Part shown: one piece after another, positions 1-64,000 of the stretch
Numbering within the stretch: the stretch's first letter is position 1
How the letters are laid out: each line of letters starts with the position of its first letter
Source: Liopterus haemorrhoidalis
Lineage: Eukaryota; Arthropoda; Insecta; Coleoptera; Dytiscidae
NCBI GenBank assembly: GCA_963971575.1
Contig: OZ020611.1
Location: forward strand, 57,445,381-57,509,380
Direction: 5' to 3'
DNA length: 64,000 nt
Translations under genes and position numbers: made by a program
Notes under the pieces: model-generated
What the model saw: the letters and a program-made list of their open reading frames with translations, nothing else
The model's database searches: none
Told to the model about the DNA's origin: nothing

Positions 1-1139
1 AGGATTACATTTATAGCAAAGATCTCCAGTTAAAACGACTAAAGGAGAATGCAGACAGTTTTAAATAAGCTGACCAGATTTTTTCACAGAAAAAGAGTAT
101 ACTAAAAAAAAGGTTACACTCCAAAAATTCAAATAATGAGCAAAAAACAGAGGTCCTCATTCAAAAATACTAGTGACGAGCAAAAAAAAAGTCTTCACTT
201 CCAAAATAGAAGTGATGAGCAAAAAAAAAATGTCCTCACTTCTGAACTAGAAGTAATAAAAACAAGTGACCATCAAAAAAAGTATATTCAGGGTTTTTTT
301 TTTTATAAAAAGTAAGAGTATAGAAAATATTACTCAAAAAGAGTAATAAAAAAAAAAGAGTGTAATACTCTTAAAAAGAGTACGTCTGGTCACCCTAGTT
401 TTAAAGAGTTAGCACTTGAAGCTGATGAAGCCCTCAACAAGAAAATTATTGAACAGGAAAATATTATCACAGCATTAAAGAAGGATATCATTAAATACAG
501 TTCTATATCTCAAAGCTTTTCTTGTGAAGACTGCGACATCTACAAGGATAAAATAGTTGAAGTCCAAAAAAATTTTAATTTACAAACTACTGAAATTACA
601 GATTTTACAATACAAACTAATAAATTAAAAGTCAAAGTAAAAGAACTTCAGCACGATCTAACACACTTAAAAAATAAAAATACTAATTTTAGTGATAAAT
701 ACTCCCAATCTACCATTCTGAATTCAACCACAAATCCCATATTGAAACCAACAACTCTCAAAAACAAGACTCGAAGAAACGTTTGCTATTTTTGGCGGAT
801 AGTCAAGGAAGGAACTGTGGAGAACTGCTAAAAAATACTCTGGGAACGAATTTCTACACTACGTGTCTATTTAAACCAAATGCTTGCTTTGAAGAAGTCA
901 CAAATAATGCTATACAATTAGCTAATGATTTTACGAAAGATGATTATGTTGTTATACTGGGTAGATCGAATAAGGCAATAAATGAAAAATTCATATCTAG
1001 ATCATTCTTAGAAATTTTACGAGATGCTATGTCACATACTAATATAATTCTGATCCTGGTTCCCTTTTGGAGAAATCGTGTTAATTTTAATTCAATTGTC
1101 CCCCAAAATAACTTTCAGTTTTTAAAAATATTGCCGTAA
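1..1139 (+). pseudogene. Non-LTR retrotransposon ORF1, interrupted and frameshifted
   Basis: A lysine/glutamate-rich reading frame runs up to the MITE at position 65 and resumes in the same frame after the duplicated 8 bases, continuing to about 780 (KELQHDLTHLKNK-type heptads suggest a coiled coil). Near 770-783 a one-base shift moves the frame to a segment that starts LFLADSQGRN and ends with a stop at 1137-1139. That second part resembles the SGNH/esterase-like ORF1 segment of CR1-type elements, in which ADSQGRN would be the block holding the nucleophile serine. In intact relatives such proteins bind element RNA. Partial at the left edge. Confidence 0.6.
66..397. mobile_element. hAT-like MITE, TAGGGTGACC family, copy A
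   Basis: The ends read TAAGCTGACCA and the inverse TGGTCACCCTA, and the element is bounded by a perfect 8-bp duplication GTTTTAAA (58-65 and 398-405). It interrupts the retrotransposon ORF1. The interior has repeated A-rich units of the type GAGCAAAAAAAA followed by GTCCTCACTTC, as in the copies at 39406 and 46898. No coding capacity. The 8-bp duplication is the hAT hallmark; assignment to hAT is inferred. Confidence 0.82.
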
Positions 1140-1343
1140 TAATAGATTCCAACAAACTCCTAACAGAAGACAATTTTACGTCACACGGTCTTCATATAAA
1201 CTACGGAGGTAAAAATAAGCTTATCACTAAAATTTGTAACTTTATTTTAATACAACGTGAACCCTCTACTATGATTATAAATGACTCATCATTGTCCATA
1301 AATAAAACAAAAAATAAGTTTTTTCGAGTGCAATAACAAGTCA

Positions 1344-2676
1344 GTGGTTAGCTTACTGTTCTTAAATATTCAGTGTATTCGTAACAAAATTAATATTGTG
1401 GATGCCTACGTTATAGATAAACGTTTTGACATTTTGTGCTTTGCGGAACATTGGTTAACAGTTAATGAAATAAGTGAATTTTATCTTGACTCTTATCAAA
1501 TTGCTTCTTACTGCTCCAGAAGAACAATGAAAAATGGTGGTGTAATGATCTTAACTAAATCTACTTATGAATGTACCGCAGTCGCAAAAATTAATAATCT
1601 CTGTGTAGAATTTCACTGTGAAATTTCAGCCATTTTAATTAGTAACTTGAACTAATAGTTCAAGTTACTAATATATCGCTCACCTGCAGCAAATTTTCAA
1701 ATATTTATGGATATAATTCAGCAAGTCTTTAGTTTGTTAGATCACTCAAAAAATGTAATCTTCTGCGGTGATTTCAATGTTAAATTTAACAGTAATGTAA
1801 AAGACTGTACTGAACTTATAGATTTTTTTAAGTACTTATGATATGACAACCCTTGTGGATTTCCCTACAAGAGGCAAAAATTGTCTCGATATTATTTTTT
1901 TCAATTTCAGATCTTCAAATTTTAGCGACACTACTGCAACAAAAGCCATTACTACTTTATCCGACCATGACGGCATTTGTTTTTCTTTCTCCTGTTCATG
2001 CAACACAGTTAAAAGTGATAAGTCCGACAATGTAACTATTAGACCTATAACCTTAGAAAAGAAAAATTATTTTTATAATAAACTGGACGAAACAGATTGG
2101 ACTGTTCTCAACAACTGTACAACTAATTGCAAGCCTTTTGATATTTTGATTTTTGAAATATTCTTGGCCAAATTTAATTCATGCTTCCCTCAAAAAACTA
2201 TAAAAGCAAATTCCAACAATCCTGATAGAAAACGTTCTAATGTATGGTTCGACAATAATATTAAGAATATGCGTACCACACTTCAAAATCTTGAAACAGA
2301 CTTTCAACAAAATCCTAACCCTATCAATAGATCCATTAGAAACAACTTCAGGACGAAATATCGCAAAACAATAACATACGCTAAAATAAAGGCTAATTCT
2401 GAATACGTTGCTAACTCCACTAATGTGTCTAAAGCATGTTGGCACGTAATTAATAACAATAGAAAAGTATCTAAAACCCGTCAGAATAGAAATAATACTT
2501 TAACACCGGACAATTTAAACACTTATTTCATCACCATTGCCAGTGAATTAATAAACAAAGTACCCGCTTCCAACACAAATCTATCTTCCTTCATGTCGTC
2601 AATGCCTCTTTTCAACGGAACGTTTTCTTTCAAGACTGTTACGTACAATGTTATTAGAGAAATCATCGATTCATAA
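1344..2676 (+). pseudogene. Non-LTR retrotransposon endonuclease region
   Basis: Reading across several frames shows the expected AP-endonuclease landmarks in order: LNIQCIRNK near 1362, FAEHWL with the catalytic glutamate near 1440, GVMILT near 1540, CGDFNVKF near 1765, the PTRGKNCLD block near 1865 and SDHDGICF near 1960. In active elements this domain nicks target DNA for target-primed reverse transcription. Stops and frame changes separate 1344-1655, about 1680-1840 and 1843-2676, so the protein is not made. The 2000-2676 part is the lysine/asparagine-rich linker that precedes the RT. Confidence 0.8.
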
Positions 2677-2679
2677 AAA

Positions 2680-3929
2680 GTAGTAACACAAAGGATGCCT
2701 ATTGCCTAACTACCAACCTATTAAAGGAAATGAAAAATGTAATCATAATACCCCTCACTTAGGCAATCAATCATTGCATATCAGCTAATTATTTTCCAGA
2801 TAGCTTAAAACTAGCATCAGTTATTCCCCTTTTCAAAAAGGGAGAAGAAAAGGATCCTAATAACTACCGTCCAATCTCTATTCTACCTACCCTGTCTAAA
2901 GTTCTAGAAAAAGCTCTATTTTTACAAATAGCTGCTTACTTTGAAGATAAAAATCTGTTTAATCCTTCACAATTTGGCTTTAGATCAAACAAATCAACAG
3001 TGGACGGAATTTTACATTTTCTGAATGAAGTTTCTGTTGCTTTAGAAAATGGTGAATTCTGTATGGCATCATTTTATGATTTAACTAAAGCTTTTGATTG
3101 CGTATGTCCCACTGTATTACTGGAAAAACTCTCATTATATGGTTTCACACCTGATAGTTGCTCCCTTTTAGAATCATATCTTTTAAATAGAATTCAATAT
3201 GTTAAATTTAATAATAAATTATCTGAAAGTTTGTCTCTTTTGTATGGAGTTTCACAGGGATCAATTCTAGGACCTATCTTGTTTATTATATACATTAATG
3301 ACCTGCCTTCATCAATTTCCACAAATTCCAAATCTATTTTATATGCAGATGACTCTAATTTTGTTTTGAGGTCATCAGACTATGATTAGCTATTAAATGA
3401 TACTGGTCACTGTTTCGAGGAAGCTCAGCACGGTTTATATCTAATAAACTCTCTATGAACGATGACAAAATTCAAAATATGCTCATCAGCTGTAGAAAGC
3501 ACATTTATGAAAATGAAGCATGCGTAAAATGTTTTGGTATTTACGTAGATCCGAAACTAACTTGGGAGCAACACGTTAATCATTTATGTAGTACTTTGTG
3601 TAAATCAATTTACTTGCTAAGGCAACTGGCTAATTCGGTTTCAAAGCCTATTCTCCTGATGGCATATTTTGGGTTGTTTCAGTCACATGTCTTATAGGAT
3701 ATTAGCCTGGGGACATGTATTATTGTCATATAGAATTTTTAGGCTACAGCGCCGAGCATTGAGAATAATTGCACGCATTTCCTATAGGGCTGATTGCCGT
3801 TCACATTTCGTTGATTTCAATATTAAGACTTTTCCTTTTTTGTATATTTTTCAAAGTTTACTGTATGTACACAAAACCAGTGGCGAAGGGAAACCTCCGC
3901 TAGACTTGCCCTCCCATAAAAAAAAATAA
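2680..3929 (+). pseudogene. Non-LTR retrotransposon reverse transcriptase region
   Basis: RT blocks are readable in order: NYRPISILPTLSKVLEK near 2860, the QFGFRSNKST block near 2970, FYDLTKAFDC with the first catalytic aspartate near 3075, GVSQGSILGP near 3250 and YADDS with the catalytic aspartate pair near 3345. The frame is open from 3000 to 3389, then broken; thumb-like pieces follow at 3455-3697 and 3669-3929. The catalytic motifs are intact but the gene is fragmented by stops at about 2760 and 3389 and by a frameshift near 3690. Coding stops near 3880, where another repeat begins. Confidence 0.88.
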
Positions 3930-4546
3930 AAAAAAAATTTTAAATTTAATTTTTTTTTTTTTTAAATTTGATAAATTTTCTAAAATACATCAAAATATGT
4001 TCTATACAAATTTTTGTCCAAGGCTTGGTTTACTAGTTACGAATTAATTATCGTGACCATTGAAACGTTACATATAAGCATGAAAAAATTTAGAATTGGA
4101 AAAATTTTAAACAGTTTTTCAAAAAATTTTCAAAATTTTTCGTTTTATCAAAAAACTTCTCAAATAAAAGTTATTAGTAATTGCATTTATAGTAAGTTTT
4201 GTTCAATAAATTTTTTCGAAATATTTTTCTGTTGCTAAATATTCGCAAAAATCTTAAAATCGACACGAGTAAACTCCCATTTCTAGTCAACCGATTTTCA
4301 TAAAAAACAATAGGGTTCTTCCCATTTAATAGGAGAATTTTTTAGTACCAGAACGAATTCTCTAAGTTGAACCGTTCTTGAGTTATCGTGTATACACACA
4401 CACAGACACACACACATACGGACGGCACTTCGAAAATAGCTTTTTTGGATTCCCTGGACCATGAAACGTGGTCATCAATCAAAATCTCGACATCGAAAAT
4501 TTTCGCGATTACAATACTTGCCCCTTATATATTAAGGTCGGGCAAG
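3878..4546. repeat. Interspersed repeat with ACTTGCCC/GGGCAAGT ends
   Basis: An AT-rich repeat begins near CAGTGGCGAAGGG and ACTTGCCC (3903) and ends at GGGCAAGT (4539-4546). A diverged copy lies in opposite orientation at about 58680-59200; both share the words that include GACACGAGTAAACTCCCAT and the neighbouring TAGTCAACCGATTTT. It contains a short (CA)n stretch near 4390 and no coding capacity. It replaces the expected 3' end of the retrotransposon at 1-3930, so it either inserted there or marks a deletion. Family name unknown. Confidence 0.5.
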
Positions 4547-4585
4547 TAAAAAAATTGATGTGAAGTGTGAATATTCACACATTTC

Positions 4586-5480
4586 AGGGTTTCGCAGGTA
4601 TATAATAAGTGAAGGCGGTATGCTGAGTGTGTAGGACAAATTTTACTTTGTAGTAATCACGACAAAATGAACGATATTTTTAAAATAATTTATCGTCTGT
4701 TAATCATATAATAAGATAATTATTAAATTTACGCTCTTAAAAATTAAATACAACATTTGTCAAAATATAACTAGAATTTTTACAAAATAATTTCAACATA
4801 ATAAAAATGCAAAAAAAAAAACAGAAAAAATAAAATTCACTCAGTACTGGAACTCGAAACCCTTCGTTTACCAGCGAGTTTTAGCTTACGACACCAGTGC
4901 TCTAACCAATAACGCCATCATACGCCTTACAATGTGAGTGTCTTACATTGGTATAACTTTTGTACTTTGTGAACTAAAAACCACAAAAAATGCGTTATTT
5001 TCCGAAAACATAATCTGATCAAAAATTCCTGTTGTACTATTTCGGTTCACACCAATATACATTACTTAGAATTTTTTTAGATTTTTAGTTTAAACCATCT
5101 GGGCTACAGGTGTGGGACAAAATTTTTTTTGCACAATTTTGGCAAAAATCGCATCAAAATAATTTATTTTTCAAAAATAAAAATTTGATCGTTAATCCAC
5201 GTACTAAGAGCTTTCATTTGATACCCTACTCATAATTTAAAAAAAATATTTTTGTTTTCGATGAGCACATATTTGTTTATATTTTTAGGGGGGTATGTTT
5301 TTTAGATGTTTTAGTATTTTTCCTATGTGCGGGTCAAAGAGTTGTATAAGCATGCCAAATTTCAACTTTCTAGGTTTAGCCGTTTGGCTACAATTTTTAC
5401 CGAACAGACAGACAGACAGACAGACAGACAGACGACAAAATGACGGTATAAGGGTTTTTTGGTCATACCTACAAAACCCT
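4586..5480. mobile_element. TIR repeat, AGGGTTTCGCAGGTA family, copy 1
   Basis: It is bounded by AGGGTTTCGCAGGTA and the inverse TACCTACAAAACCCT. It carries a tRNA-like block (4838-4925, minus) and a (CAGA)n run at 5404-5432 followed by GACGACAAAATGACGGTATA. Related copies lie in both palindrome arms (24610-25612 and 28915-29923), and a partial copy starts at 54195. No transposase is visible. No target duplication stands out, so the superfamily is open. Confidence 0.65.
4838..4925 (-). repeat. tRNA-like module inside the AGGGTTTCGCAGG repeat
   Basis: On the minus strand a block resembles a tRNA. An A-box-like TGGTTAGAGCACTGG is followed at roughly tRNA spacing by a B-box-like GGGTTTCGAGTTCCAG. 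Acceptor-stem pairing is not convincing, so it is probably a tRNA-derived SINE-type segment, not a working tRNA gene. The copies in the palindrome arms carry a different tRNA-like sequence at the same position. Confidence 0.45.
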
Positions 5481-5543
5481 AAAAATCAGATCTATCTACA
5501 TATGAAGAAAATCATAGTTACAACACAAGAAATAAAGGTAACA

Positions 5544-5545
<2 letters not shown>

Positions 5546-5594
<49 letters not shown>
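5546..5594. repeat. (TA)n microsatellite
   Basis: About 48 bases of uninterrupted TA dinucleotide. Confidence 0.95.
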
Positions 5595-5599
<5 letters not shown>

Positions 5600-5659
5600 A
5601 TTATATTTTATATTTATATTTATATCTATGTCCTCAATTTTAAACTTTATATATTTATA

Positions 5660-5728
5660 ATTTTGACTGACTAAAAACAGTCCTTGTTATTGTAATTTAG
5701 TCAATAAATATATTATTATTATTATTAA
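5660..5728 (+). mobile_element. 3' tail of a non-LTR element, (ATT)n end
   Basis: TTTTGACTGACTAAAAACAG precedes AATAAATATATTATT and an (ATT)n tail. Similar tails with short ATT repeats end the fragments near 11575 and 38850 and, in reverse, at 20758. Such short tandem tails are typical of CR1-like 3' ends. Confidence 0.45.
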
Positions 5729-5741
5729 AATACATATCCAT

Positions 5742-6035
5742 AATAGAATTTCAGATATCTGTAATTCGTCTTGACACATCCTTAAATGAATTTAAGAAAT
5801 CTGCAATTTACGGAATTACAGATATCTTAAATTCATTTAAGGATGTGTCAAGACGAATTACGGATATGTGGAGGGGAATTCGAGATATCTGAAATTGAAT
5901 TATGGATATGTGAATTAGAATTAGAAATATTACGGAACGCAGGCAAATGATAAAACGGCTTCCCATAGGATACGGATATGTTTTTTTCTTGCAGATATCC
6001 ACGGATACGGATACGGATAAGCATATCTGGCACAT
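5742..6035. repeat. Imperfect inverted repeat and GGATATG-rich minisatellite
   Basis: The first about 55 bases, which include GATATCTGTAATTCGTC and CACATCCTTAAATGAATT, recur inverted between about 5813 and 5868, giving a hairpin with a very short loop. Downstream to 6035 come degenerate tandem words of the GGATATG, AGATATCTG and ACGGATACGG types. No protein-coding signal is credible here. Confidence 0.7.
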
Positions 6036-6078
6036 TTTGAATCCAAAATTAAATAATCGATTAATATAATGGCGTTAC

Positions 6079-9000
6079 CTGTTTCCACCACTTCATCATT
6101 ATCTTCCATCTTCGAAATGAAGTCATGTTGACGATTTGTACTTTGTTGATATCTTAGCTCATTATTTTCTATTTGAAGTTTCAAATTCTCGGTATCCAGG
6201 TCCTTAGTTAGGGCCAGTAACTCTTGCAGTATTACTTTTTGTGCGTAGATTTTGAACTGCATTTCTGACACTGACTGTTGAATGTTTTGGTTTTCGACTA
6301 ACAAGTTGTTTATAATTGCTATTGCCTTTGTCGGCGGCGGTTGTCTGATTAGATAGGGCTCAACTGGAAAACAATAATTTTACACTATTATTATTCGTTC
6401 ATATTTTAAACTATATTTTGCATTTAAGATAATTCTATACTGTAAGAGAAGTTAGTTGGTCCGGTGCCGGGTAAAAAGAGTAGGGGAGACTGTTGTACCT
6501 TGAGCATAATGTACCTTGGAACAACTTGTAAGTTCCTAACCGTATCATCTAGGGGCCTCTATATGATATATGTAGTGTATCAATGTTGTTAGACAGCAGT
6601 TTTTTTTTTTTAGTTGGTTTGCGACTAAATTATTGAAAAAAAAGGTATTTTAGAGTTAAAAGCTAGTTACTTTTGAGGTTATGTTAACGTGAAGATGTAA
6701 TAATTATAAAATAAAACACTGTCTCTTTTCTTCACTTTTTTTATTAATAATACTAGATGTACATTTCGACAGCTATGCTGTCATCTTCAGTAGTGCAGTA
6801 AATTTAAAATTGAATTTTTTATGTGTTGTTATCTATATATATAAAAGGCAGTGTCCTGACTGACTGACTGACTGACTGACTGACTGACTCACTCATCACC
6901 GCCTAGCCCAAACCCTTGGGCCTAGAAACTTGAAATTCGGAGAGTATATTCCCTTCATGACGTAAGCACCCACTAAGAAGGGATTTTTCGAAATTCCACT
7001 CCTAAGGGATGAAAAGGGGTGAAATGTGATTTCACGAATTACTTAATATCTCTTAGGGCCGATGGGATATCGACTTAGTTTTTGCTTACAAGTATTACCC
7101 ATACAAATGCCGAAAAACTAATTTCGGCATTTTGCCCTAATGAACCCCTAAAGGGGTGAACCTACAATCGGGGTGGATTATACATCCCGTTGTATTTCCT
7201 GTGATCGTTTAGTTGCAAGATTACTTTTCGGCACATAGGTGTCTTTTTAAAATATCTCGAAATGGTATTGACAGTTTTTTGAAATTTCACCCCTAAAGGG
7301 TGAAAAGGGGTGAATTGTGATTTTAAGGATTCTTTAATTTCTCTTAGGACCAATAAGATATCGATTTGCTTTTTGCTTACAAAGATTACTCATACAAATA
7401 CCGAATCACCAATTTCAGGATTTTGTCCTAATCAACCCCTAAAGGGGTGGATCTACAATCGGGGTGAATTATACATCCCGTCGTAATTCCTGTGTTCGTT
7501 TCGTTGCAACATTACTTTTTGGCACATAGGTGTCTTTTTAAAATATTGCGAAATGGGTTTGACAGTTTTTTAAAATTCCACCCCTATGGGTTGAAAAGAG
7601 GTGAATTGTGATTTCAAGGATTCCTTAATATCTCTTAGGATCAATAAGATATCGATTTACTGTTTGCTTGCAAAGATTATCCATACAATTACCGAAAAAT
7701 TTATTTCAGGAATTTTTCCTAATCAACCCCTAAAGGGGTGGATCTACAATCGGGGTGAGTTATACATTCCGTCGTATTTCCTGTGTTCGTTTAGTTGCAA
7801 TATTACTTTTTAGCACATAGGAGTCTTTTTAAAATATCTCGAAAAGGTTTTGATAGTGCTTTAAAATTTCACCCCTATAGGGTAAAAAGGGGTGAATTAT
7901 GATTTCAAGTATTTCTTAATATCTCTTAGAATCAATAAGATATCGACTTGCTTGTTGCTTACAAAGATTACCTATACAAATACCGAAAAACATATTTCAG
8001 GTTTTTGTCCTAATCAACCCCTAAAGGGGTGGATCTACAATCAGGGTGAATTATACATCCCGTCGTATTTCCTGTGTTCATTAGTTGCAGCATTACTTTT
8101 TGGCACATAGGTATCTTTTTAAAATATCTCGAAACGGGATTGACAGATTTTTAAAATTTCACCCCTAAGGGTTGAAAAGGGGTGAATTGTGATTTCAAGG
8201 ATTCCTTAATATCTCTTAGGACCAATAAGATATGGACTTACTGTTTGCTTGCAAAGTTTATCCATATAATTACCGAAAAACTTATTTCAGGATCTACAAT
8301 CGGGGTGAGTTATATATTCCGTTGTATTTCCTGTGTTCGTTTAGTTGCAACATTACTTTTTGGCACATAGGTGTCTTTTTAAAATATCTCGAAACGGTTT
8401 TGATAGTTTTTTAAAATTTCATCCCTAAAGGGTGAAAAGGGGTGAATTGTGATTTCAAAGTTTTCTTAAATCTCTTAGGGCCAATAAGATATCGACTTGC
8501 TTTTTGCTTACAAAGATTACGCATACAAATACCGAAAAATATATTTCAGGATTTTGTCCTAATCAACCCCTAAAGGATGGATCTACAATTGGGTTGAATT
8601 ATACATCCCGTCGTATTCCCTGTGTTTGTTGAGTTATAAGGTTTCTTTTTGGCACATAGGCGTCTTTTTAAAATATCTCGAAATGGTTTTGACAACTTTT
8701 TTAAATTTAACCCCTAAAAGGTAAAAAGGGGTAAAATGTGATTTCAAAGATTGTTTAACATTTTTTAGGACCAATAAGATATCTACTTGGTTTTTGCTTA
8801 CAAAAACTACCCATACAAATACTGAATCACCAGTTTCAGGATTTTGTCTTAATCAACCCCTAAAGGGGTGGATCTACAATCGGGGTGAATTATACATCCC
8901 GTCGTATTCCCTATGTTTGTTGAGTTATATGGTTTCTTTTTGGCACATAGGCGTATTTTTAAAATATCTCGAAATGTTTTAACAATTTTTTTAAATTTTA

Positions 9001-11680
9001 CCCCTAAAGGGTAAAAAGGGGTAATATGTGATTTCAAGGATTGTTTAACATTTTTTATGACCAATAAGATATCTGCTTGGTTTTTGCTTACAAAAACTAC
9101 CCATGCAAATACCGAAAAAACAGTTTTTGGATTTTGTCTTAATCAACCTCTTAAGGGGTGGATCTACAATCGGGATGAATTATACATCCCGTCGCATTTC
9201 CTGTGTTCGTTTAGATGCAACGTTACTTTTTGGCACATAGGATTTTTTTTTTAATATCTCGAAATGATTTTGATATATATTTTTTTTAATTTCACCCCTT
9301 AAAGGTGAAAAGGGGTGAAATGTGATTTCAGTAATTCCTTAATTCTTTTAGGACCAATAAGATATCGACTTGGTGTTTGCTTGCAAAAATTATCCATACA
9401 AATGCCGAAAAACTTATTTCAGGATTACGTCCTAATCAACCCCTAAAGGGGTGGATCTACAATAGGGGTAGATTATACATCGCGTTGTATTTCCTGTGTC
9501 TTTTTAAAATGTCTCGAAATGGTTTTAACAGTTTTTTACCTTTAACAAATATCACCCCAAAAGGGTGAAAAGAGGGAATTGTGATTTCAAGGACGCCTTA
9601 ATATCTTCTCGGATCAATAAGATATAGACTTGGTTTTTGCTTATAAAGATAACCCATACAAATGCCGAAAAATGTATTTCAGGATTTTATCTTAATCAAC
9701 TCCTAATCAACAAAGGGGTGAATCTTCATTCGGGGTGAATTTTAGAACCCTTTGTATTTCCAGCGGTTGTTGAGTTATAACATTCCATTTTGGCATATAC
9801 GTATTCACAGTTTGACAGTTTTCTTTCACTCCTAAAGGATAAATTAGTATTTTTTGGTTAAAAATAAAAAATTCATTTGAGAGTACATTTTTCAGTATGA
9901 AGTAAGAACCCACTAAGAAAGGATTTTTTCAAGTTGGACCCCTATCTGGTGAAAAGGAGTAAAATGTTTTTTCACGGGTTCCTCAATGTCTCTTAGGACA
10001 GATCAGATATCGACTAGATTTTTTGTTACAAAGGTTACCCATACACAAGTTTAAAAACAAACTGCAGATTTTATGCCAATGAGACCATCAATATACCGTA
10101 GCGAAGCACGGGTTTTCAGCTAGTATTAATGATGACTGAGCAAGTGAGAGTGCGTGGGAGAAATTTTTTAGGGATCGGGATTTTCTGGATTATTCGTTTT
10201 TCAGTAAATGGGGTAGAGTCTTAGATGGTATAAGGAGGTATAAGGTCTAATAAAGTGTTGGATAGGGCACTAAGGTCATTATTTAAAAGGTTTTTACAAT
10301 GTTTTTTCATGTAAATCGCCTCTAGCATGTCTAAATTTTTGTCACTGGCCGCTTTCACTAAAATAACATTATTAATATTGAAATTGTGACCAGTATCTAA
10401 TTTGTGACTTGCTAGAGCCGATTTTTCCCAATTATTGTTTTTAATGTTGTACATGTGTTCCTTAAATCGAATGTTAACATTTCTACACTGTTTGGGTCTT
10501 CCAAGATGAACCGATACCCACAAAATTTGTTCGTTCACGAAGCGCATCCAAGAAAATGATGGCTTGTTTCGTTAGTTAGAATAAATAAAACAATAAATAA
10601 TAATATTTTAAATATTGTTCTACGTTACAATGAGCTGATGGTTCAGTAGCCATCTTGACAACGTATGTTCTGAAGTGATAAAACTATATAATTGTAGATA
10701 TTGTATTTGATTGACATATAATGGCTATATTTCACTCGGATTATTACAAGCCTCACCTACGGCTCGAGTGGTAAATTCATCCTCGTGAAATATAGCCTCA
10801 GTTATATGCTTGTTAAATAAAATACTATTCAAATAGACACTTCCCCTATTTTGCAAGACATCGGAGTGAGACAAGAAGGATTTCTTTCACCACTTCTTTT
10901 CAACGTGTACATGGACAACCTGAGCAACCTGTTGAATAAGGAGAAGATTGGCTGTGTGGTAGCCACATTTGTACTAACCACATTTCTTATGCGGATGATA
11001 TGATAGTCCTTGCACCATCCCTAGCTGGTCTGAGAAAATTCTTGGCTATATGCGAGAATTACGCGATGGAGCACGGCTTAATATACAACGTCAACAAAAC
11101 CGAGTATAACGTGTTCCAGTCAAAAGGTAAAAAATATGCTGTGTCGAGTGTGTGCATCAATGGTGAAAGTGTGAAAAACGTCTCTTCTGTGTGTTATCTT
11201 GGTCACTTTATCAATGATGATCTCAGTAACGCAGCTGACATCGACAGGCAATGTCGCTCTGTTTCTGTGAAAGCTAACATGCTAAATCATAGATTCTCAA
11301 AATGCAGCGGTAGTATGTATACTTCGGCACTCTGGGTACATCACACGAAAAGTTATCTTCGTAAACTTATTATTTGCTACAACAATGCATTTGAAGTAAT
11401 CTTATCGTTTATCAAAGCATGTTTGTTATATTTATAATTTTTTGTTCTCTGTTAACTGTATATTCTGTTTTCTGTTTCCGTTATGCATTTAGTGGATTTT
11501 TCTTATAAATATGTGTTACTTTTGGCTCTTGAGCCGTTAAATAAATATATTATTATTATTATTATTATTATTATTTCAGCCTTGTCCCTTTTGAAACAAC
11601 TCCAGGAAAATAAGTCTAATATAAAAGTACTTACCAATAGCGACGAGAAATAAAACAATTAACACTTGTAGAGTAGCCAT
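6079..11680 (-). CDS. Secreted coiled-coil protein gene, 5' two coding exons (partial)
   Basis: Coding exon 1 is 11680-11635: ATG followed by MATLQVLIVLFLVAI, a typical signal peptide, ending in phase 1 at a GTAAGT donor. Coding exon 2 is 6363-6079. It is preceded by TTGTTTTCCAG, enters in the matching phase (codon GTT, then EPYLIRQPPPTK) and ends in phase 1 at a GTAACG donor. The joined product has about 110 residues: signal peptide, a short proline-rich stretch, then about 65 residues rich in Q, E, L and N (ENQNIQQSVSEMQ, TKDLDTENLKLQIENNELR) with coiled-coil character, and an acidic end. No later exon is recognisable to the left, so the gene runs off the window. The 5.3-kb intron is packed with transposons. 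I do not recognise the family. The function is unknown; a secreted or luminal protein is inferred from the leader. Confidence 0.72.
6832..10123 (+). mobile_element. Helitron-like element 1 carrying a 290-bp tandem array
   Basis: The left end is TCTATATATATAAAAGGC followed by a (TGAC)n run. The right end is a small hairpin (CCGT..ACGG around AGCGAAGC) followed by TTTTCAGCTAG. A TC start, a subterminal 3' hairpin and a CTAG end are Helitron-like. The interior is about ten tandem units. No Rep/helicase coding is present, so it is non-autonomous. It sits inside a Penelope-like element. Copies 2 and 3 lie at 17648-18444 and 18445-21970. Confidence 0.65.
7000..9860. repeat. About ten tandem units of about 290 bp
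   Basis: The marker CCCCTAAAGGGTGAAAAGGGG recurs near 7003, 7289, 7579, 7870, 8160, 8420, 8709, 9000, 9294 and 9552, so the period is mostly 286-294, with one unit shortened to about 260. Each unit also has a second CCCCTAAAGGGG palindrome roughly mid-unit, next to the words ATCGGGGTGAATTATACA. Short open frames recur in each unit only because the sequence repeats; the period is not a multiple of three. Confidence 0.9.
10221..10547 (-). pseudogene. Penelope-like GIY-YIG endonuclease C-terminal fragment
   Basis: The 108-residue frame has GRPKQCRNVNIRFKEH, the conserved Arg-x3-His block of GIY-YIG nucleases (usually RxxEH), followed by SALASHKLDTGHNFN (the second conserved His-rich block of Penelope endonucleases) and an end of the type LLNNDLSALSNTLLDLIPP. 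In active elements this domain nicks DNA for target-primed reverse transcription. The expected GIY and YIG motifs and the upstream RT are absent; the first residues do not match the family, so the 5' part is truncated or frameshifted. Confidence 0.75.
10829..11575 (+). pseudogene. 5'-truncated non-LTR retrotransposon, RT 3' part
   Basis: The fragment begins near the RT block GVRQ.G.LSPLLFNVYMDN and carries a YADDM-equivalent (ATGCGGATGATATGAT near 10990) one frame away. A frame with LAPSLAGLRKFLAICENYAM and VCYLGHFINDDL then runs to 11437. It ends with an (ATT)n tail at 11548-11575. The DD catalytic pair is present, but frameshifts near 10970 and 11340 and the missing 5' half make it dead. 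It lies in the intron of the secreted-protein gene, opposite to that gene. Confidence 0.85.
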
Positions 11681-11737
11681 TTCACCAAGAACTAATAACA
11701 CATAGGCACTATTCGCTTAATAAAAGTGGATGTAATT

Positions 11738-11745
11738 GTATAAAT
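11738..11745 (-). promoter_or_regulatory. Candidate TATA box of the secreted-protein gene
   Basis: On the minus strand ATTTATAC lies about 60 bases upstream of the ATG at 11680, at a plausible distance for a TATA box with a short 5' leader. Suggestive only. Confidence 0.3.
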
Positions 11746-11798
11746 CGGGGAGCATAAATGCTGACATTGCTGCATTTATTATTACTGTTTGATAACTA

Positions 11799-12114
11799 GT
11801 CAGCTGTGGCGTACGCAGGGGGGATTAGGGGGGAAAATCCCTCCGAAAATTCGAAAGGAACTAAAATTATAATCACCGAATTTCAATTGTGGCGGCATTT
11901 GGTTTATGAACGATCCAATATAATTTTTTATTACACATTTCCTTCGGGTTTAAAATGTTTCTTTACTAGTATTTTTAAAATTCTATATTTTTACAAGCCT
12001 ATTCATTTGCAAAGTTTTTATATCTCACAAATGACGTTTCGTATTTTCCTTGTCTAGAAACCATCTATTCCAAAGGGCCATAAACCATCTAGCCACTACG
12101 GTTACGCAGCCCCT
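11799..12114. repeat. Possible short repeat with GTGGCGTACGCAGGGG-type ends
   Basis: CAGCTGTGGCGTACGCAGGGG-like sequence at the left and GGTTACGCAGCCCCTG at the right are partly inverted. A related single end (GCTGCGCCACTGG) lies at 43609-43621. No target duplication was found. Weak call. Confidence 0.3.
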
Positions 12115-12690
12115 GAGTTAACATCATTAGACAGTTATCGGTACATCTTTAAGCAGTCAACATCTCATATTCAAATTCACTCTCAAATACAAACAATTAA
12201 AAACTCTACCTCCGGCATATTTTATTTAAAATCCTGTACACATTATAATCCCACACAAGACCGCATTTCAAGATTACTTGTCTTTTCAAAACGTATAAAT
12301 TCCGATGTGAAATATCCCTCCCCTGAAATATTTTTCTACGTACACCACAGCTAGTCAGTCGTAATAATGTTGTGTTTGTTTTTTTATTTTGCCCATGTCT
12401 AGGATGCAACTTGTTGACTCTTTATAAGGCTGCCAACGTTTTCCTCAATATTTCCATAACTTATCAACCAGTATGCTGTAACGAGACTATGGGTGTTAGT
12501 TAGTTAAAATTTCTGACTGATTTTCTTCCCGAGGGAATCAAACTTAATGATTTTTGTATGAAGTCTTGCACTTTATTTTAATGAGTTTTAGCCCATTTAT
12601 AATCTCTTACCATCACCCTGCGTCTGTTCAATTTTTCGAACAGAATTTTTATCTTCTTTATTTGTGTTTGTCACATCTGCACCAGCATTT
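12115..12690. other. Stretch without recognised feature
   Basis: AT-rich sequence between repeats; only short open frames, without recognised motifs or splice signals. Confidence 0.5.
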
Positions 12691-13015
12691 AAAACTGTTT
12701 ACAATTGAGTGACTGAGTTTAAACGTGGTCGTACATCCACAAGTGATGAACATCTTTCGGGACGTCCACTTGAGGTGACGCTAGAAATGATTGAAAAAAT
12801 CCACGATGTCTTGAGTGATCGATAAGTCAAAGTGCGCGAAATTGTTGAGGCCACATGCATATCACATGACTCAGCGGTTTCAATTTAACACGAAAAAATT
12901 GATATGAAAAAGATATCGCCAAATGTGTGCCGCGTTTGCTCACAGTTGGATAATAAATGCTTGCGCAGTTTCGATGGCGAAAATGCATGAATTACGCTTC
13001 GAATTGTAATATTTT
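12690..13015 (+). pseudogene. Mariner transposase remnant with internal deletion
   Basis: The conceptual reading gives the helix-turn-helix part of a mariner transposase (FKRGRTST.DEHLSGRP, then EMIEKIHDVLSDR, VREIVEAT.ISHDS and MKKISPNVCRV), then jumps directly to a segment like AKMHELRFEL from the C-terminal part. The catalytic D,D34D core between them is missing. Several stops are present. No terminal repeats were identified. Confidence 0.75.
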
Positions 13016-13199
13016 ATAATCATTCTCTTTAAAGAGATAAAATATTTATAAAAGATTCTTATAAAGTACCTATTGCAGTTTTAATAACATCAAAATATCA
13101 GATAAAAGATATAAACTGGCTTTATAATTGTTTTTAAATCGTTTATATGATAACTATAAATTAAACTTAATTTCTTATTTAGGCTTTATTCCATCCATC

Positions 13200-14630
13200 C
13201 AGCCTTGTCCATCATCGGGTGATTTTGGACTGCCTCTAAAAAGAGCATAGGCTGTCAATAAAATTTCTCCATCTAACTCGTCTATCTGCCATAGGCTTCA
13301 AGTCGGTGATGTTGTTATAAAGTCTTTTGTCTTGGTTTTGAGAGCTCCATGCATTTATTTCTAGCAGGGTTGAGCGACGCCAGGTGTTCTTGGGTCGCCC
13401 TCTACGCCTACTGCCCTGAGGGTTGTATGCTAGTGCATATCGACACACTTCGCTAGGAGCCCTTCGAAGAGTGTGTCCTAACCAACCATAATTTCTTCTT
13501 TTTATTTGCAAATTAATGTCCATTTGACCAGTTCTTTCCCCCAATTCTACGTTTGATATTCTACGTGGCCAATAAATGCGAAGAATTCTTCGAAGACATC
13601 GATTTACAAATACTCGCACTCTTCTCTTGATAGCTTCTGTTACGAACCAAGTCTCGCAGCCGTACAGAAGAACGGACGTCACGCATGCCCTGAATATGGT
13701 AGTTTTCGTGGAAGTACTGTAGATCGCAGAATTCCATACACGGCTAAGTTGGATAAATGCGCACCTCGCTTTGCGTGTTCTGCTTTCCACATCTAAATGC
13801 GCGCCACCGTCCACAGACACAACACTCCCCAAGTACTGAAAATCATCCACACGCTCGGTTTGATGGTTACCGAGCAGTAAAGGTCTATCGGTTTCTGCAT
13901 TTATCCGCATTTCTTTTGTCTTGGAGCTATTAATTTTCAATCCAACTTTTGCAGATTCAATCGTGAGGTCATTCAGTTTTTGCTGCATGTCTCCATGCTT
14001 ATGCGACAACTCACATTTATTGTCTGCAAAATCCAGTGACTCCAGTCTGACTGTTGGTGTTAGCGGATTCCAAATGATTCCTCAGGGTTTGTTAGCTGTT
14101 GATCGTCTAGCCACGGCGTCTAAAACTATCAAAAAAAGAAGCGGTGACATCACACAACCTTGTCTAACACCTGTAATGGTTGAAAAGGGTTCTGACAAGC
14201 TACCATTGTGTAGAACTCTACACGTGAAGCCGTTGTAGCTATTTCTAATCAGAGATATTATTTTGTCAGGCACTCCAATATTCTGCATTTCAGCCCAAAT
14301 GCATTCTCTATCGACAGAGTCGAATGCTTTTTCATAGTCGACGAAAAGAAGATACAAGGGGGAACGGAACTCGACTGCTTGTTCGATGATAATCCTGAGG
14401 GTATTAATTTGATCTATACAAGACCTGCCTGTTCTGAAACCGGCCTGTTCTGGTCGCAATTTCTTGTCGATAGCTGTGACCATTCTTTCAAGGATTATCT
14501 TGCAAAAAATCTTTATTACTGAGCATAAGATGTTAATGCCACGCCAATTATTGCAGTCCGTCAGGTCCCCTTTCTTGGCAATTTTAATCACAATGCCCTC
14601 TTGCCAGTCCGAAGGAAATGAGTGGATGAT
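13200..14630 (-). pseudogene. RTE-like non-LTR reverse transcriptase, 5'-truncated
   Basis: On the minus strand the RT palm reads from PSDWQEG near 14615 through WRGINIL, the AGFRTGRSCIDQ block, FVDYEKAFDS with the first catalytic aspartate and TGVRQGCVMSP. The catalytic YADD equivalent near 14030 reads FADN, so the second aspartate is lost. After a stop and a frame change near 14082-14010 the thumb and C-terminal part continue in one long frame (14009-13236), including LKINSSKTKEM, YLGSVVSVDGG, LLYGCETW and the WLGHTLRR block near the end. Clade placement (RTE or Craft-like) is inferred. The lost aspartate and the frame break show it is inactive. Confidence 0.88.
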
Positions 14631-14861
14631 TTTTTAGATTTAGGCTTTATTACTAGTGTTATAAACCTTTTTATGATCTTGGCAACAATGGCCGTTAACC
14701 AGGAAATATATTTTATTTATTACGAACTTATTTGGCATCACAAAACTTTTGTAATATACTTAATGACTACTTGTTATAAACCTTTTCAAAATCAATTAAT
14801 ACATCATATTAATTTATTAATTTAGAAAAATAAGAAAAGTTAATTGAAGATATGCTTATAT

Positions 14862-15195
14862 CAGCGGTGGGCAAAGAGCGGCCGCAGGTTGCATGCGGCC
14901 CTTGATAGTTTTCCTTCATGAATTATTATATTAGTAAAAACTTATTTTTACTGTGTCCAATAAAAAAGCATTCTACGCAACGTGCTTAAGTAACTTTATT
15001 ATACCTACTATCGTTGATTTCGGCGAAACAGTTGATCTGTTTATGAGTATTAGATTGTAGCAATTCAACGGTAATACTTTGTAATAGCAGGAGCGATTAT
15101 TATTATTAATATTGTATTTTTTTATTTAGTGCGGTCCTATTAGTCACACTATTTGTGCAAATTGGCCCTTTTCGAAAAGAGTTTGCCCACCGCTG
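14862..15195. mobile_element. hAT MITE, CAGCGGTGGGCAAA family
   Basis: Ends are CAGCGGTGGGCAAAGAGCGG and the inverse GAGTTTGCCCACCGCTG. Flanking 8-mers GCTTATAT (14854-14861) and ATTTATAT (15196-15203) match at 6 of 8 positions. Next to the left end is a GCGGCC-rich block, the 'not in, but beside the C-rich end' look shared by many hAT MITEs. No coding capacity. Confidence 0.75.
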
Positions 15196-15198
15196 ATT

Positions 15199-15226
15199 TA
15201 TATTAAACATCAATGTTTAATATAAT
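15199..15226. repeat. Short perfect hairpin
   Basis: TATATTAAACAT and its exact inverse ATGTTTAATATA are separated by two bases. Confidence 0.7.
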
Positions 15227-15563
15227 CTCTGTAGCTGTCGATCGGCAGCCACATGTATTATTTATTAATTTTTAGGTGTCAGTCTAGGAGATTATATATG
15301 CTTGTATGCATAAAACAAAAACAAACTATAAGTGATGTAAACAAAATATCTGCTTTCATGCTTTAATTAGAATTTTTATTTTTTAAAGTGATATATCATT
15401 AATTTGCAATAAAATATGAATTAAAAATGCTAAATTCCTAAAAAATAAATTGTTTATCATGATCTGAACTATTCCTAGGTCAAATATTATGCAGTCAATA
15501 TAAGATACATTTATTATATGCTGTATAAATGATTTTCATAGACATATTTATGCCTCGAATTGT

Positions 15564-16970
15564 ACATATATAATTAGCTACCGTGTGTTAGTGATTTCGT
15601 AACACTGTGACGTCATTTTTCCTAAGGTTCTCGTGATTGGCTAACTGGGAAACAGGGTGTTCTCAGTTTGACTTGATTGACAGGTATTTTGCAGATTTAT
15701 TCTCTAAGAATCTACGAATATAATTATATATAGAAATTTGTAGGATTTCGTAGGCATAAACAAGAAACTCTAGATACTCCTATATCCTTTGACTGATATC
15801 AACAATATTTTTCAGATTTATTGTCTAAGAAACTGCGAATAAAATAACAAATAGAAATGTCTACGGTTTCGTAAGCATAAACAAGAAACTATATACACTG
15901 CTATATCCTTTGACCAATATATATATATAATACTTTGCAGATTTATTTTCTTAGAATCTACAAATATAATTATTTACAGAAATGTCTAGGGTTTCGTAGG
16001 AATAACCAAGAAACTCTAGACACTGATATATCCTTTGACCGATATGAACAATATTTTGCAGATTTATTCTCTAAGTATCTACGAATATAATTACATACAT
16101 AAATGTCTAGGGTTTCGTAGGTATAAACAAGAGACTCCTATATCCTTTGACCGATATGAACAATATTTTGCAGATTTATTCTCTAAGAATCTGCGGATAA
16201 AATAACATACAGAAATATCTAGGGTTTTGTAGATATAAATAAGAAACTCTAGACACTCCTATATTCTTTGATTGATATGAAAAATATTTTGCAAATTTAT
16301 TCTCTAAAAATCTGCGGATAAAACATCGTATAGAAATGTCTAGAGTTTCGTAGGCATAAACGAGAAACTGTAGACACTTCCATATTCTTTGATCGATATG
16401 AAAAATATTTTGCAGATTTATTATTTAAAAATCTGCGGATAAAATAACCTATAGAAATGTGTAGGGTTTCGTGGGCATAAACAAGAAACCCTAGGATACT
16501 CCTATATCCTTTGACCGATATGAACAGTATTTTGCAGATTTATTTTCTAAGAACCTACGAATATAATTATATACATAAAAGTCTATGGTTTCGTAGACAT
16601 ATAAACAAGAGACTCCTATATTCTTTGACCGATATGAACAATATTTTGCACAATTATTCTCTAAGAATCTACAAATATAATTACATACGTAAATGTCTAG
16701 GGTTTTGTAGGCATAAACAAGAGACTCTCGATACTCCTGTTTTCTTTGACCAATATGAACAATATTTTGCACATTTATTCTCTAAGAAACTGCGGATAAA
16801 ATTTTATATATAAATGTTTTGGGTTTCGTAGGCATAAACGAGAAACTCTAGACAAGCCTATATTCTTTAACCGATATGAACAATATTTTGCAGATTTATT
16901 CTCTAAGTATCTACGAATATAATTACATATATAAATGTTTTGGGTTTCGTAGGCATAAAATAACGTCTCA
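15564..16970 (+). mobile_element. Repeat element carrying an 11-copy 120-bp array
   Basis: It begins with ATATATAATTAGCTACCG and a segment containing TTCTCGTGATTGGCTAACTGG, homologous to the start of the short element at 17062-17337. From about 15665 it holds eleven tandem units. It lacks the hairpin/CTAG end that closes the short relative, so it appears 3'-truncated. No coding. Confidence 0.55.
15665..16960. repeat. Tandem array of about 120 bp, eleven units
   Basis: The marker GCAGATTTATTCTCTAAG recurs near 15691, 15813, 15938, 16059, 16170, 16293, 16413, 16533, 16649, 16768 and 16890, giving periods of 111-125. Units also share GGGTTTCGTAGGCATAAAC and CCTATATCCTTTGACCGATA. Units differ by several substitutions and short deletions, so the array is not recent. 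Confidence 0.9.
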
Positions 16971-16971
16971 A

Positions 16972-17058
16972 ATTATTTTTAGTTTTAACAATATAAATGT
17001 AATGTACTAAATAAAATTGAATCGTTTTCTCATCTTAAAAAGTTAATGAATAAATAAT
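16972..17058. repeat. Repeat segment shared with 62930-63015
   Basis: Both copies include CATCTTAAAAAGTTAATGAA after a TAATGTACT-containing block and stop at the same AATAAATAAT word, so they mark an element boundary. Family unknown. Confidence 0.6.
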
Positions 17059-17061
17059 CTA

Positions 17062-17337
17062 ACTATATAATTAGCAAGTGTCTGTATGTTGTGTCGGTAA
17101 CATTATGACATCAATTTTTCTAAAGTTCTCGTGAGTGGCTAACTGGGGACACCAAGTTTCTTGGTTGGCTGATAGGAGACGCCCTCTCCCGTGATTGGCT
17201 AACTGGACAGTATCCTGTCCCGTGATTCGCAGACGGGCGACGAAATTAGGATACGTTGAAAATAAAACCAAATACACATAGACACAATTGAAATTTTTAT
17301 ATTATAAATCCGTCATTGTTGACGGGTAATAGCCTAG
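17062..17337 (+). mobile_element. Short Helitron-like element, second family
   Basis: It starts ACTATATAATTAGCAAGTG and ends with a perfect stem CCGTCA..TGACGG, then GTAATAGCCTAG and T. The 3' hairpin plus CTAG resembles Helitron termini. It carries repeated GTGATTGGCTAACTGG words. Confidence 0.5.
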
Positions 17338-17647
17338 TTTAAAAATAATTTTATAACACTTTTATATGCGAATTGATCTTTATAACGTAAGTGCTAGATG
17401 TCACAAAATAATAATTATAAATAGAGTGTATAATTACTTTATATTAAAGTTGACAGAACATTTTAAAAACTATTATCCGACGCCCAATTGCTTATACAGC
17501 CATTTAGTATATATTAGAAGGTTGTATAAAACAATTAAGTTATATTTCTTGCCATAATAAATATGCCATTGGGATCTCGTGAATGCGTTAGTTGACCAAT
17601 TTAATGATGTATTTGGTTTTCCGGAAAAGTGCACAGGTCACTAAATA
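17338..17647. other. Stretch without recognised feature
   Basis: AT-rich sequence between two Helitron-like elements; nothing recognised. Confidence 0.5.
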
Positions 17648-18444
17648 CTACAAATGCCAAAAAACTTATTTCAGGATTTCGTCCTAATCAACCCCTAAAG
17701 GGGTGATTCTACAAACGGGGTAGATTATACATCGCGTCGTATTTCCTGTGTTTGTTGAGTTATAACGTTTCTTTTTGGCACATAGCTGTCTTTTTAAAAT
17801 ATCTCGAAATGGTTTTAACCTTTAACAAATATCACCCCTAAAGGGTGAAAAGAGGGAATTGTGATTTCAAGGACGCCTTAATATCTTCTAGGATCAATAA
17901 GATATAGACTTGGTTTTTGCTTATAAAGATTACCCATACAAGTGCCGAAAAATGTATTTCAGGATTTTATCTTAATCAACCCCTAAAGGGGTGAATCTAC
18001 ATTCGGGGTGAATTATAGAACCCTTTGTATATCCAGCGGTTGTTGAGTTATAACATTCCATTTTGGCATATATGTGTTTTGACAGTTTTCTTTCACTCCT
18101 AAAGAGTAAATTAGTATTTTTTTGTTAGAAATAAAAAATTACGGGAGTACATTTTTAAAATAAAAATATATAAAAATAAAATAAAAATAAAAAATTATAG
18201 GAGAGTACATTTTTCAGTATGACGTAAGAACCTACTATGAAAGGATTTTTTCAAGTTCGACCCCTATCTGGTGAAAAGGAGTAAACTGTTTTTTCACGGA
18301 TTCCTCAATATCTCTTAGGACAGATGAGATATCGATTAGATTTTTTGTTACAAAGGTACCCATACACAAGTTCAAAAACAAACTGCGGATTTTATGCCAA
18401 TGAGACCATCAATATACCGTAGCGAAGCACGGGTTTTCAGCTAG
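17648..18444 (+). mobile_element. Helitron-like element 2, 5'-truncated
   Basis: It holds about two and a half of the 290-bp units and the full 3' end (CCGTAGCGAAGCACGGG hairpin, TTTTCAGCTAG). Its CTAG end abuts the 5' end of element 3 with no more than one base between, a head-to-tail insertion. Near 18150 it has a small local AAATAAAAATA expansion. Confidence 0.65.
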
Positions 18445-20007
18445 TATATATATAAAAGGCAATGTCCTGACTGACTGACTGACTCATTCACTCATCACCG
18501 CCCAACTTAAACCTCTGGGTCTAGAAAATTGAAATTTGGAGAGTATATTCCCTCCATGACATAAGCACCCATTAAGAAGGGATTTTTCGAAATTTAATCC
18601 CCAAGGGGCGAAAAGGGGTGAAATGTGATTTCACGGATTCCTTAATATCTCTTATGGGCGATGGGATATCGACTTAGTTTTTAGTTATAAAGATTACCCA
18701 TGCAAATGCCGAAAAACTTATTTCGGGATTTTCTCCTAATGAACCCCTAAAGGGGTGAATCTACAATTGGGGTGAATTATACATCCCGTCGTATTTTCTG
18801 TGTTTGTTGAGTTACAAAATTTATTTTTGGCACATAAGTATCTTTTTAAAATATCTCGAAATGGTATTGACAGTTTTTTTAAAATTTCATCCTTAAAGGG
18901 TGAAAAGGGGTGAAATGAGAATTCAAGGATTCCTTAATATCTCTTAGGACCAATAAGATACAGACTTGGTTTTTGCTTACAAAAGATTACTCATACAAAT
19001 GCTGAAAAACTTATTTCACGATTTTGTCCTAATCAACCCCTAAAGGGCTGAATCTACAAACGGGGTGAGTTATACATCGTGTCGTATTTCCTGTGTTTGT
19101 TGTGTTATAAAATTTCATTTTGGCACATAAGTGTATTTTTATAATATCTCGAAATGCTATTGACAGTTTTTTAAAATTGCATCCCTAAAGAGTGAAAAGG
19201 GGTGAAATGTGAATTCAAGGATTCCTTAATATCTCTTAGGACCAATAAAATACCGACTTGGTTTTTCTTTACAAACATTACTCATACAAATGCTGAAAAA
19301 CTTATTTCAGTATTTTGTCGTAATCAACCCCTAAAGGGGTGAATCTACAAACGGGGTGAATTATAGATCCCGTCGTATTTCCTGTGTTTGTTGAGTTATA
19401 AAATTTCTTTTTGGCACGTAAGTGTCTTTTTAAAATATCTCAAAATGGTATTGACAGTTTTTTAAATTTGCATCCCTAAAGGGTGAAAAGGGGGGAAATG
19501 TGAATTCGAGGATTCCTTAATATATTTTAGGACCAATAAGATACCGACTTGGTTTTTGCTTCCAAAGATTGCTCATACAAATGCCGGAAAACTTATTTCA
19601 GGATTTTGTCCTAATCAACCCCTAAAAGGGTGAATCTACAAACTGGGTGAATTATACATGCCGTCGTATTTCCTGAGATTGTTGTGTTATAAAATATCTA
19701 ATTGACTTTAAAATATCTCGAAATAATATTGACAGTGTTTTAAAATTGCATCCCTTAAGGGTGAAAAGAGGTGAAATGTGAATTGAAGGATTTCTTAATA
19801 TCTCCTAGGACCAATAAGATATCGACTTGGTTTTTTTCTTATAAAGATTACTCATATAAATGCCGAAAAACTTATTTCAGGATTTTGTCCTAATCACACC
19901 CTTAAAGGATGAATCTACATTCGGACTTAATTATACATCCTGTCGTATTTGCTGTATTTGTTGAGTCATAACATTTCTATTTAGCTGATGGTTGTCTTTT
20001 TAAAATA

Positions 20008-20500
20008 CAGTAGAACCTCGATATAACGGACCAATGGGGGTGACGGGATGTCCGATATAGCCGAATGTCCGTTATATAAAAATAAATTTTCTGAATAAGC
20101 TATTTATTAACTATCAAATAGAAATATATGTATTATAAACGAAAGTTTACATTCTAATTACACTTTAAAATTTCAGTTTATTTGTCTTCAGATGATATGT
20201 CACTATACGCCCGTTGAGGAGAGTCGTCAATGTTTGTTTTTGAATTTCCTGGTTTCGGTGACAGTGGTTTGAAAAATGTATTAATTTTTGTTTGGATTTT
20301 TGAAGTTTGTTGTTTCTTAATTATTAACTATCTAAAATTGCGAAAGTGCGTGTAATATAATTGCATTTCGCTGTCTGCCGCATCATCGATAAATGATACT
20401 ACCCCGAGTGTGCAGTCACGTGCAGTTTACGATCGCTTACATGCTGTCCGTTATATCCGAAGTCCGTTGTATTGAGGTCCGTTATATCGAGGTTTTACTG
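20008..20500. mobile_element. Pogo/Tigger-type MITE
   Basis: Near-perfect terminal inverted repeats CAGTAGAACCTCGATATAAC and the inverse of CAGTAAAACCTCGATATAAC, with a TA duplication on both sides (20006-20007, 20501-20502). CAGTARAACCTCGATATAAC is the characteristic pogo/Tigger terminus. It sits in a 290-bp unit of the Helitron-like array, splitting the phrase TTTTTAAAATA/TCTCGAAAT. No transposase. Confidence 0.92.
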
Positions 20501-20757
20501 TAACTCGAAATGCTTTTGACATTTTTTTAAAATTGCATCCCTAAAGGGTGAAATGTGATTTCAACAATTCTTTTATATCTCTTAGGTCCAATAAAATATT
20601 TATATGATTTTTGCTTATAAATATTACCCATACAAATTCCAAAAACTTATTTCAGGATTTTATACTAATCAACCCCATTTAGGGAATGGGGTGAATCTAC
20701 ATTCGGGGTGAATTATACATCCCGTCATATTTCTTGTGTTTGTTCAGTCATATTGCT

Positions 20758-20840
20758 ATAATAATAATAATAATAATATTTATTTAGTGTTAAATATATT
20801 ACAGAAAATGTTTACACAAGTCAAAATATATAAAAAAAGC
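20758..20840 (-). mobile_element. Non-LTR 3' tail, (AAT)n, reverse orientation
   Basis: (AAT)n, then ATTTATTTAGTGTTAAATAT and AGAAAATGTTTACACAAGTC, the inverse of the 3' tail at about 38760-38850. A very short 5'-truncated insertion. Confidence 0.65.
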
Positions 20841-22083
20841 TATTTTGGCACATAGGTGCCTTTTTTAAATATCTCGAAATAATTTTGACAATTTTTTTAA
20901 ATTTCATCCTTAAAGGGGTAAATGGGTATTTTTTATTCGATAGAACATTTCTTGGACATAGATACATGAAATTCGCAAAATATATTCCACTAAGAAGAGA
21001 TTTTTCGAAAGTTGACTCTTAAGGGGGTGAAATATGAATGCAATATCTCTTAGAACCAATCAGACCAATATTAAAACAGAAATTCAGGATTTTGCCCGAA
21101 TCAACCCCTAAAGGGATGAATTTGGGTTGAATTATTGAAACCTTTGTATTCCTATTTTTGATAACATTTCATTTTGGTATATAGGTTTCTATTTAAAATA
21201 TTTAGTAAGCGTTTTGACAGTTTTTTGACCCACTAATATGAAACTTTCCCAAATTCGATCCCTAAGGGGGTGAAAAGGCCTGACATGTGATTCCTCAATA
21301 TCTCTTAGGACCATTGAGATATTGACTTGGTTTTTGCTTGCAAAGGTTACACACACAAATGTTTAAGAACTAAATTCAGGATTTTGTTCTAATCTACCCT
21401 TAAAGGGATATATTTATTTTCAATAAATTTGTTTGCAACAGCGTATTGCAAATTTGTCTGGAAAGATTTTAAACTATATAACATAAGCTATATTATAAAA
21501 AACTATAAATACACATGTAAAATATATATTAACGAATTTTAGGATTTAATATTGCTTTAAGTTACCTATAAAAATTTAAACTTATTTTAAAATTTTACCC
21601 TAATCAATCCCTAAAAGGCTGAATCTGCATTCAGGGTACAGAAGAACCCTTCATATTTCTTTCGTTTGTTATAACATTCCTTTTTGTCATATATATGTCT
21701 TTTTTAAATATCTAAAAAGTTTTAAACAGTTTTTTTTTACTCAGTATGACGTAACAACCAACTAAAAAAGGATTTTTTGAAGTTTGACCTCTGTGGTGAA
21801 AAAGAGTAAAATGTTTTTTCACGGATTCTTCAATATCTTTTAGGACAAATGAGATATCGACTAGGTTTTTGCTTACAAAGGTTACCCATACACATGTTTA
21901 AAAACATACTGAGGATTTTACACTAATGAGATCGTCAATATACCGTAGCGAAGCACGGGTGTTCAGCTAGTTTTCATATAGGGCTCAAAGTTGTCGTTAG
22001 ATTTCTTTTCTTTTTCAACCTTTTCTGGCATGGGACCTCCCAAAATAACTTAAATGTTGTCTGCGGCCCCTATATATATATAA

Positions 22084-22130
<47 letters not shown>

Positions 22131-22136
<6 letters not shown>

Positions 22137-22470
22137 TTACCGCTTATGCAAGCCAATTCTATGTACTCAATGGACGGTGTCAAACCAAAATTGACGTTTT
22201 CAGACCAGGGGAATGGTCTGAAAACGTTTTTCATGTTTTTTGGAGCTCTTGCACCCTGATTATATAGCAGCGATGACAGAGAAAATTTCACAAATGGTCT
22301 GAATACGAGGGTAGATCGTATATTTATATACAAATTTAGTTCACTGATTTGTCGTGAAGAGCGCGCACCAGTAGTTTTTGTATATAACTTTTTATACAAA
22401 AAATGTACGATTCCGACTTTGTCAGACCAGTACAATTCAGTCGACGTTGTCAAGCCTTAAATCTGGCAAC
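22131..22470. repeat. Outer subterminal region of left arm, motif-rich
   Basis: It carries repeated 14-mers of form GAC-N4-TCA-RRCC: GACGGTGTCAAACC (22173), GACGTTTTCAGACC (22193), GACTTTGTCAGACC (22415) and GACGTTGTCAAGCC (22443), plus inverted partial copies near 22214 and 22297. CGTTTTCAGACCA, a six-base loop and its exact inverse form a hairpin. The mirrored region is about 32040-32383. Confidence 0.7.
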
Positions 22471-23124
22471 ACTGTATAGAATGAGCTAGATAAACATTCC
22501 AGTCATGATAATTTTAGTTCATTGTAAGAACTTAAATATTTTCTTTCAATTTGTCTTACAGAAAAACTTTAAACTCAAATTTAGTTTTGGCAGACTCGTA
22601 GATACTTGAAAACAATGCATATAACCGATTTGTATCAAATTTGTTCAAATTAAAATTTTGGTATTTGCGCCATGAAATTCTTCTTTTTTTTTCAATTTAG
22701 AAATAATTACATTTTTATAGTTTATAGATTTTTTAAAGCGTGCTGAATGTTACTGCTTAAAATGAGACGTTAAATTAATTTAATATTTTTATTAGAATCC
22801 CAAATAAATGTACATTGTAATAAGTTTGAACTTTGTTGATATATTTCACAGAAAATTATTCTAATACGGACATCAATGTCCATAATTTATTCTTAATTCC
22901 AAAGAAGAACACAAAAGGTTTCAAATTACAAATAACTCGTTTGAACAATTACTTTTCTTAATTGTAAAAAATAAAAATAATTGTAAAAAACAAAAGTTCC
23001 CATTTCATTTTGAGTATTGAACATTTATGTGTACGTTTAAGAGCGTACTGTACCTGGGTTACGCTCAACGGATACGTGCATTTGAAAGGGTCAAAGAATT
23101 TGAACCAAATGTTATCGGATCAAT

Positions 23125-24165
23125 TTGATTTTTTTTTTAATTTGAAGGTAAAGATTGGCTCCGTTGGATTTAAGAGTTAAAATTTGGTTTTATTTTTAAT
23201 TTTCAGTTTTACAATGTCCTAAACTTTGTCTAACTTCACATCACTGTTCCTCCGTAAATCAATAACAATTGCAAATTCCATAGCTAGAATCCTATAGACT
23301 GTACTTTTATCTTTAAAATGAGCCCTTATTTATGAAAATTAATTAATATTTAGCACCAATTCTTTGGCCCACACCGAAACACTATTTATATAAAATACTG
23401 GCATTTACAAGCATCGAGAGATGTATCCATCTGGTAGCGTGGTTTTAAACTAATCTAATCATAGTAGAGGGAGTCTTAAGCTCCGCCTTCGTTTCCTACA
23501 CATATCTTTAAATTCGGTTGAAATGGGTAACAGAAGATCTTTGGAATAAAACAGTTTGTGACGTCAAATTTACCTGTTTTATTTTAGACTTTCCGTGGTA
23601 GAATACAAATTCATATTGGCACAAAAAAATGGTCCCAAAAATTAAGTTAAATAATTATGGCCGGCTTCTGAAAGCTTAGTTAACTATAACCAAATGGTCA
23701 GAACATGGTTGTTATGGTAACGTATGGGATTGTTATACTGTAATCGAGTTTAACCAAAAGGTTAAATCAACCCCTAAAGGGGTGAATCTATGATTATTAA
23801 CATAATTTTTTGATGATAAAAAAAAAAAAACTATTATTTCTACAAAATTATCTGTAAAATCAGAATTGGTAATAAATATTAATCACTTTTCACATACAAG
23901 AGCTTATTTTAAAGATAAAATTACAATAAAGAGTGGTTAAGTGTTAACATTTGTAATTTTTATTCATTTACTGAGTAACAGTCATGTGAAATTAAAAAAG
24001 TATAGCACTGTAAAATTGAAAATTAAAAATAAATCAAAATACAAATTTAAACTTATTAAAATATTTAATTTATTTACTTTATTTTTTATTAAAATTTATT
24101 TACTTATTTACTTATTAAAATTTTGATATTTTCTTTCATATCTTGAAATTAAAAAAAAAAAATCA
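23125..24165. repeat. Diverged foldback repeat inside the left arm
   Basis: About 260-300 bases at 23125-23390 recur inverted at about 23875-24165: AGCCCTTATTTATG opposes AGAGCTTATTTTAAAG-type text, TTATCTTTAAAATGAGC opposes its inverse, and both outer ends carry TTTGATT with a poly-T/poly-A run. The unit looks like an old foldback transposon. Its mirror in the right arm is 30355-31410. Confidence 0.65.
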
Positions 24166-24609
24166 AATTGATTCGAATATATTTAATCTATATTTTATGA
24201 TTCCCAAAAATACAGGTTGATTTATAAATATTAGCACTTTTCCCTCTCCCTGTAAGCTACTTCCACTTTGGTCACTCCCCCAATGACGTAATACGACTTC
24301 TCGCCACCGCACCCCGCGTGCAACGATGGACTTTGGAGGTGGCTACATTCGCCTCTTGACTTCAAATTTTAAGATGCCATATCATAGGCTCGAAACCTGG
24401 TTTCACTCTGTCATGACATTAAATTACGAGAAAATATATATAGCTCTTGTTTTTTGAATGTCAAATAAATAAACCCATAGAAAAAAAGCATATCAGACAG
24501 ACAGAGAGATTTTTTTTGTGAATTTTGTCTTACATTCACTTGGAACATGTAGAAACGAAAAATGGGTACCAAGAAAAAATTATGTGAAGTGTGAATTTTC
24601 ACACGTTTC

Positions 24610-25612
24610 AGGGTTTCGCAGGTATTTAGTGAATGATGATTATTTGGGAAGCCAAAACAAATTTTATGTTAAAATATTTTTTTATTAATTTTAATTCGAA
24701 TGCCTAATACCATTATTTGGGTTTCTAAAAATTTGCAGTATTTTTTTTTATATACGAAGGTTCATTATTATTTTGAAAATTGCGCCTACGGCTTCCATTG
24801 GTTGTTTAAGTCATAAACTCCGCCCCTCTGATTTCGTATACATTCAAACATAGAATTAAATTATAATATCAACACTTCCCACTGGTTATTAAATTTACGG
24901 TTTTAAAAATTAAATGCAACATTTGCCAAAATATAACTAGAATTTTGACAAAATAATTTAAACAAAATAAAAATGCAAAAAAAAAACAGAAAAAATAAAA
25001 ATTGACGGGAGGTGAACAGTAGTTTGCAACTTACGAAGCGAGAACGTTACCACTGATCTACGAACGTTCACTCCTTTACTGTGTTAAATAGCGGATTAAA
25101 TATTTTACATATTTTAGTTAAAAACACAAAAAAATGCGTTATTTTCCGAAAACATAATCTGATCAAAAATTCCTGTTTTACTATTCCGGTTCACACCAAT
25201 GTACATTACTTAGAATTTTTTCAGATTTTTAGTTTAAACCATCTGGGCTACAGGGTGTGGGACAAAATTTTGCACAATTCTCGCAAAAATCGCGTCAAAA
25301 TAATTTATTTTGCAAAAATAAAATTTTGATCGTTAATTCAGGTTTCAAGGGCTTTCGTTTGATACCATACACAGAATTGTAAAAAAATATTATTTTTTTT
25401 CGATGAGCATATATTTGCTTATATTTTTAGGGGAATATGTTTTTTAGATGTTTTAGTATTTTTCCTATGTGGGGTCAAAGAGTTGTATAAGCATGTCATA
25501 TTTCAACTCTCTAGGTTTAGCCGTTTGGCTACAATTTTTACCGAACAGACAGACAGACAGACGACAAAATGACAGACGACAAAATGACGGTATAAGGGTT
25601 TTACAAAACCCT
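24610..25612. mobile_element. AGGGTTTCGCAGG-family repeat in left arm
   Basis: It starts AGGGTTTCGCAGGTATTTAG and ends GGGTTTTACAAAACCCT. It includes the words AATGCGTTATTTTCCGAAAA and the sequence around a (CAGA)n run as in copy 1. A tRNA-like block lies at 25010-25083 on the minus strand. Confidence 0.65.
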
Positions 25613-26984
25613 AAAAAAGAACAGATTTAACCTCCAATTTTATTTATATACGTAAATTTTCCACAACTTTGTAAATTTCACTTAGAAGATAAAAGGTTGT
25701 TAAATGATGCTTGTTGTTACGTTTCACAGATTAGTTCACTGACTGTAGTTTAGGCTCACCGTAAATTTGAGAATTGCCAGAGCCGAAACTGCACTCAAAA
25801 AAAAAAAAAAAAAAAAACAGTGAGATATAACAAAAAGGTCTAATTAAACAACCTTTTACAAATATTATTTTTTTCTCGTTTATGATCCACCTGACACGCA
25901 TACTTCTTTTTGGTGTATAGAATTTCGTTTATCGGTGACTCTAAGGATCTTGCTTAATTTTACTTATCACAAGCAAGCTGTGGCTGCCAGCAATAAATCG
26001 TTTGTGCTTGCCGTTGACCGCTCGCAAGTAGATAATAATTAAATTGTTAAAATAATTTGTGTAAAAAATATTTAGACAAATTACGGGCTCTGCTTAGCAA
26101 CCGGCTATAAGCTGTACGGGCATTTCTGTGTGCGCTAAAAAATAGACGTAATCCTGTCTATATTACTCCTACATGTACACAGATTGAAAATGTGGTCACA
26201 AAACTTGAAATCAAGAGATCTAGACTCATCTCGCGCTGTCGCGTCAATGATGATGATGACTTCTCTTTATTTTTCATATGAGAAATATAATTGTAAATAT
26301 TACCTTTTATTATCACGACAGGAATAGTTCACTGAATTTATACAATAATAAATGTCCTTAATAACAAAATACGTAAATAATACGCCAATATAATTAAAAC
26401 CAAGATACAATTTGTAAAAATATATTTTAAGGCGCAGTACAACCTAGTGGCTGTGCTTTTCGGGTCAGGTATGCGACAGTATTGACTAATATTTCTTCAT
26501 TTTATTGAGTAACAAAATTATTTAATTTGAAGTGTAATCATTTTCAAAAACGCGTGAAAAAAACAGCACAGGAGGATCCCCCGAATATATTTTATGTATA
26601 AAATAATAATCGGCATATATTAAATGTAATTACTAACTTATGATCAAAAAGTCTTTCAGTCTCAGATGGCTTATGTATTATAAATCGCAGATCTTCTTTT
26701 GTTAATTGAGTATTCATAATGTACGTGTCATTTGTCGAAAAAAAGGAGATTTTCTTATATAAAACATAGCCGCCCGAAGAAAGGACATTTTGATCCACAT
26801 GTTACATTGCAAATACGTATATGAATTATCAACAAGTGTTTTTTCACATATAATATTATTATTATTTATTTAAAATGCACTCTTGAGTGTAAACATATTC
26901 CTGAACAGTAGGACTGAATGAGTCGGTTTGAATGTTTTCAACTTTACAAATCATATTATACACTATGATAAAATTGGCAACGTC

Positions 26985-27242
26985 GCAAGGCCTGACAATG
27001 TCGATTGAACAACACTATTTTATACAGGTGATACTGAAAAAGCGGTTCCATATACTGGGTCTAATAATGTTTATTAAACATAGCGAATTTTTTTTTTGAG
27101 ATTTTCTTACCCCTCTCAGTGTGCCCTGAGAGTTATAACTGGTAGATTCTATATCTGGCATATATACACGCGAAATCCTTTAAATAACGGTAGGTCTTAG
27201 GTCGCCTGTTGGATATCATTGGTCTGACCACGTCGGTTGTAT

Positions 27243-27302
<60 letters not shown>

Positions 27303-27560
27303 TGATACAACCGACGTGGTCAGACCAATGATATCCAACAGGCGACCTAAGACCTACCGTTATTTAAAGGATTTCGCGTGTATATATGCCAGATATAGAA
27401 TCTACCAGTTATAACTCTCAGGGCACACTGAGAGGGGTAAGAAAATCTCAAAAAAAAAAATTCGCTATGTTTAATAAACATTATTAGACCCAGTATATGG
27501 AACCGCTTTTTCAGTATCACCTGTATAAAATAGTGTTGTTCAATCGACATTGTCAGGCCT
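26985..27560. repeat. Palindrome centre and inner subterminal regions
   Basis: A (TA)n core at 27246-27300 is flanked by exact inverse sequences. GACGTGGTCAGACC (27313 and, inverted, 27221) and GACATTGTCAGGCC (27545 and, inverted, 26989) match the motif found at the outer ends of the arms. This suggests that each 5.1-kb arm is itself an element with related ends. Confidence 0.75.
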
Positions 27561-28914
27561 TGCGACGTTGCCAATTTTATCATAGTGTATAATATGGTTT
27601 GTAAAGTTGAAAACATTCAAACCGACTCATTCAGTCCTACTGTTCAGGAGTATGTTTACACTCAAGAGTGCATTTTAAATAAAAAATAATAATATTATAT
27701 GTGAAAAATCACTTGTTGGTAATTCATATACGTATTTGCAATGTAACATGTGGATCAAAATGTCCTTTCTTCGGGCGGCTATGTTTTATATAAGAAAATC
27801 TCCTTTTTTTTTTGACAAATGACACGTGCATTATGAATACTCAATTAACAAAAGAAGATCTGCGATTTATAATACATAAGCCATCTGAGACTGAAAGACT
27901 TTTTGATCATAAGTTAGTAATTACATTTAATATATGCCGATTATTATTTTATACATAAAATATATTCGGGGGATCCTCCTGTGCTGTTTTTTTCACGCGT
28001 TTTTGAAAATGATTACACTTCCAATTAAATAATTTTGTTACTCAATAAAATGAAGAAATATTAGTCAATACTGTCGCATACCTGACCCGAAAAGCACAGC
28101 CACTAGGTTGTACTGCGCATTAAAATATATTTTTACAAATTGTATCTTGGTTTTAATTATATTGGCGTATTATTTACGTATTTTGTTATTAAGGACATTT
28201 ATTACTGTATAAATTCAGTAAACTATTACTGTCGTGATAATAAAAGGTAATATTTACAATTATATTTCTCATATGAAAAATAAAGAGAAGTCATCATCAT
28301 CATTGACGCGACAGCGCGAGATGAGTCTAGATCTCTTGATTTCAAGTTTTGTGACCACATTTTCAATCTGTGTACATGTAGGAGTAATATAGACAGGATT
28401 ACGTCTATTTTTTAGCGCACAGCTTATAGCCGGTTGCTAAGCAGAGCCCGTAATTTGTCTAAATATTTTTTACACAAATTATTTTAACAATTTAATTATT
28501 ATCGACTTGCGAGCGGTCAACGGCAAGCACAAAAGATTTATTGCTGGCAGCTTGTGATAAGTAAAATTAAGCAAGATCGTTAGAATCACCGATAAACGAA
28601 ATTCTATACACCAAAAAGAAGTATGCGTGTCAGGTGGATCATAAACGAGAAAAAAATAATATTTGTAAAAGGTTGTTTAATTAGACCTTTTTGTTATATC
28701 ACTGTTTTTTTGTTTTTTTTTTTTTTTTTTGAGTGCAGTTTCGGCTCTGGCAATTCTCAAATTTACGGTGAGCCGAAACTACAGTCAGTGAACTAATCTG
28801 TGAAACGTAACAACAAGCATCATTTAACAACCTTTTATCTTCTAAGTGAAATTTACAAAGTTGTGGAAAATTTACATATATAAATAAAATTGGAGGTTAA
28901 ATCTGTTCTTTTTT

Positions 28915-28949
28915 AGGGTTTTGTAAAACCCTTATACCGTCATTTTGTC

Positions 28950-28983
<34 letters not shown>

Positions 28984-29923
28984 TCGGTAAAAATTGTAGC
29001 CAAACGGCTAAACCTAGAGAGTTGAAATTTGACATGCTTATACAACTCTTTGACCCGCACATAGGAAAAATACTAAAACATCTAAAAAACATATTCCCCC
29101 AAATATATATAAGCAAATATATGCTCATCGAAAAAAAAAAAAAAAAAATTTTACAATTCTGTGTATGGTATCAAATGAAAGCCCTTGAAACCTGAATTAA
29201 CGATCAAAATTTTATTTTTGCAAAATAAATTATTTTGATGCGATTTTTGCGAGAATTGTGTAAAATTTTGTCCCACACCCTGTAGCCCAGATGGTTTAAA
29301 CTAAAAATCTGAAAAAATTCTAAGTAATGTACATTGGTGTGAACCGGAATAGTAAAACAGGAATTTTTGATCAGATTATGTTTTCGGAAAATAACGCATT
29401 TTTTGTGTTTTTAACTAAAATATGTAAAATATTTAATCCGCTATTTAACACAGTAAAGGAGTGAACGTTCGTAGATCAGTGGTAACGTTCTCGCTTCTTA
29501 AGTTGCAAACTACTGTTCAACTCCCGTCAATTTTTATTTTTTCCGTTTTTTTTTTGCATTTTTATTTTGTTTAAATTATTTTGTCAAAATTCTAGTTATA
29601 TTTTGGCAAATGTTGCATTTAATTTTTAAAAGCGTAAATTTAATAACCAGTGGGAAGTGTTGATATTATAATTTAATTCTATGTTTGAATGTATACGAAA
29701 TCAGAGGGGCGGAGTTTATAACATAAACAACCAATGGAAGCCGTAGGCGCAATTTTCAAAATATTAATGAACCTTGCTATATAAAAAAAAAATACTGCAA
29801 ATTTTTAGAAACCCAAATAATGGTATTAGGCATTCGAATTAAAATTAATAAAAAAATATTTTAACATAAAATTTGTTTTGGCTTCCCAAATAATCATCAT
29901 TCACTAAATACCTGCGAAACCCT
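28915..29923. mobile_element. AGGGTTTCGCAGG-family repeat in right arm
   Basis: Mirror copy of the left-arm element, starting AGGGTTTTGTAAAACCC and ending TACCTGCGAAACCCT. Its (GTCT)n run at 28953-28981 is longer than the left-arm equivalent, showing independent change of the arms. Confidence 0.65.
29461..29533 (+). repeat. tRNA-like module in right arm (mirror at 25010-25083)
   Basis: An A-box-like TAGATCAGTGGTAACG and a B-box-like GTTCAACTCCCG are spaced as in tRNA genes. No clean acceptor stem or CCA-ready end, so it is read as a tRNA-derived module and not a tRNA gene. It occupies the position that holds a different tRNA-like block in the copy at 4586-5480. Confidence 0.45.
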
Positions 29924-30354
29924 GAAACGTGTGAAAATTCACACTTCACATAATTTTTTCTTGGTACCCATTTTTCGTTTCTACATGTTCCAAGTGAATG
30001 TAAGACAAAATTCACAAAAAAAATCTCTCTGTCTGTCTGATATGCTTTTTTTCTATGGGTTTATTTATCTGACATTCAAAAAACAAGAGCTATATATATT
30101 TTCTCGTAATTTAATGTCATGACAGAGTGATACCAGGTTTCGAGCCTATGATATAGCATCTTAAAATTTGAAGTTAAGAGGCGAATGTAGCCACCTCCAA
30201 AGTCCATCGTTGCACGCGGGGTGCGGTGGCGAGAAGTCGTATTACGTCATTGGGGGAGTGACCAAAGTGGAAGTAGCTTACAGGGAGAGGGAAAAGTGCT
30301 AATATTTATAAATCAACCTGTATTTTTGGGAATCATAAAATATAGATTAAATAT

Positions 30355-31410
30355 ATTCGAATCAATTTGATTTTTTTTTTTAATATCAAGATATGAAAGA
30401 AAATATCAAAATTTTAATAAGTAAATAAGTAAATAAATTTAAATAAAAAATAAATTAAATATTTTAATAAGTTTAAATTTGTATTTTGATTTATTTTTAA
30501 TTTTCAATTTTACAGTGCTATACTTTTTTCAATTTCACATGACTGTTACTCAGTAAATGAATAAAAATTACAAATGTTAACACTTAACCACTCTATATTG
30601 TAATTTTATCTTTAAAATAAGCTCTTGTATGTGAAAAGTGATTAATATTTATTACCAATTCTGATTTTACAGATAATTTTGTAGAAATAATAGTTTTTTT
30701 TTTATCATCAAAAAATTATGATAATAATCATAGATTCACTTTAGGGGTTGATTTATCCTTTTGGTTAAACTCGATTACAGTATAACAATCCCATACGTTA
30801 CCATAACAACCATGTTCTGACCATTTGGTTATAGTTAACTAAGCTTTCAGAAGCCGGCCATAATTATTTAACTTAATTTTTGGGACCATTTTTTTGTGTC
30901 AATATGAATTTGTATTCTACCACGGAAAGTCTAAAATAAAACAGGTAAATTTGACGTCACAAACTGTTTTATTCCAAAGATCTTCTGTTACCCATTTCAA
31001 CCGAATTCAAAGATATGTGTAGGAAACGAAGGCGGAGCTTAAGACTCCCTCTACTATGATTAGATTAGTTTAAAACCACGCTACCAGATGGATACATCTC
31101 TCGATGCTTGTAAATGCCAGTATTTCATATAAATAGTGTTTCGGTGTGGGCCAAAGAATTGGTGCTAAATATTAATTAATTTTCATAAATAAGGGCTCAT
31201 TTTAAAGATAAAAGTACAATCTATAGGATTCTAGCTATGGAATTTGCAATTGTTATTGATTTACGGAGGAACAGTGATGTGAAGTTAGACAAAGTTTAGG
31301 ACATTGTAAACCTGAAAATTAAAAATAAAACCTAATTTTAACTCTTAAATCCAACGGAGCCAATGTTTATCTTCAAATTAAAAAAAAAAATCAAATTGAT
31401 CCGACAACAT
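30355..31410. repeat. Diverged foldback repeat inside the right arm
   Basis: 30355-30665 and 31140-31410 are inverted relatives (GAATTGGTAATAAATATTAA opposes GAATTGGTGCTAAATATTAA; outer ends both TCAAATTGAT next to poly-A/T). It is the same structure as 23125-24165 in the left arm. Confidence 0.65.
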
Positions 31411-32377
31411 TTGGTTCAAATTCTTAACCCAGGTAACCCAGGTAACCCAGCGTAACCCAGGTACAGTACGCTCTTAAACGTACACATAAATGTTCAATAC
31501 TCAAAATGAAATGGGAACTTTTGTTTTTTACAATTATTTTTATTTTTTACAATTAAGAAAAGTAATTGTTCAAACGAGTTATTTGTAATTTGAAACCTTT
31601 TGTGTTCTTCTTTGGAATTAAGAATAAATTATGGACATTGATGTCCGTATTAGAATAATTTTCTGTGAAATATATGAACAAAGTTCAAACTTATTAAAAT
31701 GTACATTTATTTGGGATTCTAATAAAAATATTAAATAAATTTAACGTCTCATTTGAAGCCGTAACATTCAGCACGCTTTAAAAAATCTATAAACTATAAA
31801 AATGTAATTATTTCTAAATTGGAAAAAAAAGGAGAATTTCATGGTGCAAATACCAAAATTTTAATTTGAACAAATTTGATACAAATCGGTTATATGCATT
31901 GTTTTCAAGTATCTACGAGTCTGCCAAAACTAAATTTGAGTTTAAAGTTTTTCTGTAAGACAAATTGAAAGAAAATATTTAAGTTCTTACAATGAACTAA
32001 AATTATCATGACTGGAATGTTTATCTAGCTCATTCTATACAGTGTTGCCAGATTTAAGGCTTGACAACGTCGACTGAATTGTGCTGGTCTGACAAAGTCG
32101 GAATCGTACATTTTTTGTATAAAAAGTTATATACAAAAACTACTGGCGCGCGCTCTTCACGACAAATCAGTGAACTAAATTTGTATATAAATATACGATC
32201 TACCCTCGTATTCAGACCATTTGTGAAATTTTCTCTGTCATCGCTGCTATATAATCAGGGTGTAAGAGCTCCAAAAAACATGAAAAACGTTTTCAGACCA
32301 TTCCCCTGGTCTGAAAACGTCAATTTTGGTTTGACACCGTCCATTGAGTACATAGAATTGGCTTGCATAAGCGGTAA

Positions 32378-32383
<6 letters not shown>

Positions 32384-32422
<39 letters not shown>
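32384..32422. repeat. (TA)n at right palindrome edge
   Basis: TA dinucleotide run directly outside the right arm; a second TA run lies at 32550-32592. Confidence 0.9.
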
Positions 32423-32423
<1 letters not shown>

Positions 32424-32560
32424 CGAAGTTTTCCGAAACTATTCCAAAGCATATTATATTTTTAAAATTCATTTTAGAGTCATAAAATGCAAAATTCTTA
32501 ATTTTGACATTTTAAAATAAAATTTTTAAAATAATTGGTTTTAAAACAAAATATATATAC

Positions 32561-32593
<33 letters not shown>

Positions 32594-32648
32594 AAGTTCA
32601 ACACAAATGATTGCAGTGATTCCAACAGTACAAAAATAAGAAACTAGT

Positions 32649-33391
32649 ATAATCCGTCTCAATTTGTAATTCGAAACTAGACTGGTTACTTTGGTGACTG
32701 TTGTGGTGAAAACAGACTTTGGCGTATCCGTGTAAACCATGGGTGTCAAACTCATATCAGCCCCGGGCCATTTTTCTAACAAATAAAATTCACGCGGGCC
32801 GCACGATACGTATTTATATTATTACTCATTCTGTTTTTCATTTTCTACCATTTTTCTGAATATTTATTTAAAGGAAGTAAAGAAATAACAATTAAATTTT
32901 GCCAAAATATTTCCTTTATCGAACAACAAAAAGTTCAGCGTATTGGTAATGTAAACTGCAGTTGCACCTATAGAAAAGTGCTATTTGAAAGCTCTGCTTA
33001 CGAGTATATTATTTGGAATCACGGGGAATTACTGATCTACCGACTATCGCACGGCCTTGGCTAACTGCCATAGTTACTGTCTGACTATTGGTTTTCCGCC
33101 CTTTGCCAAAGTCTTGACGCCGCGGCCCGAACAGAATCTGTCACGAGGTGTTTCCGCTAAAATAATTTTTTATACTGTATAAGACATATAGTATAAAAAT
33201 TTATTATAGTATAAGAAGTCGTTGCGGGCCGCAAAAATGCAACAATTGGGCCTCATGCGGCCCGCGAACCGCCAGTTTGACACCCTTGGTGTAAACCAAT
33301 ACTATGATAATATTATAAATGTATTGTCAATATACAACATAAAAAATGAACTTCCCTGTTAGTTTCGTATTACAAAATGAGACAGATAATA
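32649..33391. mobile_element. Short TIR MITE (GTCTCAATTTGTAAT family), copy A, with hAT inside
   Basis: The ends GTCTCAATTTGTAATTCGAA and the inverse of GTCTCATTTTGTAATACGAA bound about 190 bases once the hAT at 32738-33288 is removed. Copy B at 51749-51933 is the same unit, inverted and without the hAT. Non-coding. Confidence 0.8.
32738..33288. mobile_element. hAT MITE, GGGTGTCAAACTCA family
   Basis: Ends are CATGGGTGTCAAACTCA and the inverse CAGTTTGACACCCTTG. The 8-bp duplication GTGTAAAC is perfect (32730-32737, 33289-33296). GCGGGCCGCA-type blocks lie near both ends, usual in this hAT group. The paralogous empty site at about 51847 has one copy of the 8-mer (GTGTGAAC), confirming insertion. 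No transposase. Confidence 0.93.
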
Positions 33392-33579
33392 CTACCAATA
33401 ATTTTTATTTTAAACATTGTAATCACGATTTTTTTAATCAAAGATGTATTATAACAAAATTGTGGTACAATTTCAATTATTTTCTTTATTTTTATTACAT
33501 AAAATGGATATAATATATAAATTTAAATGAAACTTAACCTTAAATATTCAAACCGCTGACAAAGAAGGTTATTAAATGA

Positions 33580-33601
33580 GAGCGAGAGAGAGAGAGAGAG
33601 A
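33580..33601. repeat. (GA)n microsatellite
   Basis: GAGCGAGAGAGAGAGAGAGA run. Confidence 0.9.
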
Positions 33602-33746
33602 TGTGACAGCGCAGACGCAAACTTAAGAATGAAGAAATTGCTGCTTTAGTTTGCTTAACAGGGGAACAAATGTTGCCAATCAAACCCTGGGGTCTGTCGG
33701 CTTCTTCAAAGGCTTGCGCTACTTTGTATAATCCAGTGACTTTAGA

Positions 33747-34400
33747 AATAACCACACTAACCGCGATATTTCCACGGTTAGTTTGGTTACAAAAAAGTAA
33801 CAAAAATTTTCAGTTACCGCGTTCCGAAACCTAACAATATTCCTGAAAAGGTTAATGTTGTACACTTTTAGAACGGGTAACTTCAACCGCGGTTAAGCCT
33901 GGAACAGAATGCACAGCGCGCTACGCCGTCAGCGCGCCGTCATTTGCGACGGCGTTGCGTTAGCGCCGTTGAATTTTCGCCTGCACACAATGCAATAATT
34001 TTTAACGCCGTCAAAGTAACAAGTGACAACCTATAACTGTGTTTATAGGTACGCTTTCTTTTATTAAAATTATAATGGATGATGAAGACTTGTGTGTCAT
34101 GTTATTTATGTTGTATGCAAGATATTTATACATACAAACACTTTACCATTCAGTAAAAACTGAGATTAGGTGTTCTACGTCAACGTTCAACGGCGTCAAA
34201 AGTTGGAAGTTAACGAACATTCAGTATCAACGGCGTTGGAACGCCGTTAGGACGTTGCCCATTCTGTGCACTTGCGTACAACAGCTTGATTTTAACTTTC
34301 CTTTGTCAGGCAGCGCCGTCTAAACGCCGTCAACGCGCCGTTGAACTCGTTGCATTCTGTTCCCCACTTTACTTTCGTCGAGTAATGGAACACTGTATAA
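33747..34400. mobile_element. AACCGCGATATTT-type repeat, copy A, split by a Harbinger MITE
   Basis: GAAATAACCACACTAACCGC and, after the insertion, CTTTCGTCGAGTAATGGAAC match the uninterrupted copy B at 50430-50610. The shared text includes CCGCGTTCCGAAACCTAACA. Non-coding. Confidence 0.8.
33896..34368. mobile_element. PIF/Harbinger MITE with TTA duplication
   Basis: Ends are AGCCTGGAACAGAATGCA and the inverse TGCATTCTGTTCCCCACT, with TTA at 33893-33895 and 34369-34371. The paralog at about 50575 has a single GCGGTTACTTTCGTCG across the site, so insertion with 3-bp duplication is directly seen. GCGCCGTC and GACGGCG words recur at both ends. A 94-codon frame (34039-34323) shows no recognised domain and is probably fortuitous. 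Confidence 0.93.
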
Positions 34401-34902
34401 ATGTGTTACAAGTTACAAGAGTACTATATCAGTGATGGGCGCGTAGAATACATGATGTAGACTAATGTAGATTTTACGCGTAAACATGTCAAGTAGAATA
34501 TGCCTTTGTTTACGTGTCGAATGTAGAATGTAAACTGTACATGCGCAGTACGTTTAAATGTAATATTTGAAATAATAGAATGGTAATAGTTTAAATTTAC
34601 TTTAATATTTATGTTTATTTCAATTTTATGTAGTTCTAATTACATATATTGTTTCCAAAAATGTTATGTCACAAATCGTATGTTGTTATGGACAACATAA
34701 ATTACTTGGTTTCTGTCTGTATGAACTACAAAAATAAAATTAAAATTAAAAGTTAGCAGTTGTTTTAATCACGAAGGATCAGGAAGCTGTCAAAAATATT
34801 AAATTTGAGTTCTTTACTTCTTCTTCTACTTAAAACTGGCGGTATTTTATTTTTTAAACGTTACATAACCTCATTTTTCATTATTCTACTAAGAAAATTT
34901 GG

Positions 34903-35055
34903 CAACACCGCTCCCATTTGCCATAAGAGCTATACTGCAAACTCACCTTCGAACGCACTATATATTGGAATTTATGTTTATTTATAGTGCGTTCGAAGGT
35001 GAGTTTGCAGTATAGCTCTTATGGCAAATGTGAGCGGTGTTGCCAAATGTTGTAA
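34903..35055. repeat. Perfect 65-bp inverted repeat
   Basis: 34905-34968 (GGCAACACCGCTCCCATTTG to CGAACGCACTATA) recurs inverted at 34987-35054, with about 20 bases of loop and essentially one A/G-type difference near the outer end. The right half is also the left end of the MITE at 34986-35316. Confidence 0.85.
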
Positions 35056-35316
35056 AAGTGTCAAATGTGTCAATTATAATAATATGAAAAACTCGTATTA
35101 TTTACAAAAATCAACTCTTATAAAACTCAAAATAACACTCAACAAAAACAAACGGCCATTTGTAGAATACTGCGTCTTCACAGATCAGCGTGTTTTAGAG
35201 CTGGCAACGTCGACTAGCAAGAAAAGGATAGCGTCATTCTGTAAACCCATTAGAGAGTATGAAAAAGAACTACTCCATATGCCCTGTACTGCATACTCAC
35301 CTTCGAACGCACTATA
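34986..35316. mobile_element. MITE, TATAGTGCGTTCGAAGGTGAG family, copy A
   Basis: The ends are TATAGTGCGTTCGAAGGTGA and its inverse, both followed inward by TGCAGTA-type text. A second member lies inverted at 42540-42784, sharing CAATTTGGGCATATGGAGTA-like and AGAACTACTCCAT text. No coding. Confidence 0.75.
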
Positions 35317-35745
35317 GATTTATGCAACGAAAATTGTAATAAAATCAATAATTTCATAATTGTTATCGTGTAATAGGGATAACTAGTAACTTTTCATTAC
35401 TGTTGGCAAAAATTTCAGTGTTCCCAACTTAATTTTCTTTTTTTTTTTTTGTAGCACTTTTGACCGCCGCCTGTTAAACAGTTCCATTTTTCAAAATTTA
35501 GTTCCGCTTAAATCATAGAAATAGACTATTACTATTATAGACTTAGACTATTATTATTAGTAGAATTAAACAAATTAAAAAAATCATTATCCAAAACTGT
35601 GAAGTTGTCAAAATTTTATAAGATTGTCAGCATTTTTGTACATAACCTCGTTGTTAACAGCTGTCATTGATCTGTCACTTTTTTTACCTGTTTTGTGTAT
35701 TTTATGTATTCTTCTCTAATTTAATATAGTAGGGTAGTTTTAAAG
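35317..35745. other. Upstream region of the REP gene
   Basis: AT-rich 430 bases before the REP start codon; no TATA box at a useful distance is clear. Contains TTTTTTACCTGTTTTGTGTA and the probable 5' leader. Confidence 0.4.
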
Positions 35746-38700
35746 ATGGATAATGAACTGCCTAATGATTTTGAATTAGTTGTTATTGGAACTGGTAAAT
35801 ATTAAACATAAAATAGGAGAATTTAAAAGAAATAATAATATTAATACATATATTTATTGCAGGTATGGTAGAATCTATAATTGCTGCCGCAGCAAGTAGG
35901 ATTGGTAAAAAAGTATTACATATAGACAGGTAATTTGTGAATTGTCATAATTTTAAATATATAACTCAAATTACAGTCACAGATATGAAAAAACACTTAT
36001 GTGCTCTTTTCCATCGCATATATTTCTGAAAAAGAGGCTGGAATTGTTACTAAATATCCATTGTTATTATAATACTTTTGATCTGGATTATAATAAGTGT
36101 TATATGTAAAGTAAGAAACGATGCTCTATTGTTTTACTTTATTCACGAACATAATCATAGATCTGCTGATAATTGAGTTAGCTATGTTGCTGAGATATCT
36201 TTGAAAAGCCATAATGATAGAGTAGATTGGTCAACAATTAAAAATGATTATTTTTTATTAGTTTAGAAAAATACATATTAAAGTTATTAACACGTTTGCT
36301 AACGATATAAGAGAAAAAAAAGCTTTCCGAGAGACCACATACTTTTTTTTGGCAGGAATTGGGTTAAAATAAACAATGATCACTGACCATATGTTATTTA
36401 AGAAAAAAGAATTATTAATTATTGAATAAGTTCATGTCCCATAAATGAGACGTTGGTCTATTTATAAGTTTTCAAAAAAGTAGGTGAATCAGCTCTTAAT
36501 AATAATAAATCTTTGGTAAATATAATTATGTAAACTGAAAATTATAATAAAGTATGGTGAATTCCAAAGCATAGGGAAGGACAAAATCCAAGAGGTTTTC
36601 TTTTGTCACTCACACAGATGTTGCAAACAAATTTTGTTTGTGTTCTTTTCTTATTTATGACGCGTACTCGACAGCACGATCTCCAGACTGCTCGACTCAT
36701 AATTAAAATATTATAAATTTGATATAAAGCCGACCACAGCGCGAAGGTTGCCGAGTAAATACGACTCAGCATGACGTCAGAACCTACACGGCCCAGACTA
36801 CCTACTCCCCAAGCCTTTACGTGTGTATTAGAGATGGCAAGGATTAATCGAATATTGAAATAATCGATTATTTTGTTTCAATTAATCGATTAATCATACA
36901 ATATTTTTGCTTTCGATTAATTAATAGTTAATTGATTAATTTATTATTAATCGATAATTTTATTTTATTTTCAAGAAATTACTTAGTTGTATTGTTGAAA
37001 CCTTGGTCGATAAGATGACTTTGCTCTCTTCTTTGCAATAAAGTCCCTAGATTACTAGGCCTTCAGAACAGTCGTTCTCACCCATCTGAAGAATTAAACT
37101 GACCCGCTACTCATTTCTGCCCAATATACTGCTATAGTTTGCGTTCAGTGAGTTCAAAAGCTCACGAGCGAAACGCAATCTTTCAACTCGAGTAATTTGT
37201 GAGAAAAGCCTGGCAAGTTACAGGTCTTCTGGATACAAGCCCTTGTTTCCTCAGTCGTCTTTGGACAGTTCGTGATGAAATTGCCAAATGTCTTGTGGCT
37301 CGTGGATGCTGTTCGCTGATGACGCTTTATGGTGTAATTAATAGTATTTTTTGTTACGTCCAAAACACCAGCGATATTCTAATACTAATGTCATCTTCAT
37401 ATAATGGCGCAGCTCGTACAATGTTTTCCGGCCACAATTTAATTTTATTGCACAAAAAAAAGACTTGTTGAAATTTAGAAATCTCTAAGATGGGTAACTA
37501 ATGGCAAAAATTTATTTTAACAATGAATTATTTGTATTAAAATTTATTTACTTAATATGCAATATTATATAGTCTTCGTTCAAACGGGCATTATTTATTG
37601 TTACAGTTTGCTTAATTAGCAACAAAATATTTGTTTATGCAGACATTGTATTACCTTCTATTACTTATAAAACGATTAAATGATTTTATATCAGCCTTTA
37701 AAATACAACATTAAGACTGTCCCATTTTTTTTGTCGGCGACTGTATACGTTTCTTTTTTTATTTCATAATCGATTAATCGATTATTTTTTACAAACATTT
37801 CAATTAATAAAATGATCAATTAATCGATTAATTAATTTTTATTGCCATCTCTAGCGTGTATAGTGTATTGTTTGAGAGTTTTGTATTTGTTTTTTCACGC
37901 ATTTATTATTAAAATGGCAGATAAAGGTTTTGTTATTTTTGAGTAACAATTTACCCAACATTGATGCTTTTCCTCCTTTTCTTTTGTTTTTCACCATTAG
38001 GTAATGAAATAAATTGTTTTTGTGTCCTAAATAATGTATTTGTGGAGCAGCTTCAATACGCCTTCCAAACGTTTCGAGCATGTCCACATCGACATCGTCA
38101 TCATGCCCATCTCCGAAGGCTAGGCAAGGTATAAGGTGGCTGTGTCTGTATCCAAACAAATAATGATAAAAATTAATAAAGAAAATTGTTAAAAATTATT
38201 GGACCAACAGCCGTCACAGTGGTACATCGGTACTAAACAATATTTTTGATGTTCCGAAGTACTGGGGCCCGAATCATCCATATTTTGTATATTTTAATAT
38301 AAAATTTAATTCGATAAACATGTAGAATAACTTAATTATAGAATACTTTAATTAAAATCACTCTAACTTTACACAACCTATAAAAATTATACAAGCAAAT
38401 AAGTTTACGACAGACTGTGTAGGCTGTAGGTTGTAGTCTGGGTAGGGTGTAACGTCACAGCCAAGTTTGTAAACAGTCTGAGTGTTTTTCGCGCGCTTAT
38501 GAATTAAAAACAATTTTAAGCCTTTACATTAAAAAAAAAAAATTCAAAACTGTTTTTTATGTATATATGCAACAAAAGGAATATAATAAAAAATAAAATA
38601 AAAATCATGCTTATCCCCTATTCTTTTTTAGATTATATGTTTAATCTATGATGAACTCATGACAGTAACATAACTGTTATAATACTAGTATCGAGCGAGA

Positions 38701-41700
38701 TTGAATAAAGCATATTGAATCTAAACGAGTATTTGTTTGTAATATTTATTTTAAATTTGTACTTTTTTTTAAAATATATTTTGACTTGTGTAAACATTTT
38801 CTGTAATGTATTCAACACTAATAAATATTATTATTATTATTATTATTATAATTATATCATGTTTCACTGTGACATTTTGGAAACTTCTGTTTAACATATA
38901 ATATTTTATTTTAGTACATTTTTTTTTTTTTTACTATATATTATAATTACAATTTTTTTACTAGAAATGATTATTATGGTGGTGCATGGGCTTCGTTTAA
39001 CTTGGAAGGAATAGAAAAATACATTATCAATCATCCGGAGGCCTTGAAAGAACCAGAAGAAAATATTAAGCAATTGGTACATGAGGGAGAACACTGTTTG
39101 GAGTTGGGAAATAAAGTTTGTGGTGTATCGAATGTTAGTCAACAATGGAACATTCCAAAGTAAGTTCCAAATAAACATTACAATAATAGTTTTCCTGAAT
39201 GCAGATGAAAGAACTGTATAGTCAGTTATGTTTTTATGTGGTAGATACATTCCACAGAACACTGCAGAAAAAGAAATTCACACTAAAGACATTGTTACGT
39301 TATAAAATTAAAGATGAGGAGTAATATTCAAAACGTAATTTGTTACACGAAATTTAAAATTGAGATATTTTTGTAAGATGATTAATTTTGTAATATAAGC
39401 TATTCTAGGGTGACCATTTTCTTAAGAAGGCAATGCGGGACTGAGCAAAAAAAGGTCGTCACTTCCCAAATATAAGTGAAGAGCAAATAAAAAGGTCCTC
39501 ACCTCCCAAATCCAAGTGAAGAGCAAAAAAAAGGTCCTCACCTCCCAAATTAGAAATGTTAGAATGCGGGACATTTGCGGGACGCATCTTAATGCGGGAC
39601 ACCCAATCAAAATGCGGGACAGTCCCGCAAAAACCGGGACGAATGGTCACCCTAAGCTATTCCAAACTTTAGGCGGAACTAGATTTTGAAATCTAGTAAT
39701 TTTTATCTATTAAATCGGACTTTTGGTCATTTTGTTTGAGCTTTGTAAGTCATACTCACATTGCAAATTCTAGATTAAATTTACTGTCATTCTAAAATGT
39801 CCTTTTCATTACATTTTGGTTTTTTGTGGAATTTTTAATAAAAATTTCCCATTTATTTATTTTTTTGTCTTCAAAATATGTAAAAATATATTATATTTTA
39901 TAACCAATGTCATTCGTTTCCATGGTTTCACTGTTGGGATTTTAAATTTTCACATACCAACATGAAACATGAAAGTTTACCTTAATATCCTAATACAACG
40001 GAACTTAATATCTCTAAAATAAACTGTTATAACTAGTTATTATATGAAATAACATGAAATAACTTAAATTTTAATTTTTCAATTAAATGTTTTATAAATA
40101 ACAAGAGTTTAATAGTTTATTTTGCTTATTTATAAAGTAATAGTTTTTTTTTTCTTTCTAAATAGTCAAATAGTTTATTTTAGAGATATTTTGTTTCTTT
40201 TTTTATTGTTTTCAAAGCTTGCTACGTTCAACTTTGTAAAACTTATGTTGATTATTATTTTGTAAATAAATGGTCGCCATTTTGAAATGGTTAACATAAA
40301 AATATGATTTTTTGGTGTCATTGTAAAGTAAATTTAATGTACTTTTAGGAAAAAATATAAAATTATCGATTCCCTATGCTAGATCAAAAGTTGACATCAT
40401 TTCCGGTGAAACCGGAAGTGCCTCAGAATTCTTATAGTAACCTTTAGATGAGCCTTTTTGTCTAGTTTAACTTTTGTTCTGAAGATTTTTTGTATCTTTA
40501 CAAATAAAGGAGATTTTCGGGGTGCCCCGTTTTAAACAAACACCCTGTATATGCGACAAAGCCCTAAAATGTTAGGTTTTATAATTCGCACTATTAAAAG
40601 TATTAATTCTATAAACGCTTTTAAAAATCTTGACTTTTCGTAAATCTCTAGCATCTTAAACTATTCGTCCATTATCTGGAATAGTTTTTCAAACAAATAC
40701 ATTTTCAAACTTTAAAAAATTCAGAAAAAGCCATTATGTAGGTATTTCTTTTTAAATGTAATGCCCAATACGATAACTACTACGATTCTTGTCTCAGAAT
40801 AAATATTTTACCGCTTCAAAAACGTCGTATTTTGTCTGACATGTTGATGCTTTACCGAATAATTAATAACACCACTTTTTCTATTGAACTCCTACATCTT
40901 ATCGAGATACAATACCAGGTACAAACTTATTCCATCAAACCAGTTCAAACACAAATTCATTCACTAACTAGCCCATCATCAGAATTTCTCTTTTTTTCTT
41001 ACATAGATATTATAAACTGTTCCAAACAGAAATTCGGGAAATTATGTATTAATAAATTAAATACTATAATTGATATGCTTCTGTTTTAAAAATAAAACTA
41101 TTAAAAAAAAAAAATTATTGTGTCTTTTAGAATGTCTGTATATTTAATTTCAAGTAAAATAATTAAATCTAAATTCGAAAATCATATACTACATGTGATT
41201 ATTTGATATGCAGGGAAATTATAAATCCAATTGAAGAAGGAACAACTGAAACCCAAGATGTTACTGCATCTGAAACGGAAACGGAAAGTGATAAGAAAGA
41301 AAAATGTGATGGAGAAAAGCCGGTGGAACAAGCAGAAAGTACTGAACAAAAGCCTAAAGAAGAAGCAATAGTTCCTGAAATAAATAAAGATGATTTAGTT
41401 TGGACGCAAGATAAGATAATGAAGCAAAGTCGAAAATTTAATTTGGATATTGCACCTAAAGTAAGTTTTTAAAATATACATAAGATACATTGACAATATT
41501 AGTATTAGCATACTAGCAGACCCCTTGCCAACAACGTTGGCAAACTGATATAAAAATGAATATAGGCAGGAATCAATTATTAAAATTTACATGATTTTGC
41601 GTGTATTAACAAAACAAAAACGTTTCTTGATTATACCTAGGAAATCCTAAAAAACTGCTTAATGCGTGTCGTTTAAAAATTAGTATCGGATCGGAGACGG

Positions 41701-44700
41701 TCCGCGGGCATAACATCAATTGACACAACATTCTTTGATCAAGCCAAGGTAGGTACTGACTTGAGAGCTCTGGTAAACCAGCTGATTTGTCGGGGTACGT
41801 CGTTCCCACCACTCAGTTCGTGACCGACCGCATGCCGCAAGACCCGCTAGCACCCAGGAACTTAGCGTTACGTTAAGAAAGAAATTTGGGCTTATATATA
41901 TATATATATATAATGTATCTCTAAAATTTATAACAGTTGCAGTTTGCTCGAGGAGACTTTGTTGAACTATTAATATCATCCAACATAGCAAGGTATTCTG
42001 AATATCGTAGTTGTAGCAGAGTATTGACGTGGTTGAACGGACAGTTAGAAATTGTGCCTTGTTCAAGATCTGATGTATTTTCTAACACAAAAGTAACAGT
42101 AGTTGAAAAGAGAATGTTAATGAAGTTATTAACAACTTGTATGGATAGTGATGAAAAACAATTTGCAGGTATTTTTAATTCATTAATCATTAAAATTTTA
42201 TATCGTCTTAGTAAGAATTACATTTTTGAAAATAGTCGAGATTAGTGGTTTTCAACCTTTTTTCATTGTGGACCGATAAAGAGTTAACTTTTCGCGGTTT
42301 GGCATTATAAAAGTTCACGTTGTAAATAATTAGGAAAGTTGAAATATAGGTAGTCCACGATATTAGAGGAATTATGTCATAAAGTTACATTAAAGTTACG
42401 TCTTAAAGTAACAATTTCAGCGAATTAATACACGAAATTGTACGCTTTTGATAATATTATGTGTGTATGAAAACTAATGTATTAATGAAAATCAACAATT
42501 ATAATTTTAATTATCAAGAGTTTTGACTAGTTGAAACTATCATTATATAGTCCGTTTAAACGTTAGAATGCAGTACAGGGCAAATGGAGTAGTTCTTTTT
42601 CATACTTTTTAATGAGTTCTCCTAATAACGCTATCCTTTCCATTTTTGGTGACAGTTATACGCGTGAACACATGGGTATTCTATGAACACATTGGGTTCA
42701 TTGACATATTTGACTCTTTTACATTTAACAACACCGCTCCCACTTCCCATAAGATCCATACTGCATTTTAACAGACTATAGTAGAAATTAAGATTTTTAT
42801 TTTTGTGGTATTGGCAATATTGACATAAAAATTGTTTATTACTTTTCAGCATTCAGCCATATTTGATTATGTATATGTGTCAGATTGACTTTTGATATTC
42901 TTTATTCTTGAAGCTATGGCTTTTGTGTTTAAACCCAAACTATTAACACAGTGTATGAAACATACTTGATATTGTAATAATATTAAGTAGGTGTCAGTGT
43001 ACTGTATTTACAAAAAGTAAACTTTCCCATGTAAACATACTAGAAAGTGACATCATTGGCTAATGTGGTCGAAAGACTATTGGCCAGTAAAACAACATAT
43101 TTAAAAACAGTGACGCCAGTAACTTTATTGATGACGTAAATCCTTTGATATTATGGATCACCTATAAAAACATTTGGTGTAGCTCTTATTAAAGCCTATA
43201 TATGACCTTGATTTGTATTTAATAGTAAGAGAGGTGAAAACAGTTGAACAAGTTTAACAATACATTTTATAAATAATTTTAGATTGTTTTTTGTTTTTCA
43301 GATTATGAAAATAAGAAGTTTATTAATTTTTTAAAGGATAAGAAATTGACTGCAAATTTAATACATTATGTACTGTATGCAATTTCTTTGTCGACTGACG
43401 ATACCCCATGTGTGGAAGGAATTACACAAACTCAAAGATTTTTAAAAAGTTTGGGACGTTTTGGAAAGACGCCATTTTTATATTCGATGTATGGTAGTGG
43501 TGAATTACCTCAAGCATTTTGCAGGTAAATTTAAAGCATTAAATAGTTAATTAACTATTCTTATTTCTCAGTATTATGCACTCTGCCCGTCGCCGCCCCC
43601 CTATGCTGCGCCACTGGTATCAGTACTACTTTGAAGTTACCATGGACATATTCATTTCTGAGGCCATGATCTCTTCTAATTAGATGACTATCCCTAGTAT
43701 ATTTTATTTAGCAATATGATTAGTATCATCGATGATGCGGTCTTACTGGGATCCCACTCGAAGAATTATTTATAGACCTATAGCTGTATGTTTGTATATT
43801 AGACCTAATTGTTATTAATGGTTTTTTTAGATTATGTGCAGTTTTTGGGGGAACGTATTGCCTTAACCGACCTGTTAATTCATTAATACTTAATTCAGAA
43901 AATAAATGCCTTAGTGTTATATGTGGGACCCAAAGAATTGATGCACATCACTTCGTCATAGGCGGAGAAAACATTCCAAATATTTCAATGGTGAATTGTG
44001 AACAAGAAAAAATTTCCCGGGCCATTTTTATAACAGACAAGTATGTAAAATTATGTAATAATCTTTTGAATTACTATTTTAAAAACATGTTTTTCTAGAT
44101 CAATAATGCCATCTGAAAAAGAAAACTTGACATTGTTACTGTTTCCGCCTGAGGATGGGAAGAATCCTATTACTGTTATTGAGCTTGGACCTGCTACAGG
44201 AACTTGCCCACCTGGTTTAAGTAAGATTTTTTTATATTACCTTAGAACTATGTACTCTATAAATGTCATCTAATCAAAATATTTCATAAATATGGCAAGA
44301 TAAAATCTTTGTTCAAATATTGCTTGTATTTTAATATTATTAATTAATAAATAATATTATTGTATATAATAAAATTAATTCCTCAAAATAATGGGTACAA
44401 TCCCAAAATAGACAATATTTTGAAAAATAAAAATCACTATATTAGAAATAGTAAAAATATATTCACTCAGCTTTTTTGGACAATAGGTATATTTTAGTAA
44501 CACAACATTTCGTTAAACCAATACTAATGTTACGTTAATCTAATATCATAAACATTCCGTAAAACAGGGTGAAAGGACCCACTCGTGTTATTGGTTTATC
44601 GATCTACATCAGTGGTTCTCAAACTTATTTGGCCTATCGCCCCCTTTTCAGCAAAATATTACTCAGCGCTCCCTGGAAATCTACATTCTTTAAACGAACA

Positions 44701-47700
44701 AACAGAGAAATATATGTATCTATATTTCTACCTACGTTCTAAAATATAGTAAAGAAAGATGTTGTAATTAAGACACCTTGAAGCTTGAAATTAAAAATTA
44801 ATTATTAAAATCATATTCTCATCTAATGAGAAGGATGAACCTGGTGCGCTGCTATCAATGTATCAATCCTCGGCTCAATTTTTGTCAGCAGTATTCTTAA
44901 ATCACCGCGATTAGCTATTTGCAGTCGGTTTCTTTTTCTTTTGTTAATAGATTTATGACCGCACTGAACCCACGTTCCACTAAATATGACGAAGAAAATG
45001 CAATCAACAACTTTTGTTATATAACCCAGGATAAGCTGTAGGAATTTGCTTTTGCAGCCAGAACTATTGGTAGCCGTTTTTTAATTTAAATTTCAATTCA
45101 TAATTTGTTGCTACTTCAGTTACCATCAGTTTTTCTTGTAATTTTGGAGTGTTTGCACTTGAAAAAGTATCCAAAACCCAATCGGGTTCATTTCATTTCA
45201 TGTTCATGTTAAAAATATCTTCAAATCGTTGGTTGAAGTCAGAATGGAGAGCATCCAAGTGCTGACAATAGATAAGCAAGTCTTCATCATTTTCAATGCA
45301 CCCGAGGCTACTATCGCCCCTGTGGATCATTCCAGCGCCCCCCAGGGGGCGGTATCATCCACTTTGAGAATCACTGATCTACATCGTGATATTATTTGAG
45401 TTTTGTTCCGCAATTCTTTGATATTATCGTTTCTATCGTTGTTTTATAGTTAATAATTTGAAGAATTGTGGCGACTTTCTTGATTGATATATTGTTTCCA
45501 TCTGTTTTTTCCCTTTGTGTTATGGAATCATTTTAATTTGTTTATTATGTGACAGTAGACAGGTTTGAGAATTCATCAGTGGAATTGTTCGTTGGACTTG
45601 ATATACAATTTAGTGTACTGTTCTCTCATTATCCTTGTGCGTACCATTGATTTTGGGGGGATAGTACGCTGAGTTGTATGATTTTCCATCATTCAATGTC
45701 TTTCTGGGATGCTCACTGTTGTTTTTATAATTCAATCTTTTATGGTGTTTTCTGTTAAATTTAATTAAATGATTACATTATGTTGTACAGTGGGTACCGC
45801 GCTGCAATCTCTGTGGTTTGTGCGAACCAGATTGTAGGGATTATAGAACTACTTAGTGTCATATTAATGTAATGATTTATGCTATTTTTTATTCATGTTT
45901 TGGATAATTTTTAATCCTCAGAGATGGGACTTATATTAATACGGGGTTTTGTTGAATTTAAATTCATGGTTATTTATTCATCTATTCTAAAATTTTTCCT
46001 GTTTTCCTATCCTGTTGGATTGTCAATTCATAGTCGAACGTTAGTTTTACAACTACCCTATTCCCTGTGATGGATGATGTTTATGATGTTAGACTAACAT
46101 AACATTAGTATAGCACCTGAGGAAGCTAACAATTGGTTTAACGAAACGTTGTGTTACTAAAATATACGTATTGTCCAAAAAAGCAGAGTGAATATATTTT
46201 TCCTGTTCCTACTATTATATTAATTATGAAAAGAAATATATTTAATGAACTAGTCTCCCAGTATTTATAAAAGAACTAGCTGAGGTACCCGTACTTCGCT
46301 ACAGCATTTAACTACTTTAAATCCAAGAAAGTAGAACATAACTAAAAGATCCTAAATCAATTTACGAATTACTACATTGGATATAAAAACTTAAATTACA
46401 AAAATCTCTTTAATTTGGTTATTTGGGCTCTCAAATAACCAAATTAATTTAATATGGTAAAATTCCCGAAGTCCTTTGTATTTGTTATATATAAATACAG
46501 TGGATATCGTTTATAATGACGTTGAAGGGACCAATGAAATTCGGTCGTTATAATCGTAGGTCGCTATATCCAAACACTATAAATACGAGGGATGTTTCCA
46601 AAGTTCTGGGAATTTACCTATAATTTTTATTATTTTGTTAATTTTCGTCAATATTACAATGTAATTTTTCAACATAATCTCCATTTAACTGAATACATTT
46701 ATCCCAACGATAAACTATTTTTTTTAAGCCGTCCTCAAAGAACTTTCCTATTGAGTTTCTGTTCTGGTCCCAACAGCCTTAGCACCCAGCGCGGCGAAAC
46801 CTTGCTAACGCCAGGGCCGCCTTAACCACAGGGCTAAATGGGCTATAGCCCCAGGGCGCAAGCCTTTTGGGGCGGCAATTTTTATTTCCCCGTTTGCTAG
46901 GGTGATCATTCGTCCCGCATTTTAACATTTTGTCCCGCATTAAGATGCGTTCCGCAAAAGTCCCGCATTTTTTGAGGTGCGGACTTTTTTTTGCTCTTCA
47001 CTTGGATTTGGGAGGTGAGGACCTTTTTTTTTTGCTGTTCACTTGGATTTTGGGAGGAGGACCTTTTTTTTGCTCTTCACTTGGATTTGGGAGGTGAGGA
47101 CCTTTTTTTTGCTCTTCACTTGGATTTGGGAGATGAGAATCTTTTTTTTTTGCTCCGTCCCGCATTGTCTTCTTAAGAAAATGGTCACCCTACCGTTTGC
47201 TATTCTGTGAATTTTCTTACGAAGAAGGGCGCATTATTTTTAGTAGCCCACGGGCGCCGAATTTCTTAAGACGGCCCTGGCTAACGCCCAAACAATCATG
47301 CACGATGTCATGAACTTGTCGTGTACCTATCCCTAGGCGCACACTAATTTGACGAATAGTCATTCGCCTGTCCTCTTTCAGTAGGTCTTCGACGGCAGTA
47401 ATGTTTCTTTCATTTACCGACGTGCTTGGGCGCCCACTGCGTGGATCGTCTTCTAGTGATGTTCTACCGGTTTTAAAACGATCGATCCACCGATAAACAG
47501 TACTTTTGGATTCTGCAGACTCACCAAATACTCCTTGCAGACGCTGAATAATTTCTGATGTTTTCACACCTTCTTTTCACAAAAAGAAAATTATTGCTCT
47601 TTAAGATTTTGCTGCGTCTTCCATGGTTACAAAAACAGTGCTATGAAAACGCGTCTATTCGCGACTGAAACTAACGTTGGCGGCGCTGCGTACAACAGCT

Positions 47701-49644
47701 TATGGCGGACGAGAAGCGTAAATGTCAGAAGTTTTTTCTTAATATTTATCTGTTCAAACAATATTTCAGCAAAAAATCACTGTATTTAAGTCACTATATT
47801 TTAAAATACTTCTTAATTCACATAAACTGCAGCACGACACGCTACAAATATTATCCAAATATACGCTTCTGTTTAATTTAGCCAGTCACTACCAGATGTC
47901 TCACTGTTATTTGCAGTCGCGAATATCAGTCGAACACCTAAATCAGACTGAACAATATTGCACTAGATAGTTGCATAAACATGTCAAGACTTGTCTGGCA
48001 CCAATAACATTGCCTTTAAGTTCTGCGTAATTTAATTATAACACAATTCGCAGAATTTAGGAAACATCCCTCGTATAATATTGAAAAATATGTATATTTT
48101 ATTTATGTTAGAAAAGAGTACATTTACATGAGTGCAAGAAGCTTAAGCAACAAAAACAATATTCAAGTGTTACAAAACATAAAAATACAATCTAACTTAT
48201 TTTACAAACTTAACACTTACATAAATTTTACACGCGTATGTATGCATGTAAGTTACCGTAGCGAACCTCGCTGACTAGACGATTACATTACACCCCTAAT
48301 CATTCATAGTATTAAGTAATTAGATAATATGCTTAGAGTAGGTCATTTTGTAAGAACCGTAATTCACACATTTTGTATTTTGTTAAAACAGTTTAGATTC
48401 AGCTTCCTTAGAAATAAGACATACTTTCTAATAATTAAAATAAATCTTTTTAAAAACAAAGTTGTCGTGTGAAGAAATTTAAGTTGTATACATATTTAAA
48501 TTTTAACAAGAAAAACTGTCATTTTGGTTTGTTTTTGTGATTTTTGGTTTTCAAAAAAGTTTTTTCAATATTGTTTTTCAAATATGGCAATGTAAAATCT
48601 GTTTTATCCTTTTTTAAATTTTGACTAAACGTGAAAGAAAATGATGTATTGTTTCAACTACTGAAAATGAATCCTTTATAGTAGGTGTTTGGAACTCGGT
48701 TGTTTCTTCCATTTCAACTTCGTCGTTGTTTATTTCTGACTCCAAATACGGATCTGACCTAGTTAAAATTTCATCTTCCGTCATATGCTCCTCCGTTTCG
48801 ATTTCTTCATCAATATTTTAAAAAATTACATTAATGCATTTCATTTCGCCATATCGATGTCAATGACGTACCTTCAACTCGTAGTTAATCACTGAATGAA
48901 TATGTTTATCTGCCCGCGTTTCGACTTATCTTTTTATAACTCGGTAAATCCCCTAGACAATTCGTTACTTCCCCGGCGTTTTCACGTTAGGCAGTGGTGA
49001 TACGTCGTTATAAAAGATAATTTGACGTAATATCCGATGTCGTTATAAGCGATAAGTCTCACGTATAAAAAGATATGTGTCTGGCCGGGAATTTGAAATT
49101 TCGTCGCCTAAGTCTCTATCAGAGCTTTGCCTGATGTCTTTTATAATATGTTTTAGATCTAGTTCACATGTACAGCAAACAATCTGGAAATCCACAAAAT
49201 GATTTGAAGCACTGTGTTGAAAAGCTTTTAAGCACCTCGGATGTTGAGAATCCCAGTGATACGATGCCTAAAATATTATGGTCTTTATACTTCACAGTGA
49301 CTGATTCAGTACAGGGTAGTGAAGAGAGCAAATTGCCTAGCAATATTTACATATGCAATGGACCTGACTTAGATTTAGATTACGATAATGCTGTCAGAAA
49401 GGTAACTTAACCATTTGTGGTTAACAACAAAAATGTACAAACAATGTAATTGTTTCAGGCTAAAGATATTTTCATGAAAATTTATCCTGAAAGTGAGTTC
49501 TTGCCAAGAGCACCCGACCCAGAAGAAATCATTCTTTGTGATGAAGATACAGAAAAAACAGATGATCTCCCTATTGAAAAACGAAATGAAGAAATCCCAA
49601 ACGAGACAGTTCAAGAAACTTCAGAAGAGGAACAAACTAAATAA
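35746..49644 (+). CDS. Rep: Rab escort protein (Rab geranylgeranyltransferase component A)
   Basis: Ten coding exons: 35746-35794, 35863-35929, 38965-39159, 41214-41460, 41943-42168, 43302-43524, 43831-44040, 44099-44220, 49157-49401 and 49459-49644. All junctions are GT-AG and keep phase, summing to 589 codons plus TAA (human CHM 653, fly about 510). REP binds newly made Rab GTPases and presents them to RabGGTase for double geranylgeranylation in the cytosol, then escorts them to membranes. Landmarks are the GDI/REP nucleotide-fold motif ELVVIGTG (residues 10-17) with HIDRNDYYGG, an acidic Glu/Lys-rich insert in exon 4, QDKIMKQSRKFN, the exon 5 block with PCSRSDVF and VEKRMLMK, the YGSGELPQAFCR block near residue 330, ITDKSIMPSEKE and the C-terminal LPSNIYICNGPD. 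No premature stop is seen. Introns 2, 3 and 8 are swollen by transposons. Confidence 0.96.
36829..37853. mobile_element. hAT-like element in REP intron 2, TAGAGATGGCAA ends
   Basis: TAGAGATGGCAAGGATTAAT opens it and TTTTTATTGCCATCTCTA closes it. The flanking 8-mers are GTGTGTAT and GCGTGTAT (7 of 8 match). Inside each end lie repeated ATTAATCGATTA blocks. The middle contains a Tc1-like fragment, so it is nested. Confidence 0.75.
37150..37450 (-). pseudogene. Tc1-like transposase N-terminal remnant
   Basis: Minus-strand text resembles the helix-turn-helix region of a Tc1 transposase: ISL.GVLDVTKNTINYTIKR, then in other frames TRHLAISSRTVQRRLRKQGL and SRRPVTCQAFLTNY. Multiple stops and frameshifts; the catalytic domain is absent. 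It lies within the hAT-like element at 36829-37853. Confidence 0.6.
38756..38850 (+). mobile_element. Non-LTR 3' tail with (ATT)n in REP intron 2
   Basis: TTGACTTGTGTAAACATTTT and TCTGTAATGTATTCAACAC, then AATAAATATTATT and (ATT)n. The inverse of the fragment at 20758-20840. Confidence 0.7.
39406..39654. mobile_element. hAT-like MITE, TAGGGTGACC family, copy B
   Basis: Ends TAGGGTGACCATT and AATGGTCACCCTA, with perfect duplication AGCTATTC (39398-39405, 39655-39662). The interior has three units of the type AGTGAAGAGCAAA..AAGGTCCTCACCTCCCAAAT and GCGGGAC repeats near the right end. In REP intron 3. Confidence 0.93.
40765..41120 (+). pseudogene. Jockey/CR1-like retrotransposon 3' fragment in REP intron 3
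   Basis: The open frame (about 40767-41089) reads YDNYYDSCLRINILPLQKRR then DMLMLYRIINN, the C-terminal region downstream of RT in Jockey/CR1 elements. It ends at a stop, followed by AATAAAACTATT and a poly-A run to 41120. A heavily 5'-truncated insertion in the same orientation as REP; the frame is still open, so it may be fairly young. Confidence 0.75.
41513..41912 (-). mobile_element. Helitron-like element in REP intron 4, third family
   Basis: On the minus strand it ends GCCAAC..GTTGGC (hairpin), AAGGGGTCTG, CTAG and begins with (TA)n followed by AGCCCAAATTTC. The end design matches a plus-strand end at 63149-63177. Non-coding, about 400 bp. Confidence 0.5.
42243..42350. mobile_element. 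Single hAT-type end in REP intron 5
   Basis: TAGTGGTTTTCAACC followed by GTGGACCGATAAAG resembles the CAGTGGTTCTCAACC terminus of hAT elements. No partner end or target duplication found, so a truncated remnant. Confidence 0.4.
42540..42784. mobile_element. MITE, TATAGT..TGCAGTA family, copy B, in REP intron 5
   Basis: Ends ATATAGTCCGTTTAAACG and the inverse TTAACAGACTATAG; inner TGCAGTACAGGGCA and CACCGCTCCCACTTCC match the family at 34986-35316 in inverse orientation. Confidence 0.65.
44610..45376 (-). mobile_element. hAT element (Buster/ZBED-like) with decayed transposase
   Basis: Ends CAGTGGTTCTCAAACTTATT and the inverse CCACTTTGAGAATCACTG; perfect 8-bp duplication ATCTACAT (44602-44609, 45377-45384). 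On the minus strand a transposase tail is legible with stops: HLDALHSDFNQRFEDI near 45250 and ERGFSAVINLLTKEK near 44970, the conserved hAT C-terminal dimerisation block. Internally deleted and inactive. Confidence 0.92.
44830..45305 (-). pseudogene. hAT transposase C-terminal remnant
   Basis: Reading the minus strand gives DEDLLIYCQHLDALHSDFNQ, then after stops ERGFSAVINLLTKEKETD and ILLTKIEPRIDTLIAAHQ. These correspond to the region before and within the hATC dimerisation domain. Frames are broken and the catalytic core is missing. Confidence 0.75.
46276..46320 (-). mobile_element. Helitron-like 3' end, first family, reverse orientation
   Basis: ACTAGCTGAGGTACCCGTAC and TTCGCTACAG is the inverse of the CCGTAGCGAAGCACGGG..CAGCTAG end of elements 1-3. 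How far it extends is unclear. Confidence 0.45.
46812..47279. mobile_element. hAT MITE, CAGGGCCGCCTTAA ends, inside the mariner element
   Basis: CAGGGCCGCCTTAA and the inverse TTAAGACGGCCCTG match at 13 of 14 positions, with a perfect 8-bp duplication GCTAACGC (46804-46811, 47280-47287). It itself holds a TAGGGTGACC-family MITE. Confidence 0.92.
46898..47192. mobile_element. hAT-like MITE, TAGGGTGACC family, copy C
   Basis: TAGGGTGATCATTCGTCCCG and the inverse AAATGGTCACCCTA, perfect duplication CCGTTTGC (46890-46897, 47193-47200). Its interior is four to five tandem units of about 40 bp with GCTCTTCACTTGGATTTGG, the inverse of the units in copy B. Confidence 0.93.
47280..47567 (-). pseudogene. 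Mariner transposase N-terminal HTH domain, truncated by hAT MITE
   Basis: The frame starts MKTSEIIQRLQGVFGESAES, then STVYRWIDRFKTGRTS and DDPRSGRPSTS, the first helix-turn-helix and GRPR-like hinge of mariner (HTH_48 type), then RMTIRQISVRLGIGTRQVHD, the second helix-turn-helix. The reading frame runs on past 47280 into the MITE at 46812-47279 and stops at 47217, so its last residues are element sequence. Such domains bind the terminal repeats; without the catalytic part it cannot transpose. Confidence 0.88.
48597..48815 (-). pseudogene. Pogo/Tigger transposase C-terminal acidic fragment
   Basis: Minus-strand frame reading IDEEIETEEHMTEDEIL, then EINNDEVEMEETTEF and SFSVVETIHHFLSRL. Tigger/pogo transposases end in such an acidic stretch followed by an amphipathic helix. 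The catalytic and CENP-B-like parts are not seen. Confidence 0.55.
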
Positions 49645-49929
49645 ATTAATCATACTTTAAATTATTAATCTAATTCGTCATATTTTAAATCAAATATTTA
49701 TCTCTTGTCATCACCATATTGTTATATTTATGCTAGTTACCATTTTACATGTTATTCTAAGCAATTTTGAAATTTTAAACAATATTTAAAGCTTTATAAC
49801 AATTTTGCTATATAAAATATGTTCATAATTTTAATATATTGTTTTATTTCTTTGATGACTAGTGGTTTAGCTACGAATCTAAGCAGCTTTTACTTGGATT
49901 TGGCAACAATTTTAAGAACTATTACGGAT

Positions 49930-50616
49930 GTATGAAATAACTCACACCAATACAATGTTCCGTAACTCCACACCTAACTACCGCAGTCGCGGTTACGGTA
50001 AAGTCGTGGTAAGTTGTGGTTACCTGAAAACGAGCTTTAGTTACGGAACGGTAGTCACACCTCAGTTGATAAAACAGACAACTGAACTGTCATTTTATGG
50101 ACGTTATAGGTTCTAGATATTCTCTTACAAACTTATTAATAAAAATATTTGTTTTATTAGTACTTGTTTACATTGGCACATTATATAAGAACATATATGA
50201 TTTTTCCCGATATTATTTTTCACGACATCGATCAATATTACTAAAAATCAATTACTTACACTCATTCTTACTGTTTTAATTATAGACTGTAGTAAAATAA
50301 TATTATACTTTACTACTTGTTCTACAAAGAAACGATTAATTCCGTCCACTTAACTCTCGCCTTATTGTAATTGTTTTAAAATTCCCGCCTTTTGTAGTTT
50401 ACATTAGATCTGAAGTTTGTAGTGGGAGGAAATAACCACACTAACCGCGATATTTGTACGGTTAGTTTGGTTACAAAATAGTAACCAACATTTTCAGTAA
50501 CCGCGTTCCGAAACCTAACAATTTTCCTGAAAAGGTTAATGTCGTACACTTTCGGAACGGGAAACTTCAACTGCGGTTACTTTCGTCGAGTAATGGAACA
50601 TTGTACAAATAACACG
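49930..50616. mobile_element. AACCGCGATATTT-type repeat, copy B, with inverted ends
   Basis: The left ACAATGTTCCGTAACTCCAC..CCGCAGTCGCGG and the right CAACTGCGGTTACTTTCGTC..GGAACATTGT are inverted relatives. 50430-50610 is the uninterrupted relative of 33747-34400. Non-coding. Confidence 0.65.
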
Positions 50617-51240
50617 CAACCAAATACATTCTGAGCCTACTTTGCGGTATTTTCAGTTTCAGTTATAGTTGTAATGTGCATGTTGGTATTATTCATGGTA
50701 TGAGTGTATAGTCTGTCTATTATTTTTAAGCGGAACTAGTAACTTTTAACGATTGAATGAAAGTTTTGGAAAAATCCCAATTATTCGTAAAAGTGAGCTC
50801 GCGACAACTTAAAGAAACAAAAATTCCGTGTTGTTTTGCTTGAAAACATGGATTTAACATAATGAACAATATTTCTCTCGCGTATTTTCTATTGGGTTAA
50901 TTTCTATTCAGTCATATTATATCGGAATTTTATGCTCGGTTGATTGAATTTAGGGTCGCTTTTACAAACCTCAGATAAGTAGCGGTATAACTATCGGAGG
51001 AATAAGTTTATTCTGATGTTTATTCCAACGTTCGCTTTTACAATGCATTTTTTATTCTCGTATAGTTACAATCCATAGTTTTATTGTAAATAAAATAAAG
51101 TTGGTATTGATTGACTCATAAACTGACTAGTAGAAAAGTCATATTTCAAATTGACATTACTATTAACAACAGCTTTGAGCATGTTTGGGGAAATATTCCA
51201 CTCATATAATTCTTTTATTGTACTATATCCGCCGCGTTAG
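50617..51240. other. Intergenic stretch between REP and TFIP11
   Basis: Nothing recognised; the word TCGCTTTTACAA recurs twice near 50957 and 51032. Confidence 0.5.
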
Positions 51241-51242
51241 TG

Positions 51243-51629
51243 TCAGCCTCTCGTGTGCAAATATTCATAAAGCCGCTCTCTAATAAAATCGTGCCCAAAT
51301 ACCGCCCATTTGTAAATTTTCATAAGATCACCCTCTACTAGCAGAATTCTATTAGAATCTATACCAAATGCCGTCCCTTTGATGAGCCGCTCGTGTGTGG
51401 TGCAGACTATGTACAACCACACGCGGTGGCTCTGATAGTGGTTCATATTTATGTACTTGGGTCGAATAAGGAGGTCATCGCTGAAACAGAGGTCTATTTT
51501 GCGGGCTTCGAGAAATCGTATCATTCGGAGGACATCGACAAATTGGAGTCGTTGGATGAAGTGCATAGTTCTATACTCTATTTTTTTAAAGAACGAAGTA
51601 GATGGCGCTGCTAGTGCGGCCGCTTTCAC
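51243..51629 (-). CDS. Uncharacterised 128-codon open frame
   Basis: A 128-residue frame from ATG at 51629 to a stop at 51243. It is fairly basic and aromatic-rich, with CFSDDLLIRPKYINMNHYQS and HDFIRERLYEYLH. No signal peptide, no transmembrane stretch and no family that I recognise. The region is locally less AT-rich than its surroundings. The opposite strand is also open over 73 codons, which weakens the case. It could be a small gene or a piece of a decayed transposon. No splice or polyadenylation signals support it. Confidence 0.25.
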   Translation of the reverse strand: MKAAALAAPSTSFFKKIEYRTMHFIQRLQFVDVLRMIRFLEARKIDLCFSDDLLIRPKYINMNHYQSHRVWLYIVCTTHERLIKGTAFGIDSNRILLVEGDLMKIYKWAVFGHDFIRERLYEYLHTRG

Positions 51630-51748
51630 ACTGTTTCAAATTAAAGTTTATAATTTAAAATTAAATAAATTTTGCGGTAAATTCAAATTTGACGTTTCTA
51701 AATTAATGTTAAAAAAGTTACAATATAAAATAAATGCATAAAATTGCT

Positions 51749-51933
51749 ATTATCTGTCTCATTTTGTAATACGGAACTAACAGGAAAAGTTCATTTTTTA
51801 TGTTGTATATTGACAATACATTTATAATATTATCATAGTATTGGTTCACACGGATACGCCAAAGTCTGTTTACACCACAACAGTCACCAAAGTAACCAGA
51901 TCTAGTTTCGTATTACAAATTGAGACAGATTAT
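51749..51933. mobile_element. Short TIR MITE (GTCTCAATTTGTAAT family), copy B, empty site
   Basis: TCTGTCTCATTTTGTAATAC to the inverse of GTCTCAATTTGTAATACGAA. Relative of 32649-33391 in inverse orientation, without the hAT insertion. Confidence 0.85.
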
Positions 51934-53030
51934 ATTATTCTTAATTTCTAAATAAATTGTAAAATATAGATAAATGAACAATTCAGTAATTAAAATTAAT
52001 TAAAAATAAGTTCAATAATTCTATTTTCTTATTTTCAAATAATTTGAAATTTAGTTAAAATATATTATTTATACAATCCTGTCACATATAAAAAATAATA
52101 TAACAATTGAAAATTTAATTAAAATTTATTATATATTTTACAAAACTTATAAAAAATAATTAAGAAAAATATATAAAATAATATTGGAAATCAGTCCGAA
52201 TCATCAATGGATTCTTCTTCACTTCAAGTTTATATTTAATCGACACTATAACATAAACGTACACGGACGTAAATACATATAACGGCAACACAAATTATTA
52301 ATATGGCGCTCGTTCACAGCAAAGAATATGATGACAGTTGACAGCAAAACAACTGTTTTGTTTGGTACCAGAGCCGTACGTACACTAATTCATTTTCAGA
52401 CGACTTCATTTTAAAATATTTCTCTTAATATATATATATTCTAAATTAATTTCAAACCTATTTATTCACTGGCTTTTATATTCTAACATTATTTAAACAT
52501 ACCTCCGTTTTAAGTATTAGAAATAATAGGTAGTAATATATTCACTGTAAACTTAGTTTGTACGCCTTTGTTTACAAATTTGGTTTAAAATAACAGAGAC
52601 AAATAGAATAAGTTTAGACAGAAATCTATTTTTCTACAGTGTCAACTTTTCTACGTTCTTACCCAATTAGCTCATATCTTGCCCACACTACATTCTTAAA
52701 AAAAAAAAAATTAAGTATAGGAGACTATGTTGAGAAATAAATTGAGTTTTGCCGAAAAAGTTGTGTTTTCTTGCCTAGGCGGATTAATTTTCAACTGCCC
52801 CTGGACTGGACACAAACAGTTCAATATACCCTGTCCGTGCGTTCTGGAAAAAAATGATTCAAATATTGAATAGTTGATAGTTTTACTTGGTGAAACTCTA
52901 ATATATTTAAAGCTACATTGTTTTGACAATGGTAAATGTCTCGTTTTGAAATTTTAAAACTTAATTTTGTTTCTTTTTCATGTTAGTTTATTTAAAAATA
53001 CCTTTGTTTAGATTCAATGTTTTCATTTCA
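51934..53030. other. AT-rich intergenic stretch, no gene recognised
   Basis: Runs of AATTTA/TATAAT words to about 52190, then a somewhat less AT-rich block at 52200-52900 with a 72-codon minus-strand frame of no recognised family. Confidence 0.5.
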
Positions 53031-53034
53031 GTTA

Positions 53035-53395
53035 AAATGCGGACGTTGTAATTTACTATCACGCCTCTTTGTTACTTCGATTTATGTTATGTTTAGAAAC
53101 GTTGCATTTTTTATAACAGAGTTGAGATTAGTTCGACATATTATTAAGACGTATTCTTACACTTAAATATTACGTGCGTATCACGTCAGTTCGGTTGTAC
53201 TAAACCTCTATATAAACTCTCGCAGAAATTATATATTATTATATTATTAAATATTTTATCACATATCAAAGTGTCTGTGTGTGCTCTTCAATTGTAAATG
53301 TTCTGTTGGTGTCATCCTGAAGTTTCCTCAGCATCTGGGTACCCAGAAGACAGCTATCCACGAGAACCAAGGTTAGTAACATTTGTTTATTGAAT
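53035..53395 (+). other. Possible LTR-like promoter segment
   Basis: TCTATATAAACTCTCGCAG near 53209 resembles a TATA box in a transcriptionally competent repeat. TGTTGGTGTCATCCTGAAG and a GTTAGT donor follow within 170 bases. There is no second copy in the window and no inverted TG..CA boundary I can defend, so a solo LTR or a 5' exon are both possible. Confidence 0.2.
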
Positions 53396-53722
53396 AATCA
53401 CAAGACACTGTAGTCAAACGTCCGTCGAGTCCGCGAAATTTTACATTATAGCTCTGTATGGTGTGCTAAAAATCCCATACCAGTTAGAGATTTGCTTAGA
53501 GCCCTTACAGTAAATGTAGAAACTGTAGTCAGCATGACTGATATAACCTTATCATGTTCGTAATTTAGAACCTTCTACTTAAAAAATAATTGATCTGCAC
53601 AATACTAATCCGAGCTTTGGAGTTAAATTAAAATATTTTTGTATAAAAAAGTATATTTACATAATATATTAATACATGCTAAATAATTAAACAAATACAT
53701 AATTGACAATAGGTATAAAAAA

Positions 53723-56700
53723 TTATGAAGCAATATCTAATAATTTAGACAACGATGTTGGCATAAAACTGGAACCATTTTGACTTACAAAAACTACATT
53801 TCTGTCAATATAGCATTGAGTATTATTACCAATCCGGTACACTTGTTTTGCTTCATGAAATCTGTTGTTTATAGGCACAAACAAAATGCCTCGTTCTTCA
53901 CACCTCTTAGCAATAAGATCCTTGAAACCTTGTGGAATTAAGGAAGCAGTACGTAGTGTTTCAGCCATTGCCTGTAAATAATACGTCGTATAAATAAATG
54001 TACATGAAGGTATATTATTAAATGTATAAATGATGAAGAAAATAATTTCACTAGTTAACAAGGTTTTTACTCAATAGTTTAAAACACTTATATTAAATAA
54101 TTTCGGATCGCTGTATTCGAATCTGATTTTAAAATGTTTTGATTTTGAGATATTAAAAAAAAAAAGATGTAAAGAGTGAATTTTCAGACATTTCAGGGTT
54201 TTGTAGGTACTTAATAAATTTAATAAGAAGCCAACAGAATGCTGGATGTCTGAGAATATTTTTTTGATAATCATTTTTATTCGTTATTTAAGTACTAAAA
54301 GCTTCCCATTTAATTATTTAAAATTAAATTTAAATAATTTAAAAAAATATCATCACAATAAAATTTAAATTGAAAAATCCGAACGATTTTTTTTTGCATT
54401 TGCTTCGTATGTAAGTCTTCATTAAATTAATAAGAAATATATTGATAAATGGCACTATTAAAAATGTTTCATTTGATTTATAAGTATTTCACTACTAAAA
54501 CTGATTTATTATTGTTTGATACCTTAAAAACAAAAACTAAACTAAACTAAATGAATCATGACGTATAACAGTACCTCGATTCTCAAAAGATTCTTAAAAG
54601 ATTTTTATTATATTTTTAATTTCAAAAGCTTTAGCCATAAAAACAAAAAATCCATAACATTACTAGCCATTATTTAGCCATTCATTTAAAAAATAATATT
54701 GTCAAAAACACAAAACTAATATTTTTCAAAAAAGCAATCTGATCAAAAATTCGTTTTGTACCCTTCCAGTTCGGATCAATGTACATTACCTATAATTGTT
54801 TTATATTTTTATTTTAACCCCCTTTTTTAGCATATTTTTGACTAAAATCGTATTAAAAGAAATGAATTTAAAAAAATTATTTTTCTTTCCTTAAGCCGCA
54901 TACAGAGCTCTTAAATTAATAGACTATATCTTGTAGTCTGTTGATTGTCACTAACAAGTTTGTCATATGGTAAGACGTGCAACCGTTCAGACTTCTAAAT
55001 TTAATACGTTGTTCATTGTCGATTGTGAATAATTTTCTAAACTTATAACTAGCGAGTTGTTTTAATGAGACAGATTACAGCAAATCGCGTCCAAAATTAT
55101 AAAGACGAACAGTAAATATGATCGATTTAGGTAATTAGATTAGGTTTAGTTAGTAAAAATCTAGCACAGCAGAATTAGGAAAATGATAATATATAATAAA
55201 CATTTTTCAAAGCCACCGTAGTTGGTTTAAAAACACAGATGTCGCACTATTCGTAACGCACTAATTTCCTTGGCTGTAAACGCTGCCTTGAACGTTAAAA
55301 CTCTCTACTAAATATATCAACAACGCACAGTTAACAGACAAATAATTTAGAGAGCTCTGAACGCAGCTTTAAGGAAGTATTGTGCTTATTTTTTGTTTCA
55401 TGGACATGAAACTTGAATAGTTACTAAAACACTGCAAAAAAAACCAAGAAATTCGAACGATTATACAGCCTTGGACAAATGTATGGACTACCCATGCAGT
55501 TATAATATAACATCTAAATTTATGTACATTGTAACTTGTATATATTTGACAAAATGTTTTTAAAATATCATTGACACATTGTAAAATACGTACGTCTAAT
55601 CAGATAACCCAAAATGTAAATAGAGGTATGATTAAACTTGAAACACAAATAAACATAGGATCAGATCTGTTATGTTTTGTTTACATAAAAATAAACAACT
55701 AGGGCTTGGATCATTATTACACATGTGTTTGAAGTGAACACTGTCTTTTTCATGTTTTATTGAGTTCAAGCGAATATTTTTAACTATATTATGGCTAAAA
55801 AACGTGAACTCACTGTGGCAGAAAGGAGTTAAATTGTATTGCTCCAATTACAAGAACAGTCAAAGCTGAATATTAAAAAAAAATACAAAAAATAGAGTGT
55901 TCAAGAAAAGCCGTTCAAAAGGTTCCAAGAGATTAATACTTATAAAAACAGACAAAAAACTGAAAGAAAACGTGCAACCACTTCCAGAGATGATCGTTTT
56001 ATAAAGAGAAGTACTCTTCGTAAATGCTCTATATCGTTAAAATAGCTGGCTGGTGATCTGTGGGAGCATAGAGAAGTTAAAGTTTCTTCTACAACAACTA
56101 GAAGACGTCTAGTGGAATCTAATTTGCATGGAAGAAGAGCTCACCGAAAACAACTGTTGACCAAGCGACACAAAAAACTTCGCCTTGAGTGGGCCAACAG
56201 ACATTTAAATTGGACACCTGATGAATGAGCGAAAATCATTTGATCTGACGAGTCCAATATAGAAGTAAGCATTGTAATGGTTTAATGTACTTACATATTT
56301 AACAGAAAAATAAATTTCTAAGCAATTATTATTATTTTTTTTACCAACAATATAAAATTTAATTTACTATAAATTTACGAAATTAAGGTTTTTTTTTTTT
56401 GTGGATTAGCTTTTTAAGACAACCTGAGGACATCTTTGTAAGACGTAGGCCGGGTGATGCTTTTCATCCTGACAGAATCATCATACGGTCAAATTTGGTG
56501 GTGATAGCATCATGATGCATGTCCGTCAGTGGCTTAGGCGAAATCTTTTTGTGCGAGGGATGCATTATTCTGCTCATTATATTACCATGCTTAATAAAGT
56601 TTTGGAGCCATCAATATTAAAATTATTTGATGAAGACAATCCCGAATATGTTTTTCAACAAAAGAATGCCCCTGTCACAAAGCCAAAGCAACAAATGAAT

Positions 56701-57451
56701 GGTTTTCCAAAAACAATGTGATACTTTTTGCATGGCCCCCCAGTCACCAGATTTATTGCAAATTGAAAATTTATGGTCGATTCTGATAAACAAGGTGTCT
56801 CTTTACAAATGCAAATCAAAAGAAGAATTGAAGAAAATTATTGTGGGCGAATGGTTCAATGTACAATCCGATGTACGTAAAAAAACTTGTGGACAGTATG
56901 CCTAAAAGGGTACGTGCGGTAATTAAAGCACGAGGAGGTACCACAAAATAATAATTTTGATTAAAGTTGTCATTAAAATCTGCATGTATTATTTTATTTA
57001 CCATTTGTCCAAGGCTGTATGATGAAATTCAGCATATTTTCTAAACTCTTACCTCTATTCTTGGCGAAGGAGGCGGCGGTGGAATACTTTCCATGTTTTT
57101 AAGGTACGACACAGATTCCATTGCTCCAGGTTGCTGTCCTGAACTCACTGCTCTGTTCATTATTTCCAAAGCTTTATGGAAATGATCTGTAGATATAGAA
57201 AATGTTATTAGTTAAAGATACAGACAATTTAAAAATAATTTTACCTTTAATAGTTGGCTGAAGAAGTAGAGGTTCTGAAAGCATTCTTTTCCAACCTGAA
57301 TACCACTCAGTGACTTGTGCATAGTTTGGATTATGATTTAACCACAGGGCTAAAGTTTGTAACCATCGAGGGAAGAAGCATTTATCTAATATTGCTGTCA
57401 TTGTTTGTACGGAGAGAAGATCAGTCCAATCCATCACCCAGTTCCATGCAT
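53723..57451 (-). CDS. Tfip11: TFIP11/NTR1-type spliceosome disassembly factor, C-terminal exons (partial)
   Basis: Three exons on the minus strand, 57451-57245, 57186-57053 and 53971-53723, have AG/GT borders and matching phases and give the last about 196 codons, ending TAA at 53725-53723. The protein activates DHX15/Prp43 to release the intron-lariat spliceosome in the nucleus. Family landmarks of the GCFC C-terminal domain are NWVMDWTDLLSV, CFFPRWLQTLALWLNHNPNY, EWYSGWKRML, the DHFHKALEIMNRAV motif, then FKDLIAKRCEERGILFVPI, YIDRNVVFV and PTSLSKLLDIAS at the end. The proline run IPPPPPSPRIE lies in the middle exon. The 5' exons, including the G-patch, lie at higher coordinates beyond a transposon-rich stretch and were not found. 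The 3.1-kb last intron holds Harbinger, AGGGTTT-family and Tc1 elements. Confidence 0.93.
54195..54893. mobile_element. AGGGTTTCGCAGG-family repeat, partial copy 4
   Basis: It opens AGGGTTTTGTAGGTAC and contains CTGATCAAAAATTCGTTTTG followed by text like the other copies. It is cut at 54893 by the Harbinger MITE, and the rest is not found beyond it. Confidence 0.55.
54894..55368. mobile_element. PIF/Harbinger MITE, AGCCGCAT family, copy A
   Basis: Ends AGCCGCATACAGAGCTC and the inverse GAGCTCTGAACGCAGCT, TTA on both sides (54891-54893, 55369-55371). Shares most of its text with 59681-60241, including GTAAGACGTGCAACCGTTCA. Non-coding. Confidence 0.88.
55466..57017 (+). mobile_element. Tc1-type element in TFIP11 intron
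   Basis: Ends CAGCCTTGGACAAATG and the exact inverse CATTTGTCCAAGGCTG, TA duplications at 55464-55465 and 57018-57019. It encodes a broken Tc1 transposase on the plus strand, antisense to TFIP11. About 130 bases of AT-rich sequence (56268-56400) separate the two halves of the transposase. Confidence 0.93.
55790..56955 (+). pseudogene. Tc1-like DD34E transposase, broken
   Basis: The start reads MAKKRELTVAERS, then a stop. Later blocks are HKKLRLEWANRHLNWT followed by a stop and DESN, which carries the first catalytic aspartate. After an AT-rich interruption come VRRRPGDAFHPD, YVFQQKNAPV (catalytic-block context, where family members read QQDNAPVH, so the second aspartate is replaced by lysine) and, in another frame, APQSPDLLQIENLWSIL with the catalytic glutamate. 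The end is LVDSMPKRVRAVIKARGG-like. Stops, frameshifts and the Asp-to-Lys change make it inactive. Confidence 0.88.
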
Positions 57452-57760
57452 CTATGAAACAAGATAAAGAATATGTTAAAATATAGAAAATATGTTTATA
57501 TGTCTAGCAGGCTTCGGCAGCACAGAATGTAAGGAGAGCAAAAAGTTGTAACATTTTCATAATATACTTTTAGAAGCCCCATAGCAACCTGGGGGAAGGG
57601 GTAAAGGAAATAATAATAAAAAAAGCATTCTTGCAAATATCAAAAGAGCCATATTTACTGTTCGAGGAACTATAGAACGACCAAGCAACAAGCGAGAGCT
57701 TATGACGGCAACGAGTAAAACCATAGGCGTACCGAATTTAATTACTTACTACACTTAACA

Positions 57761-58803
57761 TAGCGTTTCCCAAACTGTGCGCCGCGAAGACCCAGGACCA
57801 TTTTTTTTTGCACTTGAATATTGGGAGGTGAGGACTTTTTTTTGCTCTTCATTTGCTTTTGGTGAAGTAAATTTTATCAATTTACTTCATTTGCCAAGAG
57901 CGCCGAAAACATTGCTACGGCTCTGATTGAAATATTGACTTGGGGCGCCGATGGAAAATTTTAATACATATGGCCAAATTAAAATACATCAACTTAGACA
58001 ATTATTGCATTTTGAAAAAATATATATGTTTAACTCCACAGGAATATATGGCTGCGTATACGCACCCTCGGCTAATAACAATATCAAATATAAGTAAACA
58101 TGTAATAAGCAAATTATATTATTTATGAATGAAATATGAACTTATTTGGAACGAAACATTTCAAAACACTCTGGGCACCGGTGTATTTAACATTTTACAC
58201 ACAAATAAATGGAGTTGCTTTTACACAAACTGCATTTTTTACATTCGTTTCATTCCTCTTATTAGATGACCAATATTATCATCTGATAAACTGTTTTCTG
58301 AAGGACGCCCATAGTTTGAATTTGTTGCTTCTCTATCAGTATCTGCATTACTCTGATAATTCATAAGAGCAACTGCTAATCGTGACCAATTAAGAAATTT
58401 TACTATCATTTGACAACTGTATAACTAATTTTTATTTTCACTATACTTATTCTGTAAATACATATACTGAACTATGAAAAAACACACAGTAGAAATGAAC
58501 AATAGGTTAGATGGATAAACAAGATGAGACTTGTCGATGATGAATCACGCCTGTATATTTCACTGATTTGGCCATACGCACCCCATAAATTTGAAAGATG
58601 TACACAGCAACAATGACAGATAAAATTTATATTTTTTTAAAATAGGATAATTCATAACAGTGTTCTCATACGGTTTGACTATATATGTATATATTTTTAC
58701 CGACGGCCAACATATATAAGGGAGGTATTGTGATCATACCGATTTTGGTCCCTACATAACGTTTTGACTATTTTTAGCATGATGTCTGTCGGTTTGTCTG
58801 TCC

Positions 58804-58849
<46 letters not shown>

Positions 58850-59560
58850 CTGTCTGTCCGTCTGTGTACACGTGCAGAGCAAATTCGGCTGAAAGGATTT
58901 TTATGAAACTTCATATTTAAGCTTCTGCCATCAATGGCACGAGTTGATCAACTTTTGGTAAAAATCGGTTGACTAAAAATGGGAGTTTACTCGTGTCGAT
59001 TTTAAGATTTTTATGAATATTTGAAAAAATTTATTGAACAAAAGTTGCTATAAAAGCAATAATTAATAACTTTTATTTGAGACGTTTTTTGATAAAACGA
59101 AAAATTTCGAATAATTTTTGTCTCAATTTTTTCATACTTCTATGTAACGTTTCCATGGTCATGATAAATAATATCTCTGTTAGAAAATATTAGGCCAAGT
59201 TATTTCTACTCTGCTGCTAGAATGAATTACTTTATGATGGCGGTCGGTTCTGTGGTGGCCACAGCTGATTTTTTATATTACCAACAAGTGTATAGAAAAT
59301 GCCTGCTTTTATAAATCAGTAAAATCTTCAAAAATTGACCAATTTCAAAATATTTAAAAAAATATACTCTTTAAATAAACTGCGAAATAAAACATTCACG
59401 AAGCTATTGTGTCCTAGTAATGCTTGTAAAATAATTATGCAATAAAAATAAAACAATTGCTTTCATTAAAAAAAAAATGTAATTTCTAAAAGGTTGCGTA
59501 TACGAACCTTTGGCAGTTAATAGGTTAGCGCCCGGAACCGAAAAAGTTTGGAAACCACTG
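57761..59560. mobile_element. hAT-type element, 1.8 kb, composite
   Basis: Ends TAGCGTTTCCCAAACTGTGC and the inverse AAGTTTGGAAACCACTG, perfect 8-bp duplication ACTTAACA (57753-57760, 59561-59568). It holds a GAGGACTTTTTTTTGCTCTTC unit near 57830 like those in the TAGGGTGACC MITEs, and the repeat at 58680-59200. No clear transposase. Confidence 0.85.
58680..59200. repeat. Interspersed repeat related to 3878-4546, with (GTCT)n
   Basis: GTCTGTCTGTCT and GTCC variants fill 58793-58865. ATGGGAGTTTACTCGTGTCG and the following text are the inverse of 4240-4310. It lies inside the hAT-type element at 57761-59560. Confidence 0.65.
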
Positions 59561-59680
59561 ACTTAACAGAAAAAAATACGAGAAATATGAACAATAGATC
59601 ATTTTTGTCTGACGTCACAACTGTCAAACGAGCATTAAAAATGGCAGAGATAGAACAAGTAGTAAGTATATAGACGCTTA

Positions 59681-60241
59681 AGCCGCATTCAGAGCTCTTA
59701 TATCAATAGCTTATGCACTGTAGCTTATGGACTGTTCACTGTCACCAGGAAGTTTGTCATATGATAAGACGTAAAACCGTTCAGACCTCTAAATTTAATA
59801 CGCTGTTTGTTGTGGATTGTGCATAATTTTCTAAACTTATAGCTAGTGAGATGTTTTAATGAGACAGACATATGAACACATTGGCTCTCGCATTCTATCA
59901 GTGACACCGTAGTTATCGAATATGCCTTTACATAACTTAATGTCATCATTAACAAATCTTGCTCAAAATTACAAAGAGGGACAGTAAATATGATCAATTT
60001 AGGTAATTAGGTAGTTAAAATCTAAGACAACAGAATTATAAGAACGATAATACATATAAAATATTTTTCGAAGCTATATAGTTGGTTTCAAAATTCACAG
60101 ATGGAGGGCTATTCGTAACGTACTAATTTATAACAGATGTGAACGGTACATAGAACGTTAAAAAGAATGCATAGAAACATAACTTACAGCTAACAAAGCA
60201 CAGTCTACAACCTCTTAATTTAAAGAGCTCTGAATGCGGCT
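59681..60241. mobile_element. PIF/Harbinger MITE, AGCCGCAT family, copy B
   Basis: AGCCGCATTCAGAGCTC and the inverse GAGCTCTGAATGCGGCT with TTA at 59678-59680 and 60242-60244. A longer member than copy A; it holds an extra block with AGACATATGAACACATTGGC. Confidence 0.9.
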
Positions 60242-60269
60242 TTACGGGATTAAGTATAAAAACATAAAA

Positions 60270-60725
60270 TATGCCAAGATTTTGTGCAGTTATGGGGTGT
60301 GGGAGTCGTGGGGTAGAGATTTTGTGTCATTTCGTAGATTTCCAAGGAAATTAAATCATAAATATAAACCGAAAAAACTAATTTATCAATTAAAAGGCGT
60401 CAGCATTAAAGAGAGAGTACTTAACAGAATCTAAATTAAAACATGCGTTTGATTATGGCACACATTTTATTTCAGGTATGTTCTTAAAGATGCCAGTTAC
60501 AGTGCCAACCAATTTAATTTATTTATTTAATAAATCAATTAAAAAAAGTCTCACTTGAATTATTTAAAACTACTGTCGGAAAACCGTCTAATATTGAAGA
60601 AATAAATAATCCAGACTGGGTACCATATTTAAATCTTGGCTACACAGGGGCATCTTTTAATAAAAAACCAAACGATGATGAGTGACAGTCTCGTGTTGCT
60701 TATCGTACAACTAAAAAAATTGTTC
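60270..60725 (+). pseudogene. THAP-domain protein remnant
   Basis: It opens MPRFCAVMGCGSRG, the first two zinc-binding cysteines of a THAP finger, then after a one-base shift RDFVSFRRFPRK, the family's conserved S/F-RFP block. A stop lies at 60432. Further on, SNIEEINNPDWVPYLNLGY carries the typical DWVP.LNLG motif, followed by a TGA at about 60683. The Cys-x2-His pair is not seen. THAP domains bind DNA in a sequence-specific way. The frameshift and stops make it a pseudogene of either a transposase or a host-like gene. Confidence 0.6.
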
Positions 60726-61824
60726 CGTCTACTTCGGTAGGACTTTTAATTTATTATTATTATGAATATTATATATCTTATTCAATAAATAAGTATGTCA
60801 CAATTGTGTATTAACACTAAATATGCTAACACTAAAATCCATATTTGTGATTGGTTGTATGTCTTCCGAATTGAATTCAACATTGTTATCCCACAAAGAA
60901 TACGGACCAAAATTGTTTGTGTAGCCAATTTTTTAAGTCAATTCCAATTTTGTAAAATATATACTCATGTCTATTATTTACTCCAGTTGTAAAATACTTC
61001 CAATGTTGTTCCAAGCAGGGGTACTTGTAATAATTAGAATGATAAATTCACAAAAATGACTGTATTTCACTTCTATTTTGCAACTTCTAGACTGAATATA
61101 ATCCATATATTATCACAATATAGCAATATGATCAACTAAATGTTTATATACAATTCACAAAATCACATAAAATACTAAACGCCTTTGTCGCACGTGCTAA
61201 ACAACTTGTTTGTTTGTCCTATCTCTGACATTTTGAAATGCTACAGGTCATGTGAATAATATGATCTATACGCCCTGACGCTATACAAGAATATGATAAA
61301 ATATCGATAACCTCAATAAAATTACCTTTTAACTTATCTATAAAGCGATATACCACTTTTATTCACATAATTTATCTATAATATAATAGCCCAACGTGTG
61401 TCCCTGCGTGAGTGTCTGCTATGATGTTAAAAAACAAATTTGAAGCGAGATTCCGAAATGTAACGAAATATTCCGAAGCTCACTGAAGTGTATATTGACA
61501 TATAACGCGTGATAATAATAGTTGTTAATTGATATGTTTACACAAAAATAATATAAATTAAAATTATTAGTAGCAGAAAAATAATTATTTAAAACAATAT
61601 TTGGTTTTGATGAAAGTATGTACAATAAGAAAAATGTGATTTTCTTTTCTTTATTATTATTTTTTCAATGCTTTATTATTTTTTTATTTCTACGATTAAC
61701 GTTTTAAATTATCTAACGTTTTAAATTTAAAAAAATGTAAATATAATGCAGTGAGTAAAACACGCTTGGGTAAAAATTAATAATTTTTACCAAAAATTAC
61801 CGGCCGAGTTTGGTCATTCATATC

Positions 61825-61880
61825 AGGGGTATGAAACTCATATACACGGCCTTGAAACGGTTTTAAGTTATATTCCATCC
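61825..61880. mobile_element. Single hAT-like end
   Basis: TCAGGGGTATGAAACTCATA followed by ACGGCC resembles the CAGGGGTGTCAAACTCA terminus of the group at 32738. No second end found. Confidence 0.3.
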
Positions 61881-62351
61881 ACCGACAGCGCTAAAAGCGT
61901 TTTTTTTAACCAACATTTTGAGAACACTTCATTATCGGCAACTTGCGGCAATTGTTTTTGACGTTGTAACGATAGGTGACAGTAAATTGTGATTGTGACA
62001 GTGATGAATTTTATAAGAAATTTTAAATATTAGCACCACATTTTTTATTTTCAAATGGTGTAGTGTAATTAATAATATTTTAAATGGTAAATGCAAAAGA
62101 AATATGAATAGTGTAATAAAAAAAATGGCACAGACTAAATTTAATATGTACAATAAAAGTAAATATAAAAGTAAAAAATAAATATACATATACTTGTTTA
62201 TTTATTTCATATGCTTGCTTGCAAATAAAATAATAAAACTTAATGCTTACTGAAGTATTAACTTTTAACAACTGTAATTAATTTTAATTTTAGTAAATTA
62301 ATTTGGAGAGTTGTAAATAAATTAATCCTAATTTTCGGTTCAAGGCAATCT

Positions 62352-62403
62352 TTAATTTTCTACCAAAATTACATTTTATTTTTCAATTTTGGTAGAAAAT
62401 TAA
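62352..62403. repeat. Perfect 19-bp stem hairpin
   Basis: TTAATTTTCTACCAAAATT and its exact inverse flank a 14-base loop. Confidence 0.85.
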
Positions 62404-62929
62404 TGGTTATGCGCGATTCATAGCAATTTAAAATATAAAAATATATTTGTGTGCCTTGCGGGTTGCATACTATCTAATCCTAGTTCATATTACAACCACG
62501 AATGTCGCAACTATCGCTGTCCAAAGCCGTAACGTGGGAGTCCGCTATCTTCTTTGTTTAATAATTTGTGATTCATATCAGCGCCACTAGGTGACAACTT
62601 ATTTGTGTAAATTTAAAATTGGTTCGAAATATTTAAAATATTTTGGTAAAAATTACAAATTGATACATTCAATAGTTTGCACATTTGAAATTGGAAAAAT
62701 AAAATAATGTCTATTGCAAGTTATATAACAAAATTAAAAATAATTGAATTTTCAATTGAAACTTATGACAACAGTGATGACAGTTAATTAACTGACAGTT
62801 AAAGCTTGCAGTACACATTATTTTATTTTTCCACAGCCAACCTTTATGTAATTTCTTTTTGAACACATCGTATAAGAAATTGGAAAATTTATTTTAATAA
62901 ATATATTTTAAATTTAACGGCCCAAATCT

Positions 62930-63015
62930 TTTTAAGTTTAAACATTATAAAGGTAATGTACTGAGTGAAAATTAACCGTTTTCCCATCTTAAAAAGTTAA
63001 TGAATAAATAATTCG
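62930..63015. repeat. Repeat segment shared with 16972-17058
   Basis: The same CATCTTAAAAAGTTAATGAA block and the same stopping point as the copy at 16972-17058. Confidence 0.6.
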
Positions 63016-63049
63016 GAATAATACTCATAATTTGTCAGGTTTTTAATAA

Positions 63050-63139
63050 TGGACGAAGAGTTGATTCAATTTGAATTGGATGAAGTAGGGCGTATGGCTA
63101 GAGAAAGAAGGTGTCGAGCAAGTTCCACATTAAGGTAAT
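63050..63139 (+). CDS. Short open frame with possible splice donor
   Basis: ATG followed by about 29 codons, MDEELIQFELDEVGRMARER, with an AAG/GTAATG donor-like end at 63136. It is acidic then basic. No family recognised; it might be the first exon of a transposase-like or host gene, but it lies inside a candidate mobile element. Confidence 0.2.
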
Positions 63140-63181
63140 GATGTGTTTGCCAACACAGTTAGCAACGGGTGCACTAGTATT

Positions 63182-63668
63182 ATTATAATGTATTTGTTTA
63201 ACCTTCAAGCAGGCGCGTGGTCATTTGGAACGGCAGTGGTCGCGCGTATCCTAAAAGACCTATTGGAGATTTTAGGGATTTAAAACACCAAATAAGTAAA
63301 TAATCATTTATTTTTTATAATTTAAACAATTATCTTTCGGTTAGGAAAATATTTAGTTATAAAAAAATATTCTAATCTAAGTAATTGCAATTAAAATGAT
63401 AATTAAAAAAAAAAAAACACATTGCCTTTGGATTAGGTCACAATTTGACAACATAAATCTTATTTTTTCATTAGGATAAAATCCAAATTAAGAAAAAAAC
63501 TAAAAACCAACACATATCTCTTTGGATTATAAAACAAAATCAAAATTATATAAACAAAAAACTTCTATAATATTTATCTTTGGATTATAAATAAATTTGG
63601 CAAGATAAATCCTTATAATTAGAAATCAAAATTATAAAATAAAAAATCTAGTATATACTACTTATAGT
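63182..63668. repeat. AT-rich stretch with a repeated TTTGGATTA word
   Basis: CTTTGGATTA recurs near 63426, 63521 and 63580, each followed by A-rich text, suggesting a decayed minisatellite of irregular spacing. No gene. Confidence 0.45.
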
Positions 63669-64000
63669 TTAGTTTTCTTCCTCGTCTGTCTCTTTGTCAT
63701 GGTAACATTCATTGCAAACAAATGTAGTGTGGTCCCTGCAAATATTTCTTACACAAGATGTGCATTGTGTCTTAGATTGTCTCCTATTTTTAGCTGGACA
63801 TATTTTGCTGCTTCCTCTGCATGCAGTGGAACTTGTGCCTGGTTCATTGCTTCTCACCCTGTTGTTATTAGATTTTTGCCATTTTGTCACCTTATCATGT
63901 CCCGTAAAAAAACTGCTTATCTCTGATAAGAGATAAGGGCACATCTTCTTCCTCCGAACTCGAACCGCTTGCTTCTTCTACCTACTGAATTCCTTCGTTA
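63669..64000 (-). pseudogene. PiggyBac-like transposase, N- and C-terminus joined, core missing
   Basis: Reading leftward, a serine/glutamate-rich start (ASGSSSEEEDVPLS, as in the N-terminus of many piggyBac-like transposases) leads after a frame change to FFTGHDKVTKWQK. Then, within about 30 residues, comes the C-terminal cysteine-rich zinc-binding region: CPAKNRRQSKTQCTSC, NICRDH and FVCNECYHD. The roughly 450-residue DDD catalytic core that should lie between is absent. Stops near 63984 and 63896 break the N-terminal part. The element's ends are not visible here and the 5' end is off the window. Confidence 0.75.

What the first reader, a model, noticed from the sequence alone, without database searches (positions are those of the whole stretch)
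22083..32422. A 10-kb near-perfect palindrome with a (TA)n centre and (TA)n outer edges
Two 5.1-kb arms pair end to end with only about 33 bases of net indel and a few percent difference. The arms have independent indels and different microsatellite lengths, so they are not identical copies of one read. (TA)n at both outer ends and in the centre suggests that the 5.1-kb unit was placed twice, back to back, into a TA-rich target, or was inverted-duplicated by replication. Long palindromes of this size are rare outside sex chromosomes and amplicons.
Basis: partly seen in the sequence, partly recalled or inferred. Interest (0 to 1): 0.85.

Follow-up and report, generated by a model that had tools for sequence, protein, structure and literature searches.

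The report
Head-to-head pair of TA-flanked transposons
The 10-kb palindrome is real in this sequence and is best read as two related copies of one non-coding 5.1-kb transposon-like element lying head to head, with runs of TA between and around them: an unusual but explicable repeat arrangement rather than a new kind of system.

Summary
Confirmed: 22094-32420 pairs with its own reverse complement at 97.1%. Between the (TA)n tracts the arms are 5113 and 5080 bp; they differ by 93 substitutions in 5065 ungapped columns (19 in one 36-column patch) and 18 indels. The outer flanks do not match each other, and changes fall on both arms (7 left, 9 right, 1 unclear), so a fold-back read or joined haplotypes is unlikely, though no reads were available. 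New point: a 19-bp motif lies near BOTH ends of each arm, its six strong copies per arm all pointing outward, with nothing as strong elsewhere in the 64 kb. Each arm thus looks like a complete non-coding transposon-like unit, not half of a foldback. The palindrome is two copies head to head at one (TA)n tract, by two insertions (or a local hop) or, almost as plausibly, by template switching between (TA)n tracts. The family is unclassified: the tips lack a significant terminal inverted repeat and a HINE-type tip hairpin. The host genome search did not complete, so copy number and target preference are untested.

The parts
22088..22131 (.). left outer (TA)n tract, 44 bp perfect; imperfect TA-rich stretch from 22071
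22132..27244 (+). left arm: one 5.1-kb non-coding element copy, outer end at 22132, inner end at 27244
22168..22206 (-). two end-motif copies (22168 and 22188), pointing outward, outer end of left arm; the first lies 36 bp from the (TA)n
22194..22227 (.). 14-bp-stem hairpin at the outer end, made of the motif copy at 22188 and a weaker inverted copy at 22215 (position carried over from the fold of the right-arm copy)
   Evidence: fold done on 32285-32327: -14.7 kcal/mol as DNA, 0 of 200 shuffles as good
22410..22456 (-). second cluster of two end-motif copies (22410 and 22438), pointing outward
23169..24060 (.). MITE-like element inside the arm: imperfect internal inverted repeat (61%), present in both arms
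24574..25617 (+). nested element carrying a (GACA)n tract, related to 4549-5485 (82% over 24886-25617); at the same place in both arms
26989..27007 (+). end-motif copy, inner end of left arm, pointing outward from the arm (towards the centre)
27221..27239 (+). end-motif copy 5 bp from the central (TA)n, pointing outward from the arm
27245..27302 (.). central (TA)n tract, 58 bp with one interruption
27303..32382 (-). right arm: second 5.1-kb element copy, inverted; motif copies at 27308(-), 27541(-), 32058(+), 32086(+), 32308(+), 32328(+)
32383..32420 (.). right outer (TA)n tract, 38 bp

Best explanation
Each 5.1-kb arm is one complete copy of a non-coding (non-autonomous) DNA-transposon-like element whose two ends both carry an outward-pointing 19-bp subterminal motif, presumably the binding site of a transposase supplied elsewhere. 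The element sits in (TA)n tracts. Two close relatives inserted in opposite orientation at the same (TA)n tract, most simply by a copy hopping into the (TA)n next to its sister, leaving element-(TA)n-element' head to head. Shown: the palindrome, the boundaries, the shared end motif, the shared nested elements. Inferred: mobility, target preference for (TA)n, transposase binding, and the two-insertion order of events.
For: Both arms stop at (TA)n at both ends. A weight matrix built only from the four motif copies at the outer end of the left arm scores the two inner-end copies 25.3 and 25.9 bits; the best site outside the palindrome, on both strands of the 64 kb, scores 14.7 (35198). The reverse test (matrix from the two inner copies) ranks all four outer copies (18.0-23.6) above the best outside site (15.1). 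These six strong copies per arm all point outward. For the 19-bp consensus, hits inside the palindrome versus the other 53.7 kb are 10 and 0 at up to 4 mismatches, 12 and 1 at 5, 18 and 4 at 6. The outer flanks (about 3 kb each) do not match each other. Two nested elements sit at the same places in both arms, so the arms are close kin. Polarised changes are balanced: 7 left, 9 right, 1 unclear, in 726 columns. Nine ORFs of the palindrome (of the 33 ORFs of 60 aa or more that one search lists for 21500-33500) match no Pfam family at its curated cut-off.
Against: No other copy, single arm or empty site was seen: only this window could be examined, and apart from the nested elements it holds no third copy of the arm. 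The first 30 and 45 bases at the two ends are no more alike than shuffles (1209 and 1246 of 2000 as good), so there is no conventional terminal inverted repeat at the tips; longer end stretches are only weakly alike (60 bp 73, 100 bp 179, 300 bp 20 of 2000 shuffles as good; 500 bp 15 of 500). Two weaker motif-like sites at the outer end, 22215 and 22296 (plus strand), point inward. The motif consensus was first read by eye from both ends, and the copies put into the matrices were chosen with it, so the matrix tests are not blind. Inverted duplication by template switching predicts the same boundaries.
Confidence: 0.5

Rival explanations
1. One element copy was inverted-duplicated in place: a stalled fork switched strands in the self-complementary (TA)n at one end, copied the element backwards, and rejoined through (TA)n on the other side. 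No second transposition was needed.
For: (TA)n lies at all three junctions, is self-complementary, and could give the microhomology for both switches. The arms share nested elements at the same sites and are only 1.47% apart outside one patch. The right arm carries a short replaced patch opposite 23060-23100, with a 9-bp tandem repeat, the kind of scar template switching can leave.
Against: Needs two switches exactly at the element's two ends; (TA)n allows this but does not require it. No direct evidence.
Confidence: 0.32
2. A single foldback-type transposon with 5.1-kb terminal inverted repeats and almost no middle.
For: Overall shape: long arms, tiny centre.
Against: The inner ends carry the same outward end motif as the outer ends, which a foldback's centre need not have; the centre is plain (TA)n.
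Confidence: 0.1
3. Assembly or library artefact: fold-back read, or two haplotypes joined in inverted orientation.
For: Artificial palindromes are known, for instance after whole-genome amplification (start of the abstract of PMC6218980, seen in the listing). No read data were available.
Against: The outer flanks do not match each other, the boundaries fall beside the end motifs, and the arms differ by 93 substitutions, with changes on both sides where an outgroup exists. I would expect an artefact to carry flanks into the palindrome or to give near-identical arms.
Confidence: 0.06

Closest known systems
Helentron-derived non-autonomous elements (HINE / DINE-1)
   Same: Non-coding; subterminal inverted motif placed asymmetrically (here 5 bp from one tip and 36 bp from the other; HINE about 2-4 nt and 38-60 bp, PMC4067079 section 5); lies in a simple AT-rich tract.
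   Different: Several motif copies per end; (TA)n rather than T-rich flanks; the small hairpin near the tip is no better than chance, and the strong hairpin lies further in; 5.1 kb with nested elements.
TIR DNA transposons with subterminal repeats and TA targets (Tc1/mariner-type; recalled)
   Same: Outward subterminal motif at both ends; TA-rich flanks.
   Different: No significant terminal inverted repeat at the tips; no recognised transposase in the nine ORFs tested; target duplication unreadable in (TA)n.
Mu killer of maize (partial inverted duplication of MuDR)
   Same: An inverted pair of transposon sequence that could yield hairpin RNA if read through (start of the abstract of PMC3440606, seen in the listing).
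   Different: No evidence of transcription here; whole element-like arms rather than a partial gene.
Foldback elements (FB, Galileo; recalled)
   Same: Very long inverted arms.
   Different: Arms here look like two-ended units with plain (TA)n between them.

Membership tests
Helentron / HINE | subterminal inverted repeats about 2-4 nt from the 5' tip and 38-60 bp from the 3' tip | tested here: inconclusive
   The outermost motif copies lie 5 and 36 bp from the two tips, close to but outside the ranges in PMC4067079; three further copies lie deeper at the outer end and one at the inner end.
Helentron / HINE | 5-10 bp palindrome about 8-35 bp from the 3' tip | tested here: not met
   Only a 4-bp stem GCTT/AAGC; as good in 427 of 2000 shuffles and 734 of 2000 random 36-mers of the window; fold z -0.69, 39 of 200 shuffles as good.
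Helentron / HINE | T-rich target, no target-site change | tested here: inconclusive
   Flanks are (TA)n; no empty site available.
Helentron / HINE | autonomous partner with Rep/helicase | not tested
   Host genome search unanswered.
TIR DNA transposon | terminal inverted repeats at the tips | tested here: not met
   First 30 and 45 bases at the two ends score as shuffles do (1209 and 1246 of 2000 as good); the shared motif is subterminal only.
TIR DNA transposon | target-site duplication | not testable with these tools
   Hidden in (TA)n tracts.
Foldback transposon | arms are terminal repeats of one element, not complete units | tested here: inconclusive
   Each arm has end motifs at both of its ends, which speaks against, but no single copy was seen.
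Hairpin-RNA silencing locus (Mu killer type) | read-through transcript and small RNAs | not testable with these tools
   No expression data.

The most novel reading that the evidence does not exclude
The element family targets (TA)n and, because each insertion leaves (TA)n at its own ends, repeatedly seeds head-to-head pairs, so that its own target rule manufactures long near-perfect palindromes, some of which could be read through into hairpin RNA that silences the family.
Probability: 0.1. Interest if true: 0.6.

Novelty: new member of a known kind. Interest (0 to 1): 0.35.

Why it matters
It turns a striking 10-kb palindrome into a testable transposon story: a non-coding element with clear end motifs, apparently tied to TA microsatellites, in a head-to-head pair whose arms now differ by about 1.5% in substitutions. 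If the pattern recurs in the genome it would give a simple route by which target preference creates palindromes.

Tried and rejected
Foldback element: not preferred, because the inner ends carry outward end motifs. Artefact: judged unlikely. RNA genes: no tRNA or tmRNA and no Rfam family at gathering score in the window. Coding content: nine ORFs of the palindrome gave no Pfam match at a curated cut-off; two weak ones (E 0.0076 and 0.036) were set aside. Copies elsewhere: left arm with edges (22083-27260) against the phage collection, no match; exact patterns from the inner end and the outer end in viral and prokaryote contigs, none, as I would expect for an animal genome. HINE-type tip hairpin: no better than chance; of four stretches folded only 32285-32327 beat its shuffles (the others: 39, 140 and 65 of 200 as good). 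Conventional terminal inverted repeat at the tips: not supported. Substitutions along the arm: no significant clustering outside the patch (chi-square p 0.11) and no significant deficit in the outermost 500 bp of both ends (8 in 1000 columns against 66 in 4029, p 0.086), so no clear sign of gene conversion. Literature: the searches (the last returned nothing) gave no paper that I recognised, from titles and abstract starts, as describing such a pair; this is no proof of absence.

Full report
What is there. BLAST of the window against itself finds one long inverted match, 22094-32420, at 97.1%. A global alignment of the arms gives 94 substitutions in 5126 ungapped columns and 18 indels of 63 bases in total. 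Restricted to 22132-27244 there are 93 in 5065, and 74 in 5029 (1.47%) when one replaced patch of 36 columns at 23060-23100 is left out. The arms, between the (TA)n tracts, are 5113 and 5080 bp. The centre is a 58-bp (TA)n tract with one interruption, and both outer ends are (TA)n.

Why it is probably not an artefact. The two flanks of about 3 kb outside the ends share no match, so the palindrome starts and stops sharply. A relative of the element nested in both arms lies at 4720-5485 and serves as an outgroup: of 17 positions that differ between the arms in 726 columns, 7 changed on the left, 9 on the right and 1 is unclear. Both arms have drifted, as two real sequences do. Read data were not available, so this remains an inference.

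What the arm is. Nine ORFs of the palindrome, out of the 33 of 60 aa or more listed for 21500-33500, match no Pfam family at its curated cut-off; I take the arm to be non-coding. Two older elements are nested in it and shared by both arms: an imperfect inverted repeat at about 23169-24060 and a (GACA)n-bearing element at about 24574-25617 that has a relative at 4549-5485. The most telling feature is a 19-bp motif. In the left arm its strong copies lie at 22168, 22188, 22410 and 22438 on the minus strand and at 26989 and 27221 on the plus strand, all pointing out of the arm; the right arm mirrors this. A weight matrix from the four outer copies scores the two inner ones at 25.3-25.9 bits while the best site outside the palindrome reaches 14.7; the reverse test puts the outer copies at 18.0-23.6 and the best outside site at 15.1. 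The motif was first read by eye from both ends and the copies were chosen with it, so the test is not blind, but the gap is large. An arm with the same outward signal at both ends is the anatomy of a whole transposon, not of half a foldback.

Against this reading. The very tips (first 30-45 bases) are not alike beyond chance, and longer end stretches only weakly so (15 of 500 shuffles as good for 500 bp). There is therefore no classical terminal inverted repeat. Two weaker motif-like sites, 22215 and 22296, point inward; the first forms, with the copy at 22188, a strong hairpin. No single copy or empty site has been seen.

How the pair arose. Two insertions into the same (TA)n tract, or one copy hopping into the (TA)n beside its parent, would produce the arrangement seen. 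So would a fork that switches strands in (TA)n twice, because (TA)n is self-complementary and lies at all three junctions. The shared nested elements show that the two arms are close kin and fit either. I give the insertion route 0.5 and the template-switch route 0.32.

What it resembles. The asymmetric placing of the motif, 5 bp from one tip and 36 bp from the other, recalls Helentron-derived HINE elements, whose subterminal repeats lie about 2-4 nt and 38-60 bp from the tips (PMC4067079: section 5 read, other passages seen). But the small hairpin expected near the 3' tip is no better than chance, and the flanks are (TA)n rather than T-rich, so I do not file it there. The strong hairpin lies further in (32285-32327, -14.7 kcal/mol, 0 of 200 shuffles as good). 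The class of the element stays open.

Verdict. The thing is most likely a head-to-head pair of an unclassified non-autonomous element in TA microsatellites of an animal-type genome (reverse-transcriptase ORFs and a helix-turn-helix ORF with a sub-threshold match to the Mos1 transposase HTH model lie in the window; the assignment to an animal is my inference). It is unusual in its size and symmetry, but of a known kind.

Noticed in passing
window 10070-10126, 18390-18450, 21920-21975: Three copies of a Helitron-like 3' end (CCGTAGCGAAGCACGGGT-TTCAGCTAGT); arrays of a 291-bp tandem repeat lie nearby at 6984-9499 and 18583-19982. The Helitron label is recalled.
   Followed up: partly
window 104-242, 39443-39550, 46974-47149: Similar 39-40 bp minisatellite units occur as three separate short arrays, the last inverted and close to a mariner-like helix-turn-helix ORF at 47220-47576.
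   Followed up: partly
window 15685-16959: Tandem array of a 121-bp unit, about 10.6 copies.
   Followed up: no
window 5404-5437, 25540-25590, 28946-28983, 58783-58865: (GTCT)n / (GACA)n tracts; the first three lie in the nested repeat element, the last (about 21 units) was not looked at. A MITE class with hitchhiking (GTCY)n microsatellites is named in the reference list of PMC4067079 (seen), possibly the same kind.
   Followed up: no
window 31425-31463: A 9-bp tandem repeat (TAACCCAGG) in the right arm only, where the left arm (about 23060-23100) has unrelated sequence: a local replacement, perhaps a template-switch scar.
   Followed up: partly
window 54156-54820, 62041-62402: Weak matches (58-60%) to the nested elements of the arms, at 24571-25240 and 23803-24156: probably older relatives of those nested elements.
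   Followed up: no
window 53726-54070: A short ORF on the minus strand that looks, from recall, like the last exon of a TFIP11/STIP-type splicing factor; no Pfam match.
   Followed up: no
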